Source of the DNA: Yonghaparkia sp. Root332
GTDB taxonomy: Bacteria > Actinomycetota > Actinomycetes > Actinomycetales > Microbacteriaceae
Length of the DNA: 64,000 nt
Reading direction: 5' to 3'
Assembly (NCBI RefSeq): GCF_001425665.1
Contig: NZ_LMCX01000001.1
Coordinates: 989,651-1,053,650 of the forward strand
Below the pieces are notes generated by a model. It was not told the origin of the DNA and did no database searches. It saw only the letters and a program-made list of their open reading frames with translations. Positions 1 through 64,000 of this stretch are shown piece by piece. The first letter of the stretch is position 1. Each line of letters starts with the position of its first letter. A program made the position numbers and the translations under genes.

Positions 1-75
1 CACGAGGACGGTCACGCCCGTGATCTTCGATCGGAGGGAGATGCCCTCCCACCACTGGCTCAGCTGCTCATGCAT
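1..75 (-). CDS. Sensor histidine kinase, N-terminal fragment (cut by window edge)
   Basis: Only the first 25 codons are in the window. The reading frame starts with ATG at 73-75 and continues off the left edge. It lies 28 bp downstream of the response regulator on the same strand, where the cognate kinase is expected. The visible residues (a short hydrophilic start, then LRSKITGVTVLV) look like the cytoplasmic lead-in and first membrane segment of an OmpR-class sensor kinase. No kinase domain is visible, so the call rests on position and this N-terminal pattern. Confidence 0.65.
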   Translation of the reverse strand, partial: MHEQLSQWWEGISLRSKITGVTVLV

Positions 76-103
76 CGCGCACGACGGCGCCCGTCGGCAC
101 GGT

Positions 104-796
104 CTAGGCCTTCGCGGCCTTCAGCATGTAGCCGAAGCCGCGCTTGGTCTGGATGAGCGGCTCGTCGGTGTGCTGGTCGAGCTTCCGGCGCAGGTACGAG
201 ATGTAGCTCTCGACGATGCCGGCGTCGCCGTTGAAGTCGTACTCCCACACGTGGTCGAGGATCTGCGCCTTCGACAGCACCCGGTTGGGGTTGAGCATGA
301 GGTAGCGCAGCAGCTTGAACTCGGTGGGGCTGAGCTCGATGACGGCGTCGCCGACGGTGACCTCGTGGGTGTCCTGGTCCATGGTGAGCTCGCCGGTGCG
401 GATGATCGCGTCGTCCTCCTCCTGCATGGTGCGGCGGAGGATGGCCTTGATGCGCGCGACGATCTCGTCGAGGCTGAACGGCTTGGTGACGTAGTCGTCG
501 CCGCCGACGGTCAGACCCATGATCTTGTCGTCGGTGTCGTCCTTGGCGGTGAGGAAGAGGATGGGGCTCGTGTACCCGCTCGAGCGGAGGCGCTTGGTGA
601 CGCCGAAGCCGTTGATGTCGGGGAGCATGACGTCGAGGATGATCAGGTCGGGCTCCTCCTCGAGCACCGCCGAGATCGCCTGGGCGCCGTTTCCGACCGC
701 GCGCACCATGAACCCCGCGAAGCGGAGCGACGTGGTGAGGAGGTCGCGGATGTTGGGTTCGTCATCGACGATGAGGATCTTGGGACCGTCAGCCAT
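104..796 (-). CDS. OmpR/PhoB-family response regulator
   Basis: A 230-residue two-component response regulator. The receiver domain covers about residues 5-118, with acidic pocket D11/D12, phosphoacceptor D55 (LIILDVMLPD), T83 and K105. A winged-helix DNA-binding domain covers about 130-228 (ELSPTEFKLLRYLMLNPNRV; RGFGYML near the end). The ATG at 794-796 gives the normal family length; the frame stays open far upstream, but the upstream part is an antisense artefact of high GC. The truncated kinase follows immediately downstream, so the two probably form one operon. The regulated genes cannot be read from the sequence. Confidence 0.93.
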   Translation of the reverse strand: MADGPKILIVDDEPNIRDLLTTSLRFAGFMVRAVGNGAQAISAVLEEEPDLIILDVMLPDINGFGVTKRLRSSGYTSPILFLTAKDDTDDKIMGLTVGGDDYVTKPFSLDEIVARIKAILRRTMQEEDDAIIRTGELTMDQDTHEVTVGDAVIELSPTEFKLLRYLMLNPNRVLSKAQILDHVWEYDFNGDAGIVESYISYLRRKLDQHTDEPLIQTKRGFGYMLKAAKA

Positions 797-934
797 GGCC
801 TTAGTATCTGCGCGTCCGTTGCGAGTTTCCTGAATGCCGCGCCGATGCGGCCAGAACGGGATGCCCGACCCGGGCCGGAGCGCGCTGCGAGCCGGCGGGG
901 CGACGGTGTCGGTGCCCGGCCGTAGATTCTCCCC

Positions 935-1651
935 ATGGACATCGTGCTCATCCCCGGCTTCTGGCTCGACGGCGACTCGTGGAGCACGGTGACCCCGCCG
1001 CTCGCGGCCGCCGGCCACCGCGTGCATCCGCTCACCCTTCCCGGCAAGGAGGCCGACCCCGCGGCGCACGCCGGCATCGGCCTCGGGACGCACATCGATG
1101 CGGTGGTCGCCGAGCTCGACGCGCTCGCGGCAGCCGGCTCGACGCCCGTCGCGCTCGTCGGGCACAGCGGCGGGGCGGCGATCGCGTGGGGTGCGGCGGA
1201 CGCCCGACCCGAGCACATCGCCCGACTGGTGTTCGTCGACGCCTTCCCCCTCGGTGACGGCAGCGTCGTCAACGACGAGCTGCCCGTCGAGGGCGACTCG
1301 GTGCCGCTCCCGGCGTGGGACGTCTTCGAGGAGGCCGATCTGCGCGATCTCGACGACGAGCTGCGGTCGCGCTTCCGCGCGATCGCCGTGGCCGAGCCGG
1401 CGGGGGTGGCCCGCGATCCGCTGCGTCTGACGAACGAGTCGAGGTACCGCATCCCCGCGACGGTCATCGCGTGCGAGTTCCCGGCGTCCGACCTCGAGGG
1501 CGCGATCGAGCGCGGGGCGCCGTGGGCCGACGAGCTCGCGCGACTCGACGTGCTCGAGGTCGTCGAGCTGCCGACCGGGCACTGGCCGCAGCTGACGCGT
1601 CCCGTCGCCCTCGGCGAGAGCATCCTCGCCGCGGTCGGGCCCGCGCGGTAG
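935..1651 (+). CDS. Alpha/beta hydrolase
   Basis: A 238-residue cytoplasmic alpha/beta-hydrolase-fold protein. It begins with the typical first strand and oxyanion loop (IVLIPGFWLDG), has the nucleophile elbow GHSGG at about residues 80-84, and a late histidine in PTGHWPQL that could complete the triad. No signal peptide is present. The ATG sits about 6 bases after a TAGATT-like -10 element, which suggests a leaderless transcript. It is a single gene convergent with the XPB helicase. Esterase or lactonase activity is plausible, but the substrate is unknown. Confidence 0.85.
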   Translation: MDIVLIPGFWLDGDSWSTVTPPLAAAGHRVHPLTLPGKEADPAAHAGIGLGTHIDAVVAELDALAAAGSTPVALVGHSGGAAIAWGAADARPEHIARLVFVDAFPLGDGSVVNDELPVEGDSVPLPAWDVFEEADLRDLDDELRSRFRAIAVAEPAGVARDPLRLTNESRYRIPATVIACEFPASDLEGAIERGAPWADELARLDVLEVVELPTGHWPQLTRPVALGESILAAVGPAR

Positions 1652-1680
1652 CGAGGGCGGCGGCTCCTCCGCGGCCGCTC

Positions 1681-3330
1681 CTACGCGGCGGCTCCGATCG
1701 AGGTCGCGTCCATGATCGTGTAGCTGTAGCCCTGCTCGGCGAGGAAGCGCTGGCGGTTCTGCGCGAAGTCCTGGTCGACGGTGTCGCGCGCGACGAGCGT
1801 GTAGAAGTGCGCAGGCAGCCCGCTCTCCTTCGGGCGCAGCAGGCGCCCGAGGCGCTGGGCCTCCTCCTGCCGCGAGCCGAACGAGCCCGAGACCTGGATC
1901 GCGACCGTGGCCTCGGGCAGGTCGACGGAGAAGTTCGCGACCTTCGACACGACCAGCACGGGCGTCTCGCCGACGCGGAACTCCTGGAACAGCCGCTCGC
2001 GCTCGTCGACAGGCGTCGAGCCGGTCAGCTGCGGCACTCCGAGCGCCTCGCTCAGCTCGTCGATCTGGTCGAGGTACTGCCCGATGATGAGGATGCGCTC
2101 GCCCTCGTGCTGGGCCACCAGCTGCTTCACGACCTCGAGCTTCGCCGGGGCCGTCGCGGCGAGCCGGTACCTCTGGTCGTCGGCGCTCGCCGCGTACTCG
2201 AGCCGCTCGGTCGCGGGCAGGTCGACGCGCACCTCGTAGCAGGAGGCGGGGGAGATGTAGCCCTGCGCCTCGATCTCCTTCCACGGCGCGTCGAAGCGCT
2301 TGGGCCCGATGAGGCTGAACACGTCGCCCTCGCGGCCGTCCTCGCGCACGAGCGTCGCGGTGAGACCGAGGCGCCGGCGGGCCTGCAGCTCGGCGGTGAG
2401 CTTGAACACCGGGGCCGGCAGCAGGTGCACCTCGTCGTAGATGACGAGACCCCAGTCGAGCGCGTCGAGCAGCGCCAGGTGGGCGTACTCGCCCTTCCTC
2501 TTGGCCGTGAGGATCTGGTACGTCGCGATCGTGACGGGCTTGATCTCCTTCAGCTGCCCCGAGTACTCGCCGATCTCGTCGGCGGTGAGCGAGGTGCGGC
2601 GCAGCAGCTCGTCGCGCCACTGGCGGGCCGAGACCGTGTTGGTCACGAGGATGAGCGTCGTGGTGTCGGCCGCGGCCATCGCGGCGGCGCCGACGAGGGT
2701 CTTGCCCGCGCCGCAGGGCAGCACGACGACTCCCGACCCGCCTTCGAAGAAGTGGTCGACGGCGGTCTGCTGGTACGGCCGCATGCTCCAGCCGCTCAGA
2801 TCGAGGTCGATCTCGTGCGGGGTGCCCGGGGTGTACCCGGCGAGGTCCTCCGCGGGCCAGCCGATCTTCACGAGCTCCTGCTTGACCTGGCCGCGGGCCC
2901 AGGCGGCGAGCTCGAACGCGGAGTGGTCGATGCGCCGCGTGAGAAGCGGGGCGACCCGCTTGCTGTGGGCGATCTCGGTCAGTACCGCCGCATCCGTCGA
3001 TCGCAGCACGAGATTGCCCTCGTCGTCGCGCACGATGATCAGGCGGCCGTAGCGGCCCACCGTCTCGGTGATGTCGATCGACACCGACTGCGGCACGGGG
3101 AACTTCGCGTACTTCTCGAGCACGGCGAGCATCTCGGCGGCCTCGTGGCCGGCGGCTCGGGCGTTCCAGAGGCCGAGGCGCGTGATGCGGTAGGTGTGCA
3201 CGTGCTCGGGCGCGCGCTCGAGCTCGGCGAACACGGCGAGCGCGTGGCGGGCCTCGTCGGCGAGCGGGTTGGCGACCTCCAGCAGCACGGTGCGGTCGCT
3301 CTGGACGATGAGCGGGCCCTCGGGATTCAT
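1681..3330 (-). CDS. XPB/Ssl2-family DNA repair helicase
   Basis: A 549-residue superfamily 2 helicase of the bacterial XPB type. An N-terminal domain (about residues 1-180) precedes the helicase core: Walker A LPCGAGKT at 204-211, DEVH box at 299-302, motif III LGLTAT, and motif VI QRLGRLLRPK near 480. The ATG at 3328-3330 matches the usual bacterial XPB length; upstream codons of the open frame are arginine-rich antisense sequence. ATP-driven 3'-to-5' unwinding in repair or transcription-coupled processes is the family role. The helicase-associated protein upstream (ends at 3375) is its usual actinobacterial neighbour. Confidence 0.93.
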   Translation of the reverse strand: MNPEGPLIVQSDRTVLLEVANPLADEARHALAVFAELERAPEHVHTYRITRLGLWNARAAGHEAAEMLAVLEKYAKFPVPQSVSIDITETVGRYGRLIIVRDDEGNLVLRSTDAAVLTEIAHSKRVAPLLTRRIDHSAFELAAWARGQVKQELVKIGWPAEDLAGYTPGTPHEIDLDLSGWSMRPYQQTAVDHFFEGGSGVVVLPCGAGKTLVGAAAMAAADTTTLILVTNTVSARQWRDELLRRTSLTADEIGEYSGQLKEIKPVTIATYQILTAKRKGEYAHLALLDALDWGLVIYDEVHLLPAPVFKLTAELQARRRLGLTATLVREDGREGDVFSLIGPKRFDAPWKEIEAQGYISPASCYEVRVDLPATERLEYAASADDQRYRLAATAPAKLEVVKQLVAQHEGERILIIGQYLDQIDELSEALGVPQLTGSTPVDERERLFQEFRVGETPVLVVSKVANFSVDLPEATVAIQVSGSFGSRQEEAQRLGRLLRPKESGLPAHFYTLVARDTVDQDFAQNRQRFLAEQGYSYTIMDATSIGAAA

Positions 3331-3374
3331 AACGGGCCAGTCTAGGTGCGCCGGCTGAGAGGGGCGGGCGCGCC

Positions 3375-5276
3375 CTACTCGAGAGGCTCGAGCGCCGTGA
3401 TGCTCGAGATCGGCAGGGTGCGCTCGACGTCGGCCTGCAGGTCGCGGCCGCGGACGCGCGAGCCGGCGATGCCCGTGGGCTCGAGCTCGAGCACGCGCTC
3501 GGTGCCGTCGGGCATCGCGATCGTCGCGCGCACGCCGAGCCTGCCGCGCACCGCGAGCTCCCACTGCCGCGAGACCCACGCCGCGCCCGACTCGCTGCTC
3601 GTCGAGGCGGCGGCGTGCCGCAGGCGGGCGACTGCGGCGAGCACCGGATCCTCCGTCGGAGCGGCGGGCGGGCGGGCCGAGCTGGAGCGCGGGCGCTCCG
3701 GCGGGAGCGCCCCGTCGTCGGGAGCTGCAGGGTAGCGGGCGTCGATGAGGGTCCAGAGCACGATCGCGGGCTCGACGCGACTGACGAGCCGGTGCGGCCC
3801 GGTGCGGCGCAGACCGAGGGATGCGGTGGCCGCGTCGACGAGGACGGCCTCGAGCATGACGCCGTCATCGCTGCGCACCGCCGTCCGGGCGCCGAGCGCC
3901 GTGCTCTCGTCGTGGTCGAGCGCGCCGACGCGCACCGCGCCGTAGCGCCGCGCGGTCTCGCGCACGAGGTACTCGAGCGGCTGCGGCACGCCCGTGAGCG
4001 AGATCTCCTGGAGGAACGTCACGAGCGTGTCGGCGGTCTCGCCGAGCGCGATCGCGCGCGTCACCGACTCCTGCGTGACGCGGTAGCGGCCCGCGAGCCC
4101 CGCGGCCTCCATGACGGCGACGCGGCGCAGCCGCTCGTCGAGCGCACCCTCGAGCGGTCCGGGCGAGACGATCGTGAGATCGTGCTGGAGGTAGACCCTG
4201 TCGACCGCCGGCGGGATGAGCGGAGCGAGCACCTCGGCGGCCGCCGCGGCCCCGGAGGTCACGAGCGCCGCACCGATCGACGACGGGCGGCCGTCGGTCG
4301 CGATGCCGAGGCGATCGCCCTGGGCGCCGCGCCGGTGCAGGCGACGCAGGAGGGCATCCCCGCCCGCCGGGTACAGCCAGTCGACGAAGTCGGCGATGCC
4401 CTCGCCCCAGCGGGCGTCGACGCGGTCGGCGAGCAGCTCGCGCAGCTCCTCCGGCAGGGCGGATGCCCAGGCGTCGGCGAGCGCGGCCCACCGGTCGGCG
4501 ACGGGGAGGCTGCGCCACGCGTCCACGGCAGGCAGGGGGCGCGTGTGGCCCGCCGCGTCGTCGACGAGCCCGGCGAGGACGGCGAGGTCGAGCAGCACGG
4601 GGACCTCGTCGAGGTCGGCGTCGGCGGCGGCCGCGAGGCGCTTCGCCTCGGGCAGCGACAGCCCGCCCTTCGCGAGGAGGCGCGCGGGGCTGTCCTGCAG
4701 GGCGATGAGCAGCTCGGTGACGCGCGTGACGGTCGTGTAGGCCTTCTCGGCGGCGCCGCGGTCCAGGAATCGGCGGTCGGAGTCGTCGACGGGCTCGAGC
4801 GCCGGGGGAGCGGGGTCGTCGCGGAGCGCCTCCGTGCTCGGCAGTCCTCGGGCCGGCCAGCTCGCGAGCTCGGCGGCGACGGAGGGCCAGACGAGCACGG
4901 TCGGGTCGCCGGCGACCGTGGGCTCGGTCCGGCCGTCGGCCGCCTCGCCCAGGGCCACGAGCGCCGCGCGCTCGGCGGGCACGAGGTCGTGGAGGACGGC
5001 GGCAGGGTCGCGGTCGAGCCCGGAGGCCAGGTCCGAGAGCGGCACGCCATCGGAGTGCTGGGCGGCGGTCGCGATCGCGGCGAGCGCGCGCCGGCTGAGG
5101 GCGGCGAGGGAGGAGGCGACGGTGCCGCCGTCGAGCAGCGCCTCGGCGAGGTCGAAGACGTCGCGGAGCCCCGCGGGGCTCACGCCGCGGTCGCGGATCA
5201 GGCGAGCCAGGCTCGCGTCATCCCGGTCGCGCAGCCGCGCGGCCAGGGCCAGGGAGGCGGCGCTAGTGCCCGGCAT
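3375..5276 (-). CDS. Helicase-associated domain protein (XPB partner)
   Basis: A 633-residue, Ala/Leu/Arg-rich protein of the actinobacterial family found upstream of XPB helicase and usually annotated as helicase C-terminal or helicase-associated. The N-terminal 200 residues resemble winged-helix repeats (LARLIRDRGVSPAGLRDVF). The C-terminal 250 residues contain a conserved segment (VDRVYLQHDLTIVSPGPL) typical of the Helicase_C_3/XPB damage-recognition-like domain. No Walker motifs are seen, so it is probably a partner or remodelling factor, not a motor. Its start overlaps the 3' end of the small membrane gene by 14 bases, which suggests coupling. Confidence 0.85.
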   Translation of the reverse strand: MPGTSAASLALAARLRDRDDASLARLIRDRGVSPAGLRDVFDLAEALLDGGTVASSLAALSRRALAAIATAAQHSDGVPLSDLASGLDRDPAAVLHDLVPAERAALVALGEAADGRTEPTVAGDPTVLVWPSVAAELASWPARGLPSTEALRDDPAPPALEPVDDSDRRFLDRGAAEKAYTTVTRVTELLIALQDSPARLLAKGGLSLPEAKRLAAAADADLDEVPVLLDLAVLAGLVDDAAGHTRPLPAVDAWRSLPVADRWAALADAWASALPEELRELLADRVDARWGEGIADFVDWLYPAGGDALLRRLHRRGAQGDRLGIATDGRPSSIGAALVTSGAAAAAEVLAPLIPPAVDRVYLQHDLTIVSPGPLEGALDERLRRVAVMEAAGLAGRYRVTQESVTRAIALGETADTLVTFLQEISLTGVPQPLEYLVRETARRYGAVRVGALDHDESTALGARTAVRSDDGVMLEAVLVDAATASLGLRRTGPHRLVSRVEPAIVLWTLIDARYPAAPDDGALPPERPRSSSARPPAAPTEDPVLAAVARLRHAAASTSSESGAAWVSRQWELAVRGRLGVRATIAMPDGTERVLELEPTGIAGSRVRGRDLQADVERTLPISSITALEPLE

Positions 5277-5514
5277 CCCGCGCGGCCCGCCCCCGGCGCA
5301 CGGCGCTCACGACGAGCAGCGTGATGATGAGGACGAACCCGATGGGCAGGCCGATGAGGGGCAGGACGGTCACGGCCGGCCAGATGCCGACGGCGAAGTC
5401 GCCGCGCTCGAGTCCGGAGGCGGTCGCGATGATGACGGCCACGAAACTCGCGAGGCTCAGCACGATGATGCCGGCGACCATGTAAGCCAGGATGCGCTCC
5501 ACGCGGTTGGTCAT
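5263..5514 (-). CDS. Small two-helix membrane protein
   Basis: An 83-residue protein with two strong hydrophobic segments (about residues 11-32 and 46-68), an N-terminal MTNRVERIL and a basic tail. I chose ATG at 5512-5514 because an AGAAGAA stretch lies a few bases upstream; an in-frame GTG sits one codon earlier. It precedes and overlaps the helicase-associated gene by 14 bases. Actinobacteria often have such a short integral membrane protein here; no function is recognised. Confidence 0.7.
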   Translation of the reverse strand: MTNRVERILAYMVAGIIVLSLASFVAVIIATASGLERGDFAVGIWPAVTVLPLIGLPIGFVLIITLLVVSAVRRGRAARDAGH

Positions 5515-5642
5515 CACGACGGATTCTTCTGGCACGTCACCAGGATAGGTGCCGCCGCCGACGCGGCAGTACCCCCGATCCTGGGGCCGCGGGTTCGCGG
5601 TATCCTCGAAGGCTGGATCATCCACAGGCGAGGAGTGAGCGC

Positions 5643-6023
5643 ATGCCCACCGGCAAGGTCAAGTTCTACGACCAGGAGAAGGGTTTCGGGTTCATCAGCG
5701 GCGACGATGGCTCCGAGGTCTTCCTGCACGCCTCCGCGCTGCCGGAGGGGGCGGTCGTCAAGGCCGGCAGCCGCCTCGAGTTCGGCGTGGCCGACGGCAA
5801 GCGCGGTGCGCAGGCACTCTCGGTGCGCGTGCTCGACGCGAAGCCGAGCCTCGCGAAGGCACACCGCAAGCCTGCCGACGAGATGTCGATCATCGTGGAG
5901 GACCTCATCAAGCTCCTCGACGGCGTCGGCGGCCGGCTCAAGGGCGGGCGCTACCCCGATGGCGAGCACGGCGCCAAGATCGCCGCGGTGCTGCGCCGCG
6001 TCGCGGACGAGCTGGATGCCTGA
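5643..6023 (+). CDS. Cold-shock domain protein with C-terminal extension
   Basis: A 126-residue protein. Residues 1-65 are a cold-shock domain with RNP1 (KGFGFI) and RNP2-like (VFLHASAL) motifs, which bind single-stranded RNA or DNA. Residues 66-126 form an extra alpha-helical tail seen in the longer actinobacterial CspA-like proteins. GAGGAG precedes the ATG by 8 bases, and a TATCCT-type -10 lies near 5600. The last 8 bases overlap the next gene (ATGCCTGA), so the two are translationally coupled. Likely an RNA chaperone. Confidence 0.92.
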   Translation: MPTGKVKFYDQEKGFGFISGDDGSEVFLHASALPEGAVVKAGSRLEFGVADGKRGAQALSVRVLDAKPSLAKAHRKPADEMSIIVEDLIKLLDGVGGRLKGGRYPDGEHGAKIAAVLRRVADELDA

Positions 6024-6576
6024 GTCGCCCGAGGGCTCGACGATCGACCGAGCGACCCTCGAGCCGCTCGCGCGTGCGGCGCTCGGCGAGATCACGAACC
6101 CCAAGCACGTCGGAGCGCTGCGCGACGTGACGATCGCCGATGACGTCGCCACGGTGCGCTTCTCGACCACCCAGGGCGGCTACCCCGGCTGGGCCTGGAC
6201 GGTCAGCATCGCCGTCAACCCCGGCATGGAGCCCGCCATCCTCGAGACCGAGCTCATGCCGGGCGACGGCGCACTCGTCGCGCCCGACTGGGTGCCGTGG
6301 TCCGACCGGCTCGAGGACTACCTCGCGCAGCAGGCGGAGGCGGGTGCCGGCGAGGGCGACGAGTCGGACGACGACGACCACGACGACGACCACGAGCTCG
6401 ATGACGACGTCGACGGCGTCGACATCGACCTGCACGCGGACGACCTCGACGACGAGGACGACGAGGACGACGATGACGACGACGACATCGACGACGACGG
6501 CATCGAGGACGACGAGGACGACGACGAGGACGACGACGAGGACGACGACGACGACGAGGACGACTCGGGCCTCTGA
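6016..6576 (+). CDS. DUF3027-like protein with long acidic tail
   Basis: A 186-residue protein starting inside the cold-shock gene (8-base overlap). The first 105 residues carry the conserved core seen in DUF3027 proteins (GYPGWAWTVSIA, then APDWVPWSDRL), which commonly sit beside cold-shock genes in actinobacteria. The last 75 or so residues are almost entirely Asp and Glu, encoded by repeated GAC/GAG triplets. The tail is likely disordered and strongly negative; it could mimic nucleic acid or bind basic proteins, but that is inference. No catalytic motif is visible. Confidence 0.8.
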   Translation: MPESPEGSTIDRATLEPLARAALGEITNPKHVGALRDVTIADDVATVRFSTTQGGYPGWAWTVSIAVNPGMEPAILETELMPGDGALVAPDWVPWSDRLEDYLAQQAEAGAGEGDESDDDDHDDDHELDDDVDGVDIDLHADDLDDEDDEDDDDDDDIDDDGIEDDEDDDEDDDEDDDDDEDDSGL

Positions 6577-6600
6577 GCCCCGAACCCCGTCCGGGAGGGG

Positions 6601-6831
6601 CTAGGTCCGGCGGGAGGAGACGACCCAGCCGGCCACGCCGAGCAGGAGCCCGACCCCGATCGTGACCAGGGCGCCGACGCTCGCCTCGCGATCGGTCAGC
6701 ACGAGCATCCCGACCGTCACGATGCCGGCGATGATCCAGCCGACGATGCCGATCGTGAACGCGAGCCGGTCATCGGTGCGCAGCGGCGCCGGGTCGGCCC
6801 GGCGCTCGTCGCTGCGCACCCACAGCCGCAC
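6601..6831 (-). CDS. DUF2530-like small membrane protein
   Basis: A 76-residue protein with a basic N-terminus containing PLRTDDRLAF and two membrane segments (about 26-46 and 53-71). The pattern matches the actinobacterial DUF2530 family. It follows serC with a 3-base gap on the same strand, so it is cotranscribed. Function unknown. Confidence 0.75.
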   Translation of the reverse strand: MRLWVRSDERRADPAPLRTDDRLAFTIGIVGWIIAGIVTVGMLVLTDREASVGALVTIGVGLLLGVAGWVVSSRRT

Positions 6832-6834
6832 GCC

Positions 6835-7959
<1,125 letters not shown>

Positions 7960-8001
7960 CTACCGACGTCGGGTGCGACGGAGCGCCGTCGGGCGTTCCC
8001 G

Positions 8002-8016
8002 TTAGGCTAGCCTCAC
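8002..8016. promoter_or_regulatory. Candidate DtxR/IdeR box
   Basis: TTAGGCTAGCCTCAC contains the perfect palindrome AGGCTAGCCT and resembles half-sites of iron-dependent DtxR/IdeR operators. It lies 29 bp upstream of the DtxR-type gene, in the serC divergent gap, where an autoregulatory site would be expected. It also looks like a -10 element, so the assignment is tentative. Confidence 0.4.
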
Positions 8017-8044
8017 CATCCGGAGTGCGACGAGGAGGCACCGC

Positions 8045-8734
8045 GTGACCGATCTGGTCGACACCACCGAGATGTACCTGCGGACCATCCTCGACCTCGA
8101 GGAGGAGGGGATCATCCCCCTCCGGGCCCGCATCTCGGAGCGCATCGGGCACTCCGGCCCCACCGTCTCGCAGACGGTCGCGCGCATGGAGCGCGACGGG
8201 CTGCTGAGCGTGGAGGGCGACCGTCATCTCGAGCTCACCGCTGAGGGCCGGCGCAAGGCCGTGGGCGTCATGCGCAAGCACCGCCTGGCCGAGCGCCTGC
8301 TCGCCGACGTCATCGGGCTCGACTGGTCGCTCGTGCACGACGAGGCCTGCCGGTGGGAGCACGTCATGAGCGAGCAGGTCGAGCGCCGCCTGCTCACGCT
8401 GCTGGAGTCGCCGACGGAGTCGCCGTACGGCAACCCCATCCCGGGCCTGGAGGAGATCGGCGGCCCCGCGGCCGAGTCCTTCCTCGACGGCGTCATCTCG
8501 CTCCCGACCGCGGTCGCCGCGGGAACCCGGCACTGCACGATCCGGCGCCTGGCCGAGCCCGTGCAGTTCGATCCCGATCTGCTCCACCAGCTCCAGGAGG
8601 CAGGGGTCCTGCCCGGTGCGGAGGCCACGATCCGCGGCGAGTCCTCCGGCTACGTGAGCGTCGAGATCGACGGTCGGGCCGAGGGGATCGAGCTGCCGCT
8701 CGAGGTCGCGCGGCACATTTACGTCGGCGACTGA
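8045..8734 (+). CDS. Iron-dependent transcriptional regulator, DtxR/IdeR family
   Basis: A 229-residue metalloregulator. The N-terminal winged helix (residues 1-62) includes SGPTVSQTVARMERDGL as recognition helix. The dimerisation and metal-binding domain (about 63-140) has LAERLLADVIGL, HDEACRWEHVMS and the conserved SPYGNPIPG. An SH3-like FeoA domain covers about 150-229. The GTG start follows GAGGAGG by 6 bases. With Fe(II) it should bind DNA and repress iron-uptake genes. A candidate binding site lies upstream of its own gene. Confidence 0.92.
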   Translation: MTDLVDTTEMYLRTILDLEEEGIIPLRARISERIGHSGPTVSQTVARMERDGLLSVEGDRHLELTAEGRRKAVGVMRKHRLAERLLADVIGLDWSLVHDEACRWEHVMSEQVERRLLTLLESPTESPYGNPIPGLEEIGGPAAESFLDGVISLPTAVAAGTRHCTIRRLAEPVQFDPDLLHQLQEAGVLPGAEATIRGESSGYVSVEIDGRAEGIELPLEVARHIYVGD

Positions 8735-8938
8735 CGTATTTACACAACATCTAGTGTTCGTGTCCTGATTGTGACCTTCTCGTAACCTCGCGTACACTCG
8801 CACAGTCCGACACGGCCACCCAGCCGGCAAGGGCTCTTCGCGCGGCGCTCTCGCTCGCCCGTCCCGCGCGGGGACCGTGGAATACACGAAAGAGGACGGG
8901 CCGCCCCAAGGAGCGGCGAGGCGCAGGAGGTCACACTC
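8735..8938 (+). promoter_or_regulatory. Leader and promoter region of NlpC/P60 gene
   Basis: Two hundred bases without a gene. A promoter-like segment (TTGTGACC, then GTACACT) lies around 8768-8796, leaving about 140 bases of untranslated leader. The leader can form short GC hairpins, e.g. CCGC-CCCAAGGA-GCGG around 8902-8917, just before a strong AGGAGGT ribosome-binding site at 8926-8932. I looked for the conserved blocks of the cyclic-di-AMP (ydaO) riboswitch, which often precedes cell-wall hydrolases in actinobacteria, and did not find them. Confidence 0.45.
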
Positions 8939-9712
8939 TTGATCCAAGGCACTGATTCCGGCTCCGTCGCCCGAACGGACACCGGCAGCTCGACCCCCCG
9001 CACCACCCGCTCACGCCGCTCCTCCCTGCGCGGCACGGCGCTCAACGTCACCGTCATGGCCGTCGCCACCGGAATCGTCGCCACCCTCGCCCTTCCCGGC
9101 TACGCCGTGAATCCCGCCGCCAACGCGGACGGCGTCGAGGCGGCGGAGGCCATGGCGCAGCTGCGCGCGACGCAGTCGCAGAGCCTCACCGTCGAGTCCG
9201 AGACGGCGCAGACCGTGTCGCGCGACCAGTTCACCGCCACGAGCGAGGAGGAGCTCGCCGCCGCCCAGGCCGCGCAGGCCGCCGCCGAGCGTCGCGCCGA
9301 GCTCGCCGCCAGCTACACGGCGTACAGCGGGCCGACCGCGCAGGACTTCCTCGCCGCGCCGCCCGCCTCGTACAGCCAGAGCGCGGTCGTCAACATCGGC
9401 CTGCAGTACGTCGGCACGCCCTACCAGTACGGCGGCACGACGCCCGCGGGCTTCGACTGCTCGGGCTTCACCGCCTACGTCTTCGCCCAGGTCGGCATCG
9501 CCCTCCCGCACAGCGTGTCGGGCCAGGCCTCGATGGGCACCAGGATCTCGCGGGCGGATGCCGTGCCCGGCGACCTCGTCGTGCTCAACGACCACAGCCA
9601 CATCGGCATCTACATGGGCAACGGCGCGATCCTCGACGCGCCCTACCCCGGCAAGACCGTTCAGGCCCGCCCGCTCTGGACCGACGCGTACTACATCGTC
9701 CGCATCGGCTGA
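8939..9712 (+). CDS. Secreted NlpC/P60 peptidoglycan endopeptidase
   Basis: A 257-residue exported cell-wall hydrolase. The start is TTG, chosen because AGGAGGT lies 6 bases upstream and no ATG with a good site exists. Residues 1-57 are a long basic-then-hydrophobic signal or anchor (VTVMAVATGIVATLALPGYA). An Ala/Glu-rich coiled-coil-like linker covers 66-128. The NlpC/P60 domain covers about 145-257, with catalytic C174 (FDCSGFTAYVF) and H221 (DHSHIGIYMG). It should cut the stem peptide of peptidoglycan during growth or division. Confidence 0.92.
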   Translation: MIQGTDSGSVARTDTGSSTPRTTRSRRSSLRGTALNVTVMAVATGIVATLALPGYAVNPAANADGVEAAEAMAQLRATQSQSLTVESETAQTVSRDQFTATSEEELAAAQAAQAAAERRAELAASYTAYSGPTAQDFLAAPPASYSQSAVVNIGLQYVGTPYQYGGTTPAGFDCSGFTAYVFAQVGIALPHSVSGQASMGTRISRADAVPGDLVVLNDHSHIGIYMGNGAILDAPYPGKTVQARPLWTDAYYIVRIG

Positions 9713-9753
9713 GCGCCTCGGGCGTCACCGCGCACTCCGGTGAACAGACCATG

Positions 9754-9787
9754 AATCGGCGTGCCCGCTCAGGCGGGTGCGCCGATT
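9754..9787 (+). terminator. Long hairpin after NlpC/P60 gene
   Basis: A 15-bp stem (13 Watson-Crick pairs and two G-U) with a TCAG loop begins 41 bp after the NlpC/P60 stop. There is no U-run, so it may act as a Rho-dependent or weak terminator, or a transcript-stabilising hairpin. Confidence 0.55.
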
Positions 9788-9840
9788 CTGGGTTAGCCTG
9801 ATGCCCTCGGCGCCATCAGAGGACATAACCGGGAGAGGCC

Positions 9841-9957
9841 ATGTGCGAGCGACGCGACATCCAAACCGTGGATGCGCGCGCCGTCTTCCGCATACGGCAC
9901 AGCGTTCGCACGGCCCTGCCCTGTCGGGGCCGCGCGCGATCGAGCACTGCAGTCTGA
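9841..9957 (+). CDS. Possible 38-residue leader peptide of the HNH gene
   Basis: ATG at 9841 follows GGGAGAGG, a good ribosome-binding site, and opens a 38-codon frame rich in Arg (MCERRDIQTVDARAVFRIRH...). Its TGA stop (9955-9957) lies exactly in the loop of the strong terminator at 9944-9973. A TTAGCCT-type -10 element lies near 9793. Translation through the hairpin would compete with termination, the usual logic of an attenuator or leader peptide. It may instead be an incidental frame in a small RNA; I see no homology to rely on. Confidence 0.4.
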   Translation: MCERRDIQTVDARAVFRIRHSVRTALPCRGRARSSTAV

Positions 9958-9973
9958 CTGCAGTGCTTTTTTT
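9944..9973 (+). terminator. Strong intrinsic terminator upstream of HNH gene
   Basis: A 9-bp perfect stem (GCACTGCAG / CTGCAGTGC) with a TCTGA loop is followed by seven T residues. It lies 102 bp before the HNH ATG and after a promoter-like element, so it ends a short transcript of about 170 nt or attenuates the downstream gene. Confidence 0.9.
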
Positions 9974-10074
9974 GTGCCCGTCACCGCGGGCGCGCTGAAC
10001 CTCCCGCCCGCGGCGGCACCGGGACGCAAGGACAGCCCGCAGGCCATGCGGGCTCCGTTCATGGAGGTCAGCGG

Positions 10075-10575
10075 ATGCGCACTCTCGTTCTCAACGCCGG
10101 ATACGAGCCCCTCGCGGTCGTCTCGTTCCGTCGAGCCCTCGTGCTCGTGATGAACGGCAAGGCCGTGGTGCTCGCGCGCGACGACGCGCACCCCGTCATC
10201 GGGATCCACGACGCCTTCGAGCGACCGAGCGTCATCGTCCTGCGCCGCTACGTGCGCATCCCGCACGCGCGGCAGGTGCCCCTCACGCGCCGCGGCGTCC
10301 TGCGTCGCGACGGCAACCGCTGCGCCTACTGCGGGTCATCGGCCACGACGATCGACCACGTCATGCCGCGCTCGCGCGGCGGCGCCGACTCGTGGGAGAA
10401 CCTCGTCGCCTGCTGCCTGAAGTGCAACAACATCAAGAGCGACCGCACCCCGGCGGAGATGGGGTGGCGCCTGCGCGTCCAGCCCAAGGCCCCGCACGGG
10501 ACGGCCTGGCTCGTGCGCGGCATCGAGCGCCCGCAGCCGGCGTGGGACGAGTACCTCGCGCCGCTCGCGGCGTAG
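10075..10575 (+). CDS. HNH endonuclease
   Basis: A 166-residue actinobacterial HNH-family protein. The N-terminal half (MRTLVLNAGYEPLAVVSFRR) is the conserved lead-in of this family. The HNH domain occupies about residues 78-130: CAYC (83-86), IDHVMPRSRGG with the catalytic histidine, then NLVACC-KCN-K, which supplies the second zinc ligand pair. No signal peptide. The cellular role of this widespread chromosomal subfamily is not established; nucleic acid cleavage is inferred from the fold. The preceding leader-terminator suggests controlled expression. Confidence 0.9.
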   Translation: MRTLVLNAGYEPLAVVSFRRALVLVMNGKAVVLARDDAHPVIGIHDAFERPSVIVLRRYVRIPHARQVPLTRRGVLRRDGNRCAYCGSSATTIDHVMPRSRGGADSWENLVACCLKCNNIKSDRTPAEMGWRLRVQPKAPHGTAWLVRGIERPQPAWDEYLAPLAA

Positions 10576-10584
10576 GGCGGGCAT

Positions 10585-10608
10585 CCGCCGGTCGTCGCCG
10601 ACCGGCGG
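10585..10608. terminator. Bidirectional terminator-like hairpin
   Basis: A perfect 10-bp stem CCGCCGGTCG / CGACCGGCGG with a TCGC loop lies between the convergent HNH gene and the sigma-linked membrane gene. There is no U-run on either side. Confidence 0.6.
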
Positions 10609-10626
10609 GCCCGCCCCAGCCGGCGG

Positions 10627-11235
10627 TCAGCCCGCGAAGGCCGCGTCGTAGAGCGCGCGGAGCTCGGGGGAGTCCTCGCCCGTGACGCCGCAGCCCGTGA
10701 TCATGCCGTCGAGGGCGCCGACGAGGAACTCGCCGCCGACCGTGAACGGCACGCCCGAGTAGTCGGACGAGGTCGCGTCGATCTGCGGCACCTCGACGCG
10801 ATCGGCGACCTCGCCGGCGAACGTCTCGGTGACCTCGAGGGTGACGGTGCCGCCGTCGACCTCGAGCACGGTGGCGGCGAAGGCCTGATCCTGCGCGGCG
10901 ATCGTCGCGGGGTCGAGGGCGAGGCAGCTGCCGCTCGCGAGTCCGCCGCCCTCGGGGGCGGCGAGCTGCTCGACGGTGGGCTGCGTGCCGCCGAGGGCGA
11001 GGGGCGCGACGATCGCGGCGGCGATCGCGACGGCCGCGGCGGCGCCGGCCACGGGCATCCAGCGGGGGATGCGCGAGCGGGCGTGGGTCGCCGACTCGGG
11101 GGCGGTGGCGGTGCTGGTGTCGGTCATGAGCTGCTCCATCCTGTGGTCGAGCCACGTCGCAGGGAGGGGAGCGAGCGCGCGCGCCGGGTCGGCGGCGCCG
11201 AGCTGCTGGCGCAGCTCGCGGTCATCGTCGGACAT
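10627..11235 (-). CDS. Putative anti-sigma-like membrane protein
   Basis: A 202-residue protein directly downstream of, and overlapping by 14 bases, an ECF sigma gene. The cytosolic N-terminus (RELRQQLGAADPARALAPLP) is followed by a single membrane segment at about residues 68-92 and an extracytoplasmic domain of about 110 residues with several acidic strands and two cysteines. The arrangement fits a membrane-bound regulator of the sigma factor, but no zinc-binding anti-sigma motif is seen. The ATG at 11233-11235 has GGGAGC upstream. Confidence 0.65.
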   Translation of the reverse strand: MSDDDRELRQQLGAADPARALAPLPATWLDHRMEQLMTDTSTATAPESATHARSRIPRWMPVAGAAAAVAIAAAIVAPLALGGTQPTVEQLAAPEGGGLASGSCLALDPATIAAQDQAFAATVLEVDGGTVTLEVTETFAGEVADRVEVPQIDATSSDYSGVPFTVGGEFLVGALDGMITGCGVTGEDSPELRALYDAAFAG

Positions 11236-11821
11236 CGATGCTCCCTTCCTCTTCCCTGACATGTCCAGATGAAGCGGCTGCTTTCAGCGCGGCGTGCGAC
11301 TCGTCCGACAGCTCGGCCTTCAGTCGCGCCTTCGCGCGGTGCAGGCGGATCGACGCGGCGTTCGCGCTGATGCCGAGCACGACTGCGATCTGCGGGCTCG
11401 TGAGCTCGTCCCACGCCCACAGGCGGAGGATCTCGGCGTCGTCGCGGCGCAGTCGGGCGAGGGCGGCGCGGAGCCGGACGTGGTCGTCACCATGGGGGTC
11501 ATCGTCGTCTGCCGCGGCGTCGGGCGCGTCGATCGGCGGCGGGTCGATCGCGATGATGCGGCCGACGAGGCGCGTGCGGCGGCGCTCGGCGCGCTGGGCG
11601 TTCGCGAGGCACTGGCGGGCGACGACGATCGCCCAGGGCAGCGCGTCGGCCTCGGCGGGAGGGACCTCGTCGAGCCTCCGCCAGCACACGAGCAGCACGT
11701 CGCCGAGCACGTCGTCGGCGGTCGCGGCGTCGGTGCGGCGATGCAGATAGCGGCGCACCGGGTCGGCGACGAGGTCGACGAGGGCGCGCATCCGCCGCTC
11801 GCGATCGGTCGAGGTGCTCAC
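11222..11821 (-). CDS. ECF-type RNA polymerase sigma factor
   Basis: A 199-residue sigma-70-like protein. Region 2 lies at about residues 10-75 (VADPVRRYLHRR, TADDVLGDVLLVCWRRLDEVP) and region 4 at about 115-175 (RDDAEILRLWAWDELTSPQIA, NAASIRLHRAKARLKAEL). They are joined by an acidic linker. GTG start; the 3' end overlaps the putative regulator gene. Probably an alternative sigma factor responding to an envelope or extracytoplasmic signal; targets unknown. Confidence 0.9.
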   Translation of the reverse strand: MSTSTDRERRMRALVDLVADPVRRYLHRRTDAATADDVLGDVLLVCWRRLDEVPPAEADALPWAIVVARQCLANAQRAERRRTRLVGRIIAIDPPPIDAPDAAADDDDPHGDDHVRLRAALARLRRDDAEILRLWAWDELTSPQIAVVLGISANAASIRLHRAKARLKAELSDESHAALKAAASSGHVREEEGSIDVRR

Positions 11822-11893
11822 ACCCTGCTTATGTCGCGGCGCGGGGCGATCTTTCGTGCTCGCGCCCAGGCAGACCCGCGCGGACTCCGCGTC

Positions 11894-12268
11894 TCAGTGG
11901 TCGAGGGCCGCGTCGATCTCGTCTCGCCGGGCGAGCAGCATCGCGTCGAAGGCCTCGCGCGGCAGCGGCCGGGCATCCGTGAACGCGACGGCGCCCTTCG
12001 ATCGCTTCAGGTCGCCGAGCAGCGGCGCGACCGCCACGATCACGGCGGGGCTGAACGGGTACACCGAGTAGCCCGCGGCGGTCGCGGCGACGGCGATGAG
12101 CGGACGCCCGCGGTAGCGCAGGGCGGGCATGCCGTACGAGACTCCCTCGGCGGCGCGCGGCTCGAGCTCGAGCGCGCGAGCGTACCAGCCGGCGAGGACG
12201 TCGCGGGAGGGGTGCGGGGCCGCAGCGATCGAACCGGTGAGCGGATGCTCAGGGCTCGAGTCGGGCAT
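11894..12268 (-). CDS. DUF1801/YdhG-like protein
   Basis: A 124-residue protein with the SYGMPALRYRGRPLIAV and YSVYPFSPAVI segments typical of the DUF1801/YdhG superfamily, a small fold sometimes described as iron-chaperone-like. A homologous family member lies at 40119-40532. Monocistronic, just before tRNA-Arg. Function unknown. Confidence 0.75.
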   Translation of the reverse strand: MPDSSPEHPLTGSIAAAPHPSRDVLAGWYARALELEPRAAEGVSYGMPALRYRGRPLIAVAATAAGYSVYPFSPAVIVAVAPLLGDLKRSKGAVAFTDARPLPREAFDAMLLARRDEIDAALDH

Positions 12269-12357
12269 CCGGTCATGGTTGCAGAGGCCGGCGCCGGCGG
12301 GAAGGGGCCGCGACCGCGGTGCCGTGCCGACGCCCGCGGTTTAGAGTGGAGGCGTCA

Positions 12358-12429
12358 GCCTCTGTAGCTCAATGGAAGAGCAGTTCCGTCCTAAGGAAAG
12401 GGTTGGGGGTTCGAGTCCCTCCAGGGGCA
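12358..12429 (+). tRNA. tRNA-Arg (anticodon CCT)
   Basis: The 72-nt sequence folds as a tRNA: acceptor GCCTCTG / CAGGGGC (one G-U), D arm GCTC / GAGC, anticodon loop GTCCTAA giving CCT (decodes AGG), T arm GGGGG-TTCGAGT-CCCTC. CCA is not encoded. The accessory island begins right after its 3' end, as is common for tRNA genes used as integration sites. Confidence 0.93.
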
Positions 12430-12438
12430 CGCAGGGCC

Positions 12439-12477
12439 GATTGCGGAAATGTCGGATCTCGATTGCGGAAATGTGGC
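12439..12477 (+). repeat. Tandem copies of GATTGCGGAAATGT after tRNA-Arg
   Basis: GATTGCGGAAATGT occurs at 12439-12452 and again at 12461-12474, ten bases past the tRNA. A longer version (GATCTCGATTGCGGAAATGTGGC, 12455-12477) matches 23530-23552 at 20 of 23 positions in the same orientation. This could be an integration boundary or an insertion-sequence end remnant. Confidence 0.5.
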
Positions 12478-12589
12478 GATCTGACCGGCCGCTGTCCACC
12501 CCGGCAGGCGCTGCTCCGACACGCCCGATCGGGCTGTGTGTTGCGTAGGACGTCAGGGCGACATACGTTCGACCTACGTCAACGAAGAA

Positions 12590-12623
12590 GCCCCCGGCAG
12601 ATGCGCCAACATCCACCGGGGGC
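12590..12623 (-). terminator. Terminator of the small zinc-ribbon gene
   Basis: GCCCCCGG / CCGGGGGC (8-bp stem, 18-base loop) lies 30 bp downstream of the minus-strand zinc-ribbon gene. Read on that strand it is followed by CTTCTTCG, a T-rich tail. Confidence 0.55.
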
Positions 12624-12652
12624 GTTGCTAGTACAGCTAGCCGTTGATTCTC

Positions 12653-12784
12653 TTACCGGAGATTGAACGCCCTGCGGCACCGCGAGCAGGACACGAGCCC
12701 CGGCGTGCGCAGGCGTACGCCGGGGAGCTCGTGCCTGAAGTGGCAGTACGGACAGGTGACGATCAGGGCGGGGATGCGGCGCAT
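12653..12784 (-). CDS. Small zinc-ribbon protein
   Basis: A 43-residue protein with two cysteine pairs, CPYC (10-13) and CSRC (34-37), flanking a beta-hairpin-like LPGVRLRTPGLVS. It should bind one zinc ion. ATG at 12782-12784 follows AGGAAGGAG by 6 bases; the frame is open further upstream, but that part lacks a start with a good site. It is the first gene of the island on this side and its role is unknown. Confidence 0.65.
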   Translation of the reverse strand: MRRIPALIVTCPYCHFRHELPGVRLRTPGLVSCSRCRRAFNLR

Positions 12785-13071
12785 CTCATGCTCCTTCCTG
12801 GCCGGCTTAGCAGCCGGACCTTCTTTGTGGTGCCCGAACGGTCGCCCGAGCACCACAACGGTACGTCCGCCTACAGACATCGAAGCGACACCACATCTAG
12901 TGGGCGTGTCCTCCACAGCTGTGCATATCTTGTGGTTTGAGTTCTCCACAGGGGCCTCGCTCGAAATCCCCGCCACTGATGGAGCCGGCCCCGCTTGTCC
13001 TCACCGTGTCCTCCAAAATGGGGACAACGCTGTGGAGAACTCGTAGGGCGGGTCGGTGCCGAGTTGATTGC
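12785..13071. repeat. Repeat-rich noncoding segment beside DDE gene
   Basis: No gene is seen. The segment holds a perfect 13-bp inverted repeat, GAGTTCTCCACAG at 12939-12951 and CTGTGGAGAACTC at 13030-13042. It also has two direct copies of GTGTCCTCCA exactly 100 bp apart (12906-12915, 13006-13015). An inverted copy, CGGAGGACAC, occurs at 17917-17926 on the far side of the recombinase module, so these may be element ends or binding sites. Confidence 0.5.
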
Positions 13072-15102
13072 CTAACCAGCGAGCTTGAGAGCCTGCAGTC
13101 GAGAGAGGCGCCGCCTCTTCCGTCTGCGCTGCTCGCGGGCTGCCACCAGTCTCGCGACCTCCTCCATGTCGCCGATCCGACGCGCGGCCTTGACGTCCTC
13201 GCCACGACGACGATCCGCGATGATACGCCGGCGGCTCATCTCCGCCTCCGAGAGAGGCATCAACGTCGGAGTCACCGCCCAGGTCGTCCCGGCCGCAACT
13301 TCCTGGACGACAGGCTTCTTCACCACGCGCGGAGGCTTCGGAGGATCGATGAGGAAGGTACGGACCTTGCGGAGGTTGCTCGCGGTGACCAGGAACGCCG
13401 CAAGGACGTACTGCGCCGCGTGGCCACGGAGCCGCCGGCGGCTGCTCCGGCCAGCCTGCTCGGGCGTGTTCTCCTTCAGGTAGCCGTTGTAGCCCTCCAC
13501 GATCGTCCGCTGGGCGTACTGGATGAGGAACTCCTCGGAGCCCCAGATCAGGCCCTGCCGATGACGGGCCCATTCTTCGAACGGGATCGACACGGACTCC
13601 TCGTTCGTGCAGATCTTGCCGGGGTGGTCAGGAAGGTTCGAGGGCAGGATCGGCAGGAGCACTTTTCCCTCGGGGACTGCGCTGCTCCGAGGCTTCAGCG
13701 GGCAGGAGACCGTGGCGTTCGGTCCGGCCGCCGGGCAGGTGATGACCAGAGCGCCGCCGGGCTTGGGCTTCTGCTTCTGCTTCAGCTCGTACGGCCGCAG
13801 CGCGTTCACGGCCCGGACGAGTCGCTCTTTCGCGGGCTCTCTCTCCTCGCTAGGACGCTGACGGTCCTGGAAAACCACCGCCGTGTTGAAGGGCTCCTCG
13901 AGCAGCGCCTTGGGCGTCGCCGGGCAGAAGTGGCGGCCGACCAGTTGCAGGCCGCCACCAGATCCCCCCTGAACCCCGGTCTTGCCCGGCACCTTCGTCC
14001 CGTCGGAGCGGGTCTCCGGGAGGAGATCGAAAATGACCTCGTAGCCCATGGCGATGATCGGGTACCGGAGCTTCTCCGGAAGAGCCTGCGTGTAGGCGGC
14101 ATCACCGATCCAGTAGCCGGCCGGATGACCCCGATCGCGAATCGACGCAGTGCAGTTCACTGCCTCGAGCGCGAACGCCTTGCCCGGGCGGTGGAATGAC
14201 ATCCCGGCGGCCAGGTCGGGGAACTGCGGCTCGTCGAACGGAGAGTTCGGCAGCCAGATCGCGAGCGTGGCCTCGTAGCCGTTGACGAGCTTGCCCTTCT
14301 TCGCGTTGTCGCCGTCGTGGTCTCCCTCTCGCACGTATGGGCCGGCGTCTCTGTCGGAGGAGGACCGTCCGGTGTGGATGTTGGTGGTTTGCCGCGCGAA
14401 GGCGTCGAAGAGCGTCGCGTCGACCGCGATGTTGCCCTTCCACTGGTCGCGGTAGACCGCCGGCAGAGTCCGAATACTGGCCTCCAGCAGATGGTTGGCC
14501 AGCCAGTCAAGGCGCGCAAGCATCACTTCGACGTTCGGATCGTCGTTCTCCTCATCCGTGAGTCGCTGGTGCTCCTCTGCGGACACCCGCGTGCGCCGCT
14601 CGGACGGAAAGGGATCGATGCTCTCGATCCAGGAGTCGAAGGCTCGCCGGATCCGGGTGCATCGACCCTCCTCCCGGATGGCGTGCTCGGGAATGCCGAT
14701 CCGAGCGACCTGGTCGCTGGTCAAGCGTCCTACCAGCTCGTCGATCCGGGTCATGAGGATCGGCTTTTCGTCGAACAGGGTGACGAGGATCAGGATGAAG
14801 ATGTGCCGGATGGTGAACTCGCTGCGCCGTCCGGCGCGACCTCGCGCTCCGCGAAGCTTCATCCGGTACTCCTCAGCCCACACCTCGAGCTGCGGCACGA
14901 CACCGGATCCGTCGATGAAGGCGATCGCTCGGTCGATGGCGACGTCAGACACCCCTCCGATGTTGTGCAGTTCGGCGTACTCGCCGTTCGGGCCGAAGAT
15001 GAGGAGCTTCTCCCCGTCGAGAGTCGCCTCTCCGGCGTGCGCGAGGCGCAGGCTGATCTCCTTACGGGGCGGGTTCTTGGGTCCCAGTCCCTTGGCGCTC
15101 AT
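13072..15102 (-). CDS. DDE transposase-like protein, IS4-type YREK signature
   Basis: A 676-residue protein with the landmarks of an IS4/IS1182-type DDE transposase: first Asp D228 in NIAVDATLFDAF, second Asp D334 in YWIGDAAYTQAL, and Y529-R532-E536-K543 in YAQRTIVEGYNGYLK, which fits Y(2)R(3)E(6)K exactly. An insertion with C393, C456, C467 and C498 may bind zinc. The C-terminal 90 residues are basic (RRRIIADRRR; EQRRRKRRRLSRL). ATG at 15100-15102 overlaps the stop of the upstream recombinase gene (ATGA), so the two are coupled. It is longer than most single-gene IS transposases, and coupling to a tyrosine recombinase is unusual. Confidence 0.75.
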   Translation of the reverse strand: MSAKGLGPKNPPRKEISLRLAHAGEATLDGEKLLIFGPNGEYAELHNIGGVSDVAIDRAIAFIDGSGVVPQLEVWAEEYRMKLRGARGRAGRRSEFTIRHIFILILVTLFDEKPILMTRIDELVGRLTSDQVARIGIPEHAIREEGRCTRIRRAFDSWIESIDPFPSERRTRVSAEEHQRLTDEENDDPNVEVMLARLDWLANHLLEASIRTLPAVYRDQWKGNIAVDATLFDAFARQTTNIHTGRSSSDRDAGPYVREGDHDGDNAKKGKLVNGYEATLAIWLPNSPFDEPQFPDLAAGMSFHRPGKAFALEAVNCTASIRDRGHPAGYWIGDAAYTQALPEKLRYPIIAMGYEVIFDLLPETRSDGTKVPGKTGVQGGSGGGLQLVGRHFCPATPKALLEEPFNTAVVFQDRQRPSEEREPAKERLVRAVNALRPYELKQKQKPKPGGALVITCPAAGPNATVSCPLKPRSSAVPEGKVLLPILPSNLPDHPGKICTNEESVSIPFEEWARHRQGLIWGSEEFLIQYAQRTIVEGYNGYLKENTPEQAGRSSRRRLRGHAAQYVLAAFLVTASNLRKVRTFLIDPPKPPRVVKKPVVQEVAAGTTWAVTPTLMPLSEAEMSRRRIIADRRRGEDVKAARRIGDMEEVARLVAAREQRRRKRRRLSRLQALKLAG

Positions 15103-16010
15103 CGGACAGCCCCTGACCCGCGCATGAGTCTGTCGGCTGACTCGCTGTCTCGCTGGACGTGATCGAGGTATCGCTGGAACGAGTCCAGTGTGGTGTTCCC
15201 TGCTGTGGCGAGCAGAAGGTCCAGCGGTGTTCCGAACTGGAGGTGAGTGACGAGCCAGGTCACTCGCATCCGTCGTGAGTCGGGCCCGCCTGACTTGGTC
15301 GTGAAATCGCCGACGTAGTTTCCGCCGGAGACCTCGCCCGTGACGCCGACGAGATGATCGGTCTCTCCGGCCTCCTCCAGCGACAGGTGGAGAAGCGGCT
15401 CCCAGTCGTGGAGAAGCGGAACGGTTCGAGGATGGCCGACCGTCACGTTGACGCTCAGGCCGCCCGGCAGGTGCAGCACGTCTGCGCGCCTCACGCCCGC
15501 CATCTCTGCAGCGCGAAGCCCCGCTCCCATCCCCAGCGCGGCGATGGCGCAGGCAGTCCGTCGGTGGTTCGCATCGCGTCGGGACTTGGCCCACGACTCG
15601 ATAAGGGAGTAGTCCGACGGATCGAACGGCGCGGGAGAGCGGTGGCGCTGAGGCCGCGTGAAACGCACGCCGAGCGGTTCGCTGTCGACGAGCGTCAGAC
15701 GGGCCTGGCGGAGTGTGGTCCGCGCGTGGGGGTTGTCCGCGTGGCCCTTCCTCACCCGAAGCGCGATGTGATGCTCGACGACTGCCTCGGAGAGCACCGT
15801 CTCGGGGGTCAGGTCCCACCCCTGCTCCCAGCAGTGGGCCGCCAGTCGTGTCAGGTTGAAGAGCAGGTCCTTCGTGAGCGCGACAGGCGCGGGCCCGATC
15901 TGCTCCATCCATTCCAGGAGTCGCGGTCGGATCATCGCCCACGCCTCGCCATCGATCCGCGGCGAGTAGTCATGGAGCTGCTTGCGCCAGCGCTGCTCGC
16001 GGTCGGCCAT
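15099..16010 (-). CDS. Tyrosine-recombinase-like protein A
   Basis: A 303-residue protein. Residues 130-285 resemble the tyrosine recombinase catalytic domain: GMGAGLRAAEM places catalytic R166, RRMRVTWLVTHLQFG gives R249, and SFQRYLDHV gives nucleophile Y281. The usual His of the HxxR motif is Arg, and the second His/Trp position is Gly (ATAGN), so it is a divergent member. The N-terminal 120 residues resemble the core-binding domain. ATG at 16008-16010 follows GGAGG. It is coupled to the DDE gene (4-base overlap) and divergent from the HTH gene across 39 bp. Confidence 0.72.
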   Translation of the reverse strand: MADREQRWRKQLHDYSPRIDGEAWAMIRPRLLEWMEQIGPAPVALTKDLLFNLTRLAAHCWEQGWDLTPETVLSEAVVEHHIALRVRKGHADNPHARTTLRQARLTLVDSEPLGVRFTRPQRHRSPAPFDPSDYSLIESWAKSRRDANHRRTACAIAALGMGAGLRAAEMAGVRRADVLHLPGGLSVNVTVGHPRTVPLLHDWEPLLHLSLEEAGETDHLVGVTGEVSGGNYVGDFTTKSGGPDSRRMRVTWLVTHLQFGTPLDLLLATAGNTTLDSFQRYLDHVQRDSESADRLMRGSGAVR

Positions 16011-16049
16011 GGGGCCTCCGCCAGACGCACTGTCGAGTACGCTCGCGCC

Positions 16050-16325
16050 ATGGCTCGAACCACCCGTCCGACGCCTCGGGAGCTGGCCGTCGACTGGCCG
16101 CGAGTCGCTTCCGGCGATCCCATCGGGGAGATCGCGCGAGGCTTCACGCTGAACCTCATCGAGGCGATCGGTGATCGCAGTCTGCGCAGCGTCGCCGAAT
16201 CCACCGGCGTGGGGCATGCGAGTCTGTCGCGCATCATCGAAGGCCAGCTGTGGCCGGACATGTGGACTGTCGCCCGTCTGGAGCGAGGTCTCGGCAGGGC
16301 GCTGTGGCCCCGCGGGGACGAGTGA
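16050..16325 (+). CDS. Small XRE-like HTH regulator
   Basis: A 91-residue protein. Residues 36-85 form a helix-turn-helix (DRSLRSVAESTGVGHASLSR, then W-WTVARLERGL) like small lambda-repressor-type regulators. The ATG has no clear ribosome site, so translation may be leaderless. It is divergent from recombinase A and convergent with recombinase B, the classic place for a regulator of the module or a directionality factor. Confidence 0.72.
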   Translation: MARTTRPTPRELAVDWPRVASGDPIGEIARGFTLNLIEAIGDRSLRSVAESTGVGHASLSRIIEGQLWPDMWTVARLERGLGRALWPRGDE

Positions 16326-16396
16326 GTTGGATTCCATGTAAAGCCCTATGCGGGCTTGTTCGGATCGGCCGGAGTGTGAGCCTCACCTGGCCCCCG

Positions 16397-17314
16397 CTAC
16401 ATGGCATGTCGAAGCTCCGCGTCGGCAAGCTCGTCCATCGGTGCGTCGGCGAAGGGCATGAAGCGGTTCAGTGATTCCAGCGAGCTGAACCCTGCTGCGC
16501 GGGACAGCGCGATGAGGTGCGTACCAGCGCTGATGTGGCGGATGAGCCATGTGGCGCGCAACCGCTGCATGTTCGGCCGGGCGCTCGGGGCTCCCGCAGA
16601 CTTCGCGATGAAGTTGGTCACCAGGTTCAGGTGGTGGCCGCGGGGGCCCGGCCGAAACACCCAGTCGCGGTCATCGAGATCAACGCACGCGTCGGCCAAT
16701 GGCGATTCCCACGATGCCAGTAGCGGAACCCGCCGCGGTCTCGGCCCTCGGACCTCGACCGTCGTCCCACCCGGTTCGCGCGTGAGGTCGCCGCGACGGA
16801 GGTGGAGCAGTTCCGACGAGGTGAGACCTGCGCCCGCCCCGAGCGAGACCAGAGCGAGAGCGCTCCCGCACCTCCACCGGCCGGATTGGGTTCGCGCCCA
16901 CCAGGCGAGCTCGCCCAGCTCTTCGGATGTGTACGGCCGACTCGGTTCGGAGCCAGGGAGCGCTGCGAGTCGACGAGGCGTCCCCTCGGGGCCGATCGCT
17001 TCCGCGATCCTCAGCAGGATCGGGCGGACACACGTCCGACTGCCAGCGGACAGATTCGGCATCTGATTCGACACGGCGAAGTCGATGACCTCGCGCCGGA
17101 GCGCCGTGGCTGTCTCGAGCGGCCAGCCGAGTTCAACACACGCCCTGGCCAGGTTGCAGAGCGCATGGATGATTCGACGCGGTGGGTAGCTGACCAGGGG
17201 AGCCGCTGCCGTGGCTGTCTCCAGCACGAAGGGCCCGATGGTTGTCCACTCCGAGGCGGAAGACTTGGCCTGATACAGGCGCAGCGTGCTCTCCAGCAGC
17301 TTCGTGTCGGACAT
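16397..17314 (-). CDS. Tyrosine-recombinase-like protein B, catalytically degenerate
   Basis: A 305-residue homologue of recombinase A with the same layout (LGAGAGLTSSELLHLRRGDL, FIAKSAGAPSARPNMQRLRA, LRATWLIRHISAG). The first catalytic Arg is replaced by Thr (T165) and the nucleophilic Tyr by Phe (F285 in SLNRFMPF); R253 remains. It is therefore probably a structural or regulatory partner and not an active recombinase. ATG at 17312-17314 is used here; an in-frame ATG at 17330-17332 is possible. Divergent from the 171-residue gene across 43 bp. Confidence 0.68.
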   Translation of the reverse strand: MSDTKLLESTLRLYQAKSSASEWTTIGPFVLETATAAAPLVSYPPRRIIHALCNLARACVELGWPLETATALRREVIDFAVSNQMPNLSAGSRTCVRPILLRIAEAIGPEGTPRRLAALPGSEPSRPYTSEELGELAWWARTQSGRWRCGSALALVSLGAGAGLTSSELLHLRRGDLTREPGGTTVEVRGPRPRRVPLLASWESPLADACVDLDDRDWVFRPGPRGHHLNLVTNFIAKSAGAPSARPNMQRLRATWLIRHISAGTHLIALSRAAGFSSLESLNRFMPFADAPMDELADAELRHAM

Positions 17315-17343
17315 GGTGATTACTATCGCCATTACCCCCGACA
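17305..17343. promoter_or_regulatory. Possible divergent operator
   Basis: The gap between recombinase B and the 171-residue gene is framed by the inverted pair TGTCGG (17305-17310) and CCGACA (17338-17343), with a second imperfect pair GGTGAT/ATTACC inside. It may bind the HTH protein of the module; this is inference from position. Confidence 0.3.
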
Positions 17344-17357
17344 ATGGAGGAGCCCCG

Positions 17358-17873
17358 ATGCACACTGCCGCCCCGCAGGCCCGATCGTTGCCTGTCCACG
17401 AGCACCCGACCCTCAACCGGATGGCCACCGCCCGTAGGCTCCAGCTTGTCGCTGAAACGGACTTCCAGCCCTTCCTCTTCGGGTGGAGGAACCGATCAGG
17501 CGAGTCGCACTACAGCTCGAACCTGCTGACGCTCGTCGATCTGCTTGGCCGGGTGGGCCACACGGAGGAGTGGGCATGGGTGACCACCTGGCCGGTGGAC
17601 GATCCGGCTGCCATCGCCCAGGCATGCGGACGTGTGGACCGCGGGTTCGTCGTCGAAGTCGGCTGGCGATGGACCACAAGTCAGATTGTCCGACTCGGTG
17701 CTGCCCACTTCCCGCGCGTGAACGTTGCGACGCCGCGGTGGGCCCGCTGGAGCTCGCTCGATGAGCTCCACGGACTGGGGGAGGCGGCAACGATCATGGG
17801 CGACTGGCTGATCGACCGGGAGATCGGACAGGGCTTCGAGAGTCGCGCGCCCGACCCATACGCGTCACGATGA
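17358..17873 (+). CDS. Unknown 171-residue protein of the recombinase module
   Basis: I do not recognise this family. ATG at 17358 follows GGAGGAG by 5 bases. The protein is rich in Trp (RWRWTTSQIVR-like segment, VATPRWARWSSLDEL) with an alpha/beta look, no signal peptide and no membrane segment. An early segment, RRLQLVAETDFQPFLFGWRN, is followed by SSNLLTLVDLLGRVGHTEEW. It is divergent from recombinase B and the last coding gene before a noncoding stretch, so it may be a cargo or accessory gene of the module. Confidence 0.65.
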   Translation: MHTAAPQARSLPVHEHPTLNRMATARRLQLVAETDFQPFLFGWRNRSGESHYSSNLLTLVDLLGRVGHTEEWAWVTTWPVDDPAAIAQACGRVDRGFVVEVGWRWTTSQIVRLGAAHFPRVNVATPRWARWSSLDELHGLGEAATIMGDWLIDREIGQGFESRAPDPYASR

Positions 17874-18189
17874 CATCGGACATCCATGTCCCCCCGAAGG
17901 ACAGAGCGCGGACATTCGGAGGACACACCTGTCCCGTGGTGTCTCGCCACATCGGACGTGCACGTCTCGCGCTCGGGACAAGCAGCGTGGGCGAAGGTCG
18001 CGCCGCGACGAGAAGATCTACCAGCCTCGCGGTGCCAAGCGAGCGTGGAGCGGCTCCCACTTTGCCTGCCACGGATCGGCGTCCTAACGACGGGCCTCGG
18101 AAGTCGCGAGCCAGCTGTCGCGCTGAGGGGAACGGCGATACCGTCTGGATGCGGGGTCAGGTTTGACAAGGACGGGATAACGTGGCGCC
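17874..18189. other. Noncoding stretch after the recombinase module
   Basis: About 315 bases with no convincing gene. It contains GGACAT-CC-ATGTCC (17878-17891), the CGGAGGACAC copy (17917-17926) inverted relative to those near 12.9-13.0 kb, and a perfect 12-bp palindrome GACGTGCACGTC (17955-17966). A GGATAAC-like -10 just before 18190 probably drives the next operon. Confidence 0.5.
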
Positions 18190-18720
18190 GTGCAGGCTGC
18201 AGCCGAGGAGTCCGACCGATCCGCGAAGAGCGGCAGCCTGTTTCCGCCAATGCGATGGTGGGTGCCGGCCGCATCTGCGGCGCTGCTGGTCTTGTTCCTG
18301 ATCGCGGTAGTCGCCATCCTCGTGCGGCCGCCGGGGCCTCTCGATGACCCTCGGCCAGCGTTCCAGCGGGATGGACTTCTCCGTGATGGACCGGTACTCG
18401 ATGCCGACGTCGCGGGTGTTCGATTCGGGGAGCGCACTGTGATCGTGCTCTTCGAGCGGGAGGAACCCGAAGGCCGAACGTGGGACCAGTGGTCCGCGGA
18501 CGTGACTTCGGGTGGCGCCGCGTTGGTCGTCGTGACGCCGGTTCAGGTTGCCCACGGATCGTTGGTGGACGCGATCGGCATGCCCGCACCGGTCGATGGC
18601 GGGCCGCCCATCGGCTACGCGGTGGTCGATTCGAGCCGCCAGGTGCGGTACGCAACGATCGACCCCCAGTACCTCAAGAACGCCTTCGAAGTCGACGTCA
18701 TCAGCGGGGCCGTGGAATGA
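18190..18720 (+). CDS. Membrane-anchored protein, cassette copy 1 gene 1
   Basis: A 176-residue protein with a single N-terminal membrane segment (about residues 23-45, after MRWWVPAA) and a 125-residue outside domain starting RPPGPLDDPRP. Conserved segments are FGERTVIVLFE, APVDGGPPIGYAVVD and VRYATIDPQYLKNAFEVDV. It is clearly paralogous to the protein at 61671-62189 (roughly 60 percent identity by eye). GTG start; its stop overlaps the next gene's ATG (ATGA). I do not recognise a named family. The redox- or thioredoxin-like rhythm of the outside domain is only a suggestion. Confidence 0.75.
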   Translation: MQAAAEESDRSAKSGSLFPPMRWWVPAASAALLVLFLIAVVAILVRPPGPLDDPRPAFQRDGLLRDGPVLDADVAGVRFGERTVIVLFEREEPEGRTWDQWSADVTSGGAALVVVTPVQVAHGSLVDAIGMPAPVDGGPPIGYAVVDSSRQVRYATIDPQYLKNAFEVDVISGAVE

Positions 18721-19199
18721 GAGCAGAGCATCGGCCCGGCGCGTCCAGCTATCGAGCGCTCCATCCGCGTTCATTGATGATCCAGCTGGCGCTTCTGCTA
18801 GTCGTTGAGGTCCTGCTGTTCCTGAGCTACAGCGTCCACGACGCCCGATTCCACTGGGCGACCCACTTCCTCGTCGCCGTGATCGTGGCGATAATCGTCA
18901 TGGCGATCTACCTCCGCGTGCGGAAGGCACCGGGTCCGCGTTTCCTCCTCATGCTCGTCCTCGGGCTTCACGTCTTCGCTATGGCGCCGGACCTGCTGTT
19001 CCGGGCAGGAGCTCCTCACGCTGCATGGATGGACATCTTCCTCGGGCACGTATCTGCGCACTACATGCCGGGAGGTGACACGACATGGCTCGTCATCGCC
19101 GTGACCGCGATCACCGGCTACGTCGTCGCGCTAACGCGATGGCTTCGATCACAAGCTCCCGAAGCTGGCACCATCGACCGTGGCGGCGTGGACAGATGA
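18717..19199 (+). CDS. Multi-pass membrane protein, cassette copy 1 gene 2
   Basis: A 160-residue protein with four predicted membrane segments and the conserved stretches [36 protein letters not shown] and GHVSAHYMPGGDT. The histidine- and aspartate-rich loops near the membrane could bind metal. It overlaps the preceding gene by 4 bases and is paralogous to 61225-61674. The gene pair forms a conserved cassette; function unknown. Confidence 0.75.
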   Translation: MRAEHRPGASSYRALHPRSLMIQLALLLVVEVLLFLSYSVHDARFHWATHFLVAVIVAIIVMAIYLRVRKAPGPRFLLMLVLGLHVFAMAPDLLFRAGAPHAAWMDIFLGHVSAHYMPGGDTTWLVIAVTAITGYVVALTRWLRSQAPEAGTIDRGGVDR

Positions 19200-19276
19200 G
19201 CCGAGATCGGGCCTCTGCTGCCCCGCGACCCGCTCACACACAGTCATTCCGCACCACCTCGTGGCACTATTGCCGC

Positions 19277-19735
19277 GTGAGAATCGGCCTGAGCACGACG
19301 AGCGCGCGCGCGATGAGTCTGCTCATCGCGCTGGCACTTGCCCTGTTCGGAGCGCTGATGGCAGGGCACGGCGCGGGATCGGCGAGCCACGACGAGCACA
19401 CGCTCTCCGCCGCTCTCACCATCGACACTCACTCGAGCATTCAGGCGCCGCCTGCATCCAGCCACCACGCCGGATCTTCGGCGCTCACTGCCAACCCGGG
19501 CGAAGTCCCTCCCACAGACACGTGTTCGACCTGCCTCACTGAGGGGCAGATGCACGTGCTGACGGTTTGCGGCCTTCTCATCATGTCCGCGGTGACGCTG
19601 CTGCTCATGCCCCGGTGGCGCGAATCGATCCACCGAGCTGCGGAAGCGATCGGCCTCCTGGTCGCGCAGACGGCTGTTGCTGCCGTCGGCGCAGCGACCC
19701 CGAACCTTCTCTCGCTCGGCATCAGTCGCAGGTGA
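19277..19735 (+). CDS. DUF6153-like membrane protein
   Basis: A 152-residue protein with an N-terminal membrane segment (SLLIALALALFGALMAGHG), a His/Ser-rich outside loop including CSTC, and a second membrane segment (HVLTVCGLLIMSAVTLLLM). This matches the DUF6153 pattern, proteins often found beside DUF305 lipoproteins in copper-related loci. I prefer the GTG at 19277, 7 bases after a CACTAT -10-like element; an in-frame ATG at 19196 overlapping the upstream stop would add 27 residues. Confidence 0.65.
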   Translation: MRIGLSTTSARAMSLLIALALALFGALMAGHGAGSASHDEHTLSAALTIDTHSSIQAPPASSHHAGSSALTANPGEVPPTDTCSTCLTEGQMHVLTVCGLLIMSAVTLLLMPRWRESIHRAAEAIGLLVAQTAVAAVGAATPNLLSLGISRR

Positions 19736-19800
19736 TGCGCGGAGCTCGGTTTCCCGCCGACTCCACTGCTCACCAGACAACACCGACAGATGAAGGACCA

Positions 19801-20427
19801 ATGATGACCACCAATGCAATGCGGCGCGCCCTCGCGGGCGCCCTGACCCTCGCCGTGGCGGCGACCCTCACGGCCTGCGCGATGCCCTCCGACATGGACA
19901 TGAGCGCCGGAAACTCCGACCGGACAGCATCCTCCGCCCCCGACGCCTCGGTCGAGCCGAACAACGCCGACGTCATGTTCGTCGGCATGATGATCCCGCA
20001 CCATGAAGAAGCCGTCGAGATGGCCGACATGCTCCTCGAGAAGGACGGCGTCGAGTCGGAGGTGATCGAGCTTGCCGAGGCGATCAAGGCAGCGCAGGAG
20101 CCTGAGATCGAGTTGATGGAGTCCTGGCTCAAGGAGTGGGACTCGATGCCCGCCGAGGGCATGGGCGGCATGGATCACGGAGATTCTGGCATGGGCTCGA
20201 TGATGGGCATGTCCGAGGAGGACATGCAGGCTCTGGAGGAAGCGCCGGGCCCCGAGGCGGGTGACCTGTTCCTGGAGCTGATGATCGTGCACCATGAAGG
20301 GGCGATCGTCATGGCGCAGGACGTGTTGGATGACGGCCGCCACCCGGACGTCCTCGACCTGGCGACCCAGATCATTTCCGATCAGGCAGCCGAGATCGAG
20401 CTGATGCGCTCGATGCTCGACTCATGA
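19801..20427 (+). CDS. DUF305 lipoprotein
   Basis: A 208-residue exported lipoprotein: signal peptide with lipobox LTAC, lipidated C26. Two copies of the DUF305 four-helix motif follow (NADVMFVGMMIPHHEEAVEM; LFLELMIVHHEGAIVM), with conserved HH pairs separated by a Met/Gly/Asp/His-rich linker (MGGMDHGDSGMGSMMGM). Met- and His-rich segments of this kind commonly bind Cu. AAGGA precedes the ATG. It overlaps the next lipoprotein gene by 4 bases. Role in periplasmic metal handling is inferred. Confidence 0.88.
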   Translation: MMTTNAMRRALAGALTLAVAATLTACAMPSDMDMSAGNSDRTASSAPDASVEPNNADVMFVGMMIPHHEEAVEMADMLLEKDGVESEVIELAEAIKAAQEPEIELMESWLKEWDSMPAEGMGGMDHGDSGMGSMMGMSEEDMQALEEAPGPEAGDLFLELMIVHHEGAIVMAQDVLDDGRHPDVLDLATQIISDQAAEIELMRSMLDS

Positions 20428-21326
20428 TCGCGCCGAAGGCGGCACTCGCAGCGGTCGTGACCGCCCTCACATTGTTCATCGCTGGGTGTACAGCGCCGGA
20501 CGCTGAGGGCAACCGGGAGGAGGTGCCCGCGCCGGAGTTCCAAGCTGGCGTATCGCATGTCCACGCGATCGACCTCGACGAGATGACCGGATTCGTCCAC
20601 ATCGCCACCCACGAGGGCATCCTTCTTGCGGGCATGCCGCACGATGGCGAGACCGTCTCAGAGGCGAATCCCCTCGGAGACTGGCGAGGCGATGCGATGG
20701 GGCTGGTTCGAGTGGGCGATCGTCTGCTCGTCTCGGGGCACCCTGGACCGACTGAGGAGGGGCCGGGCGCTATCGGGCTCCGCGAGTCCGACCTCTCCGG
20801 CGATGAGTGGACAGCGATCAGCCTGGAAGGCGAGGCCGATTTTCACTCGCTCGCAGCGGGAGGCACCAGTCCGGGGATGTCCATGCTCGCCGGTGTGGAC
20901 TCCATCTCCGGGCGCGTGATGGTCAGCCCGGACGGCGGAGCTGGCTGGCAGCAGGGCGCCGCCATCGCAGCGGCGTCAGTGGCGTGGAATGCCGATGCTT
21001 CGGCGCTGCTCGCCACGACATCTAACGGCCTGGTCGTGAGTCGGGATCGAGGGCAGAGCTTCGAGGCGGTTCCGGATGCTCCTTACCTCGTGCTTCTCGC
21101 GTCGAGCCCGACGGAGTCCGACACCTTCACCATGGTCGGCATCGACGTTCAGGGTGTCCTGCACCGCTCGACCGACGGCCTGACGTGGGAGGCGGTCGGG
21201 GCTGTCCCCCTCGAGCCGGCCGCCATCTCGGTAGGCATGACCGGTGCGATCATCGTGGCGGACACCACACAGGTCATGCATTCAGTGGACGGCGGAACCA
21301 CCTGGAACCTGATCGTCGCTCTCTGA
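20424..21326 (+). CDS. BNR/F510_1955-type lipoprotein
   Basis: A 300-residue exported lipoprotein (lipobox IAGC, lipidated C22) with a beta-propeller-like sequence of repeated short strands: VHAIDLDEMTGFVHIATHEG, GRVMVSPDGGAGW, GLVVSRDRGQSFEAV, MHSVDGGTTWNLI. The Asp-box-like repeats (S-D-G-G-xx-W) place it with sialidase/BNR propellers and the F510_1955 family, which commonly follows DUF305. Its ATG overlaps the DUF305 stop. Probably a surface metal-response protein; catalytic activity is not evident. Confidence 0.8.
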   Translation: MIAPKAALAAVVTALTLFIAGCTAPDAEGNREEVPAPEFQAGVSHVHAIDLDEMTGFVHIATHEGILLAGMPHDGETVSEANPLGDWRGDAMGLVRVGDRLLVSGHPGPTEEGPGAIGLRESDLSGDEWTAISLEGEADFHSLAAGGTSPGMSMLAGVDSISGRVMVSPDGGAGWQQGAAIAAASVAWNADASALLATTSNGLVVSRDRGQSFEAVPDAPYLVLLASSPTESDTFTMVGIDVQGVLHRSTDGLTWEAVGAVPLEPAAISVGMTGAIIVADTTQVMHSVDGGTTWNLIVAL

Positions 21327-21416
21327 TCCGCAGTGCCGGCGGGGTGGGACCAGTCGTGCTGGACCCACTCCGCTGGCGGGCGGCAGACCGAACCAGAAAT
21401 GCCAGCCCCGGTGCGA

Positions 21417-21440
21417 ACAGTACATCGTCCGATGTACAGT
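21417..21440. promoter_or_regulatory. CmtR-type operator overlapping promoter
   Basis: ACAGTACATCG-TC-CGATGTACAGT is a nearly perfect inverted repeat (10 of 11 positions). It ends 6 bp before the regulator's ATG, so it covers the -10 region of what looks like a leaderless promoter. Binding of the ArsR-family repressor here would block its own operon. Confidence 0.75.
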
Positions 21441-21446
21441 TTTGCC

Positions 21447-21785
21447 ATGACCTCTATGTCCTTGTCCCGCCTCGACGCCATTCGCCGCATCGGGAAGGCC
21501 CTCGCCGACCCGACGCGCGCGGCGATTCTCTTGGCACTGCTCGACGAACCCCGCTATCCGGCTGATCTGGTCGATGAGCTTGGGATCACCAAACAGAACG
21601 CGTCGAACCACCTCGCCTGCCTTCGCGACTGCGGCATCGTCGTTGCCGAGCCGGCAGGCCGACGGGTTCTATACGACATCTCCGACGCTCGTCTCCGTCA
21701 CGCGCTGCAGGATCTCGTCGGCGTCGTGCTCGCCGTCGACCCCGAGGACGCTTGTGATGTCCACGCCGGATCGGTGCCCGCATGA
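21447..21785 (+). CDS. cmtR: CmtR-like Cd/Pb-sensing ArsR-family repressor
   Basis: A 112-residue winged-helix repressor. The helix-turn-helix spans about 36-66 (PADLVDELGITKQNASNHLA). C58 and C62 (LACLRDCG) plus C103 (EDACDVH) match, with one residue of offset, the Cd/Pb ligands Cys57, Cys61 and Cys102 known for mycobacterial CmtR. Metal binding should release it from the palindrome at 21417-21440. It is followed, with 4-base overlaps, by two cation-diffusion-facilitator genes, consistent with a metal-efflux operon. Confidence 0.85.
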   Translation: MTSMSLSRLDAIRRIGKALADPTRAAILLALLDEPRYPADLVDELGITKQNASNHLACLRDCGIVVAEPAGRRVLYDISDARLRHALQDLVGVVLAVDPEDACDVHAGSVPA

Positions 21786-22486
21786 CCTTCCCAACCACCG
21801 TCGCGCCGGACGTCGCGCGGAGATCGGCGCTGCGTCGAAGGGTCAAGATTATTGTTGCCATCACCATCGTCTACAACGTCGTGGAGGGCGTCATCGCTCT
21901 CATCGCCGGGGCCGCCGCCGACTCGGCAGCGCTCATCGGGTTTGGGCTGGACTCCGGCGTCGAGGTCCTTTCCGCGACCGCGGTGGCCTGGCAGTTCACC
22001 AGACGAGACCCTGAACGGTATGAGAAGCCGGTGCTTCGGGTGATCGCGTTCGCCTTCTTCGCTCTGGCCGCGTATACCATCGTCGGCTCGACCCTGTCGT
22101 TGACTGGGTTGAGCACGCCCGAGTCCAGCGGCGTGGGGATCGCGCTCGCCGCCATCAGTGTCGTCGTGATGCCCGTCCTCTCTCTGATCGAGCGACGCAC
22201 CGGACGAGAGCTTGGATCAGCGACTGTCGTGGCCGACTCCAAGCAGACCCTCATCTGCTCCCTGTTGTCGGCGGCGGTCCTGTTGGGTCTTGTCGCTAAC
22301 GCGACGCTCGGATGGGCATGGGCGGATGCCGTCGCCGCTCTCGTGATCGGCGCCTTCGCTATCCGCGAGGGTATTGAAGCGTGGAACGGCGACACGTGCT
22401 CGACCGCGATCGGCGAGCTGATGGAGCACAAGGATCCAGATGCCGATGGCGGCGACGCGATCTCCAGCCGCGGAGCCGGCGTATGA
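21782..22486 (+). CDS. Cation transporter, CDF-like
   Basis: A 234-residue protein with six predicted membrane helices and no cytoplasmic metal-binding tail, as in the shorter TMEM163/CDF-like cation transporters. Conserved membrane acidic residues appear in GFGLDSGVEVLSA and again in VVADSKQTLICSLLS and WADAVAAL. ATG overlaps the cmtR stop (ATGA), and its own stop overlaps the next CDF gene. Likely exports Cd, Pb or Zn across the cytoplasmic membrane; specificity is inferred from the regulator. Confidence 0.82.
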   Translation: MTFPTTVAPDVARRSALRRRVKIIVAITIVYNVVEGVIALIAGAAADSAALIGFGLDSGVEVLSATAVAWQFTRRDPERYEKPVLRVIAFAFFALAAYTIVGSTLSLTGLSTPESSGVGIALAAISVVVMPVLSLIERRTGRELGSATVVADSKQTLICSLLSAAVLLGLVANATLGWAWADAVAALVIGAFAIREGIEAWNGDTCSTAIGELMEHKDPDADGGDAISSRGAGV

Positions 22487-23394
22487 CCGAAGAGCCGCAC
22501 AGTCATGGGACCGCGAGTAGCTCTCCTCGGCGCCTAGCGATTGCGTTCGGGCTGACGCTCAGCGTTTTCATCGCCGAGGTGATCGGCGCAATCGTCACCG
22601 GTTCGCTTGCTCTGTTGGTTGACGCAGCCCACATGCTCACCGACGCTGGCGGCCTTCTTGTTGCTCTCCTGGCGGCTCGACTCATGGTGCGCCCGGCGAC
22701 CTCGCGCCGTACGTGGGGGTTTCGTCGCGCTGAGGTCCTCGCAGCGACGGCGCAGTCCGCGGTGCTTCTTGGGGTAGGGCTCTTCGTGGCCATCGAGGCG
22801 ATCCAGCGTCTCAGCGACCCGGCAGAGGTCGGGGGGCCCGAGCTGCTCGTCTTCGGCGTCATCGGGCTCGCGGCCAACCTCACCGCGGTCGTCGTGCTGG
22901 CCGGGGGACGGCGCGAGAATCTCAATATGCGGGCGGCGTTCCTCGAGGTTCTCAACGACACGCTCGGATCGGTGGCCGTCATCGTTGCGGCTGTCGTGAT
23001 CGCCACCACCGGTTTCCAGCAGGCCGATTCGATCGCCGCGCTTCTCGTCGGTGTTCTCATCATCCCGCGCACGGTGCGACTGCTCCGTGATGCCGTGGAC
23101 GTGCTGCTGGAGTCTGTGCCACGAGGGGTCGACCTCGAAGCCATTCGGCAGCACCTCCTCGACGAGGAACACGTGGTCGACGTCCACGATCTGCACATCA
23201 CGCAGATCGCGACAGGCCTGCCGGTTCTCACTGCACACGTGATCGTCGAGGACGGGTGCTTCCACGATGGCCACGCTCCCGAAATCACCGAGGCGCTCGA
23301 AACCTGCGTCGCAGAACACTTCTCTGTCGCCATCGGCCACTCGACCTTCCAGCTGGAGCCTGCAGAAGCGGGCCGATCGCACGACCTCCACTGA
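22483..23394 (+). CDS. Cation diffusion facilitator (CzcD-like) efflux protein
   Basis: A 303-residue CDF antiporter. Six membrane helices hold the site-A motif VDAAHMLTD (D47, H50, D54), with FLEVLNDTLGS as the second site where the usual His is Glu. The C-terminal cytoplasmic domain (about 210-295) has the ferredoxin-like fold residues VDVHDLHI and the conserved GH-STFQ end. ATG overlaps the previous stop. It should export divalent metal in exchange for protons, as the third gene of the CmtR-controlled operon. Confidence 0.88.
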   Translation: MTEEPHSHGTASSSPRRLAIAFGLTLSVFIAEVIGAIVTGSLALLVDAAHMLTDAGGLLVALLAARLMVRPATSRRTWGFRRAEVLAATAQSAVLLGVGLFVAIEAIQRLSDPAEVGGPELLVFGVIGLAANLTAVVVLAGGRRENLNMRAAFLEVLNDTLGSVAVIVAAVVIATTGFQQADSIAALLVGVLIIPRTVRLLRDAVDVLLESVPRGVDLEAIRQHLLDEEHVVDVHDLHITQIATGLPVLTAHVIVEDGCFHDGHAPEITEALETCVAEHFSVAIGHSTFQLEPAEAGRSHDLH

Positions 23395-23688
23395 CCGTCG
23401 AACCATCGTGGAGCCGCGGCTCGTCAGCTCCTGATCATCGGGGGTGCCGGTGATTCACCTTGTTGTCGCGGTGTCGCCCCGCTACGGTCAGCGATGGGAT
23501 TTTTGTAGCCACAGCGTGGGATCGTCATCGATCTCGTTTGCGGATATGTGCCCGAAGTTCGCCTGTGGTTCGCCTGAAGCGCGGAGGGCGGGCTCATTCC
23601 GCAAACCCCCCACGCACGGCACCATGCGCGGGGACAGGGTCCTGCCGTGGTCGTAGGGTCCTCCACCGAGGCCAGTGAGGCGGCGTCC
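23395..23688. other. Right edge of island, noncoding
   Basis: No gene seen. Contains GATCTCGTTTGCGGATATGTGCC (23530-23552), an imperfect copy of the repeat next to tRNA-Arg. An inverted partner CCGCAAAC lies at 23599-23606, and GTTCGCCTG occurs twice (23557-23565, 23568-23576). Codon composition returns to the high-GC backbone right after this stretch. A TAGGGT-like -10 near 23655 may drive the PAP2 gene. Confidence 0.5.
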
Positions 23689-24519
23689 ATGATCGAGTTC
23701 CTCGCCGGAGTGGCGGCCGAGATCGGGTGGGCGCTTCCCGTCGCAGCCGTGCTGTGGTTCATCGCGCGACGCGTCACGCGCATCGAGACCACGGCCGGCT
23801 CGACCCGCACCGCGGCGACTCGCCCGGCCTGGCAGCGTGCGGTCGGTCTCGTCGGCGCCGCCGCGGCCCTCTGGGGGCTGCTCATCGGGATGGGCGCGCT
23901 CATCACGACCGTCCTGGCGCCGGTGCGCGACCTCGACGTCGCCATCATCGAGCGCCTGGTCGAGAGCCGGACCGATCCGCTGACCGCGCTCGCTCACATC
24001 GGCGACAAGATCGGGAACACGCCGGGCATCATCGCGATGGTCGTCATCTCGGCCACCGTCGCGCACGCGCTGACGCGGCGCTGGGCGCCGGCGCTGGTCG
24101 TCGTGGCCGCTGCGGCGGGCGAGACCTCCATCTTCCTCGCGACCCAGGTGGCGATCAGTCGGGCGCGACCGGATGTCGAGCAGCTCGCCGGCGAGCCGGC
24201 GACGTCGTCGTTCCCGTCCGGGCACGTCGCGGCGACGATCGTCACCTACGGCTGCATCGCCCTGCTCGTGCTCGCCTGGTCGCGCGGCGCGGTGCGCGTC
24301 GTGGCCGTCGCCGCGGCCATCGTGCTCCCGCTGCTGGTCGCGTGGGCGCGCATGTACCAGGGGATGCACTTCCCGAGCGACGTGCTCGCGAGCTTCCTCT
24401 TCGCGCCGCTGTGGCTGGCCGTGTGCTGGTGGGCGATCCGACCGCAGCCGCGAGGCGAGACGGTGCGGATGGGCCGGGCAGTGGCGGACGTGGAGAACGC
24501 GACGCCCCCCGCACGCTGA
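23689..24519 (+). CDS. PAP2-family membrane phosphatase
   Basis: A 276-residue integral membrane protein with about six helices and the three-part PAP2 phosphatase signature: RARPD near 158, SFPSGH near 172, and GMHFPSDV near 222. It should dephosphorylate lipid phosphates at the outer face of the membrane. I use ATG at 23689; a GTG at 23647 is in frame but has no better ribosome site. First backbone gene after the island. A second PAP2 protein is encoded at 26147. Confidence 0.85.
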   Translation: MIEFLAGVAAEIGWALPVAAVLWFIARRVTRIETTAGSTRTAATRPAWQRAVGLVGAAAALWGLLIGMGALITTVLAPVRDLDVAIIERLVESRTDPLTALAHIGDKIGNTPGIIAMVVISATVAHALTRRWAPALVVVAAAAGETSIFLATQVAISRARPDVEQLAGEPATSSFPSGHVAATIVTYGCIALLVLAWSRGAVRVVAVAAAIVLPLLVAWARMYQGMHFPSDVLASFLFAPLWLAVCWWAIRPQPRGETVRMGRAVADVENATPPAR

Positions 24520-24568
24520 GTCCTCTAGGTTCGTGCGGGCGCCACCGCCGTCTTTCGGAGAGGACCCC

Positions 24569-25273
24569 ATGAGGACAGACCACTACGACTCCTTCGCCGA
24601 GGCCTACGACGCGGAGAACGCCTCGAGTCTCGTCAACGCCCATTACGAGCGGCCCGCGATGATCGCGCTGGCGGGGGATGTCCGCGGCCGGCGCATCCTC
24701 GACGCCGGCTGCGGATCGGGCCCGCTCTCGGCCGCCCTGCGCGAGCGCGGCGCCGAGATGTCCGGCTTCGACGGCAGCCCCGCGATGATCGAGCTCGCGC
24801 GCCGGCGGCTGGGCGACGGCGTACCGCTCGAGGTGGCGGATCTCGCCGAGCCGCTTCCGTACGATGACGAGTCGTTCGACGTCGTCGTCGCCTCGCTCGT
24901 GCTGCACTACCTCGAGGACTGGTCGGGGCCGCTGGCCGAGCTGCGTCGCGTGCTGACACCGGGCGGGCGTCTGATCGTCTCCGTCAACCACCCGACGGTC
25001 TACATGATCAACTACCCGGATCAGGACTACTTCGTCACGCGACGATTCTCTGAGGAGTACGAGTTCGCCGGGCAGGCGGGCACGCTGACCTACTGGCATC
25101 GACCGCTCCACGCGGTCACCGACGCGGTCATCTCGGCCGGATTCCGGATCGCGGCGCTCGCCGAGCCGCCCGTGTCGCCCCTCGCCCCGCCGGAGCTGCT
25201 CCCTCCGAAGATCCGCAGCGGCGAGAAGTCGGCCTTCCTGTGCTTCCTGTTCCTCGTGCTCGAGAAGGCCTGA
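24569..25273 (+). CDS. Class I SAM-dependent methyltransferase
   Basis: A 234-residue soluble methyltransferase: motif I ILDAGCGSG at 43-51, acidic loop DGSPAMIELAR, and motif IV-like VVASLVLHYLEDW. ATG follows CGGAGAGGACCCC. It resembles the UbiE/Methyltransf_11 group with a 60-residue C-terminal lid (LTYWHRPLHAVTDAVISAGF). The substrate cannot be read from sequence. Confidence 0.85.
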   Translation: MRTDHYDSFAEAYDAENASSLVNAHYERPAMIALAGDVRGRRILDAGCGSGPLSAALRERGAEMSGFDGSPAMIELARRRLGDGVPLEVADLAEPLPYDDESFDVVVASLVLHYLEDWSGPLAELRRVLTPGGRLIVSVNHPTVYMINYPDQDYFVTRRFSEEYEFAGQAGTLTYWHRPLHAVTDAVISAGFRIAALAEPPVSPLAPPELLPPKIRSGEKSAFLCFLFLVLEKA

Positions 25274-25322
25274 TCGAGGCGGCGTCGGCCGGTTCGGATC
25301 CGCACGGGCCTAGGGTGGGGGC

Positions 25323-25715
25323 ATGACCGACTCGCTCCTCTCGCTGGGCGATCAGCGCTTCCTGCTCCTGACGACGTATCGCCGGACGGGAGCCGCGGTC
25401 TCCACACCCGTGTGGGTCGCGCGCGACGGTGACGCTCTCCTCGTCTCCACGCCGCGCGATTCGGGCAAGGTCAAGCGACTGCGCAATGACGCGCAGGTGG
25501 AGCTCACGGCGTGCGGACGATTCGGGCGGCCGCGGCGGGGCAGTCGAGCCGTCCGCGCCGTGGGACGCCTCCAGGACGATCAGACGGCCGTGGATCGCGT
25601 CACCGCGCTGCTGCGCGCCAAGATGCCGCTGGAGTACCCCCTCGTCATGCGGCTCGAGGGCTCCCTGGGCTCCGAGCGCGAGAAGCGCGTGGTCATCCGG
25701 ATCACCGAGGAGTAG
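25323..25715 (+). CDS. PPOX-class F420-dependent oxidoreductase
   Basis: A 130-residue split-barrel flavin/F420-binding protein. GAAVSTPVWVARDGDALLVS and GKVKRLRNDAQVELTACG are the hallmarks of the actinobacterial PPOX-class F420-dependent family. A leaderless-type start follows TAGGGT by 9 bases. Probably reduces small molecules with F420H2; substrate unknown. Confidence 0.85.
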   Translation: MTDSLLSLGDQRFLLLTTYRRTGAAVSTPVWVARDGDALLVSTPRDSGKVKRLRNDAQVELTACGRFGRPRRGSRAVRAVGRLQDDQTAVDRVTALLRAKMPLEYPLVMRLEGSLGSEREKRVVIRITEE

Positions 25716-25739
25716 GCGCCCGCCACGGCCGGAGCCGAG

Positions 25740-26072
25740 CTACGACTCCTCGTCGTACATGAACTCGCGCAGCTCCTGCGGGCACCGGCACGCGGCTGCG
25801 ATCCGCTGCGCCCAGTGCAGCGCCTCCTCCCGCGTCGGCACCTCGATGATCGTGAAGCCGCCGTCGAAGGGCGGGTAGATCGGCGCGCTCACGGCGCCGT
25901 CCGCGGCGACCGTGACCGGCTCGACGCCCTCGTCGATGCCTCCGCCGAAGACGTAGGCGCCTGCGGCCTTGAGATCGCGGATCACCTGGTGCGAATCGTC
26001 GACGACCTGCTGCCACTGGCCGTCGGGCACCTGCATGACACCGCTCGGGAGCGAGATCACGTACTTCGTCAT
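25740..26072 (-). CDS. YCII/DGPF-domain protein
   Basis: A 110-residue ferredoxin-fold protein of the YciI/DGPF family: KYVISLPSGVM at the start, DGGFTIIEVPTREEALHWAQRIA in the middle. Such proteins often accompany ECF sigma factors or occur alone. ATG at 26070-26072 has GGAGG six bases upstream; the GTG one codon earlier would be too close. Function unknown. Confidence 0.8.
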   Translation of the reverse strand: MTKYVISLPSGVMQVPDGQWQQVVDDSHQVIRDLKAAGAYVFGGGIDEGVEPVTVAADGAVSAPIYPPFDGGFTIIEVPTREEALHWAQRIAAACRCPQELREFMYDEES

Positions 26073-26146
26073 CACAGACCTCCGATACGGGTGGCGACCG
26101 TGCGGGCGACGACGCCGATGACGGAGAAGCTACACCTGCCGCAGCC

Positions 26147-26890
26147 TCACGGCTGCGGAGTGCCCACCCGGACCGTCCGCCACGTGTCGATCGCGATCAC
26201 GCCGCCGAGCACGATGAGCGAGAGCGAGATCGACGCGAGCGCATCGGTCGGCCAGTGGTAGCCGAGGTACACCCGGCACACCGCCGTCGCGGCCACGAGG
26301 ACGATCGCGACGAGGAACGCGATCACGGTCGAGATCGGGTACCGGCGGCGCGAGAACACGAGGAAGGTCGTGATGAGCAGGAAGTCGGTCGCGCCCATGA
26401 CGTGCCCGGAGGGGAACGACGGCGTGTAGTCCGCGTCGAGCAGCATGAGGGAGATCGGCGGGCGGTCGCGGCCGATGATCGGGGCGAGCGTCTGCACGAT
26501 CGCCACGCCGACGATCATGCCGCCGGCGAGAACGAACGGTCGCCAGGCGTGCTTGGCGGCGAACCCCCACCACACGGTCGTGACGAGGACGATGATCGGC
26601 ATCGCGATGGGGCCGAAAACGTTCGCGATGATCGTCATGACGATCGTGAGACCCGGCGACTCCATGCTCCGCAGCCAGTCCTGGATCGGCTGATCGATGA
26701 CCGACAGCCCATCGCTCTCACGGACCGAGTCGAGGATGACGAGGAAGGCGACGAGCCCGATCGCGCCGAGCGACCCGGCGATGATGTACAGATTCCGTCG
26801 GGCGGACGGGCGCACCGTCCGCTCCTCGACGACGAACTTCTCGTGGAAGCGACGCAGCGCCCCCGGCTTCTTCGCGGCCGTCTCTGTCAC
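26147..26890 (-). CDS. PAP2-family membrane phosphatase
   Basis: A 247-residue membrane phosphatase with the PAP2 signature GRDRPP near 143, PSFPSGHVMG near 160 and YLGYHWPTDALAS near 210, between six hydrophobic segments. The start is taken as GTG at 26888-26890, with GGAGGAG upstream and the frame opening MTETAAKKPGAL. Probably a lipid-phosphate phosphatase. Confidence 0.85.
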   Translation of the reverse strand: MTETAAKKPGALRRFHEKFVVEERTVRPSARRNLYIIAGSLGAIGLVAFLVILDSVRESDGLSVIDQPIQDWLRSMESPGLTIVMTIIANVFGPIAMPIIVLVTTVWWGFAAKHAWRPFVLAGGMIVGVAIVQTLAPIIGRDRPPISLMLLDADYTPSFPSGHVMGATDFLLITTFLVFSRRRYPISTVIAFLVAIVLVAATAVCRVYLGYHWPTDALASISLSLIVLGGVIAIDTWRTVRVGTPQP

Positions 26891-26958
26891 TCCCGGTACT
26901 CCTCCGTCGCTCCGCCCGGCACGCCGAGATGTCACCGCAGGGTATCGCGACCTCCGCT

Positions 26959-28668
26959 CTACCGCAGGCGCCAGGGAGCGACGGCGTGCAGGGCCGGCAG
27001 CGCGGCGGCGATGACCAGCACCGTGCCGAGGACCTCGTCACCCGGGCGGAGGATCGCGCCCGCGATGAGCAGCCCCGCCGCGAGAATCGCCGAGGTCGTG
27101 CGGCGCACGCTCGCGTCGATGACGCGCAGGCGCTGCTCGACCTCGGGGCTGCGGACGGCGAGCTCGCCGCGGTCGAGGCGCGTGGCGAGAGCATCCACCC
27201 GCTGGGGGAGCCGGGCGAGCGCGGACAGGATGGACACGGCCTCGCGACCGAGCGATCGAGCCGTCGACGCGCCGCCGCCGTTGAGGAGGGTGCGGGCGAA
27301 GGGGTCGACCGCGTCCCACATGTTGAAGTCGCGGTTGAGGGCGCTCGTGACGCCCGAGATGAGCGAGATGGTGCGGATCAGCAGCAGGAAGCTCTCCGGC
27401 AGCTGGAACGGGAGCGTGCGGATGACCTCGCTGAACTGGCGAGCGAACGCCTCGAGCTCGCGCGGGTCGATGCGCGTGAGCTCGGCGACGCCCATGCCGC
27501 CGAAGCGGTCGAAGAGGGCCGAGATCGCGCGCTCGAGCTCGACCGTGTCGGCCGACGGCAGCAGCACGCCGAGGCGCTGGGTCGCCGCGACCCAGCCGCG
27601 GGCGTCCCGGGCGGCCACCGCGAAGATGAACTGCCGCAGGCCGTCGCGCAGCTCGTCGTCGATCTCGCCCATCATGCCGAAGTCGATGAAGGTGAGCGCG
27701 AAGCCGCCCGGGTCGCCGCCGGCGGCGGGGGTGACGAAGATGTTGCCGGGGTGCGGGTCGGCGTGGAAGAACCCGGCGACGAAGATCTGCTCGAACGTCG
27801 CACGCGCGAGCTCGGCGGCGACGGCGTTCGGGTCGATGCCGGCGGCCTGCAGCGCGGCGATGTCGGTGATCTTGATCGCCGTGACGTCGCTGAGCGTCAG
27901 CAGGCGGCGGGCGCTGCGCTCCCACACGACGACGGGGGTGCCGACGCGCGGATCGTCGGCGAAGTCGGCGGCGAAGCGCTCGACGTTGACGGCCTCGTGG
28001 ACGTAGTCGATCTCCTCCAGGCTCGTCGTCGCGAACTCCTCCACGAGCGCCGGGGCGTCGGTGCGCCGGTTGACGAGCCGCACGCGCGAGAGCCAGCGGC
28101 CGACACGGCGCAGCGCGGCGAGGTCGACCTCGACGATCTGCTCGATCCCGGGGCGCAGGACCTTCACGACGACGTCCTCGAAGCCGAGGTCGGCGGCGAT
28201 GCCGGGCGACAGGCGGGCCCGGTGCGCCTGACCGAGGGAGGCGGCCGCGATGGGCGTCGGGTCGACGAACCCGAACGCGCGATCGAGGGGGATGCCCAGT
28301 TCGCGCTCGGCCTGCGCGACGATCGCCGCGAACGGCTCGGGAGCCACCTCGTCCTGCAGCCCCTCGAGCTCGCGCGTGATCTCCGGCGGCAGCACGTCGA
28401 GCCGCGATGACAGGAACTGGCCGACCTTGATCATGAGCCCGCCCAGATCGGCGGCGAGGTCGTGGAATCGGCGCGAGAGCCGCTGCAGGCGACGGATGCG
28501 CCCGCGCGCTGCGAGCCGGCCGAGGCCGAACCGCGGCAGCACGAGCTCGAACCACCACGCCTGCACGAGCGCGCGCGCCGCGAAGCGCATGATCCGCCGG
28601 TAGCGCGCGCGAAGAGCCGGGTTGCGCTGGACCTCGGCGGAGAGCGTCTCGTCGCCGGGTGTCGGCAC
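26959..28668 (-). CDS. AarF/UbiB (ABC1) family kinase-like protein
   Basis: A 569-residue protein of the atypical UbiB/ABC1 kinase family: KVGQFLSSR (KxGQ motif), the Ala-rich nucleotide loop AAASLGQAH, VVKVLRPG lysine, HADPHPGN catalytic loop and FIDFGMMG. Two C-terminal hydrophobic segments (SAILAAGLLIAGAIL; LGTVLVIAAALPALHA) anchor it in the membrane. The GTG start directly abuts GGAGG, so the exact start is uncertain. It follows the PadR gene with a 4-base gap. The family acts as an ATPase in lipid or quinone metabolism. Confidence 0.88.
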   Translation of the reverse strand: MPTPGDETLSAEVQRNPALRARYRRIMRFAARALVQAWWFELVLPRFGLGRLAARGRIRRLQRLSRRFHDLAADLGGLMIKVGQFLSSRLDVLPPEITRELEGLQDEVAPEPFAAIVAQAERELGIPLDRAFGFVDPTPIAAASLGQAHRARLSPGIAADLGFEDVVVKVLRPGIEQIVEVDLAALRRVGRWLSRVRLVNRRTDAPALVEEFATTSLEEIDYVHEAVNVERFAADFADDPRVGTPVVVWERSARRLLTLSDVTAIKITDIAALQAAGIDPNAVAAELARATFEQIFVAGFFHADPHPGNIFVTPAAGGDPGGFALTFIDFGMMGEIDDELRDGLRQFIFAVAARDARGWVAATQRLGVLLPSADTVELERAISALFDRFGGMGVAELTRIDPRELEAFARQFSEVIRTLPFQLPESFLLLIRTISLISGVTSALNRDFNMWDAVDPFARTLLNGGGASTARSLGREAVSILSALARLPQRVDALATRLDRGELAVRSPEVEQRLRVIDASVRRTTSAILAAGLLIAGAILRPGDEVLGTVLVIAAALPALHAVAPWRLR

Positions 28669-28672
28669 CCTC

Positions 28673-29251
28673 CTAGCCTTCGGCGAGGAGGGCGTAGAGC
28701 TTGCGCCGCGTCTCGTCGAGGAGGGCGGCCGCGCGCTCCTTCTGCTCGCGCGAGCCCGACTGCGCGACCTGCGCCGCGGCCTGGGCGAGGCGGGCGCCGG
28801 CGCGCGGCACGGCGGCGGAGGTCTCGTCCCAGCGGGGCAGGCGCCAGTCGTGCTCGTCGCGTCGGGCGTGCTCGTGGTCGTGCGCGTCGGCGGCCGCGGC
28901 CGCATGGGCGGTCGCCTCGGCGGCGGCCGCGCGACCCGTCTCGGTGAGCGAGTAGACCGTGCGCTCGCCGTCGTTCTGCGTGTGGAGGAGCCCCTCATCG
29001 GTGAGCTGCTGCAGCATCGGGTAGACGGCGCTCGCGCCGGGCGTCCACGCCCCACCGCTCGCGGCCGCGATCGTCTGCATGACCTGGTGGCCGTTCATCG
29101 GCTCGCGGGAGAGCGCGGAGAGCACGGCGACCCGGATGTCGCCGTGGCCCGAGGTCGTGGAGGAGCGCCCGCCGGAGCGAGGCGAGAACGCGTCGCGGAG
29201 GCCGTCGACGGCCTCGCGGAGGTCGAAGCCGGCGGAGGAGGAGCTGCGCAT
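28673..29251 (-). CDS. PadR-family transcriptional regulator
   Basis: A 192-residue regulator. The PadR winged helix covers about 38-105 (IRVAVLSALSREPMNGHQVM, AVYPMLQQLTDEGLL), followed by an Ala/His-rich segment (AAAADAHDHEH) and a C-terminal helical dimerisation region. It lies directly upstream of the UbiB gene and is probably cotranscribed. Effector unknown. Confidence 0.88.
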   Translation of the reverse strand: MRSSSSAGFDLREAVDGLRDAFSPRSGGRSSTTSGHGDIRVAVLSALSREPMNGHQVMQTIAAASGGAWTPGASAVYPMLQQLTDEGLLHTQNDGERTVYSLTETGRAAAAEATAHAAAAADAHDHEHARRDEHDWRLPRWDETSAAVPRAGARLAQAAAQVAQSGSREQKERAAALLDETRRKLYALLAEG

Positions 29252-29425
29252 CGGGGAGTCCCTTCGGAGAGGGCGGCGCGAACGGCCGCCGTGCTGATGC
29301 CGACGGTACGCCGCGTCTCTGGATGCGCGCTCACCGCCGGCCGCAAGCCCCTGTCGAGCGACCTGAGCGTCTGCTCGTCCTTCCCCGAGGCCCCGCGACC
29401 TTCGCTCGACGTTCCGCGATCGAGG

Positions 29426-29896
29426 TCAGTCCACGAGCAGCTGGGCGATCCGGTGCTCGATGAGCTCCTTGAGCACGAGCGACGTCGCGGTGCGTCGGAT
29501 GCCCGGGCACCGCAGGATCTTCTGGCCCACCTCGTACAGATGGTCGGCATCGCGCGCGACGACCTGGATGAGCAGGTCGTCGACGCCCGACATCGCGACG
29601 CACTCGATGATCTCTGGGATCTCGCGCAGCGCGACCATCGCGTCGTCGAAGCGGTGCTGATCGACCTCGGCGGTCACCATCGCGCGGACCGCGTAGCCGA
29701 GCGATTCGGGATGCGCGGTGATCGAGTGCGGGCGCAGCGTGCGGCCGTCGAAGAGCTGGCTGATGCGGTTCTGCACCGTACCGCGTGCGAGGCCGAGCGC
29801 CTCGGCGAGCCAGCCGACCGTCGCGCGCGGGTCGCGATCGAGAGCGGCGAGGATGCGCCGGCTCGACCGATCGAGGAGTCTGGGCGAATTGACCAT
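29426..29896 (-). CDS. Lrp/AsnC-family regulator
   Basis: A 156-residue feast/famine regulator: HTH at about 8-58 (DRSSRRILAALDRDPRATVG, ARGTVQNRISQL) and a RAM ligand-binding domain at 70-150 (VAMSGVDDLLIQVVARDADHL). It is divergent from the leucine dehydrogenase gene, and a perfect inverted repeat lies between them (29933-29947). It most likely controls that amino-acid dehydrogenase in response to branched-chain or aromatic amino acids. Confidence 0.88.
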   Translation of the reverse strand: MVNSPRLLDRSSRRILAALDRDPRATVGWLAEALGLARGTVQNRISQLFDGRTLRPHSITAHPESLGYAVRAMVTAEVDQHRFDDAMVALREIPEIIECVAMSGVDDLLIQVVARDADHLYEVGQKILRCPGIRRTATSLVLKELIEHRIAQLLVD

Positions 29897-29932
29897 GGTG
29901 CGCTCACAGTACGCGCTCATCATGGTCGGATC

Positions 29933-29947
29933 GACCACTTGTCGCAG
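29933..29947. promoter_or_regulatory. Candidate Lrp operator
   Basis: TGGTCG-GAT-CGACCA is a perfect 6+3+6 inverted repeat in the 181-bp gap between the divergent Lrp-type regulator and leucine dehydrogenase genes, 37 bp from the regulator start. Position suggests the regulator binds it. Confidence 0.5.
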
Positions 29948-30077
29948 GCGCACTGGCGCAGAACGCGCAGACGGCGTTGACTCACTGGTCATGATGCGCA
30001 CCGGTGCGCGAGCGGCGATCCCGCGCGGGCGCCGGATCGATCCCGCCCACGACCGCACCGATCTCCCTGGAGTCATC

Positions 30078-31157
30078 ATGCCGACCGCACCCCTGCCCGA
30101 GTTCACCCACGAGCGCGTCTCGACCGTGCGCGGCGAGCGCTCGGGCCTCGCGATCACCGTCGCTCTGCACTCCTCGGCGATCGGGCCGGCGCTCGGCGGC
30201 TGCCGCATGTGGCGCTACCCGCAGTGGATCGACGGGGTCGCCGACGCGATGCGCCTCGCCTCCGCGATGACGATGAAGAACGCGCTCGCCGACATCGGCG
30301 CGGGCGGCGGCAAGTCGGTCATCGCGCTCGGCCCCGACGACGTCGTCGACGACGAGCGCCGCCGTGCCGCGCTGCTCGACCTCGGCGACCTCATCGAGAC
30401 CTTCGGCGGGCGCTACCGCACGGCCGAGGACGTCGGCACCACCGAGCACGACATGCTCGTCGTGCGCGAGCGCACCGAGCACGTCGTCGGCCTCCCTGCC
30501 GCGAACGGCGGGGCGGGGGAGCCCGCCGAGGGCACCGCTCTCGGCGTGTACGTCTCGATCGAGCGCGTGATCGAGGAGCTCTTCGACTCCGGCTCGCTCG
30601 TCGGCCGCTCGTTCGTGATCTCCGGTCTCGGCCAGGTCGGCTCGCGCCTCGCCGAGCGGCTCGCCCGCGCCGGCGCGCGACTGTTCGTCACCGACATCGC
30701 CGAGTCGAAGCGCGCCCTCGCGGCTGACCTCGGCGCGACCTGGATCGACGTCGACGCCGCCCTCACGACCCCCGCGGACGTGTTCGTGCCCGCCGGACTC
30801 GGCGGGGTGCTCACCCCGGCGACGATCGCGACGCTGCCGGTCCGCGCGGTCGTCGGCCCGGCCAACAACCCGCTCGCCTACCGGTCGGGAGCGGAGCACC
30901 TGGCGGCCCGCGGCATCCTCTACGCACCCGACTTCGTGGTCAACGCGGGCGGCGTCATCCACCTCGCGCTCACCGGCGACGGCGCCTCGCCCGCCGCGAT
31001 CGACGCGCGCCTGCGCGGCATCGGCGACACGCTGTCGGAGATCCTGTGCGCGGCGCGCGCGAAGGGCGTCACGCCGCTCGCGGCGGCCGAGGCCCTCGCA
31101 GTCGAGCGCGTCGAGCGGGCGCGCGCGGCGTCCGCGGTCGGGGTGCTCGCGGTCTGA
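30078..31157 (+). CDS. Leucine/Glu/Phe/Val dehydrogenase
   Basis: A 359-residue amino-acid dehydrogenase. The substrate domain has GGCRMWRYP, catalytic lysines K67 (MTMKNALA) and K79 (GAGGGKS), and D118 (RTAEDVGTT). The NAD-binding Rossmann domain starts with GLGQVGSRLAERL (183-195). It oxidatively deaminates branched-chain or aromatic amino acids to 2-oxo acids, making NADH. The ATG at 30078 gives the family's normal length. Divergent from an Lrp-type regulator. Confidence 0.92.
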   Translation: MPTAPLPEFTHERVSTVRGERSGLAITVALHSSAIGPALGGCRMWRYPQWIDGVADAMRLASAMTMKNALADIGAGGGKSVIALGPDDVVDDERRRAALLDLGDLIETFGGRYRTAEDVGTTEHDMLVVRERTEHVVGLPAANGGAGEPAEGTALGVYVSIERVIEELFDSGSLVGRSFVISGLGQVGSRLAERLARAGARLFVTDIAESKRALAADLGATWIDVDAALTTPADVFVPAGLGGVLTPATIATLPVRAVVGPANNPLAYRSGAEHLAARGILYAPDFVVNAGGVIHLALTGDGASPAAIDARLRGIGDTLSEILCAARAKGVTPLAAAEALAVERVERARAASAVGVLAV

Positions 31158-31530
31158 CGGATGTCGCACCCGACGAGTCGACGCCGGTCGCCGTCATCGC
31201 GACGACGCTCGACGCACCGACCTTCATCCCGGTCTCCGTCCCGCAGCGCCTGACGCGAGCGGAGGAGGACGAGCAAGGACGCTGCGTGGGCATCGCGACA
31301 CCGCGCACTGCATCCTTCGTGGGGTCGGTCGGACGCAGCGTTGGGCGGCCAGCGACGGCCGACTGCGGCCAGCGATCCGGCGCGCCCGACGCCTGCGCCC
31401 CGGCGGCCGCGAGCAGCCCTGCTCGGAAGCGTCGTGCCGCCGTGCCCCGTCCTGGTCGGCGTTCTCCTGCGCGGCACCTCACGCGCGGACGCCCGCCGAA
31501 CCTGATGCACGCTCGCGCATTCGTCTGCGT
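31158..31530. other. 370-bp stretch without a recognisable gene
   Basis: Between leucine dehydrogenase and the sugar transporter promoter. Several frames are open only because of high GC. None has a start with a ribosome site or recognisable protein character. It may be the long upstream region of the transporter operon or a decayed gene. Confidence 0.5.
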
Positions 31531-31534
31531 ATAC

Positions 31535-31553
31535 GGTTGCGCAATCGCATGCG
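31535..31553. promoter_or_regulatory. LacI-type operator upstream of sugar transporter
   Basis: CGGTTGCGCAATCG (31535-31548, one mismatch from a perfect palindrome with a central CG) lies 64 bp before frcB. The 17-mer TTGCGCAATCGCATGCG (31537-31553) recurs exactly, inverted, at 36477-36493 upstream of the kinase gene. A LacI-family gene lies between, so both are likely bound by it. Confidence 0.7.
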
Positions 31554-31611
31554 GAGCTGTTTGACTGTGTTTCGGCACCAACGGGGGATGACCGATTCCA
31601 AGGAGGATTCA

Positions 31612-32718
31612 ATGAAGAGTCAGACTGCACGAGCACCGCGCTTCGGACGGATCACCACGGCGACGGCCGCATTCGCGTCCGCTGCCCTGCTGCTCTCCGG
31701 ATGCGCCGCCTCCGCCGACAGCGGCGCGACCGAGGGCACCGAGGGCGACGACCCGATCGGCGTCACGCTGATCGTGAAGACCGAGGCGAACCCGTTCTTC
31801 GTCGCGATGCAGGAGGGCGCCGAGGCGGCCGCCGAGGAGGCCGGCGTCGAGCTGACCTTCGCCGCGGGCAGCGAGGACGGCGACGAGGCGAGCCAGATCA
31901 CCGCCATCGAGAACGCGATCGCCCGCGGCGACGAGGGCATCCTCATCGCCCTCAACGGGCCCGGCGTCAACAGCGCGATCGAGCGGGCCCGCGACGCGGG
32001 GCTGTACGTGATCGCGCTGGACACCGCGCCCGACCCGGCCGATGTCGTCGACATCACCTTCGCCACCGACAACCGTCGAGCGGGCAACCTCATCGGCTCG
32101 TGGGCCGCCGCGCAGCTCGACGGCGAGAAGGCCGTCATCGCCCTGCTCGACGTCTTCGACGACCGCATCGTGAGCGTCGACTACAACCGCGACCAGGGCT
32201 TCCTCGAGGGGATGGGGATCGACGTCGCCGACCCGAACCTCAACGGGGATGAGGCGCCGACCGGCACGTACTCGGGCGGCGACTACGAGATCGTCGGCAA
32301 CGAGGCCACCGGAGGCGCCGAGGACGGCGGCCGCGCAGCGATGGAGACCCTGCTGTCCAAGAACCCGGACATCAACATCGTCTACACGATCAACGAGCCG
32401 GCCGCCTTCGGCGCCTACCAGGCCCTCGAGGCGGCAGGACGCGAGGACGACGCCCTGATCGTCTCGGTCGACGGCGGATGCGCGGGCGTCGAGTACGTCT
32501 CCGATGGCATCATCGACGCCACGGCTCAGCAGTACCCCGTCGACATGGCGCGGCTCGGCGTCGAGGCCATCGTCGAGCTCGTCGAGACCGGCGAGGCCCC
32601 GGAGGTCACCGACGGACTGGACTTCTTCGACACCGGGGTCGCCCTCGTGACGGACGACCCGGTCGACGGCGTCGAGAGCATCGACACCGCCGAGGCCAGC
32701 GAGCTCTGCTGGGGCTAG
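31612..32718 (+). CDS. frcB: Sugar ABC transporter substrate-binding lipoprotein (FrcB-like)
   Basis: A 368-residue exported lipoprotein (lipobox LLSGC, lipidated C31) of the ribose/fructose-binding periplasmic-binding fold: VTLIVKTEANPFFVAMQEGA at the start, GDEGILIALNGPGVNSAI hinge strand, ITFATDNRRAGNLIGSWAA, and DALIVSVDGGCAGV. AAGGAGG precedes the ATG. It heads a three-gene transporter operon. Fructose is suggested by gene order and a single-domain ATPase (as in rhizobial Frc), but other sugars are possible. Confidence 0.85.
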   Translation: MKSQTARAPRFGRITTATAAFASAALLLSGCAASADSGATEGTEGDDPIGVTLIVKTEANPFFVAMQEGAEAAAEEAGVELTFAAGSEDGDEASQITAIENAIARGDEGILIALNGPGVNSAIERARDAGLYVIALDTAPDPADVVDITFATDNRRAGNLIGSWAAAQLDGEKAVIALLDVFDDRIVSVDYNRDQGFLEGMGIDVADPNLNGDEAPTGTYSGGDYEIVGNEATGGAEDGGRAAMETLLSKNPDINIVYTINEPAAFGAYQALEAAGREDDALIVSVDGGCAGVEYVSDGIIDATAQQYPVDMARLGVEAIVELVETGEAPEVTDGLDFFDTGVALVTDDPVDGVESIDTAEASELCWG

Positions 32719-32738
32719 ACGGCACCGGATCCACCACG

Positions 32739-32774
32739 GGCGTCGGCCCTGGGGTCACCCTCAGGGCCGACGCC
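32739..32774 (+). repeat. Stable intercistronic hairpin after frcB
   Basis: GGCGTCGGCCCTG / CAGGGCCGACGCC forms a 13-bp perfect stem whose loop can add GGGT-C-ACCC. It lies in the 94-bp gap between the binding protein and permease genes and lacks a U-run. It probably stabilises the frcB mRNA or partly terminates, raising binding protein over transporter. Confidence 0.65.
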
Positions 32775-32812
32775 GCACATCCTGATCCGCGACGAACGAA
32801 AAGGCCATCGAC

Positions 32813-33844
32813 ATGACATCGAATCCGCCCACGGATGGCATCCATCTCGCCACCGAGTTCCTGGACAGGTCCACGCCGGCGTCGCGGATCCGCCATCTGC
32901 TGCTGAGGTACCCGGCGCTCAGCCCGGCGATCGTGCTGCTCATCGCCGTCATCATCTTCGGCCTGCTCAACGAGCGCTTCCTCCTGCCGAACAACCTCTC
33001 GCTCATCGTCCAGCAGGTCGCGATCGTCGGGACGGTCGCCGCGGCGCAGACGATCATCATCCTCACCGCCGGCATCGACCTGTCGGTCGGCGCCGCGATG
33101 GTGCTCTCGTCGATGGTCATGGCGCAGCTCGCGACCGAGGCCGGCGGGCTCCCCGCGGCCGTCGCGCTCGTCGTCGGGTTCCTGGCCGCGGTGGGCGCCG
33201 GGGCCCTCAACGGGGCGCTCGTCACGCGGCTCAAGCTGCCGCCGTTCATCGCGACGCTCGGCACTCTCAACATCTTCATCGCCCTGACCCTCCTCTATTC
33301 GGGCGGCCAGACGATCATCGGGGCCGACCTGCCCGAGCTGCTGACCTGGACGGGCTCGATCATCGACATCGCGGGCGTGCGCATCACGACGGGCGTGCTC
33401 ATCATGGTCGTCCTGTACCTCGTCCTCGCCTTCGTCCTCGGACAGACGGCCTGGGGCCGCCACGTCTACGCGGTCGGCGACGACAAGGACGCCGCGCGTC
33501 TCGCCGGGATCCCGGTCACCCGCGTGCTCATGAGCGTCTACCTGACCGCCGGGGCGATCCTCGCGATCGCCGCCTGGCTGCAGATCGGTCGCAGCGACGC
33601 GGCCGGACCGAACGCGGCGGTCGACGTCAACCTCGACTCGATCACCGCCGTCGTCATCGGCGGCACGAGCCTGTTCGGCGGTCGAGGGATCATCTGGGGA
33701 ACCCTCCTCGGCGCGCTCATCGTCGGCGTCTTCCGCAACGGGCTCTCGCTCGCGGGCGTCGACTCGCTCTACCAGACCTTCGCGGTGGGCGTGCTCGTCA
33801 TCGCCGCGGTCTCGATCGACCACTGGATTCGGAAGGCGAAGTGA
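32813..33844 (+). CDS. frcC: Sugar ABC transporter permease (FrcC-like)
   Basis: A 343-residue permease of the RbsC/FrcC family with about eight to ten membrane segments. Conserved features include TIIILTAGIDLSVGA, GALNGALVTRLKLPPFIATL and the late cytoplasmic loop TAVVIGGTSLFGGRG. It should form the membrane channel with FrcA as motor. Its stop (TGA at 33842-33844) overlaps the next start by one base (TGATG). Confidence 0.88.
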   Translation: MTSNPPTDGIHLATEFLDRSTPASRIRHLLLRYPALSPAIVLLIAVIIFGLLNERFLLPNNLSLIVQQVAIVGTVAAAQTIIILTAGIDLSVGAAMVLSSMVMAQLATEAGGLPAAVALVVGFLAAVGAGALNGALVTRLKLPPFIATLGTLNIFIALTLLYSGGQTIIGADLPELLTWTGSIIDIAGVRITTGVLIMVVLYLVLAFVLGQTAWGRHVYAVGDDKDAARLAGIPVTRVLMSVYLTAGAILAIAAWLQIGRSDAAGPNAAVDVNLDSITAVVIGGTSLFGGRGIIWGTLLGALIVGVFRNGLSLAGVDSLYQTFAVGVLVIAAVSIDHWIRKAK

Positions 33845-34608
33845 TGACTGACCGTGAACCCGTGATGCGGGCCGAGCGCCTCGTCAAGACCTACGGCCGC
33901 GTCGTCGGCCTCGACGGCGTCGACTTCGAGCTCATGCCGGGCGAGGTGCTCGCCGTCATCGGCGACAACGGCGCGGGGAAGTCGACCCTGATCAAGTGCC
34001 TCACGGGCGCCGAGATCCCGGACGAGGGCGACATCTACCTCGACGGGAAGAAGGTGACGCTCTCCCGGACCCAGGACGCGCGCGCGCTCGGGATCGAGAC
34101 CGTCTACCAGAGCCTCGCCGTCTCGCCCGCGCTGGACGTGGCCTCCAACCTCTTCCTCGGCCGAGAGCTGCGGCGGCCCGGGCCGCTCGGCTCGATCCTG
34201 CGGATGATGGACACGCCGGCGATGCGGCGGCGCGCCCGCGAGGAGCTCACCGAGCTCGGGATCACCACGCTGCAGGACGTGACCGTCGCGGTCGAGAACC
34301 TCTCGGGCGGCCAGAGGCAGGCCGTCGCCGTGGCTCGAGCGGCGGCGTTCGGGTCGAAGGTCGTCGTCCTCGACGAGCCCACCGCCGCGCTCGGCGTGCG
34401 CGAGTCGAACCAGGTGCTCAACCTCATCGGGCGGCTGCGGGAGCGCGGGGTCTCAGTGATCCTCGTCAGCCACAACATGCCGCACGTGTTCGACGTCGCC
34501 GATCGCATCCACATCCAGCGGCTGGGCAAGCGCGCGACCGTCATCACCCCGCAGTCGCACAGCATGACCGACGCCGTCGCGATCATGACGGGCGCCGCGC
34601 GCTCCTGA
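33844..34608 (+). CDS. frcA: Sugar ABC transporter ATP-binding protein (FrcA-like)
   Basis: A 254-residue single-domain ATPase: Walker A GDNGAGKST (40-48), signature LSGGQ (153-157), Walker B VVVLDEP (173-179). One nucleotide-binding domain, unlike the duplicated RbsA type, fits the FrcA group. ATG at 33844 is preferred; a GTG one codon earlier is in frame. Ends the transporter operon, followed by a hairpin terminator shared with lacI. Confidence 0.88.
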   Translation: MTDREPVMRAERLVKTYGRVVGLDGVDFELMPGEVLAVIGDNGAGKSTLIKCLTGAEIPDEGDIYLDGKKVTLSRTQDARALGIETVYQSLAVSPALDVASNLFLGRELRRPGPLGSILRMMDTPAMRRRAREELTELGITTLQDVTVAVENLSGGQRQAVAVARAAAFGSKVVVLDEPTAALGVRESNQVLNLIGRLRERGVSVILVSHNMPHVFDVADRIHIQRLGKRATVITPQSHSMTDAVAIMTGAARS

Positions 34609-34616
34609 GCTCGAGG

Positions 34617-34648
34617 GGGCCCGCGCGCTCGTCGAGCGTGCGGGCGCT
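34617..34648. terminator. Bidirectional terminator between frcA and lacI-type gene
   Basis: CCCGCGCGCTC / GAGCGTGCGGG (11 pairs, one G-U) with a GTC loop, followed by CTCCTCTCTCTC on the plus strand, lies between the convergent gene ends. Confidence 0.7.
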
Positions 34649-34656
34649 CCTCTCTC

Positions 34657-35658
34657 TCAGCGGCGCAGGGCTCCGGAGTCGCGCACGATCAGCTCCGTGC
34701 GGAGGCGGACCTGGCGTGCGGCGAGCTCGGGCGCGGCCATGCGATCGAACAGCATCGTGACCGCGCGCGAGCCCAGCAGGTCGACCGGCTGGCGGACGGC
34801 CGTGAGGCGGGGGTGGAAGAGGTCCGCCCACGGGAAGTCGTCGAAGCAGGCGAGCGCCAGGTCCTCCGGGATGCGGATGCCCCGCTCGGCGAGGCGGCGC
34901 ATCGAATCGATGGTGGCCTGGTTGTTGCCCATGACGAGCGCGGTCGGAGGCTCGGGGAGCGCGAGCAGAGCATCCACCGCCGCACCGGCGTCCTCCGCGC
35001 CGTGCGCGACGTCCGCCTCGCTGCTGGCGAGACCGCGGCGGCTCATGCCCAGATGGAAGCCCTCGATGCGCTCGATCGTCGTCTGCAGGCCCTTCTTGCC
35101 CGCCACCATCGCGATGCGCCGATGGCCCTGGTCGACGAGATGCTCGACGAGCTCGGCCATGGGCTCGACGTTCTCCACGCCGATCGCGTCGAAGGGCCAG
35201 CTGTCGATCTCGGGGTGCACGCGGTCGATGAGGACGGTGGGGATGCGCCGGCTCGCGATCCGGTCGAGCGCCGTCTGCGGGTCGGAGGACGGTGCGATGA
35301 GGATGCCGTCGGGCCGATGGGCGAGCAGGTCGGTCACCGCGCGCAGCTCGTGCTCGGGGTCGTCGTGCGTGTCGGCGAGCAGGAGGGAGTGGCCGTTGGC
35401 ACTGACCGTCCTCTCGATCGCGTGGACGACGTCCGCGAAGTAGGGGTTCGAGATGGCGGAGATCGCGAGCCCGATCGTCATCGTCTTGCCGGTGCGCAGC
35501 GAGCGCGCGACCCGGTCATTGAGGTAGCCCGTCTCGGCGATCGCGGCGAGGACGGCCCGTTCGGTCTCCGGCTCGATCTTGCGGGTCTTGTTGATGACGT
35601 GCGAGACCGTCGTCGCGGAGACGCCGGCGACTCGCGCGACGTCCGACATCGTCACCAT
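34657..35658 (-). CDS. LacI-family repressor of the sugar locus
   Basis: A 333-residue regulator: N-terminal LacI HTH (MSDVARVAGVSATTVSHVIN), hinge-helix region near 45-58 (NDRVARSLRTGKT), and a periplasmic-binding-type sensor domain (GLAISAISNPYFADVVHAIE; ALACFDDFPWADLFHPRLTA). Convergent with the transporter operon, upstream of which lies one operator copy. The second copy lies upstream of the kinase gene. The inducer is presumably the transported sugar or its phosphate. Confidence 0.92.
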   Translation of the reverse strand: MVTMSDVARVAGVSATTVSHVINKTRKIEPETERAVLAAIAETGYLNDRVARSLRTGKTMTIGLAISAISNPYFADVVHAIERTVSANGHSLLLADTHDDPEHELRAVTDLLAHRPDGILIAPSSDPQTALDRIASRRIPTVLIDRVHPEIDSWPFDAIGVENVEPMAELVEHLVDQGHRRIAMVAGKKGLQTTIERIEGFHLGMSRRGLASSEADVAHGAEDAGAAVDALLALPEPPTALVMGNNQATIDSMRRLAERGIRIPEDLALACFDDFPWADLFHPRLTAVRQPVDLLGSRAVTMLFDRMAAPELAARQVRLRTELIVRDSGALRR

Positions 35659-35693
35659 GGGGTTCTCCGTTCGCGTGCCTGGGGTGCGGGGTG

Positions 35694-36419
35694 TCAGGGG
35701 TGCTCGGGCGGGGGTTCCGCGCGCGTGGGCGCGCGCCTCACAGTAATGATCCGATCGGCCGACGCGCGGGTCGCCTCGACCTCCTCGGCGTTTCGCTGAT
35801 CGGTGCCGGTGGCCCAGGCCCTCGCGTCGGCGGCGGGCTTGCCGAACTCCATGTGGCGCGCCACGAGCTGGGGGAGCCGGATCTCGGGCGGCGTGTCGAG
35901 GTACCACACGGCGTCGAGCAGCCCGCGGACCTCCTGCAGAATCGGGTCGGCGGAGAGCAGGTAGTTGCCCTCGGTGATGATGAGGGGCGTCTCGCGCGGA
36001 ACGGGGATCGCCGAGGCGATCGGCTCCTCCAGGCCGCGCACGAAGGTGGGCGCGTAGACGGTTGCCTCGTCGCGGCGGCGCAGTCGCTCGATGAGGGAGC
36101 GGTAGGCGCCGAGATCGAAGGTCTCGAGGGCTCCGCGACGGGCGGCGAGCGGGGTGCCCTCGAGCACGCTGCTCGCGAGGTGGAAGCCGTCGAAGGGGAC
36201 GACGACCGCGGTGTCGCGCGCGAGGTGGGCGGCCAGCGCGTCGGCGAGGACGGACTTGCCCGCGCCCGGAGCCCCGCAGATCCCGAGGATGACGCGATGG
36301 CCCGACTGCCGCGCCATCGCCAGCAGGTCGTCGGCGAGCTCGCCGATCGTCGATTCCGGCACGAGGTCGCCGCGCGGGGAGGCGCCGAGGCGCTCTGCTG
36401 CCGGCCCGTCATCTCGCAC
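35694..36419 (-). CDS. P-loop sugar/nucleoside kinase (FrcK-like)
   Basis: A 241-residue kinase of the uridine kinase/pantothenate kinase-like P-loop group: Walker A GAPGAGKS (49-56), VPFDGFHLA, ETFDLGAYRSLIERL, and lid region TPLIITEGNYLL. In rhizobial fructose loci a kinase of this family (FrcK) follows frcBCA, which suggests that it phosphorylates the imported sugar. GTG at 36417-36419 is used because GGAAGGAA lies upstream; a GTG 13 codons earlier is possible. A LacI-type operator lies 64 bp upstream. Confidence 0.78.
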   Translation of the reverse strand: MRDDGPAAERLGASPRGDLVPESTIGELADDLLAMARQSGHRVILGICGAPGAGKSVLADALAAHLARDTAVVVPFDGFHLASSVLEGTPLAARRGALETFDLGAYRSLIERLRRRDEATVYAPTFVRGLEEPIASAIPVPRETPLIITEGNYLLSADPILQEVRGLLDAVWYLDTPPEIRLPQLVARHMEFGKPAADARAWATGTDQRNAEEVEATRASADRIITVRRAPTRAEPPPEHP

Positions 36420-36476
36420 GACGCGTTCCTTCCTCTCCTGGTCGGCACGGACATCCACCCCTCGATCATGCCCGTG

Positions 36477-36496
36477 CGCATGCGATTGCGCAATCG
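36477..36496. promoter_or_regulatory. LacI-type operator upstream of kinase
   Basis: CGATTGCGCAATCG (36483-36496) is a perfect 14-bp palindrome. The 17-mer at 36477-36493 is the exact reverse complement of the one at 31537-31553. It lies in the promoter region of the kinase gene. Confidence 0.72.
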
Positions 36497-36533
36497 GGTG
36501 CGCCTCAGTGTCCCGGGCGCCCCCGATCCGGGC

Positions 36534-37169
36534 TCAGCGGGTGAGCGCGCCCTCGGGCAGCGACAGCTCGCGCTCGACGACGCGCGCGATGAGGGCCAGG
36601 CCCGGGCCGGTCGGGCCGTAGCCGACGAGCCCGTGCGCGTTGAGCCCGTCGACCATCGCGAGCACGTGCGCCGCCACCCGGTCGAGCTCGCGCGCGGGCA
36701 TCGACGCCGGCGCGGCCTGCGTCAGCACCTCGACGATGGCCGCGTGCCAGGCCGTCATCTGCTCGCGCACCGCGGCGGCGAGGGGGGATGACCGGCGCGC
36801 GATGCTCCACGCGTCGACCCACACGCCCGTGACGTCGTCGCGGCTGCCGTCGAGGAGGGTCGCGAGCAGCGCCTGCAGCCGGGCGGTCGGATGACGCACG
36901 ACGCTCGCGTGCGCGCGCACCTCGGCGAGCTCGGAGGCGACGATGGATGTGAACGCGTCGGCGACGAGCTGCTCCATGCTCGGGGCGTAGTGCGCGACGA
37001 GGCTCGAGGCGACTCCGGCGCGCGCGGCCACGGCGCGCAGGGTGAGGGCGTGCAGACCCTCCTCGAGCGCCAGGGCCTCCGCGGCGGCGGCGATCTGGGC
37101 GGCGCGCTCAGTGGGCGAGGTCCGGGGGGCGCGGGGGCGGGCATCCGCCCCGCTGCTCGCTGTTGACAC
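36534..37169 (-). CDS. TetR-family regulator
   Basis: A 211-residue repressor. HTH at about 18-65 (TSPTERAAQIAAAAEALALE, RAGVASSLVAHYAPSMEQLV), then a helical ligand domain with the TetR_C pattern of BetI-like proteins (VWVDAWSIARRSSPLAAAV). GTG start. Divergent from agmatine deiminase, with a palindrome (37209-37224) between. Probably represses that pair and responds to a polyamine-related ligand. Confidence 0.88.
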   Translation of the reverse strand: MSTASSGADARPRAPRTSPTERAAQIAAAAEALALEEGLHALTLRAVAARAGVASSLVAHYAPSMEQLVADAFTSIVASELAEVRAHASVVRHPTARLQALLATLLDGSRDDVTGVWVDAWSIARRSSPLAAAVREQMTAWHAAIVEVLTQAAPASMPARELDRVAAHVLAMVDGLNAHGLVGYGPTGPGLALIARVVERELSLPEGALTR

Positions 37170-37208
37170 GCCGACCCCCGCCTCGGTAGCTTTCGAGCAG
37201 TCTAGATA

Positions 37209-37224
37209 TTGATCGCCTGATCAA
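37209..37224. promoter_or_regulatory. TetR operator before agmatine deiminase
   Basis: TTGATC-GCCT-GATCAA, a perfect inverted repeat, lies in the 112-bp gap between the divergent TetR and agmatine deiminase genes. Confidence 0.6.
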
Positions 37225-37281
37225 CAAGAGATGCCGCGCCGCGGTCGCGGCGGCGGCGTCCGACACGACGAGGAGCCGACG

Positions 37282-38346
37282 ATGGCCTGGCGCATGCCCG
37301 CGGAGACCGCTCCGCACGACCGCATCTGGATGGCGTTCCCGCGCGAGGGCGAGGTGATGGGCGACAGCTCGGCCGCCCGCGAGGCCACCTACGACGCGTG
37401 GACGACCGTCGCCCACGCGATCCTCCCCTTCGAGCCCGTCACGATGGTCGTCGACCCGAGCGAGCGCGAGCGCGCCCGCCGCATGCTGAGCGCCGACATC
37501 GACATCGTCGAGGCCCCGCTCGACGACTTCTGGATGCGCGACTTCGGCCCCACCTTCGTCATCGACGACGCCACGGGCGAGCGCGGCGGCGTCGACTGGA
37601 TCTTCAACGCCTGGGGCCAGGGCGCCGACTGCGAGAACGATGCGCTCATCGCCGCGCGCATCCTCGACGAGCTCGGCCTCGCGCGCGTGCCGAGCCTGCT
37701 CGTCAACGAGGGCGGCGGCATCCACGTCGACGGCGAGGGCACCGTGCTCGTCACCGAGACCGTGCAGCTCGACCCCGACCGCAACCCCTGGGCGACGAAG
37801 GAGCGCGTCGAGGCCGAGCTCGCCCGCACGCTCGGCGTCGAGACGGCCATCTGGCTGCCGCGCGGCCTCACGCGCGACTACGACGAGCTCGGCACCCGCG
37901 GGCACGTCGACATCGTCGCGACCTTCGCGAGCCCGGGCCGCGTGCTCGTGCACGCGCAGCACGACCCGGCCCACCCCGACCACGCTGTGATGCCCGCCAT
38001 TCACGACGCCCTGCGCGCCGCGACCGACGCGCGCGGCCGCTCACTCGAGCTCATCGAGCTGCCCGCTCCCGCGCAGCTGCGCGACGAGGAGGGCTTCGTC
38101 GACTACAGCTATGTCAATCACCTCGTCGTCAACGGCGGCGTCATCGCGTGCGGCTTCGGCGACGACGCGGCGGATGCCCGGGCTCGCGACATCCTGCGCG
38201 ACGCGTACGGGCGCGAGGTCGTGACGGTCGACGCGCGCGAGATCTTCGCGCGCGGGGGCGGTATCCACTGCATCACGCAGCAGCAGCCGCGGGCGGGGCT
38301 CGCGACGCTCGCGGGCGGCGACGCGGCGGGCGCGGGCGACCGGTGA
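37282..38346 (+). CDS. aguA: Agmatine deiminase
   Basis: A 354-residue enzyme of the guanidino-group-modifying fold, hydrolysing agmatine to N-carbamoylputrescine and ammonia. Signature residues: WMRDFGPTF (W84, R86, D87), EGGGIHVDG (H148), TRGHVDIVATF (H208, D210) and catalytic C330 in ARGGGIHCITQQQP. ATG at 37282 gives the family length. Overlaps the amidase gene by GTGA, so they form one operon under the TetR protein. Confidence 0.92.
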   Translation: MAWRMPAETAPHDRIWMAFPREGEVMGDSSAAREATYDAWTTVAHAILPFEPVTMVVDPSERERARRMLSADIDIVEAPLDDFWMRDFGPTFVIDDATGERGGVDWIFNAWGQGADCENDALIAARILDELGLARVPSLLVNEGGGIHVDGEGTVLVTETVQLDPDRNPWATKERVEAELARTLGVETAIWLPRGLTRDYDELGTRGHVDIVATFASPGRVLVHAQHDPAHPDHAVMPAIHDALRAATDARGRSLELIELPAPAQLRDEEGFVDYSYVNHLVVNGGVIACGFGDDAADARARDILRDAYGREVVTVDAREIFARGGGIHCITQQQPRAGLATLAGGDAAGAGDR

Positions 38347-40067
38347 CGAGCATCCCCCTCGTCGAGGCGTCGATCGGCGAGCTGCGCCGCGCGCTCGACG
38401 ACGGCCGCCTCACCGCCGTCGAGCTCGTGCAGGGCTACCTCGAGCGCATCGCGGGCTACGACGCGGCCGGCCCGACTCTCAACGCCTACGTCGTCATGAA
38501 TCCGGATGCTCTCGCCGAGGCCCGCGCGAGCGACGAGCGACGCGCCCGCGGTGAGGTGCTGAGCCCGCTCGACGGGATCCCGTACGCGGCGAAGGACAGC
38601 TACATGGTGCGCGGCCTCACGGTCGCGAGCGGCTCGCCCGCGTTCGCCGACCTCGTCGCGCAGCGCGACGCCTTCACGATCGAGCGGCTGCGCGCCGGGG
38701 GAGCGATCTGCCTCGGGCTGACGAACATGCCCCCGATGGCCAACGGCGGCATGCAGCGCGGGCTCTACGGTCGCGCCGAGAGCCCCTACAACGCCGACTA
38801 CCTGACGGCGCCGTTCGGCTCGGGGTCGTCGAACGGCTCGGGCACCGCCGCGGGCGCGAGCCTGTGCGCCTTCGCCCTCGCCGAGGAGACCTGGTCGAGC
38901 GGCCGCGGCCCGGCCTCGAACAACGGTCTCGTCTGCTACACCCCGAGCCGCGGCGTCATCTCGGTGCGCGGCAACTGGCCGCTCGTTCCGACCATGGATG
39001 TCGTCGTGCCCTACACGCGCACGGTCGACGAGCTGCTCCTCGTGCTCGATCAGATCGTCGCCGACGACCTCGAGACGCGCGGCGACTTCTGGCGCGTGCA
39101 GCCCTGGGTGGGCATCCCCGCCGCATCGACCGTGCGCCCGCTCTCGTACGCCGCCATCGGCGCGCCCGCGGCCCGGGACGCCGCGCTCCGGGGAGCCCGG
39201 GTCGGCGTGCCCCGCATGTACATCGGCGCCGAGCCCGACTCCGACGACCCGATCGAGACGCGCGCGACCGTCATCGCGCAGTGGGAGCTCGCCCGACGCG
39301 ACCTCGAGGCCGCGGGCGCCGAGGTCATCGAGGTCGACCTCCCCGTCGTGACGAACTACGAGAGCCGCGGGCGCGCCGACGACCGCTCGCTCACCGTGCG
39401 GGGCCTCGTGCCGGAGGGCTTCGCCGACTCCGAGCTGTGGGAGCTGTCGATGTGGGGGTGGGAGGAGTTCCTGCAGGCCAACGGCGACCCGCACCTGCAC
39501 CGCCTCGTCGACGTCGAGCCCGAGCTCATCTTCCCGACCCCGCCCGGGTCGCTGCCCGGCCGGTACGACGATCATCTGAGCCGGTTCGCACCGGAGGACG
39601 TGCCGCTCGAGGACTACGTGCACCGCGCGCGCCGCGAGGGCGTGCCCGCGCTCGCGGACATCCCGCACCTCGAGGCGGGGCTGCGCGGCCTCGAGGAGGC
39701 GCGCCGCCTCGACCTCGAGCAGTGGATGGACGACCTCGGCCTCGACGCCGTCGTCTTCCCCGCCGTCGCCGACGCCGGCCCCGCCGACGCCGACGTGAAC
39801 CCCGCGAGCGCCGAGCTCGCCTGGCGCAACGGCACGTGGGTCGCCAACGGCAACCTCGTGCCGCGCCACCTCGGGATCCCGTGCGTGCAGGTCGGCATGG
39901 GGCTCATGAGCGATATCGGGATGCCCGTGGGGCTGACCTTCGCCGGTCGCGCCTACGACGACGCGCGCCTCCTCGCTCTCGCGGCGGCGTTCGAGGCGTC
40001 GGCGAACCGGGCGGGCTCGGCGCTCGGGTCGACCCGCTCGCCCGCTCCGCGGGCGCCGGAGCTGTGA
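38343..40067 (+). CDS. Amidase-signature family hydrolase
   Basis: A 574-residue amidase. Catalytic lysine in PYAAKDSYMV (about residue 82), the glycine/serine-rich loop GSGSSNGSGTAAGASL (cis-Ser) and nucleophile region EETWSSGRGPAS follow the Ser-cisSer-Lys order. The usual TGGSIR is TWSSGR, so the active-site loop is unusual. GTG start overlapping aguA. Its product partner suggests cleavage of N-carbamoylputrescine or a related amide in place of the nitrilase-type AguB, but that is inference. The middle 170 residues are longer than in GatA-type amidases. Confidence 0.82.
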   Translation: MTSIPLVEASIGELRRALDDGRLTAVELVQGYLERIAGYDAAGPTLNAYVVMNPDALAEARASDERRARGEVLSPLDGIPYAAKDSYMVRGLTVASGSPAFADLVAQRDAFTIERLRAGGAICLGLTNMPPMANGGMQRGLYGRAESPYNADYLTAPFGSGSSNGSGTAAGASLCAFALAEETWSSGRGPASNNGLVCYTPSRGVISVRGNWPLVPTMDVVVPYTRTVDELLLVLDQIVADDLETRGDFWRVQPWVGIPAASTVRPLSYAAIGAPAARDAALRGARVGVPRMYIGAEPDSDDPIETRATVIAQWELARRDLEAAGAEVIEVDLPVVTNYESRGRADDRSLTVRGLVPEGFADSELWELSMWGWEEFLQANGDPHLHRLVDVEPELIFPTPPGSLPGRYDDHLSRFAPEDVPLEDYVHRARREGVPALADIPHLEAGLRGLEEARRLDLEQWMDDLGLDAVVFPAVADAGPADADVNPASAELAWRNGTWVANGNLVPRHLGIPCVQVGMGLMSDIGMPVGLTFAGRAYDDARLLALAAAFEASANRAGSALGSTRSPAPRAPEL

Positions 40068-40118
40068 TGGCCTCCGACTCTTGACCTTCCCTCGCTCCGG
40101 GTGGATGCTGGCGGCACC

Positions 40119-40532
40119 ATGAGCGACGTCGACGACTACATCGCGCGGTTCCCGGCCGACGTCCAGTCCATCCTGCGCGGCGTCCGCGGCGCGATCCGCA
40201 GCGCCGCCCCCGCGGGCGACGAGCGAATCCGGTACGGGATGCCGGCGATCCCGCTCGACGGCGGCTACTGGCTGCACTTCGCGGGGTGGAAGAACCACAT
40301 CGGCATCTACCCGGTGCCGCGCGGCGACGATGCGTTCGAGGCCGAGATCGCGGAGTACCGATCGGCGAAGGACACCGTCAACCTCCTCTACTCCAAGCCC
40401 ATCCCGTTCGACCTCGTGACGCGCATCGCGCAGCACGCGGTGCAGCACGCCGCGCAGCACGGCGCGCGGCCCGCGGCGCAGCACCCGGCGGTGCACGCAG
40501 GACCGGCGCACGCAACCCCCGCGCGCGGCTGA
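40119..40532 (+). CDS. DUF1801/YdhG-like protein with His/Ala tail
   Basis: A 137-residue protein with the DUF1801 core (DERIRYGMPAIPLDGGYWLH, WKNHIGIYPVPRGDDAF, YSKPIPFDLVTRIA) and an extra 35-residue tail of QH and Ala repeats (QHAVQHAAQHGARPAAQH). The tail might bind metal but could also be low-complexity drift. Distant relative of 11894-12268. Confidence 0.78.
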   Translation: MSDVDDYIARFPADVQSILRGVRGAIRSAAPAGDERIRYGMPAIPLDGGYWLHFAGWKNHIGIYPVPRGDDAFEAEIAEYRSAKDTVNLLYSKPIPFDLVTRIAQHAVQHAAQHGARPAAQHPAVHAGPAHATPARG

Positions 40533-40555
40533 ATCCTGTTCAGTAGGGTCGCTCC

Positions 40556-41293
40556 ATGAACCTCTTCTCGAAGAAGGCCGACGCGGACCCCGCGGTTCCG
40601 GCCGCCCCGGCCTCCGCCCCGGCCGGCAGCGCCTCCTCCTCGGAGGACTCCGCGATCTCGTGGCGCGACGACCGCGTCGGGGCGAGCGCCCGCGGCGAGA
40701 ACCCGATGGTCATGCTCGAGCTCTCGAGCGGCTGGGCGGTCATCGGCGACACCCAGTTCCTCCCCGGCTACTCGCTGCTCATCAGCAAGCACCGCGACGC
40801 CGCGATGCTCAGCCAGCTCACGCGCGAGCAGCGGCTGCAGTTCCTCGCCGACCTCGACCTTCTGGCGATCGCGGTCGAACGCGCGTGCATCGAGAAGGAC
40901 CCGGCCTTCCGGCGCGTCAACATCGAGATCCTCGGCAACACCGACGCGTACGTCCACGCGCACGTCTTCCCCCGCTACGAGTGGGAGGGGCCGAAGGCCG
41001 AGCGCCCCGTCTGGGAGTACCGCGACACGCACTGGACGGACGAGCTCCACGAGTACAAGCCGGGGCACCAGCCGCTGCGCGATGCGATCACCGCGCAGCT
41101 CCGCGAGCTGTCGGGCGTCAGGGAGGAGCCGGAGGGCCCTCTGGCCCAGCCGCACGAGATCGAGCTCGAGGGTCCGGTGAGCACCGAGCCGGAGTCGGCG
41201 CCCGAGCCGCAGCCGGTCCAGGACCCGCAGCCCGCCCTGGATCAGCAGCCCGCCCAGGAGCAGAGGCCCGAGCCCGCGCCTACCGCTGGATGA
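40556..41293 (+). CDS. HIT-like hydrolase
   Basis: A 245-residue protein. The HIT-like core spans about 35-185 with SSGWAVIGDTQFLPGYSLLI, FRRVNIEILGNTD and the catalytic HxH pattern AYVHAHVFPRY (H134, H136). N- and C-terminal extensions are Ala/Ser-rich and Gln/Pro/Glu-rich and likely disordered. Probably a dinucleoside polyphosphate or nucleotide-phosphoramide hydrolase. Its end overlaps the convergent RraB-like gene by 14 bases. Confidence 0.8.
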   Translation: MNLFSKKADADPAVPAAPASAPAGSASSSEDSAISWRDDRVGASARGENPMVMLELSSGWAVIGDTQFLPGYSLLISKHRDAAMLSQLTREQRLQFLADLDLLAIAVERACIEKDPAFRRVNIEILGNTDAYVHAHVFPRYEWEGPKAERPVWEYRDTHWTDELHEYKPGHQPLRDAITAQLRELSGVREEPEGPLAQPHEIELEGPVSTEPESAPEPQPVQDPQPALDQQPAQEQRPEPAPTAG

Positions 41294-41612
41294 CCGGCGC
41301 GCCCCAGCCGTCGTAGTCGCCACGGCGCGCCTCGACGACGCCGAAGACCTCCTCGACCATGGCGTCGGCGGTCTCGATGTCGACGGTGGACTGCTTGGTG
41401 GCGCGCAGCGTCGCGCGGAACACCATCCGGCGCGTGACGGCGACCTCGTAGCCGAGCGCCTGGAGGTCGCGCGCGGCCGACCGGGCGTCCTTGATGGCGG
41501 CGAAGTTGGCGAAGTGCTCGACCTCGCGCGGCAGGTCGACATCGTCGCGCATCTTGATTCGCTGGCTGAACTGCTCGACGTTCGAGGTCAGGTGCGGCTG
41601 GATGTCTCCCAC
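41280..41612 (-). CDS. RraB-family ribonuclease E regulator
   Basis: A 110-residue protein with the RraB pattern: REVEHFANFAAIKDARSAAR, LQALGYEVAVTRR, and the end GDYDGWGAPVIQR. RraB-type proteins modulate RNase E in proteobacteria; the actinobacterial role is inferred. GTG start. Confidence 0.8.
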   Translation of the reverse strand: MGDIQPHLTSNVEQFSQRIKMRDDVDLPREVEHFANFAAIKDARSAARDLQALGYEVAVTRRMVFRATLRATKQSTVDIETADAMVEEVFGVVEARRGDYDGWGAPVIQR

Positions 41613-41724
41613 GGCGGTTGAGCATAGACCCGACCGAGCGCGCTCGCGTAGCCGACACCGGTCGCCCGGCCGACCCCTCGCACTCGGACTCGCACAAGCT
41701 GAGGATTCATGGTCTTATGACTCC

Positions 41725-42474
41725 ATGACGCGCGCGCTCCCCATCACCGGCCTGCACAACGCGTGGGATCTCGGCGGGCTCCCGCTCGACGACTCCCGAG
41801 GCGACACCGTGCGCGGCCGTCTCTACCGGTCGCCCCAGCTCGATGCTCTCGATGACGCGGGGTGGGATGCCCTGCTCGAGGCCGGCGTGCGCACCGTCGT
41901 CGACCTCCGCAACGACGACGAGGTCCGCACGACCGGGGCGCCGGCCGCCATCACCGTTCACCGCGCCCCCATCGAGGATCAGGGCGACGCCGAGTTCATG
42001 GCCCGCTACGGCGAGCACCTCAACTCGCCCCGCTACTACCCGGAGGTCCTGCGCCGCTGGCCGCACCTCGTCATCGGAGCTCTGCGCCCGATCGCCGAGG
42101 CGCCCGCGGACGGCGCCGTGCTCATCCACTGCGCGGGCGGCCGCGACCGCACGGGCCTCATCGCCGCGATGCTCCTCCAGCTCGCGGGCGTCATGCGCGC
42201 GGGCATCGTCAACGACTACTGGCTCGCCGTCATCGCGACGAACTTCCACCTGCGCGAGAACCCGCGCCCGCACGACCCGTGGCGCTCCAACCGCGAGCTC
42301 GGGCCCTGGCTCGATCGGGTCACGGGCGAGCTCCACCTCTTCCTCGATGCGTTCGACGCCGAGGCCTGGCTGCGCGAGCACGGCGCGGGCGAGCTCGTCG
42401 CGCCCCTCCGCGCGCGGCTGCGCGACGCATGGCACCCTGACGCGGGTATCGAGTTCTCCTCGCGCTCCGCTTAA
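41725..42474 (+). CDS. Tyrosine-protein phosphatase (DUF/Y_phosphatase3 type)
   Basis: A 249-residue phosphatase with the Cys-loop HCAGGRDRTG (nucleophile C136, Arg R142) and N-terminal family segments LHNAWDLGGL, GRLYRSPQLDALDDAG and VRTVVDLRNDDEV. No signal peptide. A TCTTAT -10-like element lies just upstream, so it may be leaderless. Likely dephosphorylates protein tyrosine or phosphoinositide-like substrates. Confidence 0.88.
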   Translation: MTRALPITGLHNAWDLGGLPLDDSRGDTVRGRLYRSPQLDALDDAGWDALLEAGVRTVVDLRNDDEVRTTGAPAAITVHRAPIEDQGDAEFMARYGEHLNSPRYYPEVLRRWPHLVIGALRPIAEAPADGAVLIHCAGGRDRTGLIAAMLLQLAGVMRAGIVNDYWLAVIATNFHLRENPRPHDPWRSNRELGPWLDRVTGELHLFLDAFDAEAWLREHGAGELVAPLRARLRDAWHPDAGIEFSSRSA

Positions 42475-42494
42475 CCTCTGGTGAGGAGGTGCGC

Positions 42495-43238
42495 ATGACC
42501 CGAACGCGCGCGCGCGATGATGCGCGTCGTCGTGCCCTCGCGGGCGACGACAGCCGTGCGGCCTCGAACGCCCTCCTCGACGGGCTTCGCGAGGGGCGAT
42601 TCGGGCCGGCCGCCTGGGGCAGGTTCGCGGTCGACACGACGGCCCGCAGCATCCTGGAGGCCCGCAAGCGGCCGCGCGCGGTCGTGGAGGCGACCGCGGT
42701 GCACCTCGCGATGGCCGCCCTCGCGCACCCGCGGGGCCGCGCCTGGGTGCTCACGAGCTGGCTCATGACGGTCACCCATCTGGGGATGCTCGAGGAGCGC
42801 CGCACGCTCGGCGCCCCCAATCTGCTCACGATCGCCCGCGCCAATCTGCCCGCGGCCTCGGCCCGACTCGGCGGCGCCGTGCCCGTGCTCGCGCTCGCGA
42901 CCGACTTCGTCGACGGCAAGCTCGCCCGGGGCACGGGCACGGTCACGCGCTTCGGCACGCAGGGCGACTACCTCTCCGACACCGCGCTCTGGACGTGGTT
43001 CGTCGTCACGCACGAGCCGAGCACCGCCTGGCGCGCCATCACGTTCGCCGCGTGGGCCGCGCCCGTGGCGGCTCTCGCCGCGGTGAGCTTCGCGCGCGGC
43101 GGCGTCGTCGACCTGCCGCGCTCGGCGTGGGTGCGCCCCGCCGCCGTCGTCGAGGTCATCATCGGAGCGCGCGCGATCGGCCGCATCGTGAGCAGGCGCC
43201 GGGATGCCCGGCTCGAGCGCGGGGGAGCCCCCACATGA
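42495..43238 (+). CDS. CDP-alcohol phosphatidyltransferase
   Basis: A 247-residue membrane enzyme with the exact CDP-OH-P motif D(2)DG(2)AR(8)G(3)D(3)D: D137, D140-G141, A144-R145, G154, D158, D162. Transfers a phosphatidyl group from CDP-diacylglycerol to an alcohol. The N-terminal 95 residues (EATAVHLAMAALAHPRGRAW) are an extra region. GAGGAGG is 5 bases before the ATG. Overlaps the acetyltransferase gene (ATGA). Confidence 0.9.
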   Translation: MTRTRARDDARRRALAGDDSRAASNALLDGLREGRFGPAAWGRFAVDTTARSILEARKRPRAVVEATAVHLAMAALAHPRGRAWVLTSWLMTVTHLGMLEERRTLGAPNLLTIARANLPAASARLGGAVPVLALATDFVDGKLARGTGTVTRFGTQGDYLSDTALWTWFVVTHEPSTAWRAITFAAWAAPVAALAAVSFARGGVVDLPRSAWVRPAAVVEVIIGARAIGRIVSRRRDARLERGGAPT

Positions 43239-43756
43239 GCGCGCCCCTGCCGTACCGGCCGCTCGACGCCGAGCTCGCGACCGAGAGGCTGACACTCACG
43301 CCCTTCCAGCCGGAGGACGCCGTCGCCTACGCCGCGATCTGGACGGCGCGCGGCGGCGAGCCCGCCTCGGCCGAGCAGGTGCTCGCGCGCATCCCGGCCC
43401 TCGAGGGCCAGCTCGCCGACCACCGACTGGGGCTGCGGATGATCCGGCTCGCGGGCGAGCGCTGGCCCGTCGGCTACGTCGCGCTCGTCCCGGGGCGGGC
43501 GACCGTCGACGAGCCCGAGCTCGTCTCGGAGCTACTGCCCGCCGTGCACGGCCACGGGCTCGCGACCGAGGCGGCCCGCGCGCTCGTGGCCGCCGCGTGG
43601 CGCACCGGCCGCGAGAGGCTCTGGACGACGATCGCGGCGACCAACGCCGCGTCGCTGCGCGTCGCCGCGAAGGTCGGCTTCGTGGCCCAGCACGTCACGC
43701 ACGACGAGCGGGGCGAGGTCGTCTGGTGCGCCCTGGAGCGCCCCGCACAGCAGTGA
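43235..43756 (+). CDS. GNAT-family N-acetyltransferase
   Basis: A 173-residue RimJ/RimL-like acetyltransferase: LATERLTLTPFQPEDAVAYA at the N-terminus, acetyl-CoA region HGHGLATEAARALV, and late ATNAASLRVAAKVGFVAQ. ATG overlaps the previous stop. Acceptor unknown. Confidence 0.85.
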   Translation: MSAPLPYRPLDAELATERLTLTPFQPEDAVAYAAIWTARGGEPASAEQVLARIPALEGQLADHRLGLRMIRLAGERWPVGYVALVPGRATVDEPELVSELLPAVHGHGLATEAARALVAAAWRTGRERLWTTIAATNAASLRVAAKVGFVAQHVTHDERGEVVWCALERPAQQ

Positions 43757-43775
43757 GCGCCCGTACAGTAGCGGC

Positions 43776-44639
43776 GTGACCCCGGCCCCGCCGCACGACC
43801 CCGATGCTCTGACCGCAGCCCTCGAGATCCTCGAGTGCCCGCTCTGCCGCGAGGCGCTCGAGCGCGTCGACGGGGGAGTCCGATGCGAGGCGGGCCACCA
43901 CTTCGACGTCGCGCGCCAGGGCTATGCGAGCCTGCGCGGGGGCGCCTCGACGGCGACGGGCGATACCGTGCCCATGGTCGAGGCGCGCGAGCGCGTCCAG
44001 GCCTCCGGTGTGCACGACGCCATCGCGGCGGCCGTCGTCGACGCCGTTCCGACCGACGCCCGCTGGCTCGTCGACCTCGGCGGCGGCACCGGGTGGCACG
44101 CCGCCCGCGCCCTCGTCGCTCGACCCGCGCTGCGCGGTGTCGTGCTCGATGCCTCCGTGCCCGCCCTGCGCCGCGCGGCCCGCGCGCACGAGCGCCTCGC
44201 GGCTGTCGGGAGCGACGTCTGGCGCGGCATTCCGGTGGGGGATGCGGGCGTCGACGTCGCGCTCCGCGTCTTCGCGCCGGGCGGCGGCGAGCGCGGAGCC
44301 GCGGAGCTCGAGCGGATCCTCGCCCCCGGGGCGCGCGTCGTGATCGTGGTGCCCGAGGCCGACCACCACCGCGAGCTCGTCGAAGCCCTCGGGCTGCTGC
44401 GCGTGCCGGCCGGCAAGGCGGAGGAGGCGGCGGCGAGCATCCCCGGCGCCCGCGTGGTGTCGTCGACGCGGGTGAGCGCGGTGCACGAGCTCGGCCGCGA
44501 GGAGCTCCTCGACCTCGTGATGATGGGGCCGAACGCCTTCCATCACGATCGTTCCGAGCTCGTCGACCGGCTCGCCGGATGGCCCGAGCCGACGCCCGTG
44601 ACGATCGCGGTGAGCGTCGTCGTCCTCCAGGTCGCGTGA
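43776..44639 (+). CDS. RlmA-like 23S rRNA guanine methyltransferase
   Basis: A 287-residue methyltransferase with an N-terminal zinc site C21-C24-C37-H41 (CPLCRE; CEAGHHFD), the RQGYASLRGG segment and SAM motif VDLGGGTGWH (99-108), the arrangement of RlmA/TlrB enzymes that methylate G745/G748 in 23S rRNA. GTG start 19 bases after the acetyltransferase. Confidence 0.85.
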   Translation: MTPAPPHDPDALTAALEILECPLCREALERVDGGVRCEAGHHFDVARQGYASLRGGASTATGDTVPMVEARERVQASGVHDAIAAAVVDAVPTDARWLVDLGGGTGWHAARALVARPALRGVVLDASVPALRRAARAHERLAAVGSDVWRGIPVGDAGVDVALRVFAPGGGERGAAELERILAPGARVVIVVPEADHHRELVEALGLLRVPAGKAEEAAASIPGARVVSSTRVSAVHELGREELLDLVMMGPNAFHHDRSELVDRLAGWPEPTPVTIAVSVVVLQVA

Positions 44640-44719
44640 CTCGGCGGGCGCGCGCCCGATTTGCCGCCGAACGGGGCGCAATGCCCCGAGTCGGACCGCA
44701 CCGCGCGTAGGGTGTCGGC

Positions 44720-47700
44720 GTGTGGCGTGCCGACCGATACGACGATCCCGATGTCGCTGACGACGACGCCCCCGCGACCGCCGCATCCGGGGGCACGAGC
44801 GCGAGCGCGCTCTCGATCGGGGATCCGACGGTGAGCGTCGGCAACATCGCGACCCCCGTGTGGGAGCGCTGGCGCGAGGAGCTCGCCGCTCTCGGCGGGC
44901 GCTCGCCCCTGCTGCACTTCGAGGACTCCGACCGCACCCGCATCGAGCTCGGCACGAGCCACCCGGGCGGGCTCGCCCGCTTCATCGCCGGGAGCCCCAC
45001 CCTGCTGAGCAACCTCGTGCGCGACGACGTCGCTCTGCGCCGGGCGCGCCTCGCCGCCGAGCGCATCGCCGACAAGGGGCTCGAGCTCGCGAGCGTGCGC
45101 GGAATCGACGCCGTCGCGCTCGGCATCGGCATGGTCGCCTGGCACCACGAGGGCGTCGACCACCGCGCCCCCCTCCTGCTGCGCCCCCTGCGGCTGCGCC
45201 GTCGGGGTCGGGATGTCGAGCTCACCCTTCGCGGCGAGGTCGCCGTGAACCCCGCCCTGGTCCGCGCCCTCTCGCAGCAGTTCTCGGTGCACCTCGACAC
45301 GCACGCCTTCGTCGCCCTCACCGACGACGAGGGGACCTTCAAGCCGAACCCGCCCCTCGACCGGCTCCGCGGGCTCACCGCGCACCTCGACGGGTTCACG
45401 ATCGCGCCGCGCCTCGTCGTGAGCACCTTCGCGGAGATCGGCGCCCCGATGGCGGCCGATGCGCACGACCTCGCGCATCCCGTTCTCGACGCCCTCGCCG
45501 GCAACCAGAGCGCCCGCTGGGCCGTGCGCGAGAGCACGACCCCGGTCGAGCTCGTGCATGCCGACAGGCGCCCGCCCGAGACCGACCTCCTGCTGCTCGA
45601 CGCCGACGCCGAGCAGGAGCAGGTGATCGCGAGCATCGCGGCCGGCAATTCGCTCGTCGTGAAGACGCTGCCGGGCACGGGCGGCACCCAGACCGTGGTC
45701 AACGCCGTCGGAGCCCTCGTCGCCCAGAACAAGCGCGTTCTCGTCGTGAGCCCCCGCCGCGCGAGCGTGCGCTCGGTCGCGAGCCGGTTCGCCGAGATCG
45801 GGCTGCCGGGCATGGCGGTCACGGCGCGCTCGCTGCGGCGCGACGTGATCCGCGCGATCTCCCGCAACGAGAAGGCATCCCGCCCCCAGGTCGCCGACGT
45901 CAACGAGGCGCTCGCCCGACTGCGCGGCGTGCTCGTCGACTACCGCGAGGCGCTCGCCCGGCCCGATGCGGCGCTCGGCATCAGCGTCTACGACTGCGTC
46001 ACCGAGCTCAGCCGCCTCGCGCTGCTCCCGACGCCCCCGACGACCCGCGCGCGCCTGAGCCGCCAGGCCGTCGAGCTGCTCGCGAAGGATCGCGCCCACG
46101 CGAGCTCCGTCATGGTGCAGGCCGCCGAGCTCGGGCAGTTCAAGTACGGCCCGGACGACTCGCCCTGGTACGGCGCCCGCTTCGCGACCGGTCAGGAAGC
46201 GGAGCGCGCTCACGAGCGGGCGAAGCGCCTCCACCGCGAGCTGCTGCCGCGCCTGCTCGAGCGCGCCAACGCCCTCGTCGGCTCGACCCACATGCGCCCC
46301 TTCGAGTCGGTCGCCGAGCTCGGCATCTACCTGCGCCTGCTCATCGACATCCGCGACACGCTCGACAAGTTCCAGCCGTCGGTGTTCGACCGGTCGCTCA
46401 GCGAGCTCATCGCGGCGACCGCGCCCCGGCGCGAGGGCTCGTCGATGCCCGCGGCGACGCGGCGGCGCCTGAAGTCGCTCGCGAAGGAGTACCTGCGCCC
46501 CGGCGTCCACGTCGGCGACCTGCACGAGGCGCTCACGCGCATCCAGCAGCAGCGCGTCCTGTGGCAGCGCTTCGTGCCCGTCGGCATCACCCCCCAGGTG
46601 CCGGTCGGCATCGCGGACGTCCATCACGCCTTCCAGCAGGTCGAGCAGGATCTCGACGCGCTCGATGCCCCGCTCGGCCACGAGTCGAAGCCCGAGCTGC
46701 TCCGCCAGCGCCGCATCGCCGACCTCGTCGAGCTCGTCGAGGCGCTCGCCGCGGAGAGCGATGTGCTCAACAACCTGCAGGAGAGAACCGAGCTGCTGCG
46801 CGAGATGGAGCGCTGGGAGGTCGGCCCGCTGCTGAGCGACCTGTCGGCCCGTCACGTCCCGCACGACCAGGTCGCCGCCGAGCTCGAGCTCGCCTGGTGG
46901 CGCTCGGCCCTCGACGCGCTCCTGCAGAGCGATCGCGCGCTGCTCGGCGCCGACACCGCCGTGCTCGACCGCCTCGAGGCCGACTTCCGTCTCGTCGACG
47001 AGGCGCACGCCGCGGGAACCGCGTCGCTGCTGGGGTGGCAGCTGGCGGAGAACTGGTCGATCGGCATCACCGACTGGCCCGACGAGGCCGCCGCGCTCAA
47101 GGCGCTGCTGAAGGCGGGCATGCTCACCTCGGGCGACCTGCAGAAGTGCGCTCCGCACCTCAGCCGCCCGATCGCCCCGGTCTGGCTCGCCTCGCCGTAC
47201 GACGTGCACCGCATCAGCGACGACATCCCCTTCGACACCGTGTTCCTGCTCGACGCGGGTGCCGTGACGATCCCCGAGGTCGCCGGAGCCATCCGTCGGG
47301 CCCGGCAGGTCGTCGCCGTCGGCGACCCGGTGACGCAGAGCCCGTCGCCGTTCACCGTCGCGCTCGACGCCGACGAGACCGAGGGCGACACCGACGTGGA
47401 TGCCCGGCACGCGGCCTCGGCGCTCTTCCAGCTCGCCGAGCTCCTTCCCTCGATGTCGCTCACCCGCTCCTACCGCGCGGGCGGGGAGGATCTCGCCGAG
47501 CTCGTCAACCGACGCTTCTACGCCGGGCGCATCGACTCGCTGCCGTGGGCCGGGTCCTTCCTCGGCCACCCCTCGATCGCGGTCGACCACCTCGACGGCC
47601 ACGGCATGCCCGATGACGAGTCGGGGGCGGTCGAGAGCGTCGACATCGAGGTCGAGCGCGTCGTCGACCTCGTGCTCGAGCACGCGACGGCCCGCCCGCA

Positions 47701-48520
47701 CGAGTCGCTCATGGTCATCACCGCGAGCACGAAGCACGCCTCGCGCGTGCACGCCGCCGTGCTCGAGGCGATCGGCACGCGGCCAGACCTGCACGACTTC
47801 GTGCTCGGCGATCGCCCGGAGCCCTTCGCCGTCCTCACGATCGAGCAGGCCGTCGCCCAGAGCCGCGACCGCGTGATCTTCTCGATCGGCTTCGGCCGAA
47901 CACCGCACGGCCGCGTCCTGAGCGAGTTCGGCGCGCTCGGCCGACCGGGCGGCGACCGCCTGCTCGCCGTCGCGATGACGCGCGCCCGCCGCTTCGTGCG
48001 CATCGTCAGCTGCGTCCGCGCGGAGGACCTCGACGACGACCGCATGTCGCACGGCGCCCGGGCCCTCGCCGACCTCCTCGCCGACATCGAGGCGCGCCGC
48101 TCGCGCGTCGACCTGCCCGACGACAGCGACCCGATGCTCATCGACCTCGCTCGGCGCCTCGAGGCGCGCGGGCTCCGCGTCTCGCTCGGGCACCGCGGGA
48201 AGTTCCGCCTCGTCGCGAGCCGCGGCGGCTACTGCATCGCCGTCGACACCGACGCCTCGCTCATGGACATGAGCCTGCGCGAGTCGCTGCGCCTGCGACC
48301 GGATCTCCTGCGCCGCCTCGGCTGGCATTACGCGCGCGTCCACGTCTTCGAACTCTTCAGCCAGCCCGACGCGGTCGCCGACCGTATCGCGGCCATGGCG
48401 GGAGCGAGCGCGGGGACGACGGGTCGCCCCTCGGCGGCGACCGAGGCCGCGGCGGCCCGGCACCGCGCGGCCCTCACCGAGACGCAGCCGATCGACGTGC
48501 TGCCGCCGATGCCGCGGTAG
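44720..48520 (+). CDS. Large UPF1-like SF1 helicase protein with degenerate ATPase motifs
   Basis: A 1266-residue protein with the order of UPF1/Dna2-like superfamily 1 helicases: motif I at 317-325 reads LPGTGGTQT (normal GPPGTGKTQT), so the Walker A Lys is Gly. Motif II at 842-848 reads FLLDAGA where FDEA is expected, so Glu is Ala846. Motif III-like AVGDP, motif IV SLTRSYRAGGEDLAEL, and motif VI AVAMTRARRFVRIV are kept. GTG start. The conserved frame and length argue against a pseudogene. A scaffold or DNA-binding role without ATP hydrolysis is possible. Confidence 0.8.
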   Translation: MWRADRYDDPDVADDDAPATAASGGTSASALSIGDPTVSVGNIATPVWERWREELAALGGRSPLLHFEDSDRTRIELGTSHPGGLARFIAGSPTLLSNLVRDDVALRRARLAAERIADKGLELASVRGIDAVALGIGMVAWHHEGVDHRAPLLLRPLRLRRRGRDVELTLRGEVAVNPALVRALSQQFSVHLDTHAFVALTDDEGTFKPNPPLDRLRGLTAHLDGFTIAPRLVVSTFAEIGAPMAADAHDLAHPVLDALAGNQSARWAVRESTTPVELVHADRRPPETDLLLLDADAEQEQVIASIAAGNSLVVKTLPGTGGTQTVVNAVGALVAQNKRVLVVSPRRASVRSVASRFAEIGLPGMAVTARSLRRDVIRAISRNEKASRPQVADVNEALARLRGVLVDYREALARPDAALGISVYDCVTELSRLALLPTPPTTRARLSRQAVELLAKDRAHASSVMVQAAELGQFKYGPDDSPWYGARFATGQEAERAHERAKRLHRELLPRLLERANALVGSTHMRPFESVAELGIYLRLLIDIRDTLDKFQPSVFDRSLSELIAATAPRREGSSMPAATRRRLKSLAKEYLRPGVHVGDLHEALTRIQQQRVLWQRFVPVGITPQVPVGIADVHHAFQQVEQDLDALDAPLGHESKPELLRQRRIADLVELVEALAAESDVLNNLQERTELLREMERWEVGPLLSDLSARHVPHDQVAAELELAWWRSALDALLQSDRALLGADTAVLDRLEADFRLVDEAHAAGTASLLGWQLAENWSIGITDWPDEAAALKALLKAGMLTSGDLQKCAPHLSRPIAPVWLASPYDVHRISDDIPFDTVFLLDAGAVTIPEVAGAIRRARQVVAVGDPVTQSPSPFTVALDADETEGDTDVDARHAASALFQLAELLPSMSLTRSYRAGGEDLAELVNRRFYAGRIDSLPWAGSFLGHPSIAVDHLDGHGMPDDESGAVESVDIEVERVVDLVLEHATARPHESLMVITASTKHASRVHAAVLEAIGTRPDLHDFVLGDRPEPFAVLTIEQAVAQSRDRVIFSIGFGRTPHGRVLSEFGALGRPGGDRLLAVAMTRARRFVRIVSCVRAEDLDDDRMSHGARALADLLADIEARRSRVDLPDDSDPMLIDLARRLEARGLRVSLGHRGKFRLVASRGGYCIAVDTDASLMDMSLRESLRLRPDLLRRLGWHYARVHVFELFSQPDAVADRIAAMAGASAGTTGRPSAATEAAAARHRAALTETQPIDVLPPMPR

Positions 48521-48525
48521 GCCCG

Positions 48526-48726
48526 GTGCGCGATCTCCCCTCGGATCCCGAGCCTGCGGACTCGGAGCAGCGGCCGTCCGCACCGCCGCGACGACCCCGC
48601 GCTCGCCGACGCGCGACGACCCCGCCGCCGCCGGGCTCGGACCCGACCCCGGTCGGCGAGCCGGAGCGTCACCGCCTCGACGAGAACGACGCGCGCCTCA
48701 CCGCCGATAAGCCGCCCCACTACTGA
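48526..48726 (+). CDS. Small Pro/Arg-rich protein
   Basis: A 66-residue frame starting with GTG 5 bases after the helicase stop. The first two thirds are Pro/Arg-rich and probably disordered; the end HRLDENDARLTADKPPHY resembles a short conserved tail seen in small actinobacterial proteins. Tightly placed in the helicase operon. Real but of unknown function, moderate certainty. Confidence 0.5.
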   Translation: MRDLPSDPEPADSEQRPSAPPRRPRARRRATTPPPPGSDPTPVGEPERHRLDENDARLTADKPPHY

Positions 48727-48797
48727 GCGGTGACGGTCCACCGCGTTCCGCCGTCTCGTCGAGCACCAGGCGACGGCGCCGCTGTCTTGCGGACCGT

Positions 48798-48853
48798 CTA
48801 TCGGCCGCTCGTTGCGGGCGGCCGCGCGAGCGTCCGCAACGACTGACCGATAG
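48798..48853. repeat. Nested inverted repeat between two gene ends
   Basis: CTATCGG (48798-48804) pairs with CCGATAG (48847-48853), and inside it TCGTTGCGG (48809-48817) pairs with CCGCAACGA (48834-48842). Both are perfect. It lies between the convergent small protein and mscL, with no U-run. It could be a bidirectional terminator-like structure or protein-binding site. Confidence 0.55.
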
Positions 48854-48934
48854 AGGGCTCAGCCGTCGCCCGCACAGGCGCGGGTGCAAGCTCCGACGCG
48901 CGCGCGTGGGCGGGCAGAGCGGGTGCGCGCCGCG

Positions 48935-49372
48935 CTACTCCTTCGGCTCGGCGGCGTCGCGGCGGGCGAGGAGGTCGCGGATCTCCCCGAGCAGCTCGAT
49001 CTCCGTCGGCGGCTCGTCGGCCGCCGTCACGGGCTGCCCCGCCTGGCGCGCCGCCTCGGCGCGCTTCGCCAGCGCGTTCATGGGCATCACGAGCGCGAAG
49101 TACACGACGGCCGCGACGATGAGGAAGTTCAGGAGCGCGGCGATCACGGCGCCGAACATGAGCTTCGCGGGCTCGCCGCCCGTGAGGGTCGGGATCTCCA
49201 CGACGAGCGCCGTGCTGAGGCTCTCGGCGCTGAAGAGCGCGCCGATCGCCGGGTTGATGACCGCCGAGACGATGGCGTTGACGAGCGCGGTGAACGCCGT
49301 GCCGACGACGACCGCGACGGCGAGCTCGATGACGTTGCCGCGCAGGATGAATGCCTTGAAGCCGCTGAACAC
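48935..49372 (-). CDS. mscL: Large-conductance mechanosensitive channel
   Basis: A 145-residue channel protein: FKAFILRGNVIELAVAVVVG (N-terminal helix and TM1), NPAIGAL, then TM2 (AALLNFLIVAAVVYFALVMP) and cytoplasmic helix EIELLGEIRDLLARR. Opens under membrane tension to release solutes. GTG start. Follows the FmdB-type gene on the same strand. Confidence 0.93.
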   Translation of the reverse strand: MFSGFKAFILRGNVIELAVAVVVGTAFTALVNAIVSAVINPAIGALFSAESLSTALVVEIPTLTGGEPAKLMFGAVIAALLNFLIVAAVVYFALVMPMNALAKRAEAARQAGQPVTAADEPPTEIELLGEIRDLLARRDAAEPKE

Positions 49373-49456
49373 GGGGACTCCCGGGGGTGAGGTGGTTGAC
49401 AGTGCCTCGAGCCTAATCGGCGGTGCGGCCCGGGCGCCCCACCGAGCCGGAATCGA

Positions 49457-49771
49457 TCAGCTCGCGGCCGCGGAGGTGCTCGCCGGAGCGGAGGAGCTCG
49501 CGGGAGCGGGCGCGCTCGATCCGCCCGATGACGTCTCGGATGATCCGCTCGACGATGATCCGCCCGACGACGATCCGCCCGACGACGATCCGCTCGCGCG
49601 GCTGTCGGTGCGGTAGAAGCCCGAGCCGTTGAAGGTCACTCCGACCGCCGAGAACAGCTTGCGGAGCCGACCGCCGCACTCGGGGCACTCCGTGAGCGAG
49701 TCGTCGGTGAACGCCTGCTGGATGTCGAACGCGGTCGAGCATTCCGTGCAGCGGTACGAGTACGTGGGCAT
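49457..49771 (-). CDS. FmdB-family zinc-ribbon protein
   Basis: A 104-residue protein. Residues 1-45 are an FmdB zinc ribbon (PTYSYRCTECSTAFDIQ, TECPECGGRLRKLFSAVG) with two CxxC pairs. The rest is a Ser/Gly/Ala-rich low-complexity tail. ATG at 49769-49771 has AGGAGG upstream. In actinobacteria this gene sits between folate cyclo-ligase and mscL, as here; function unknown. Confidence 0.88.
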   Translation of the reverse strand: MPTYSYRCTECSTAFDIQQAFTDDSLTECPECGGRLRKLFSAVGVTFNGSGFYRTDSRASGSSSGGSSSGGSSSSGSSETSSGGSSAPAPASSSAPASTSAAAS

Positions 49772-49846
49772 GGCGATCCTCCTGGACAAGGATACGGGCG
49801 ACCGCGCGTCGTTCCGGACCAGGTCGACCCTCCCGGCCCCGACCGC

Positions 49847-50452
49847 TCAGCCGAAGCGGACGGTGCCGCTCGGCGTCACGACGCCGTCGACGCGCTGGTC
49901 ATGCGGCTCGCTCGGCAGCTCGTCGACGAGCTCGTCGTCGAAGACCACCGCGAACACCGGCGGGCGGCGGTCCATCGACCCGAGGGTCTTGTCGAAGTAG
50001 CCGCGACCCCAGCCCATGCGCATGCCGGAGCGGTCGACGGCGGCGGCGGGGACGAGGATCAGACCTGCGTCGTTGATCGCGAGCGGGCTCAGCAGCTCGG
50101 CGTCCGGCACGGGCATGCCGGCGGCGTCGAGGAGCTCGGCGAGGGCATCCGCCCCCGAAGGCGGGAGCGCCGCCCAGTCGAGCAGGCCGTCATCGCGCGA
50201 GACGGGCAGCAGGACCTCGATGCCGCGATCGCTCGCCCATTCGAGGAAGGCGCGGGTCGGCGGCTCGTCCGGCTTCGAGAGGTAGCAGCTGAGCCGTTGC
50301 GGGGCGAGCGCGGAGACGAGCTCGATGAGCTGCCCCGTGAGCCGCTCGCAGACGGTCTCGCGCTCGTGCCTGGGCCGGATGCGCCGGCGCTCCCGCAGCT
50401 CGGCGCGGAGGGCGCGCTTGGCGTGGGCGGCGTGCTCGGCGTCGCTCGGCAT
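49847..50452 (-). CDS. 5-formyltetrahydrofolate cyclo-ligase
   Basis: A 201-residue ATP-dependent enzyme converting 5-formyl-THF to 5,10-methenyl-THF: KRALRAELRERRR at the N-terminus, the substrate region LPPSG, and the signature GMRMGWGRGYFDKTL. Divergent from galU, the usual actinobacterial order. Confidence 0.9.
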   Translation of the reverse strand: MPSDAEHAAHAKRALRAELRERRRIRPRHERETVCERLTGQLIELVSALAPQRLSCYLSKPDEPPTRAFLEWASDRGIEVLLPVSRDDGLLDWAALPPSGADALAELLDAAGMPVPDAELLSPLAINDAGLILVPAAAVDRSGMRMGWGRGYFDKTLGSMDRRPPVFAVVFDDELVDELPSEPHDQRVDGVVTPSGTVRFG

Positions 50453-50521
50453 GGGGCAATCCTAGAGTTCGCCGGGCGCTCGCAGGAGGCCTGTCGGGGC
50501 CCCTTCGCTAGGGTTGCGGGC

Positions 50522-51412
50522 ATGACTCCCGCACTCACGAAGGCCGTCATTCCCGCCGCCGGACTCGGAACGCGCTTCCTCCCGGCCACCAAAGCGATGC
50601 CCAAGGAGATGCTGCCCGTCGTCGACAAGCCCGCCATCCAGTACGTGGTGGAGGAGGCGGTGGGCGCAGGCCTGCACGACGTGCTCATGATCACGGGGCG
50701 CAACAAGGCCGCGCTCGAGAACCACTTCGACCGCATGTACGAGCTCGAGTCCACGCTCGAGGCGAAGGGCGACCACGAGAAGCTCGAGAAGGTCGAGTAC
50801 TCCACCGACCTCGCTGACGTCCACTACGTCCGTCAGGGCGACCCGCTCGGCCTCGGCCACGCCGTCCTCCGCTCGAGGATGCACGTCGGTCACGAGCCGT
50901 TCGCCGTCCTGCTCGGCGACGACATCATCGACCCGCGCGACCCGCTGCTCTCGCGCATGACCGAGGTGCACGAGCGTCGCGATGCGACCGTCGTCGCCCT
51001 GCTCGAGGTGCCCGCCTCGCAGACGCACATGTACGGCATCGCGACGGTCGAGAAGACCGAGGACGACGACGTCGTCCGCATCACCGGCCTCGTCGAGAAG
51101 CCCCCGCAGGGCGAGGCGCCTTCGAACTACGCCATCATCGGTCGGTACGTGCTCAAGCCCGAGATCTTCGATGTCCTCGAGCACACGGCGCCGGGCAAGG
51201 GCGGCGAGATCCAGCTGACGGATGCGCTGCTCGAGCTCGCCAACGACGAGAGCTCCGGCGGCGTCTACGGCGTCGTGTTCCGCGGGCGCCGCTACGACAC
51301 GGGCGATCGCCTCGACTACATCAAGGCGATCGTGCAGCTCGCCGTCGAGCGCGACGACCTCGGCCCCGACCTGCGCCCCTGGCTGCGCGACTTCGCCGCG
51401 AACCTCGACTGA
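50522..51412 (+). CDS. galU: UTP-glucose-1-phosphate uridylyltransferase
   Basis: A 296-residue nucleotidyltransferase making UDP-glucose from UTP and glucose-1-phosphate. The N-terminal GLGTRFLPATKAMPKEMLP is diagnostic, with QGDPLGLGHAV, LLGDDII and the sugar-binding VEKPPQGEAPSNYAI. UDP-glucose feeds cell-envelope polysaccharide and glycolipid synthesis. Followed after 6 bases by an acetyltransferase. Confidence 0.95.
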   Translation: MTPALTKAVIPAAGLGTRFLPATKAMPKEMLPVVDKPAIQYVVEEAVGAGLHDVLMITGRNKAALENHFDRMYELESTLEAKGDHEKLEKVEYSTDLADVHYVRQGDPLGLGHAVLRSRMHVGHEPFAVLLGDDIIDPRDPLLSRMTEVHERRDATVVALLEVPASQTHMYGIATVEKTEDDDVVRITGLVEKPPQGEAPSNYAIIGRYVLKPEIFDVLEHTAPGKGGEIQLTDALLELANDESSGGVYGVVFRGRRYDTGDRLDYIKAIVQLAVERDDLGPDLRPWLRDFAANLD

Positions 51413-51418
51413 CCGGCA

Positions 51419-52072
51419 GTGGCGACGAGCATCCCGACCCTGCGCGACGGGGCGACCACCCTGCGGCCCATCCGCGTGCGCGACGCGAGGGCCCTCGAGC
51501 GCGAGCTGCTCGTGAACCGCGCCTGGCTGCGCCCGTGGGAGGCGACGAGCCCCGTGGCCCCCGTCTCGTGGGACACGCGCGGGAGCATCCGCGGGCTGCT
51601 CGCCGCAGCGCGCACCGGGTCGGGACTGCCGTTCGTGATCGAGAGCGAGGGCGAGTTCGCCGGCCAGCTCAACGTCTCGGGCATGACCTACGGCTCGCTC
51701 GCCTCGGCGACCATCGGCTACTGGGTCGGCGAGCGCTTCGCCGGGCGCGGGCTCACCCCGACCGCCGTCGCGCTCGCCACCGATCACGTGTTCTTCACCC
51801 TCGGTCTGCACCGCATGGAGATCTGCATCCGCCCCGAGAACGGCCCGAGCCTGCGCGTGGTCGAGAAGCTCGGCTTCCGCTACGAGGGGCTGCGACGCCG
51901 CTACATCCACATCAACGGCGACTGGCGCGACCACTTCTGCTTCGCCCTCACCGTCGAGGAGGTGCCGCAGGGCGTGCTGCAGCGCTGGCGGGCCGGACGC
52001 GCCCCCGCGACGGCCGCGAGCATCCCCGAGGTCGACCTCATCGCGGCGCGCCGCGGGATCGCCCTGCCGTAG
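51419..52072 (+). CDS. RimJ/RimL-like N-acetyltransferase
   Basis: A 217-residue GNAT protein: TTLRPIRVRDARALERELL, GYWVGERFAGRGLTPTAVAL as the acetyl-CoA site, RPENGPSLRVVEKLGFRYEG, and the C-terminal WRDHFCFALTVEE typical of RimJ. GTG start, in a galU-rimJ-sepX cluster as in many actinobacteria. Confidence 0.9.
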   Translation: MATSIPTLRDGATTLRPIRVRDARALERELLVNRAWLRPWEATSPVAPVSWDTRGSIRGLLAAARTGSGLPFVIESEGEFAGQLNVSGMTYGSLASATIGYWVGERFAGRGLTPTAVALATDHVFFTLGLHRMEICIRPENGPSLRVVEKLGFRYEGLRRRYIHINGDWRDHFCFALTVEEVPQGVLQRWRAGRAPATAASIPEVDLIAARRGIALP

Positions 52073-52099
52073 CGTCCGCTCGGGCATACCGTTGCCGCC

Positions 52100-53107
52100 A
52101 TGGAGTTCACAGGCGGTGGAACAGCGATCCTCATCGCTCTCGCCGCAGGGCTCTGGCTCGTCTACCTCGTGCCGATGTGGCGCCGCCGCACCGAGTACCT
52201 GTCGACCGAGCGGAACGCTCTGCGGCTGCAGCAGACGCTGCGCATCATGGCGCAGACGGCCGAGCTCCCCGAGGCGGTGCGCGCCGAGATGACGGCGCGC
52301 GAAGTCGCCAACCAGGAGCGCACCCTCGCCGCCCGTCAGCGGGAGGAGCAGGCCATCGCCCGCGCTCGTGAGGCCGCCGCGCAGCGCGCCGTCCGCGAGC
52401 GTCTGCAGCAGACCGCCCCCGGTCTCGCCGCCGAGGTCGACGCCGCCCAGCGCGGCCAGGCGCGCGTTCGCCGCTCGCGCGCGGCCACCTCCCTGCTCAC
52501 GCTCCTCGCCCTCGTCGGCGTCGTCGTCTCCGCCGTCGCCGGCGCCTGGGCGTGGACGGCTCTCGCCTCCTTCATCGTCGTGAGCGGCGTCACCCTGCTG
52601 GTCGGGCTCGCGCGTGCGAGCCGTCGCCGCTCGACCGGCGCCGTCGTCCCCCGCCGCGCGCAGCGCTTCGTCGACTTCGCCGCCGACGCCGACCGCGGGT
52701 CCCGCGCCGCCGAGCCGCGCGACTGGACGCCGGTGCCCCTGCCGAAGCCGCGCTACCTCGCCGTGCCGAGCGCGAGCTCCGGCCGGCCGGGCCTCGGCGC
52801 GATCGACCACGCCGCCGTGCTGGCCGCCGCCGCGGCCGAGGCCGAGCGGGCGCAGCGGGCCGCGACGGCGCCGAGCGCGCCCGCGGTCGCGAGCGCCGCA
52901 TCCGCCGCCCCCACGCCGGCCGACTCGGCCGCGGCCGAGACCGCCCCTGTTCCTGCCGCTCCGGTCGCCGTCCCCGCTGCTGACGCGACCGGGGGCAGCT
53001 CCTCCGAACCGGTCAGCCGGTTCGCCCGGATGGGCCTGCTCGAGGGGCTGCCGACCGCGGCGCCCGACCTCGACGAGGTGCTCGAGCGCCGTCGCGCCGC
53101 CGGCTGA
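52100..53107 (+). CDS. sepX: SepX/GlpR-like divisome membrane protein
   Basis: A 335-residue protein. The N-terminal membrane helix is followed by YLVPMWRRRTEYLSTERN, the hallmark of actinobacterial SepX/GlpR. Then come a long charged coiled coil (about 45-130), two more membrane helices (about 135-180), and an Ala/Pro-rich cytoplasmic tail ending in a short conserved RFARMGLLEGLP. SepX supports septation in Streptomyces. Position after galU and rimJ supports the call. Confidence 0.85.
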   Translation: MEFTGGGTAILIALAAGLWLVYLVPMWRRRTEYLSTERNALRLQQTLRIMAQTAELPEAVRAEMTAREVANQERTLAARQREEQAIARAREAAAQRAVRERLQQTAPGLAAEVDAAQRGQARVRRSRAATSLLTLLALVGVVVSAVAGAWAWTALASFIVVSGVTLLVGLARASRRRSTGAVVPRRAQRFVDFAADADRGSRAAEPRDWTPVPLPKPRYLAVPSASSGRPGLGAIDHAAVLAAAAAEAERAQRAATAPSAPAVASAASAAPTPADSAAAETAPVPAAPVAVPAADATGGSSSEPVSRFARMGLLEGLPTAAPDLDEVLERRRAAG

Positions 53108-53156
53108 GCGGGGTGCGATCGGCCTCGTCGGCAGTGATAGTGTTGTCGTCGTTCAC

Positions 53157-53229
53157 GGGCCTGTGGCGCAGTTGGTAGCGCGCTTCGTTCGCAATGAAGA
53201 GGTCAGGGGTTCGAATCCCCTCAGGTCCA
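53157..53229 (+). tRNA. tRNA-Ala (anticodon CGC)
   Basis: A 73-nt cloverleaf: acceptor GGGCCTG / CAGGTCC (one G-U), D arm GCGC / GCGC, anticodon loop TTCGCAA giving CGC (decodes GCG), T arm AGGGG-TTCGAAT-CCCCT. CCA not encoded. A hairpin terminator follows 36 bp later. Confidence 0.93.
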
Positions 53230-53264
53230 CCGAGCAGCATCAGCGTCATCGCTGAGCACGAGAG

Positions 53265-53288
53265 AACCCCGGCCCCGCGGCCGGGGTT
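53265..53288 (+). terminator. Terminator of tRNA-Ala
   Basis: A perfect 10-bp stem AACCCCGGCC / GGCCGGGGTT with a CCGC loop. Confidence 0.75.
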
Positions 53289-53359
53289 CACTCGTTTGCG
53301 CCCGCCGAGGGCGTCGAGACCGCGAGGATATGTCCGCGGTGCGAGGGAATGAGAACTTC

Positions 53360-53383
53360 TTTCTGTCGGAATACTGACGGAAA
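53360..53383. promoter_or_regulatory. Candidate ROK operator
   Basis: TTTCTGTC-GGAATACT-GACGGAAA is a near-perfect inverted repeat (7 of 8) in an A/T-rich patch that is rare in this window, 26 bp before the ROK gene. The ROK protein probably binds it to control the operon downstream. Confidence 0.55.
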
Positions 53384-53409
53384 AAAATCGCCTCCGTAGC
53401 GTCGCTCTC

Positions 53410-54639
53410 GTGTTCGAGCCCATCGGAGTGCACGCCCTCGTCCGGCGATCCCACGTCGACCGCGTCATGCGGGCGCTCCAGCGCGACGGCGCCCTCAGTC
53501 GCGGCGAGATCGCGGCTCGCACGGGCATCTCACGGACGACCGTCTCCGATATCGTGGGCGGCCTCCTCGCGAGCCGTTCGATCGTGGTCGTCGCGACCGA
53601 CGCGAGCGGGCGCACGGGAAGCGGTCGTCCCGCGGAGCTTCTCGCCCTCGACCCAGCGGCTGGGCAGTTCCTCGGCATCGACTTCGGGCACCGCCGCGTG
53701 CACGTGTCGATCGCCGACGCCTCGCACGACGTCATCGCCTCCGGCTCCGTCGCCTACGCGGAGGATGCGCGCTGGCCCGAGCGCCTGGCCGCCCTCTACG
53801 CGCTCGTCGAGGACCTGCAGACCTCGACTGGCATCCACCTCGAGTCCCTCCAGGGCATCGGCGTCGGCGTTCCCGGCCCATTCGTGACTGCCGAGTGGGC
53901 GCCCGGCGAGGGCTGGGGACGACTCTCGGAGAGCCGGTCGATCGAGGCGGAGCTGAGCGAGCGATTCGGCGCACGGGTGCTGCTGGACAACAACACCCAG
54001 TTCGCCGCGCTCACCGAGGCGCAGCACGCCACGGGCGACGAGCCGGGCGACGTCGTCTACATCCGGCTCGGCGACGGCGTCGGCGGCGGACTCGTCGTCG
54101 GTGGCCGACTCGTGTCCGGCTCGATCGGTCTGGCCGCCGAGTTCGGGCACATCCGCGCCACCGAGGGCGGGCGGCTGTGCCGATGCGGGAAGACCGGGTG
54201 CCTCGAGACGATCGCGTCCATGCCCGCCGTGCTCGCGGGTTGCGCGGCGCGCGGGCTGGAGCTCGGTTCGATCGAGGAATTCCGTGCCGCGGTCGCGGTC
54301 GCGCACCCCATCGTCGACGAGGTCGTGCGCGAAGCGGGCGTCGCGGTCGGCCGCGTGCTCGCCGCGGCCACGCTCATGCTCAACCCCGCGATCGTCGTGG
54401 TCGGTGGAGACGTGCCGCACCACGCGCCCGCGATCATGCGGGCGATCGGCGACACGATGACGTACGAGCTGTCGTCCACCGCCCCCGCTGCTCCGCAACT
54501 GCGCCAGGCGGCCTACTCGGGCGACGAGGGATCTCGCGGTGCGATCGCCGCGCTCTTCCACGCCTCGCCGCTTCTCATCGACTACCCCGAGCGGGAGACC
54601 GCCCCGCGCGCCGCGGACAGCAGAAGGAGCTTCGCATGA
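53410..54639 (+). CDS. ROK-family transcriptional regulator
   Basis: A 409-residue repressor: winged HTH at about 15-65 ([20 protein letters not shown]), then the ROK sugar-kinase-like fold with [24 protein letters not shown], the [13 protein letters not shown] loop, and the zinc motif [14 protein letters not shown] start with the candidate operator upstream. It heads the transporter/sulfatase operon, so its ligand is probably the imported sulfated sugar or a product. Confidence 0.9.
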
Positions 54640-54673
54640 TCCCCGCGACCACCCCCGACCGAGGAGGAACGAT

Positions 54674-55480
54674 ATGGCCGTCCTGACCGCTCCTGCCGCG
54701 ACGCTCACGGCACCGCCGCGCCCCCGCCGGAGATCCACGCGCAGGTTCCTGCTGGTGCTCAACGCGATATCGGTCGCCGCGGGCATCGCCATTTGGTGGG
54801 TGCTCGCCCTCAACGGCTTCCAGTTCCCGACGCCGGACGAGGTCGTCATGAAGGCGATGGCGCTGTGGAACGCGGGGATCCTCCAGGAGGACATCCTCGC
54901 AAGCCTCGGCCGCGTCCTCAGCGGGTTCCTCCTCGGCTCCGCGCTCGCGATCCCGGTCGGCTTCCTCATGGGCTGGTACACGGTCGCGCGCGGGCTTTTC
55001 GAGCCGTGGATCCAGTTCTTCCGCACCATCCCGCCGCTCGCTCTGCTGCCGCTCGTGCTCGTCCTGCTCGGCATCGGAGAGGTCCCGAAGGTGTTCGTGA
55101 TCTTCCTCGCGGCGTTCCTCGCGTGCGTCATCTCGACCTATCAGGGCGTGGTCACGGTCGACAAGACGCTCATCAACGCGGCCCGCGTCCTCGGCGCGAA
55201 GGACGGCACGATCTTCGTCCGCGTCGTGGTCCCCGCCTCGACCCCGTTCATCCTCGTCGGCATGCGGGTGGGGCTCGGATCCTCCTGGGCGACCCTCGTG
55301 GCCGCCGAGCTTCTCGCAGCTCAGGCGGGCCTGGGCTATCGGATGCAGAACGCGCAGCTCTACTACGACCTCGCGACAATCTTCGTCGGCATCGTCCTCA
55401 TCGGGATCCTCGGCCTCGTGATGGACCGCCTCCTCCTGCTCGCCGAGACCAAGCTCACCGGATGGCAGGAGCGTCGATGA
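54674..55480 (+). CDS. ABC transporter permease, TauT/SsuC family
   Basis: A 268-residue permease with six membrane helices of the nitrate/sulfonate/taurine group: [27 protein letters not shown], the EAA-like loop [20 protein letters not shown], and [21 protein letters not shown] precedes the ATG. Stop overlaps the ATPase start (ATGA). Imports an organosulfur or related anion. Confidence 0.88.
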
Positions 55481-56334
55481 CCGCCACGATCCCCACCCCC
55501 GCGCCGCGCGTCGACGGCAGCGCCGCGAAGATCTCCGTCCGCGAGGTCTCCAAGGTGTTCCCCCTCAAGGACGAGCAGTTCGTCGCCCTCGATCGCGTCT
55601 CGCTCGAGATCGAGGACAACGAGTTCGTCACCGTCGTCGGCCCGTCGGGCTGCGGCAAAAGCACGCTCATGAACATCCTCGCGGGCCTCGAGACCCCTTC
55701 GGGCGGCTCCGCGCTGGTCGACGGCGCCGAGGTCCAGGGTCCCGGCCCCGAGCGCGGCGTGATCTTCCAGCAGTACGCGCTCTTCCCCTGGCTGACCGTC
55801 CGTCAGAACGTCGAGTTCGGTCTCTCGGTCGGCAAGGTGGCCGCCCGCGAGCGCCGCGAGCGCGCCGACCACTTCATCCGCATGGTCGGTCTCGAGCAGT
55901 TCGCGGATGCGCTGCCGAAGATGCTCTCCGGCGGCATGAAGCAGCGCTGCGCCATTGCCCGCGCCTACGCCGTGAATCCGTCGATCCTTCTCATGGACGA
56001 GCCGTTCGGGGCGCTGGATGCTCTCACGCGCGTCACTCTCCAGGAGCAGCTGCTCGACACCTGGAGCAAGGAGAAGCGCACCGTCATGTTCATCACGCAC
56101 GACGTCGACGAGGCCGTCTTCCTCGCCAACCGCGTCGTCGTCATGGCAGCCGGGCCCGGTCGGATCTACGACATCGTCGAGGTCGACCTGCCCTACCCCC
56201 GAACCGAGGACGTGCGTCTGAGCCCCGAGTTCGCGCAGCTGCGAAATCGGGTCTGGACCTCCGTCTATCACCAGACCGCCGGCACCCACGCCGCGACCGC
56301 GTCGTCGTCGACGACCACCCCCACCGAGAAATGA
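55477..56334 (+). CDS. ABC transporter ATP-binding protein, TauB/SsuB type
   Basis: A 285-residue ATPase: Walker [10 protein letters not shown] (55-63), Q-loop [12 protein letters not shown], signature LSGGM (150-154), Walker B LLMDEP (171-176), and the [14 protein letters not shown] motif of the nitrate/sulfonate group. Overlaps the permease gene by 4 bases. Confidence 0.9.
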
Positions 56335-56342
56335 GGATCACA

Positions 56343-57374
56343 ATGGTGTTGTCATCACGGATCTGGAGCGCTGCGGCCCTCGGGCTCGCCACCGCTCTCG
56401 TCGCTACGGGCTGCGCGAGCAGCCCGGCCGCCGAGCCCGCCGCTCCCCAGGCGGGAGAGAGCGCAGAGGCGCTCGAGCCCATCGACGTCAACTTCGGCTA
56501 CATCCCCGACTTCAACGGCACGAGCCTGCTGGCGATCGCCGAGGACCAGGGCATCTGGGAGAAGTACGCGCTCAACGTCGAGACGCTCAGCTTCACGAAC
56601 GGCCCCCTCCAGATCCAGGCGCTCGGCACGGGCGACCTCGACTTCGGCTACATCGGCCCCGGCGCCATGTGGCTCCCCGCCTCGGGGCAGGCCAAGGTGG
56701 TCGCGATCAACACTCTCGGCAAGGCCGATCGCGTCGTGGCCCAGCCCGGCATCGACTCCATCGAGGACCTCCGCGGACAGACGGTCGCGGTTCCCGAGGG
56801 CACCTCGGGAGACATGATCCTCACCCTCGCGCTCGCCGAGGCGGGCATGACGAAGGACGACATCGAGCTCGTTCCGATGGAGCCGTCGGCGATCGTCGCC
56901 GCGCTGTCATCGGGGCAGGTGCAGGGCGCCGGCTTCTGGTACCCCGGCCTCGCCACCGTCAAGGAGAACGTGCCCGACCTCGTCGAGCTCGCCCAGAACA
57001 CCGACTTCGTCGACCAGATCGCCTTCCCGACCGCCTTCGTCGCCGGCAACGACGTCGTGGCGAACGAGGGCGAGAAGGTGCAGCGCGTGCTCGCCGCGCT
57101 GCGGGAGGCGATCGACTACCGCGCCTCGAACCCGGAGGATGCGATCGCGCTGACTGCCGCCTTCCTGGCCATCAGCGAGGAGCAGGTTGCGGCAGACGCG
57201 GGCAACGTGCAGATCATGTCGCTCGCCGAGCTCGACGAGCTGACCGAGGACGGCACCGTCAACACGTGGCTGTCGGGAATGGTCGACTACTTCGTCGGAG
57301 CCGGCAAGCTCACCGAGCCCGCCGACCCGGCCGATTTCTACACCGGCGACCTCTTCCTGGGAGCGGGCGAGTAG
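56343..57374 (+). CDS. ABC transporter substrate-binding lipoprotein, SsuA/TauA-like
   Basis: A 343-residue lipoprotein (lipobox VATGC, lipidated C24) of the NMT1/SsuA fold: VNFGYIPDFNGTSLLAIAED, LDFGYIGPGAMWLPA, DLRGQTVAVPEGTSGD, and ALSSGQVQGAGFWYP. I chose ATG at 56343 (TGAGG 7 bases upstream); an ATG at 56331 overlapping the ATPase stop would add four residues. It delivers ligand to the permease; the linked sulfatases suggest a sulfated compound. Confidence 0.88.
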   Translation: MVLSSRIWSAAALGLATALVATGCASSPAAEPAAPQAGESAEALEPIDVNFGYIPDFNGTSLLAIAEDQGIWEKYALNVETLSFTNGPLQIQALGTGDLDFGYIGPGAMWLPASGQAKVVAINTLGKADRVVAQPGIDSIEDLRGQTVAVPEGTSGDMILTLALAEAGMTKDDIELVPMEPSAIVAALSSGQVQGAGFWYPGLATVKENVPDLVELAQNTDFVDQIAFPTAFVAGNDVVANEGEKVQRVLAALREAIDYRASNPEDAIALTAAFLAISEEQVAADAGNVQIMSLAELDELTEDGTVNTWLSGMVDYFVGAGKLTEPADPADFYTGDLFLGAGE

Positions 57375-57377
57375 ACG

Positions 57378-58883
57378 ATGGCGGGGAACATCCTCTTCCT
57401 GATGACCGATCAGCACCGGGTCGACACTCTCGGCGCATACGGGGCGACGGCAGGGCGCACGCCCGCGCTCGACGCTCTCGCGGCCGGGGGAACCCGGTTC
57501 GATCGGTGGTACACGCCGACCGCGATCTGCACGCCCGCGAGGGTGAGTCTGCTCACCGGTCAGGCGCCGTTCCGCCACCGGGTGCTCGCCAATCACGAGC
57601 GCAACGTCGGCTATCTGGAGGATGTTCCCCGCTCCGCCTTCACCTTCTCGCAGGCGCTGACCGAGGCCGGCTACAACTGCGGCCTCATCGGCAAGTGGCA
57701 CGCGGGGCATCTGCGCCCCGCCGCCGATTTCGGGTTCGACGGGCCCGACCTGCCGGGCTGGCACAACCCGATCGACCACGAGGAGTACGTGGCGCACCTC
57801 GCCGCGAACGACCTCCCGCCGTACGCCATCAGCGATCGCATCCGGGGCGTCCTGCCCAACGGAGGGCCGGGCAATCTTCTCGCCGCTCGCCTTCATCAGC
57901 CGGTCGAGGCCACGTTCGAGTACTTCCTGGCCGAGCGCACCATCGGACTGCTCGAGCAGTACGCCGACGAGTACCGCAGCGGTGCGCGCCCGTTCTTCCT
58001 GGCACTGAACTTCTACGGTCCGCACCTGCCCTACATCCTGCCGAACGAGTACTTCGACCTGGTGGACCCGTCCGAGGTGGAGCTGCCGGCCTCGATCGCC
58101 GAGACCTTCGAAGGCAAGCCTCCGGTGCAGGCCAACTACAGCGCCCACTGGACCTTCGATACGATGCCGCTCGAGATCTCGCGCAAGCTCATCGCGATCT
58201 ACCACGGCTATGTCGCGCTCATCGACGACCAGATCGCCCGGGTCATGACCGCGCTCGATCGTCTCGGTCTGACCGACTCGACCACCGTTTTCTTCACCAG
58301 CGACCACGGCGAGTTCACGGGGTCGCATCGTCTGCACGACAAGGGTCCGGCGATGTACGAGGACATCTACCGCACCGCCGGCATCATCAGGATGCCCGGG
58401 GGCGCGCCCGGGCAGGTGCGGGATGAATTCGTCAGCCTCGTCGACTGCACGGCCACGATCCTGGAGATCGCCGGGCTCGACGCGGGGTTCGCCACCGATT
58501 CGCGCAGCCTCGTGCCTCTCGTCGCGGGCGAGGAGGTCGAGTGGGACGAGGACATCGTGTGCGAGTTCCACGGCCACCACTTCCCCTACCCGCAGCGGAT
58601 GCTGCGCACCGACCGCTACAAGCTCGTGGTCAACCCCGACTCGGTCAACGAGCTCTACGACCTCGAGGCCGACCCCGATGAGATGACCAACCGATACCTC
58701 GACCCCGCCCTCGTCGAGGTGCGCGCCCGGCTGATGCGGCGGCTGTACCGCTGCCTCGTCGAGCGCGGCGACAACTTCTTCCACTGGATGACCTCGATGT
58801 ACGAGGTCGGCGAGGTCGACCACGACCCGACCATGAGCGGGCTCGACGAGTCCACTTACGCCCCGGCGGCGCCGGCATCGTGA
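57378..58883 (+). CDS. Sulfatase 1 (cytoplasmic)
   Basis: A 501-residue alkaline-phosphatase-superfamily sulfatase. The formylglycine site is C51 in CTPARVSLLTGQ (C-x-P-x-R), the metal site starts LFLMTDQHRVD, and FTSDHGEFTGSH and CEFHGHHFPYPQRMLRTDRY complete the active site. No signal peptide, so it acts in the cytoplasm. Starts 3 bases after the binding protein stop. The fourth motif residue is Ala and not Ser, as in some sulfatases. Confidence 0.92.
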   Translation: MAGNILFLMTDQHRVDTLGAYGATAGRTPALDALAAGGTRFDRWYTPTAICTPARVSLLTGQAPFRHRVLANHERNVGYLEDVPRSAFTFSQALTEAGYNCGLIGKWHAGHLRPAADFGFDGPDLPGWHNPIDHEEYVAHLAANDLPPYAISDRIRGVLPNGGPGNLLAARLHQPVEATFEYFLAERTIGLLEQYADEYRSGARPFFLALNFYGPHLPYILPNEYFDLVDPSEVELPASIAETFEGKPPVQANYSAHWTFDTMPLEISRKLIAIYHGYVALIDDQIARVMTALDRLGLTDSTTVFFTSDHGEFTGSHRLHDKGPAMYEDIYRTAGIIRMPGGAPGQVRDEFVSLVDCTATILEIAGLDAGFATDSRSLVPLVAGEEVEWDEDIVCEFHGHHFPYPQRMLRTDRYKLVVNPDSVNELYDLEADPDEMTNRYLDPALVEVRARLMRRLYRCLVERGDNFFHWMTSMYEVGEVDHDPTMSGLDESTYAPAAPAS

Positions 58884-60319
58884 GCACCCGCCCCAACATG
58901 GTGCTGGTCATGTCGGACGACCATGCCGCCCACGCGATCGGCGCCTACGGCTCGGTCGTGAACACCACCCCGCGCATCGACGAGATCGCCGAGCTCGGGT
59001 GGCGGTTCGAGAACTGCTTCGCCGCGAACGCGCTGTGCTCGCCCAGCCGGGCGAGCATCCTCACCGGCACCCACAGCCACGTGAACGGCGTGACGACGCT
59101 CGCGACCCCGATCGACTCCGGTCAGCCGACTTTCATCACGCAGCTGCGCGAAGCCGGCTACCGCACGGCGATCATCGGCAAGTGGCACATGGGCGACGGG
59201 GAGGGCCACGATCCGCAGGGGTTCGACCACTGGGAGGTGCTCATCGATCAGGGCGAGTACCACGACCCGCGCCTGCTGTCGCCGAGCGGCCTGCGCACGG
59301 TACCCGGGTACGCGACCGACATCATCACGGAGCTCGCGATCGACTGGGTCGAGTCGCTCGAGGGAGATGCGCCGTGGTGCGTGCTGGTCTATCACAAGGC
59401 TCCGCACCGACCGTGGGAGCCCGACGAAAAGCACCGCGGCCGCTTCACCGATCTGCCGGTGCCCGCCACGTTCGACGACGACTACCGCTCCCGATCGGCG
59501 AGCGTCCGTCGGGCGGCGATGCGCATCGCCGAGCAGCTGACGATCGAGGACGTCAAGCGGACCCCGCCGGAGGGCCTCGACTACGAGGAGCGCGCGATCT
59601 GGCTGTACCAGCGGTACATGGAGGACTACCTCGCGTGCGTCGCCTCCGTCGACGACAGCGTCGGTCGGCTGATCGACTGGCTGCGCGGGCGCGGCGAGTT
59701 CGACGACACTCTCCTGATGTACACGAGCGACCAGGGCTTCTTCCTCGGCGAGCACGGCTGGTTCGACAAGCGCCTGATGTTCGAGGAGTCGCTGCGGATG
59801 CCTCTCGTGCTCAGCTGGCCCGCGGCCATCCCGGCGGGTCGCGTGCACGACGGCATCGTCACGAACGTCGACTTCGCCCAGACCCTCCTCGACGCGGCCC
59901 GCGTGGCCCACCACCCGCGCATGCAGGGCCGCAGCTTCTGGGGCGACCTCACCGGCGTCGACCCCGAACCACCGGCCGAGGGCATGTACTACCGCTACTG
60001 GGAGCACGACGACCCGCACCATCGAGCGCCCGCCCACTACGGCTATCGCACTGACCGCTACAAGCTCATCTACTACTACAACGACGGTCTCGGGCTGCCA
60101 GGCGCAGGCCCCCGCGTCTACGACCCCGAATGGGAGCTCTACGACCTCGAACGCGACCCGGACGAGCTGCGGAACGTCGCCCACGAGCCCGAGTACGCAG
60201 ACGTGCGCGACGAGCTCGACGCGGCGATGTGGCGGCTTCAGGCCTCGCTCGGCGACGTGCCGCACTCGTCGCAGCCGATGCCCCGGCTGATCGCCGAGCA
60301 TCCCGCCGCCTCCCTGTAG
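58880..60319 (+). CDS. Sulfatase 2 (cytoplasmic)
   Basis: A 479-residue sulfatase with the canonical site C53 in CSPSRASILTG, metal-binding NMVLVMSDDH, GKWHMGDGEGHDPQGFDHW, and YTSDQGFFLGEHGWFDKRLM. This resembles the iduronate- or glucosamine-sulfatase branch. No signal peptide. GTG start overlapping sulfatase 1 by 4 bases. It differs clearly from sulfatase 1, so the two may remove different sulfate groups. Confidence 0.92.
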   Translation: MSTRPNMVLVMSDDHAAHAIGAYGSVVNTTPRIDEIAELGWRFENCFAANALCSPSRASILTGTHSHVNGVTTLATPIDSGQPTFITQLREAGYRTAIIGKWHMGDGEGHDPQGFDHWEVLIDQGEYHDPRLLSPSGLRTVPGYATDIITELAIDWVESLEGDAPWCVLVYHKAPHRPWEPDEKHRGRFTDLPVPATFDDDYRSRSASVRRAAMRIAEQLTIEDVKRTPPEGLDYEERAIWLYQRYMEDYLACVASVDDSVGRLIDWLRGRGEFDDTLLMYTSDQGFFLGEHGWFDKRLMFEESLRMPLVLSWPAAIPAGRVHDGIVTNVDFAQTLLDAARVAHHPRMQGRSFWGDLTGVDPEPPAEGMYYRYWEHDDPHHRAPAHYGYRTDRYKLIYYYNDGLGLPGAGPRVYDPEWELYDLERDPDELRNVAHEPEYADVRDELDAAMWRLQASLGDVPHSSQPMPRLIAEHPAASL

Positions 60320-60349
60320 TTTCGGAGAGCATCGAAAGGAGACGCGGCC

Positions 60350-61276
60350 GTGGCCACTGACCTCGGAATCGACCTCGACCTCGTCGCTCTCGATGGCGGC
60401 GTCGTCGCGATGGGCTCGACGGACTTCTACCCGGAGGAGGGCCCCGTGGTGAGGCGGCAGGTCGGCCCCTTCGCTCTCGCCCGCACTCCCGTCACCACCG
60501 CTCATTTCGCCGCGTTCGTGGCCGCGACCGGCTACGTCACCACCGCCGAGCGGCCCCTCGACCCCGCCGACTTCCCGGGCGCCGTCGATCTCGACACGAC
60601 GCCCGGCTCGCTCGTGTTCACGCCGACCGACGGCCCCGTCGATCTGCGCGACTGGCGCCAGTGGTGGCGCTGGGTGCCGGGAGCGAGCTGGCGCGCGCCC
60701 CGGGGGCCGGAGGCGCCGGCGGCGGCGCTCGACGGGCATCCCGTCGTTCAGGTCTCGTTCGAGGACGCGCTCGCATTCTGCGATTGGGCCGGCGTGCGCC
60801 TGCCCACCGAGGAGGAGTGGGAGTTCGCCGCGCGCGGCGGCCTCGACGGCGCGACCTACGCGTGGGGCGAGGAGCCGCAGCACGTCGGCGCGCTCAAGGC
60901 CAACACGTGGCAGGGCGACTTCCCGTGGCGCAACACCGGCGCGAACGGCTGGGTCGGCACGTCGCCGGTCGGCAGCTTCCCGCCCAACGGATTCGGCCTG
61001 CTCGACATGACCGGCAACGTCTGGGAGTGGACGTCGACCCGCTGGACGGACCGTCACGAGGCGGTGCCGCCCGCGTCGTCATCGAGCTGCGGATGCTCGC
61101 CCGCGGCCGCGCCGGGCACCGACGATCGCGTCGCCAAGGGCGGCTCCCACCTGTGCGCCCCCGAGTACTGCCTGCGCTACCGACCGGCGGCGCGGACCCG
61201 GCAGACCACCGACTCGGCGACCACTCACATGGGGTTCCGGGTGGCCCGCAGCCAGCGCGTGAGCGCTACGACGTAG
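60350..61276 (+). CDS. Formylglycine-generating enzyme (SUMF1-like)
   Basis: A 308-residue FGE-sulfatase-domain protein: [17 protein letters not shown] at the N-terminus, [26 protein letters not shown], and the active-site pair C269/C274 in [17 protein letters not shown] (equivalent to the C272/C277 pair of Streptomyces FGE). It oxidises the sulfatase active-site Cys to formylglycine with oxygen. GTG start after AAAGGAG. Its last 52 bases overlap the convergent membrane gene. Confidence 0.92.
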
Positions 61277-61674
61277 GCGCCGACCGCGACGAGCGCGATC
61301 GCGAGCCCCGCGGTGTCGCCGCCCGGCAGGTAGTGCACCGAGATGTGCCCGAGGAAGACGTCCATCCAGAGCGCGTGCGGGGCCCCGGCGCGGAAGATGA
61401 GGTCGGGAGCCATCGCGAACAGGTGCAGGGCGAGGACGAGCAGGAGCGGGTACCGCCCGGGCGAGCCGCGCACGAGCAGGACGGCGAGCAGGACGAGGGC
61501 CGCGGTCGCGACGGCGACGAGGAAGTGCGCCGCCCAGTGGAACCGCGCGTCGTGCGCGCCGTACGTCTGGAACAGCGCGATCTCGGCGAGCACGAGCACG
61601 GCGAGCTGGATCGAGAGCGAGAGGGGATGCCACGAGCGCGCGGTCGTCGTCGACCCCGGGTCGCGCGCGCTCAC
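61225..61674 (-). CDS. Multi-pass membrane protein, cassette copy 2 gene 2
   Basis: A 149-residue membrane protein paralogous to 18717-19199, with the same [34 protein letters not shown] and [13 protein letters not shown] stretches and four hydrophobic segments. GTG at 61672-61674 overlaps the upstream gene's stop (GTGA), the same coupling as in copy 1. Function unknown. Confidence 0.78.
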
Positions 61675-62189
61675 GAGACCGCTCCCGTGATGACGTCGAC
61701 CTCGAAGGCGTTGAGCAGGTACTTCGGGTCGAGCGTCGCGTAGCGCACCTGGCGATCGGGGTCGACGACGGCGTATCCGACGGGCGGTCCGCCGTCGACG
61801 GGCACGGGCATCCCGACCGCCGCCGCGAGGGCGCTCGCCCCGTCGACGCTGGCGGGCACGAGCACGAGATCGACGCCGTCGTCCGAAACGTCCTGCCGCC
61901 ACTCCTCCCACTCCGCTCCGGTGGGCGCGTCGCGCTCGAACAGCAGGACGACCGTGCGCTCGCCGAACGGCACCCCGGCGACCTCGCGCGCGAGGACGGG
62001 GCCATCGCGGAGGATGCCGTCGCGCTGGTACGCGGGTCGCGGGTCGTCGAGCGGACCGGGCGGCCGGACGAGCCCGATGACGACACCGATGAGCACGATG
62101 GCGAGCACCGCCGTCGCGGCGGCGGGGACCCACCAGCGCACGACGCGGCTGAGGTGCGCGCGGTCAGGAAGATCTGCGTCCCGGGTCAC
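61671..62189 (-). CDS. Membrane-anchored protein, cassette copy 2 gene 1
   Basis: A 172-residue protein with one membrane segment (about 20-42, after VVRWWVPAA) and an outside domain with RPPGPLDDPRPAYQRDGIL, FGERTVVLLFERD, GGPPVGYAVVD and VRYATLDPKYLLNAFEVDV. Close paralogue of 18190-18720. The GTG at 62187-62189 follows a TACCGT-like -10, suggesting a leaderless start. Confidence 0.78.
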   Translation of the reverse strand: MTRDADLPDRAHLSRVVRWWVPAAATAVLAIVLIGVVIGLVRPPGPLDDPRPAYQRDGILRDGPVLAREVAGVPFGERTVVLLFERDAPTGAEWEEWRQDVSDDGVDLVLVPASVDGASALAAAVGMPVPVDGGPPVGYAVVDPDRQVRYATLDPKYLLNAFEVDVITGAVS

Positions 62190-62257
62190 GTCCCCACGGT
62201 AGCCCGATCGTCCTGAACGAGGCCTGTCGTCGGATCGACGCGGGACGAGGGTCGCGC

Positions 62258-62267
62258 AGGCTAGCCT
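62258..62267. promoter_or_regulatory. AGGCTAGCCT palindrome before small membrane gene
   Basis: The same perfect 10-bp palindrome as at 8004-8013 near the DtxR-type gene. It may be a regulator site or simply a -10 element of a leaderless promoter (start codon 8 bases on). Confidence 0.25.
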
Positions 62268-62274
62268 CGAGGCG

Positions 62275-62499
62275 ATGGATGCCCCCTCGATCGCCGCCGT
62301 GGTCGTGCTGCTGCTCGGCGCTCTGTTCAACGCCGTGGCCTGGCCCCGGTTCTACCCGCGGATCGCCTCCGATCCGCGATCGAGGAACGCCGCGGGGCGC
62401 CGCACGGCGTTCTTCCGCGTGCACGTCGTGCTCATCGCGCTCGCGCTCGTGATCGCCGTGCTCTCCGTCATCGCGGCCGTCCTGCTGCTCGCCGGCTGA
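62275..62499 (+). CDS. Small two-helix membrane protein
   Basis: A 74-residue protein with two membrane helices (about 6-26 and 49-72) flanking FYPRIASDPRS and TAFFRVHVVLI. The layout resembles the short SCO4848-type membrane proteins of actinobacteria. Function unknown. Confidence 0.68.
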   Translation: MDAPSIAAVVVLLLGALFNAVAWPRFYPRIASDPRSRNAAGRRTAFFRVHVVLIALALVIAVLSVIAAVLLLAG

Positions 62500-62555
62500 A
62501 GCGACGGTCGCGCCCAGGACCCGATCGTCTCGGAGTCCCGGGCGTCGAGCTCTCG

Positions 62556-63224
62556 TCAGAGCGCGTCGACGGCGGCGAGGATGTCCGGAGTCTCGGTGCG
62601 CTGCGTGTAGTCGGCCTTGATGTCGACGAACGCGATGCGCCGATCGGCGTCCACCACGATCACGGAGGGGTACGGGATAGCCGGCGAGTCGTCGGCGTTG
62701 CTGTCCTTCACGGCGAACCCCAGGGCGGTGTGCGCGCGCTGGGCCTCTTCGCTCGGCGCCGTGACGATGCCGAGGGCGCCTGCGAGGGCGTTGCCGGGGT
62801 CGGAGACGACCGCGAACCCGAGCTCTCCGTTCTCGACGGCCGATCCGGTGCCCTCCGGCCTCTGGGGACTGATCGCGATGAGTCGCGCGCCGCGCTCCTC
62901 GAGCGCCGGGGCGAGCGTCTGCTGGTAGTGCCTGAGCGTGATGTTGCAGAAGGGGCACCAGGCCCCGCGGTAGAAGACGAGAACCGCGACTCCGTCGCCG
63001 AGCAGGTCGTCGAGGTCGTGAGCAGTGCCATCGGCGTCGAGCACCGAGACTCGAGGCAGCGGGGCGCCGACGACAGCGGCCTCCGCCGGTGCCCCCGCGG
63101 CACGGAGGTCGGCCTGCTCGCCCTCGAAGACCGCGGAGAGTTCCGGTCCGATGGCGCCGCTGAAGCCCGGCAGGAACGCGGCGATCTCGTCGGCGATGGT
63201 GGAGGTCGTGGTGTCGGTGGTCAT
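62556..63224 (-). CDS. Peroxiredoxin-like protein
   Basis: A 222-residue thioredoxin-fold protein of the AhpC/TSA-like group: VAVLVFYRGAWCPFCN holds the C90-x-x-C93 redox pair, followed by RHYQQTLAPALEERGARLIA and AIPYPSVIVVDADRRIAF. An N-terminal helix precedes the fold. Probably reduces peroxides using thiols. ATG at the open end. Confidence 0.85.
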   Translation of the reverse strand: MTTDTTTSTIADEIAAFLPGFSGAIGPELSAVFEGEQADLRAAGAPAEAAVVGAPLPRVSVLDADGTAHDLDDLLGDGVAVLVFYRGAWCPFCNITLRHYQQTLAPALEERGARLIAISPQRPEGTGSAVENGELGFAVVSDPGNALAGALGIVTAPSEEAQRAHTALGFAVKDSNADDSPAIPYPSVIVVDADRRIAFVDIKADYTQRTETPDILAAVDAL

Positions 63225-63429
63225 GCTCGCTCCTGTCGATAGCGGTTGCGCCCCGGGCGTCGATCGGAGAGGCGGGTGGACGAGACGCTACGTGCGCTTC
63301 GGAGCGGGATCCAGGCGGGGCGTTACGCGCCGTCATCCGGCGTCACAGATCGTCATGCTGCAGGCGCTCGCGTCGCGAGGGCGGGCCTCATCATCGAGCG
63401 GCTTCGCGCCGCGCCGCTCTCGCAGCCGG

Positions 63430-63984
63430 TCAGGCGCGCTCGTACGTCACCTGCACCATGCCGTTCTCGAAGCGGCGTTCGCGCACGAGCCGCAGGTCGA
63501 GGCGGACGTCATCGGGGAGGGCGCGGATGCCGCCGCCGACGACCGCGGGGCAGATGAGCAGCTGCACGACGTCGACGAGACCGAGCCTGAAGGCCAGGGC
63601 CGCGAGAGTCGGACCCTCGATCGTCACGTCCCCGGCCGCGGAGTCGAGCGCGCGGGCGATCGACTCCGCGGTGAGCTCGCGCTCGAGCCGGGTCCGGGTG
63701 GTGACGACGCCGTCGAGGGTGCGCGAGAAGACGACCTTCTCCGCGCGCTGCCAGATTTCGGCGAACCGGACCATCTCGGGGGTGTCCGCCCATGCCGGCT
63801 CGGTCTCCCAGCCCGACATCGTCTCGTACATGCGGCGTCCGTAGAGGAAGGTGCTGACCGAGCCCATGTCGTCGTTGATCGCGGTGACGACCTCCTCGCT
63901 CGGGAAGGCCCACTCGAACCCTCCGTCGGCATCGGAGTTGTAGCCGTCGAGCGAGCAGGCGACCGAGTACACGAGGCGCGACAT
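63430..63984 (-). CDS. Dihydrofolate-reductase-fold protein (RibD C-terminal-like)
   Basis: A 184-residue protein of the RibD_C/DHFR-like family: RLVYSVACSLDGYNSDADGG, FLYGRRMYETMSGW, KVVFSRTLDG and the end GLVDVVQLLICPAVVGGGIR. It binds NADPH in family members; reaction unknown. ATG at 63982-63984 is used. A TACCGT-like element precedes it, so it may be leaderless. Confidence 0.85.
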   Translation of the reverse strand: MSRLVYSVACSLDGYNSDADGGFEWAFPSEEVVTAINDDMGSVSTFLYGRRMYETMSGWETEPAWADTPEMVRFAEIWQRAEKVVFSRTLDGVVTTRTRLERELTAESIARALDSAAGDVTIEGPTLAALAFRLGLVDVVQLLICPAVVGGGIRALPDDVRLDLRLVRERRFENGMVQVTYERA

Positions 63985-64000
63985 GGGCACACGGTACCCC

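Follow-up and report, generated by a model that had tools for sequence, protein, structure and literature searches.

Tn7-like transposons are defined by a TnsB-type transposase with a TnsC ATPase and TniQ/TnsD, and Tn7 itself has repeated 22-bp sites at its ends, asymmetric ends, and 5-bp duplications. In Tn3 elements of the Tn4430 type, the DDE protein TnpA is accompanied by the tyrosine recombinase TnpI, an active resolvase at an internal site. Tn554-type elements possess the active tyrosine recombinases TnpA and TnpB together with TnpC, and no DDE protein. Tyrosine recombinases classically integrate at tRNA 3' halves, and the overlap length of many of them is 5–7 bp.

The closest precedent for the locus described here is TnsF of the Tn7-type element Tn6022, an inactivated tyrosine recombinase that was experimentally shown to target comM (PMC10293859). 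CyCAST inserts about 30–33 nt downstream of a tRNA through TnsD (PMC10293859). The IS1202 family, with ISAjo2, consists of DDE elements with 5-bp duplications lying in a fixed orientation 5 bp from the XerC site, and the authors of the ISAjo2 study raise direct contact with XerC, a tyrosine recombinase (PMC10132070).

Overall organization of the element

The window, a stretch of 64,000 nucleotides, contains a transposon of 11.2 kb (12434–23611) at the 3' end of tRNA-Arg(CCT). We consider it likely that this is a DDE transposon that inserts at tRNA 3' ends, with an inactive, coupled tyrosine-recombinase-like protein (TyrR) as its probable target selector. The first-pass annotation had suggested a possible composite mobile element at 13072–17873; the genes given there are real, but the mobile unit is longer. 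Its features are as follows.

12358–12430, plus strand: tRNA-Arg(CCT), the target (ARAGORN, sequence); 3' end toward the element, discriminator base A at 12429
12429–12433, no strand: left copy of the 5-bp target duplication, ACGCA, beginning at the discriminator base
12434–12451, plus strand: left terminal inverted repeat, GGGCCGATTGCGGAAATG
12438–12452, plus strand: tRNA-proximal direct repeat, copy 1, CGATTGCGGAAATGT (15/15, period 22)
12460–12474, plus strand: tRNA-proximal direct repeat, copy 2
12653–12976, minus strand: possible small zinc-ribbon ORF (weak Pfam Zn_ribbon_4 match below the cut-off)
13072–15102, minus strand: putative DDE transposase, 676 aa, D228/D334/E536
15099–16010, minus strand: TyrR-A, 303 aa, predicted tyrosine-recombinase fold, catalytically degenerate
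about 16050–16325, plus strand: divergent small HTH protein, probable regulator (Pfam HTH_31/HTH_3 below the cut-off)
16397–17329, minus strand: TyrR-B, a further tyrosine-recombinase-like protein, also degenerate, with Thr in place of Arg I and Phe in place of Tyr
17358–17873, plus strand: P0005, gene of 171/195 aa, probably cargo (near-identical copy in genome G702 only)
18190–23394, plus strand: cargo, namely a DUF305 protein, an ArsR-type regulator, two cation-efflux proteins, and unknowns (Pfam)
23594–23611, minus strand: right terminal inverted repeat, GGGGGGTTTGCGGAATGA read on the minus strand
23612–23616, no strand: right copy of the 5-bp duplication, ACGCA

The 676-residue protein with D228, D334, and a YREK signature, predicted from the letters by the first-pass annotation, was borne out, and the residues conserved in the alignment fit this signature. 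Its gene overlaps that of TyrR-A by 4 nt (15099–15102), and TyrR-B has the Thr and Phe substitutions that had been read there. TyrR-A does have the arginines of Arg I and Arg II and the nucleophile Tyr, as stated; however, it is also degenerate, which had gone unmentioned: Arg occupies the first His column, Val follows Arg II, and Asn takes the place of the box III His. The divergent HTH gene is present, and 31 of the 54 full-length DDE loci have a homologue at some position of the stretch fetched for them. The fifth gene also exists but lies outside the conserved set: no other P0005 homologue was found in the 59 loci compared, and its near-identical copy is located in cargo common to the window and G702. 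The zinc-ribbon ORF lies within extra DNA that separates the left end from the DDE gene, which is 642 bp from the tRNA.

Comparison with known systems

The pairing of a DDE enzyme with a tyrosine recombinase recalls Tn4430, but TyrR is without catalytic residues; Tn554-type elements differ in the same respect and, moreover, in having no DDE protein. As in Tn6022 and the Tsy loci, the transposon carries an inactivated protein of the tyrosine-recombinase fold, and, like Tsy loci, it also has a small HTH gene and another recombinase gene (PMC10293859). Tn6022 uses Tn7 components with a TniQ hub, of which none was recognised in the window's element, and TnsF combines zinc fingers with two CB domains and a shortened CAT domain, whereas TyrR keeps the CB and CAT fold whole (PMC10293859). 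The targets here are tRNA 3' ends, and the comparison with Tn6022 covered the fold. A Pfam scan of genes of the window's element detected no TnsB-type transposase, TnsC ATPase, or TniQ/TnsD, and none of these proteins is among the annotated genes of five plasmid stretches.

A candidate for a dedicated selector of the Tn7-like kind is the conserved, inactive TyrR partner, which one locus (L021) lacks. Site-specific insertion by a dedicated selector, with tRNA genes as homing sites, is also known from Tn7 and the tRNA-homing CASTs (I-B2, I-D) (PMC10293859). Unlike in CyCAST, the insertion point is the discriminator base, and neither an ATPase nor TniQ was recognised. Repeated end sites of about 22 bp, ends that differ from each other, and 5-bp duplications are further traits in common with Tn7. 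The element resembles IS1202/ISAjo2 as a DDE element with 5-bp duplications in a fixed orientation; those elements are single-gene insertion sequences with a TnsB-modelled transposase, involve a host recombinase at most, and target dif instead of a tRNA (PMC10132070).

Conservation and distribution

The elements form an unannotated transposon family that is common in one family of actinobacteria. Of 299 genomes from the family to which the window belongs (Microbacteriaceae), 52 contain relatives of the DDE gene. A TyrR gene is located directly upstream of the DDE gene in 51 of the 54 full-length DDE loci (46 by rule, 5 by inspection), a coupling far beyond chance, and at least two same-strand TyrR genes are found in the stretch at 29 of them. 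Each of 14 delimited elements has one DDE gene or fragment, and 12 have one or two TyrR genes. The first-pass annotation did not recognise the arrangement and proposed counting it elsewhere; the two genes adjoin almost everywhere, and the arrangement is that of a conserved, widespread family, not a one-off. The insertion at tRNA 3' ends that defines the family was absent from that annotation.

An alignment (A3) had no sufficiently conserved stretch, and a closer subset of six rows (A4) led to 24 named loci. A search of genome contigs with the window protein confirmed no relative, and phage records queried with the DDE protein of L070 gave no match. Annotation pipelines probably miss these elements, because the window DDE protein had no match above the cut-off in four protein-family libraries and the plasmid records that were examined list the products of both the DDE and the TyrR genes as hypothetical proteins. 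A literature search, which left most subscription journals outside its coverage, found no description of this transposon family. A reading as a defence system is not supported, because PADLOC matched none of the five window proteins scanned.

Ends, target duplications, and mobility

A right end with an inverted repeat and a duplication was accepted at 14 of the 48 loci scanned and additionally, by eye, at L138. None was accepted at 34 of the 48, including 11 of the 20 in which about 30 kb was searched using added stretches. Candidates with weak or ill-placed repeats, among them those of L084, L072, and L095, were rejected by judgement; random 5-mers did as well as these in 0/55, 2/59, and 3/60 cases, respectively. 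In G702 (L129), a right-end duplication was sought and none was found. The duplication length is not constant but is 5, 6, or 7 bp among elements. The window element and L138 have an identical 5-mer at both ends. At L021 (genome G382), ends and a 7-bp duplication are present at tRNA-Leu and a TyrR gene was not detected; therefore, TyrR is perhaps dispensable, or it was lost from this element.

A single clean empty site was identified: G631 reads CTCGCGC-ACGAA-ACAAG and G474 reads CTCGCGC-ACGGA-[9.0 kb]-ACGGA-ACATG, with flanks that are 94–95% identical. Within one genus, near-identical left ends at the same tRNA adjoin three different 5-mers (ACGCA, ACCGA, and ACTGG), and one genome has no element at this site. 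Cargo of 3.8 kb is 96.65% identical between the window and G702, compared with 80–86% for the flanking chromosome, and the next 1.9 kb of cargo is only 74% identical in G702. The inverted repeats, the 5–7 bp duplications, and the empty site bear out the earlier view that this is a mobile element.

Insertion at tRNA 3' ends

At 43 of the 54 full-length DDE loci, the stop codon of the DDE gene lies within 300 bp of a tRNA 3' end that faces it, and the window adds a case at 642 bp; among other mechanical ORFs of at least 300 aa, this holds for 2 of 723. The targets span thirteen tRNA species, and that of L029 is the 3' end of tmRNA; at L031 and L093, 3' tRNA fragments of roughly 45 bp were seen by eye. 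The DDE loci of five Streptomyces plasmid records (two identical) do not lie at a tRNA. The orientation is fixed, with the DDE end toward the tRNA, and that end has a direct repeat with a period of 22–23 bp in 38 of 48 loci (shuffled controls, 134/960; other windows, 31/240). The left end often carries a terminator-like hairpin, as seen by eye. Related genomes (L080, L081, L083, and L084) share the tRNA-Ser(CGA) site, and the DNA that flanks the genes is similar among them on either side.

The repeats generated at the tRNA genes are short, 5–7 bp only. A long tRNA att repeat was sought in three elements by comparing the tRNA plus 8 nt with the right flank (words of at least 8 bp); L070 had no such word, and the longest measured 8 bp in L026 and 12 bp in L030, an element after which another left end follows.

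DDE and TyrR proteins

The DDE triad is highly conserved (D228, 53/56; D334, 57/58; E536, 57/57); in an alignment of 34 sequences, D228, D334, R532, and E536 are invariant and K543 nearly so. The AF2 model (pLDDT 84.0) has Tn5 transposase as its top four Foldseek matches, with E-values of 3e-3 to 6e-3 and none at or below 0.001. A structure prediction had been proposed as a check on the RNase H fold, and the model, in its resemblance to Tn5 transposase, indicates that fold with conserved D, D, and E. DDE_Tnp_1_6, which we take to represent IS4/IS1182-type transposases, matched 3 of 37 family members at 0.01, and at this threshold Pfam gave no family for the window protein or for 33 others. The YREK signature and the Tn5 matches likewise recall IS4/IS1182-type enzymes; unlike those compact insertion sequences, the present elements are multi-gene, cargo-carrying, and site-specific. 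From the inverted repeats, duplications, empty site, conserved triad, and Tn5-like predicted fold, the DDE enzyme very probably transposes the element, as the first-pass annotation had supposed.

By profile and structure model, the TyrR family keeps the tyrosine-recombinase fold (CB and CAT). The predicted structure of TyrR-A (pLDDT 92.6) has Cre as its best Foldseek match (E 7e-8), with XerA and XerH among the matches, and a profile of 36 members matched a XerC-like recombinase (1.2e-15) and XerA (2.8e-9) in the PDB; 14 of the 36 match Phage_integrase. Judged by its residues, the family has lost catalysis. Arg II is kept; Arg I is found in 19/85 rows, the first His in 1/84, and Tyr in 40/83, and the only row of 82 with the canonical R-H-R-(H/W)-Y set is that of an unrelated integrase at L028. 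Because of this loss, the earlier suggestion that the recombinase "resolves or targets" fails in its first half, and "targets" fits best. Since the triad of the DDE enzyme hardly varies, this protein most likely performs the strand chemistry, and TyrR is most likely a target selector or a binder of the element ends.

Proposed mechanism

The ends, duplication, orientation, site, gene coupling, and loss of TyrR catalytic residues were established by computation. In the mechanism that we propose, the Tn5-like DDE transposase with its RNase H fold would cut at terminal inverted repeats starting with GG(G), and the element would go directly 3' of the tRNA acceptor stem, DDE end toward the tRNA, with 5–7 bp duplicated from the discriminator base on. 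The mature tRNA sequence would be retained and the native terminator displaced. TyrR most likely would clamp either the 3' half of the tRNA gene, with its T arm and acceptor, or both the target and the 22-bp repeats, and bring the transposase to the site, much as TnsD or TnsF do in Tn7-like elements. Against this stand the variable duplication length, unusual for a DDE family, the plasmid records not located at a tRNA, L021 with no detectable TyrR, the right ends not found at 34 of 48 loci, the modest DDE Foldseek E-values, and the divergent 1.9 kb of G702 cargo.

With slightly more than even confidence, we further propose that DDE transposons with no recognised ATPase independently adopted inactive tyrosine recombinases as selectors of tRNA and tmRNA 3' halves, with lineages tuned to different tRNAs and the host gene spared, as a large family with a two-protein system for site-specific insertion. 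If true, this would be a second route, beside Tn7/Tn6022, to DDE safe-site targeting via an inactive tyrosine recombinase, one that apparently involves two or three proteins. The findings also suggest that DDE transposons may account for some tRNA-linked genomic islands now attributed to integrases.

Alternative explanations

The tRNA type clusters on the trees, with 16 changes on both the DDE and TyrR trees (shuffled labels: means 34.7 and 34.5, minima 30 and 31), which suggests that the element bears the specificity and that its lineages prefer different tRNAs; shared site inheritance adds to this signal. On 35 loci, the TyrR-B tree has 12 changes and those of DDE and TyrR-A 11 each. Because the trees tie at 16, they favour neither protein as the reader of the target. 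The DDE protein alone might recognise tRNA 3' ends, with TyrR-like proteins binding the 22–23 bp repeats or acting as regulators. This would agree with the tie and with the ends and duplication of L021, and IS1202-family insertion sequences reach dif sites with one DDE protein only (PMC10132070). We regard it as unlikely, however, because the two genes are coupled at 51 of 54 loci, L021 may have undergone decay, and tRNA 3' halves are classic tyrosine-recombinase targets. The different tRNA preferences of lineages and the short natural targets make the target-reading protein directly testable by swaps.

Integration by TyrR itself, in which inverted arms would flank a 5–7 bp overlap and the DDE protein would be an accessory or passenger, is improbable. 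None of the 81 family rows with six columns filled has the first His or the box III His/Trp, 67 of 82 have lost Arg I or Tyr, and 9 of the 12 delimited elements with TyrR genes, that of G474 among these, have no TyrR with Arg I; the DDE triad hardly varies. With a conserved overlap the sequence should be constant, and with Tn916-type coupling there should be two different sequences; the three 5-mers at one tRNA and the same 5-mer at both ends of the window element and L138 speak against this reading. It would nevertheless account for the choice of tRNA 3' ends and for repeats that vary in length as overlaps do, and a circle junction with inverted repeats around 5–7 bp would resemble a tyrosine-recombinase core site.

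That the pair is domesticated or vertically inherited, beside tRNA genes by chance, is scarcely credible: sites common to related genomes, such as tRNA-Ser(CGA), would fit, but the empty site, the different 5-mers at one tRNA, the genome with no element, the apparent tandem stacking, the 16 tRNA-type changes, and the near-identical cargo in two species contradict it. Elements at one tRNA seem to stack in tandem, and derivatives, either degraded or transposase-less, seem to remain.

Genes of the element

The first-pass annotation of the window had described a DDE transposase gene, an overlapping recombinase-like gene, a divergent HTH gene and a second recombinase-like gene. All four were confirmed in the transposon, which lies in a genome of 2.63 Mb:

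13072-15102, minus strand, DDE protein of 676 aa; overlaps the TyrR-A gene by 4 nt
15099-16010, minus strand, TyrR-A, a tyrosine-recombinase-like protein of 303 aa
about 16050-16325, plus strand, small divergent HTH gene
16397-17329, minus strand, TyrR-B, the second recombinase-like gene

Pfam, NCBIfam and PADLOC gave nothing above cut-off for the DDE protein or the two tyrosine-recombinase-like (TyrR) proteins. PHROGs gave no match for the DDE protein and weak integrase matches for the TyrR proteins (0.0018 and 0.0013). The 40 bp at 12888-12927, in the interval that separates the left end from the DDE gene, recur in the same genome, inverted and 93% identical, at G000:C1:1080569-1080608; an imperfect palindrome lies near them at 12687-12737.

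Distribution and gene coupling

Protein searches, with the window's genome counted, found DDE relatives in 13 of 396 genomes (10 of 237 genera) of the phylum and in 52 of 299 genomes (31 of 85 genera) of the family. We compiled 59 loci: the window, 13 regions from the phylum search (including the second copy in the window's genome), five plasmid loci (two of them identical) and 40 regions representing part of the family-search hits. Profile searches and a tally of these loci identified 54 whose DDE ORF is 480 aa or longer; they are not fully independent (L035 and L036 are identical, and identity is about 95% within the pairs L023/L024 and L081/L084).

The adjacency of DDE and TyrR genes first noticed in the window proved to be shared by nearly all of these loci. 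A TyrR gene is located immediately upstream on the same strand in 51 of the 54 loci, 46 by rule and five on inspection (the window, L022, L039 and L107, where the ORF start was over-extended, and L108). The TyrR gene of L022 is split over two frames. L108 (1871-5661) contains a tandem pair of DDE ORFs from the family with a 4-nt overlap, and the TyrR genes precede the first copy. The exceptions are L092 (TyrR 1.07 kb away), L099 (a TyrR fragment only) and L021 in genome G382, in which no TyrR gene was detected, although the element ends and a 7-bp duplication are present. The DDE and TyrR genes overlap by exactly 4 nt in 30 of the 54 loci; the fetched stretches contain HTH homologues in 31 and at least two same-strand TyrR genes in 29. 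TyrR was also upstream in 17 of 24 loci in named records.

Insertion at tRNA 3' ends

The 3' end of a tRNA gene faces the DDE stop codon within 300 bp in 43 of the 54 loci, and at 642 bp in the window. Among the other mechanically called ORFs of these loci that reach 300 aa or more, the same placement was found for 2 of 723. Thirteen tRNA species are represented among the 44 loci. In the 24 loci from named records, a facing tRNA lies within 400 bp in 16; four of these had already been counted, leaving 12 of 20 new loci.

In L029 (7226-9194), a tmRNA gene has its 3' end 1.6 kb away, followed by the same kind of element end; this points to a tRNA-like end being sufficient as a target. L031 and L093 adjoin 3' tRNA fragments, read by eye, and no whole tRNA was called at either locus; therefore, about 45 bp at the 3' terminus of the gene may suffice. 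L107 lies 2.8 kb from its tRNA, and L108 is close to a contig end. None of the five Streptomyces plasmid loci (L035-L039), which form the plasmid branch, is at a tRNA. The tRNA-side end of L037 adjoins an apparent CRISPR array, recognized by eye, beside type I-E cas genes.

Element ends and target duplications

Left (tRNA-side) ends mostly start with GG(G), within 5-7 nt of the tRNA discriminator. Direct repeats with a period of 22-23 bp were observed at this end in 38 of 48 loci, compared with 134 of 960 shuffles and 31 of 240 other windows. The left end in the window contains CGATTGCGGAAATGT twice, at a spacing of 22 bp.

To find right ends, we searched for the left-end sequence in inverted form with the tRNA discriminator base and its next four nucleotides behind it; a right end was accepted in 14 of 48 loci (the window, L021, L026, L030, L069, L070, L077, L078, L079, L080, L083, L087, L089 and L098). 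Random 5-mers equalled these in 0-3 of 54-60 trials at each locus. The search spanned about 22-30 kb for the window and 20 loci with added stretches, and about 11 kb or less for the other 27; right ends were found in the window, in 9 of the 20 (11 had none) and in 4 of the 27. The duplication in the window, ACGCA, occupies 12429-12433 and is repeated behind the inverted end at 23612-23616, which makes the element 11,178 bp long. Delimited elements range from 2.4 kb (degraded) to 28.4 kb.

The duplication is 5 bp in L069, L070, L089 and L098 and lengthens to 6 or 7 bp in several elements (GCGTCA, GCCAGA, ACTTCAC, ACTCGAT). It is 6 bp in L078, L080 and L083, which are Ser(CGA)/Ser(GCT) elements, and in the Pro element L087, and 7 bp in L021 and L077; its length may follow the element lineage. 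Elements seem to stack in tandem, because an apparent further left end directly follows those of L030, L069, L079, L083 and L089. L026 (G000:C1:369000-386000) is a second, degraded element of 2.4 kb in the window's genome, inserted at tRNA-Ser(CGA). Both of its ends are present, each junction shows GCGTT, and the DDE gene is represented by a fragment only (a 191-aa ORF).

Two repeats are present on the tRNA side and one was recognized in the right ends that were read. This inequality in repeat number would explain why the elements insert in one orientation, much as Tn7 is oriented by its unlike ends.

Empty site and mobility

The mobility proposed for these genes was borne out by an empty-site comparison. 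At tRNA-Leu(CAG), genome G474 reads CTCGCGC-ACGGA-[9.0 kb]-ACGGA-ACATGACAACCCC, and the related G631, with flanks 94-95% identical, carries the uninterrupted counterpart CTCGCGC-ACGAA-ACAAGACAACCCC.

Within the window's genus, near-identical left ends at the same tRNA-Arg are accompanied by differing 5-mers: ACGCA (window), ACCGA (G702) and ACTGG (G699). The G699 element (L138, about 935-3585) is about 2.65 kb long, with both ends and ACTGG on each side. It encodes a pyridine-nucleotide-disulphide oxidoreductase and a regulator judged MerR-like from its sequence; no DDE, TyrR or HTH homologue was detected in it, and it is probably a non-autonomous derivative. Cargo in G702 matches the window over 3.8 kb at 96.65% identity and over the next 1.9 kb at 74%; the flanking chromosome matches at 80-86%, and the 86% piece takes in the tRNA together with the initial 0.2 kb of the element. 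In G701, the DNA directly after the tRNA corresponds to window sequence lying 2.5 kb past the element.

Catalytic residues and predicted folds

Counts of the catalytic residues in an alignment of TyrR hits (89 rows) are as follows: Arg I, 19/85; first His, 1/84; Arg II, 82/84; Tyr, 40/83. Among the 82 rows with six catalytic columns filled, the full set occurs once; that row is an ordinary, unrelated integrase from L028 and served as a positive control for the columns. Arg I or Tyr is missing in 67 of the 82. Both Arg and Tyr are kept in 15, among them the window's TyrR-A and the control; apart from the control, these have none of the histidines. The DDE triad is conserved in 53/56, 57/58 and 57/57 proteins.

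Each of the 14 delimited elements has one DDE gene or fragment. Twelve contain one or two TyrR genes, and L021 and L026 contain none. Arg I is absent from every TyrR in 9 of the 12, including the G474 element, whose sole TyrR carries Thr in place of Arg I and Phe in place of Tyr; this is the same insertion that has an empty-site counterpart.

Structure prediction agreed with both enzyme assignments of the first-pass annotation. The AlphaFold model of TyrR-A (mean pLDDT 92.6) best matched Cre (E 7e-8), and also XerA and XerH, with TM-scores of ~0.5 or lower. The DDE model (pLDDT 84.0) resembles Tn5 transposase, which provided its top four matches at modest E-values (3e-3 to 6e-3); no match reached E ≤0.001. 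TyrR is thus predicted to retain the tyrosine recombinase fold, and its residues indicate that catalysis is lost. The DDE enzyme, judged in the same way, is the sole intact recombination enzyme common to the family. The element is therefore most likely a DDE transposon with a TyrR-derived partner.

Comparison with known systems

The Tn7-like Tn6022 is directed to comM by TnsF, an inactivated tyrosine recombinase; Tsy elements combine an active relative with a second recombinase and an HTH gene (PMC10293859). CyCAST homes about 30-33 nt downstream of a tRNA under TnsD guidance (PMC10293859), and IS1202-type elements insert beside XerC sites with 5-bp duplications (PMC10132070). None of these systems joins a Tn5-like DDE enzyme, a coupled inactive recombinase and a tRNA discriminator site. 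No description of this family was found in the literature searched, which excluded most subscription journals. We rate it among site-specific DDE transposons with a dedicated selector, TyrR being the putative selector.

Role of TyrR and target specificity

The gene coupling to the DDE enzyme, the retained Arg II and the precedent of TnsF, together with the fact that tyrosine recombinases classically prefer tRNA 3' halves, point to the same role; we therefore infer that TyrR functions in target selection. L021, at least one inserted element with no detectable TyrR, is the key exception to this targeting model.

Mapped onto the element trees (53 loci, 13 types), tRNA type changes 16 times, compared with shuffled means of 34.7 and 34.5 (minima 30 and 31). 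Because tRNA type is so strongly inherited along these trees, target specificity seems to belong to the element, with shared ancestral sites adding to the signal. The DDE tree and the TyrR tree fit tRNA type equally well.
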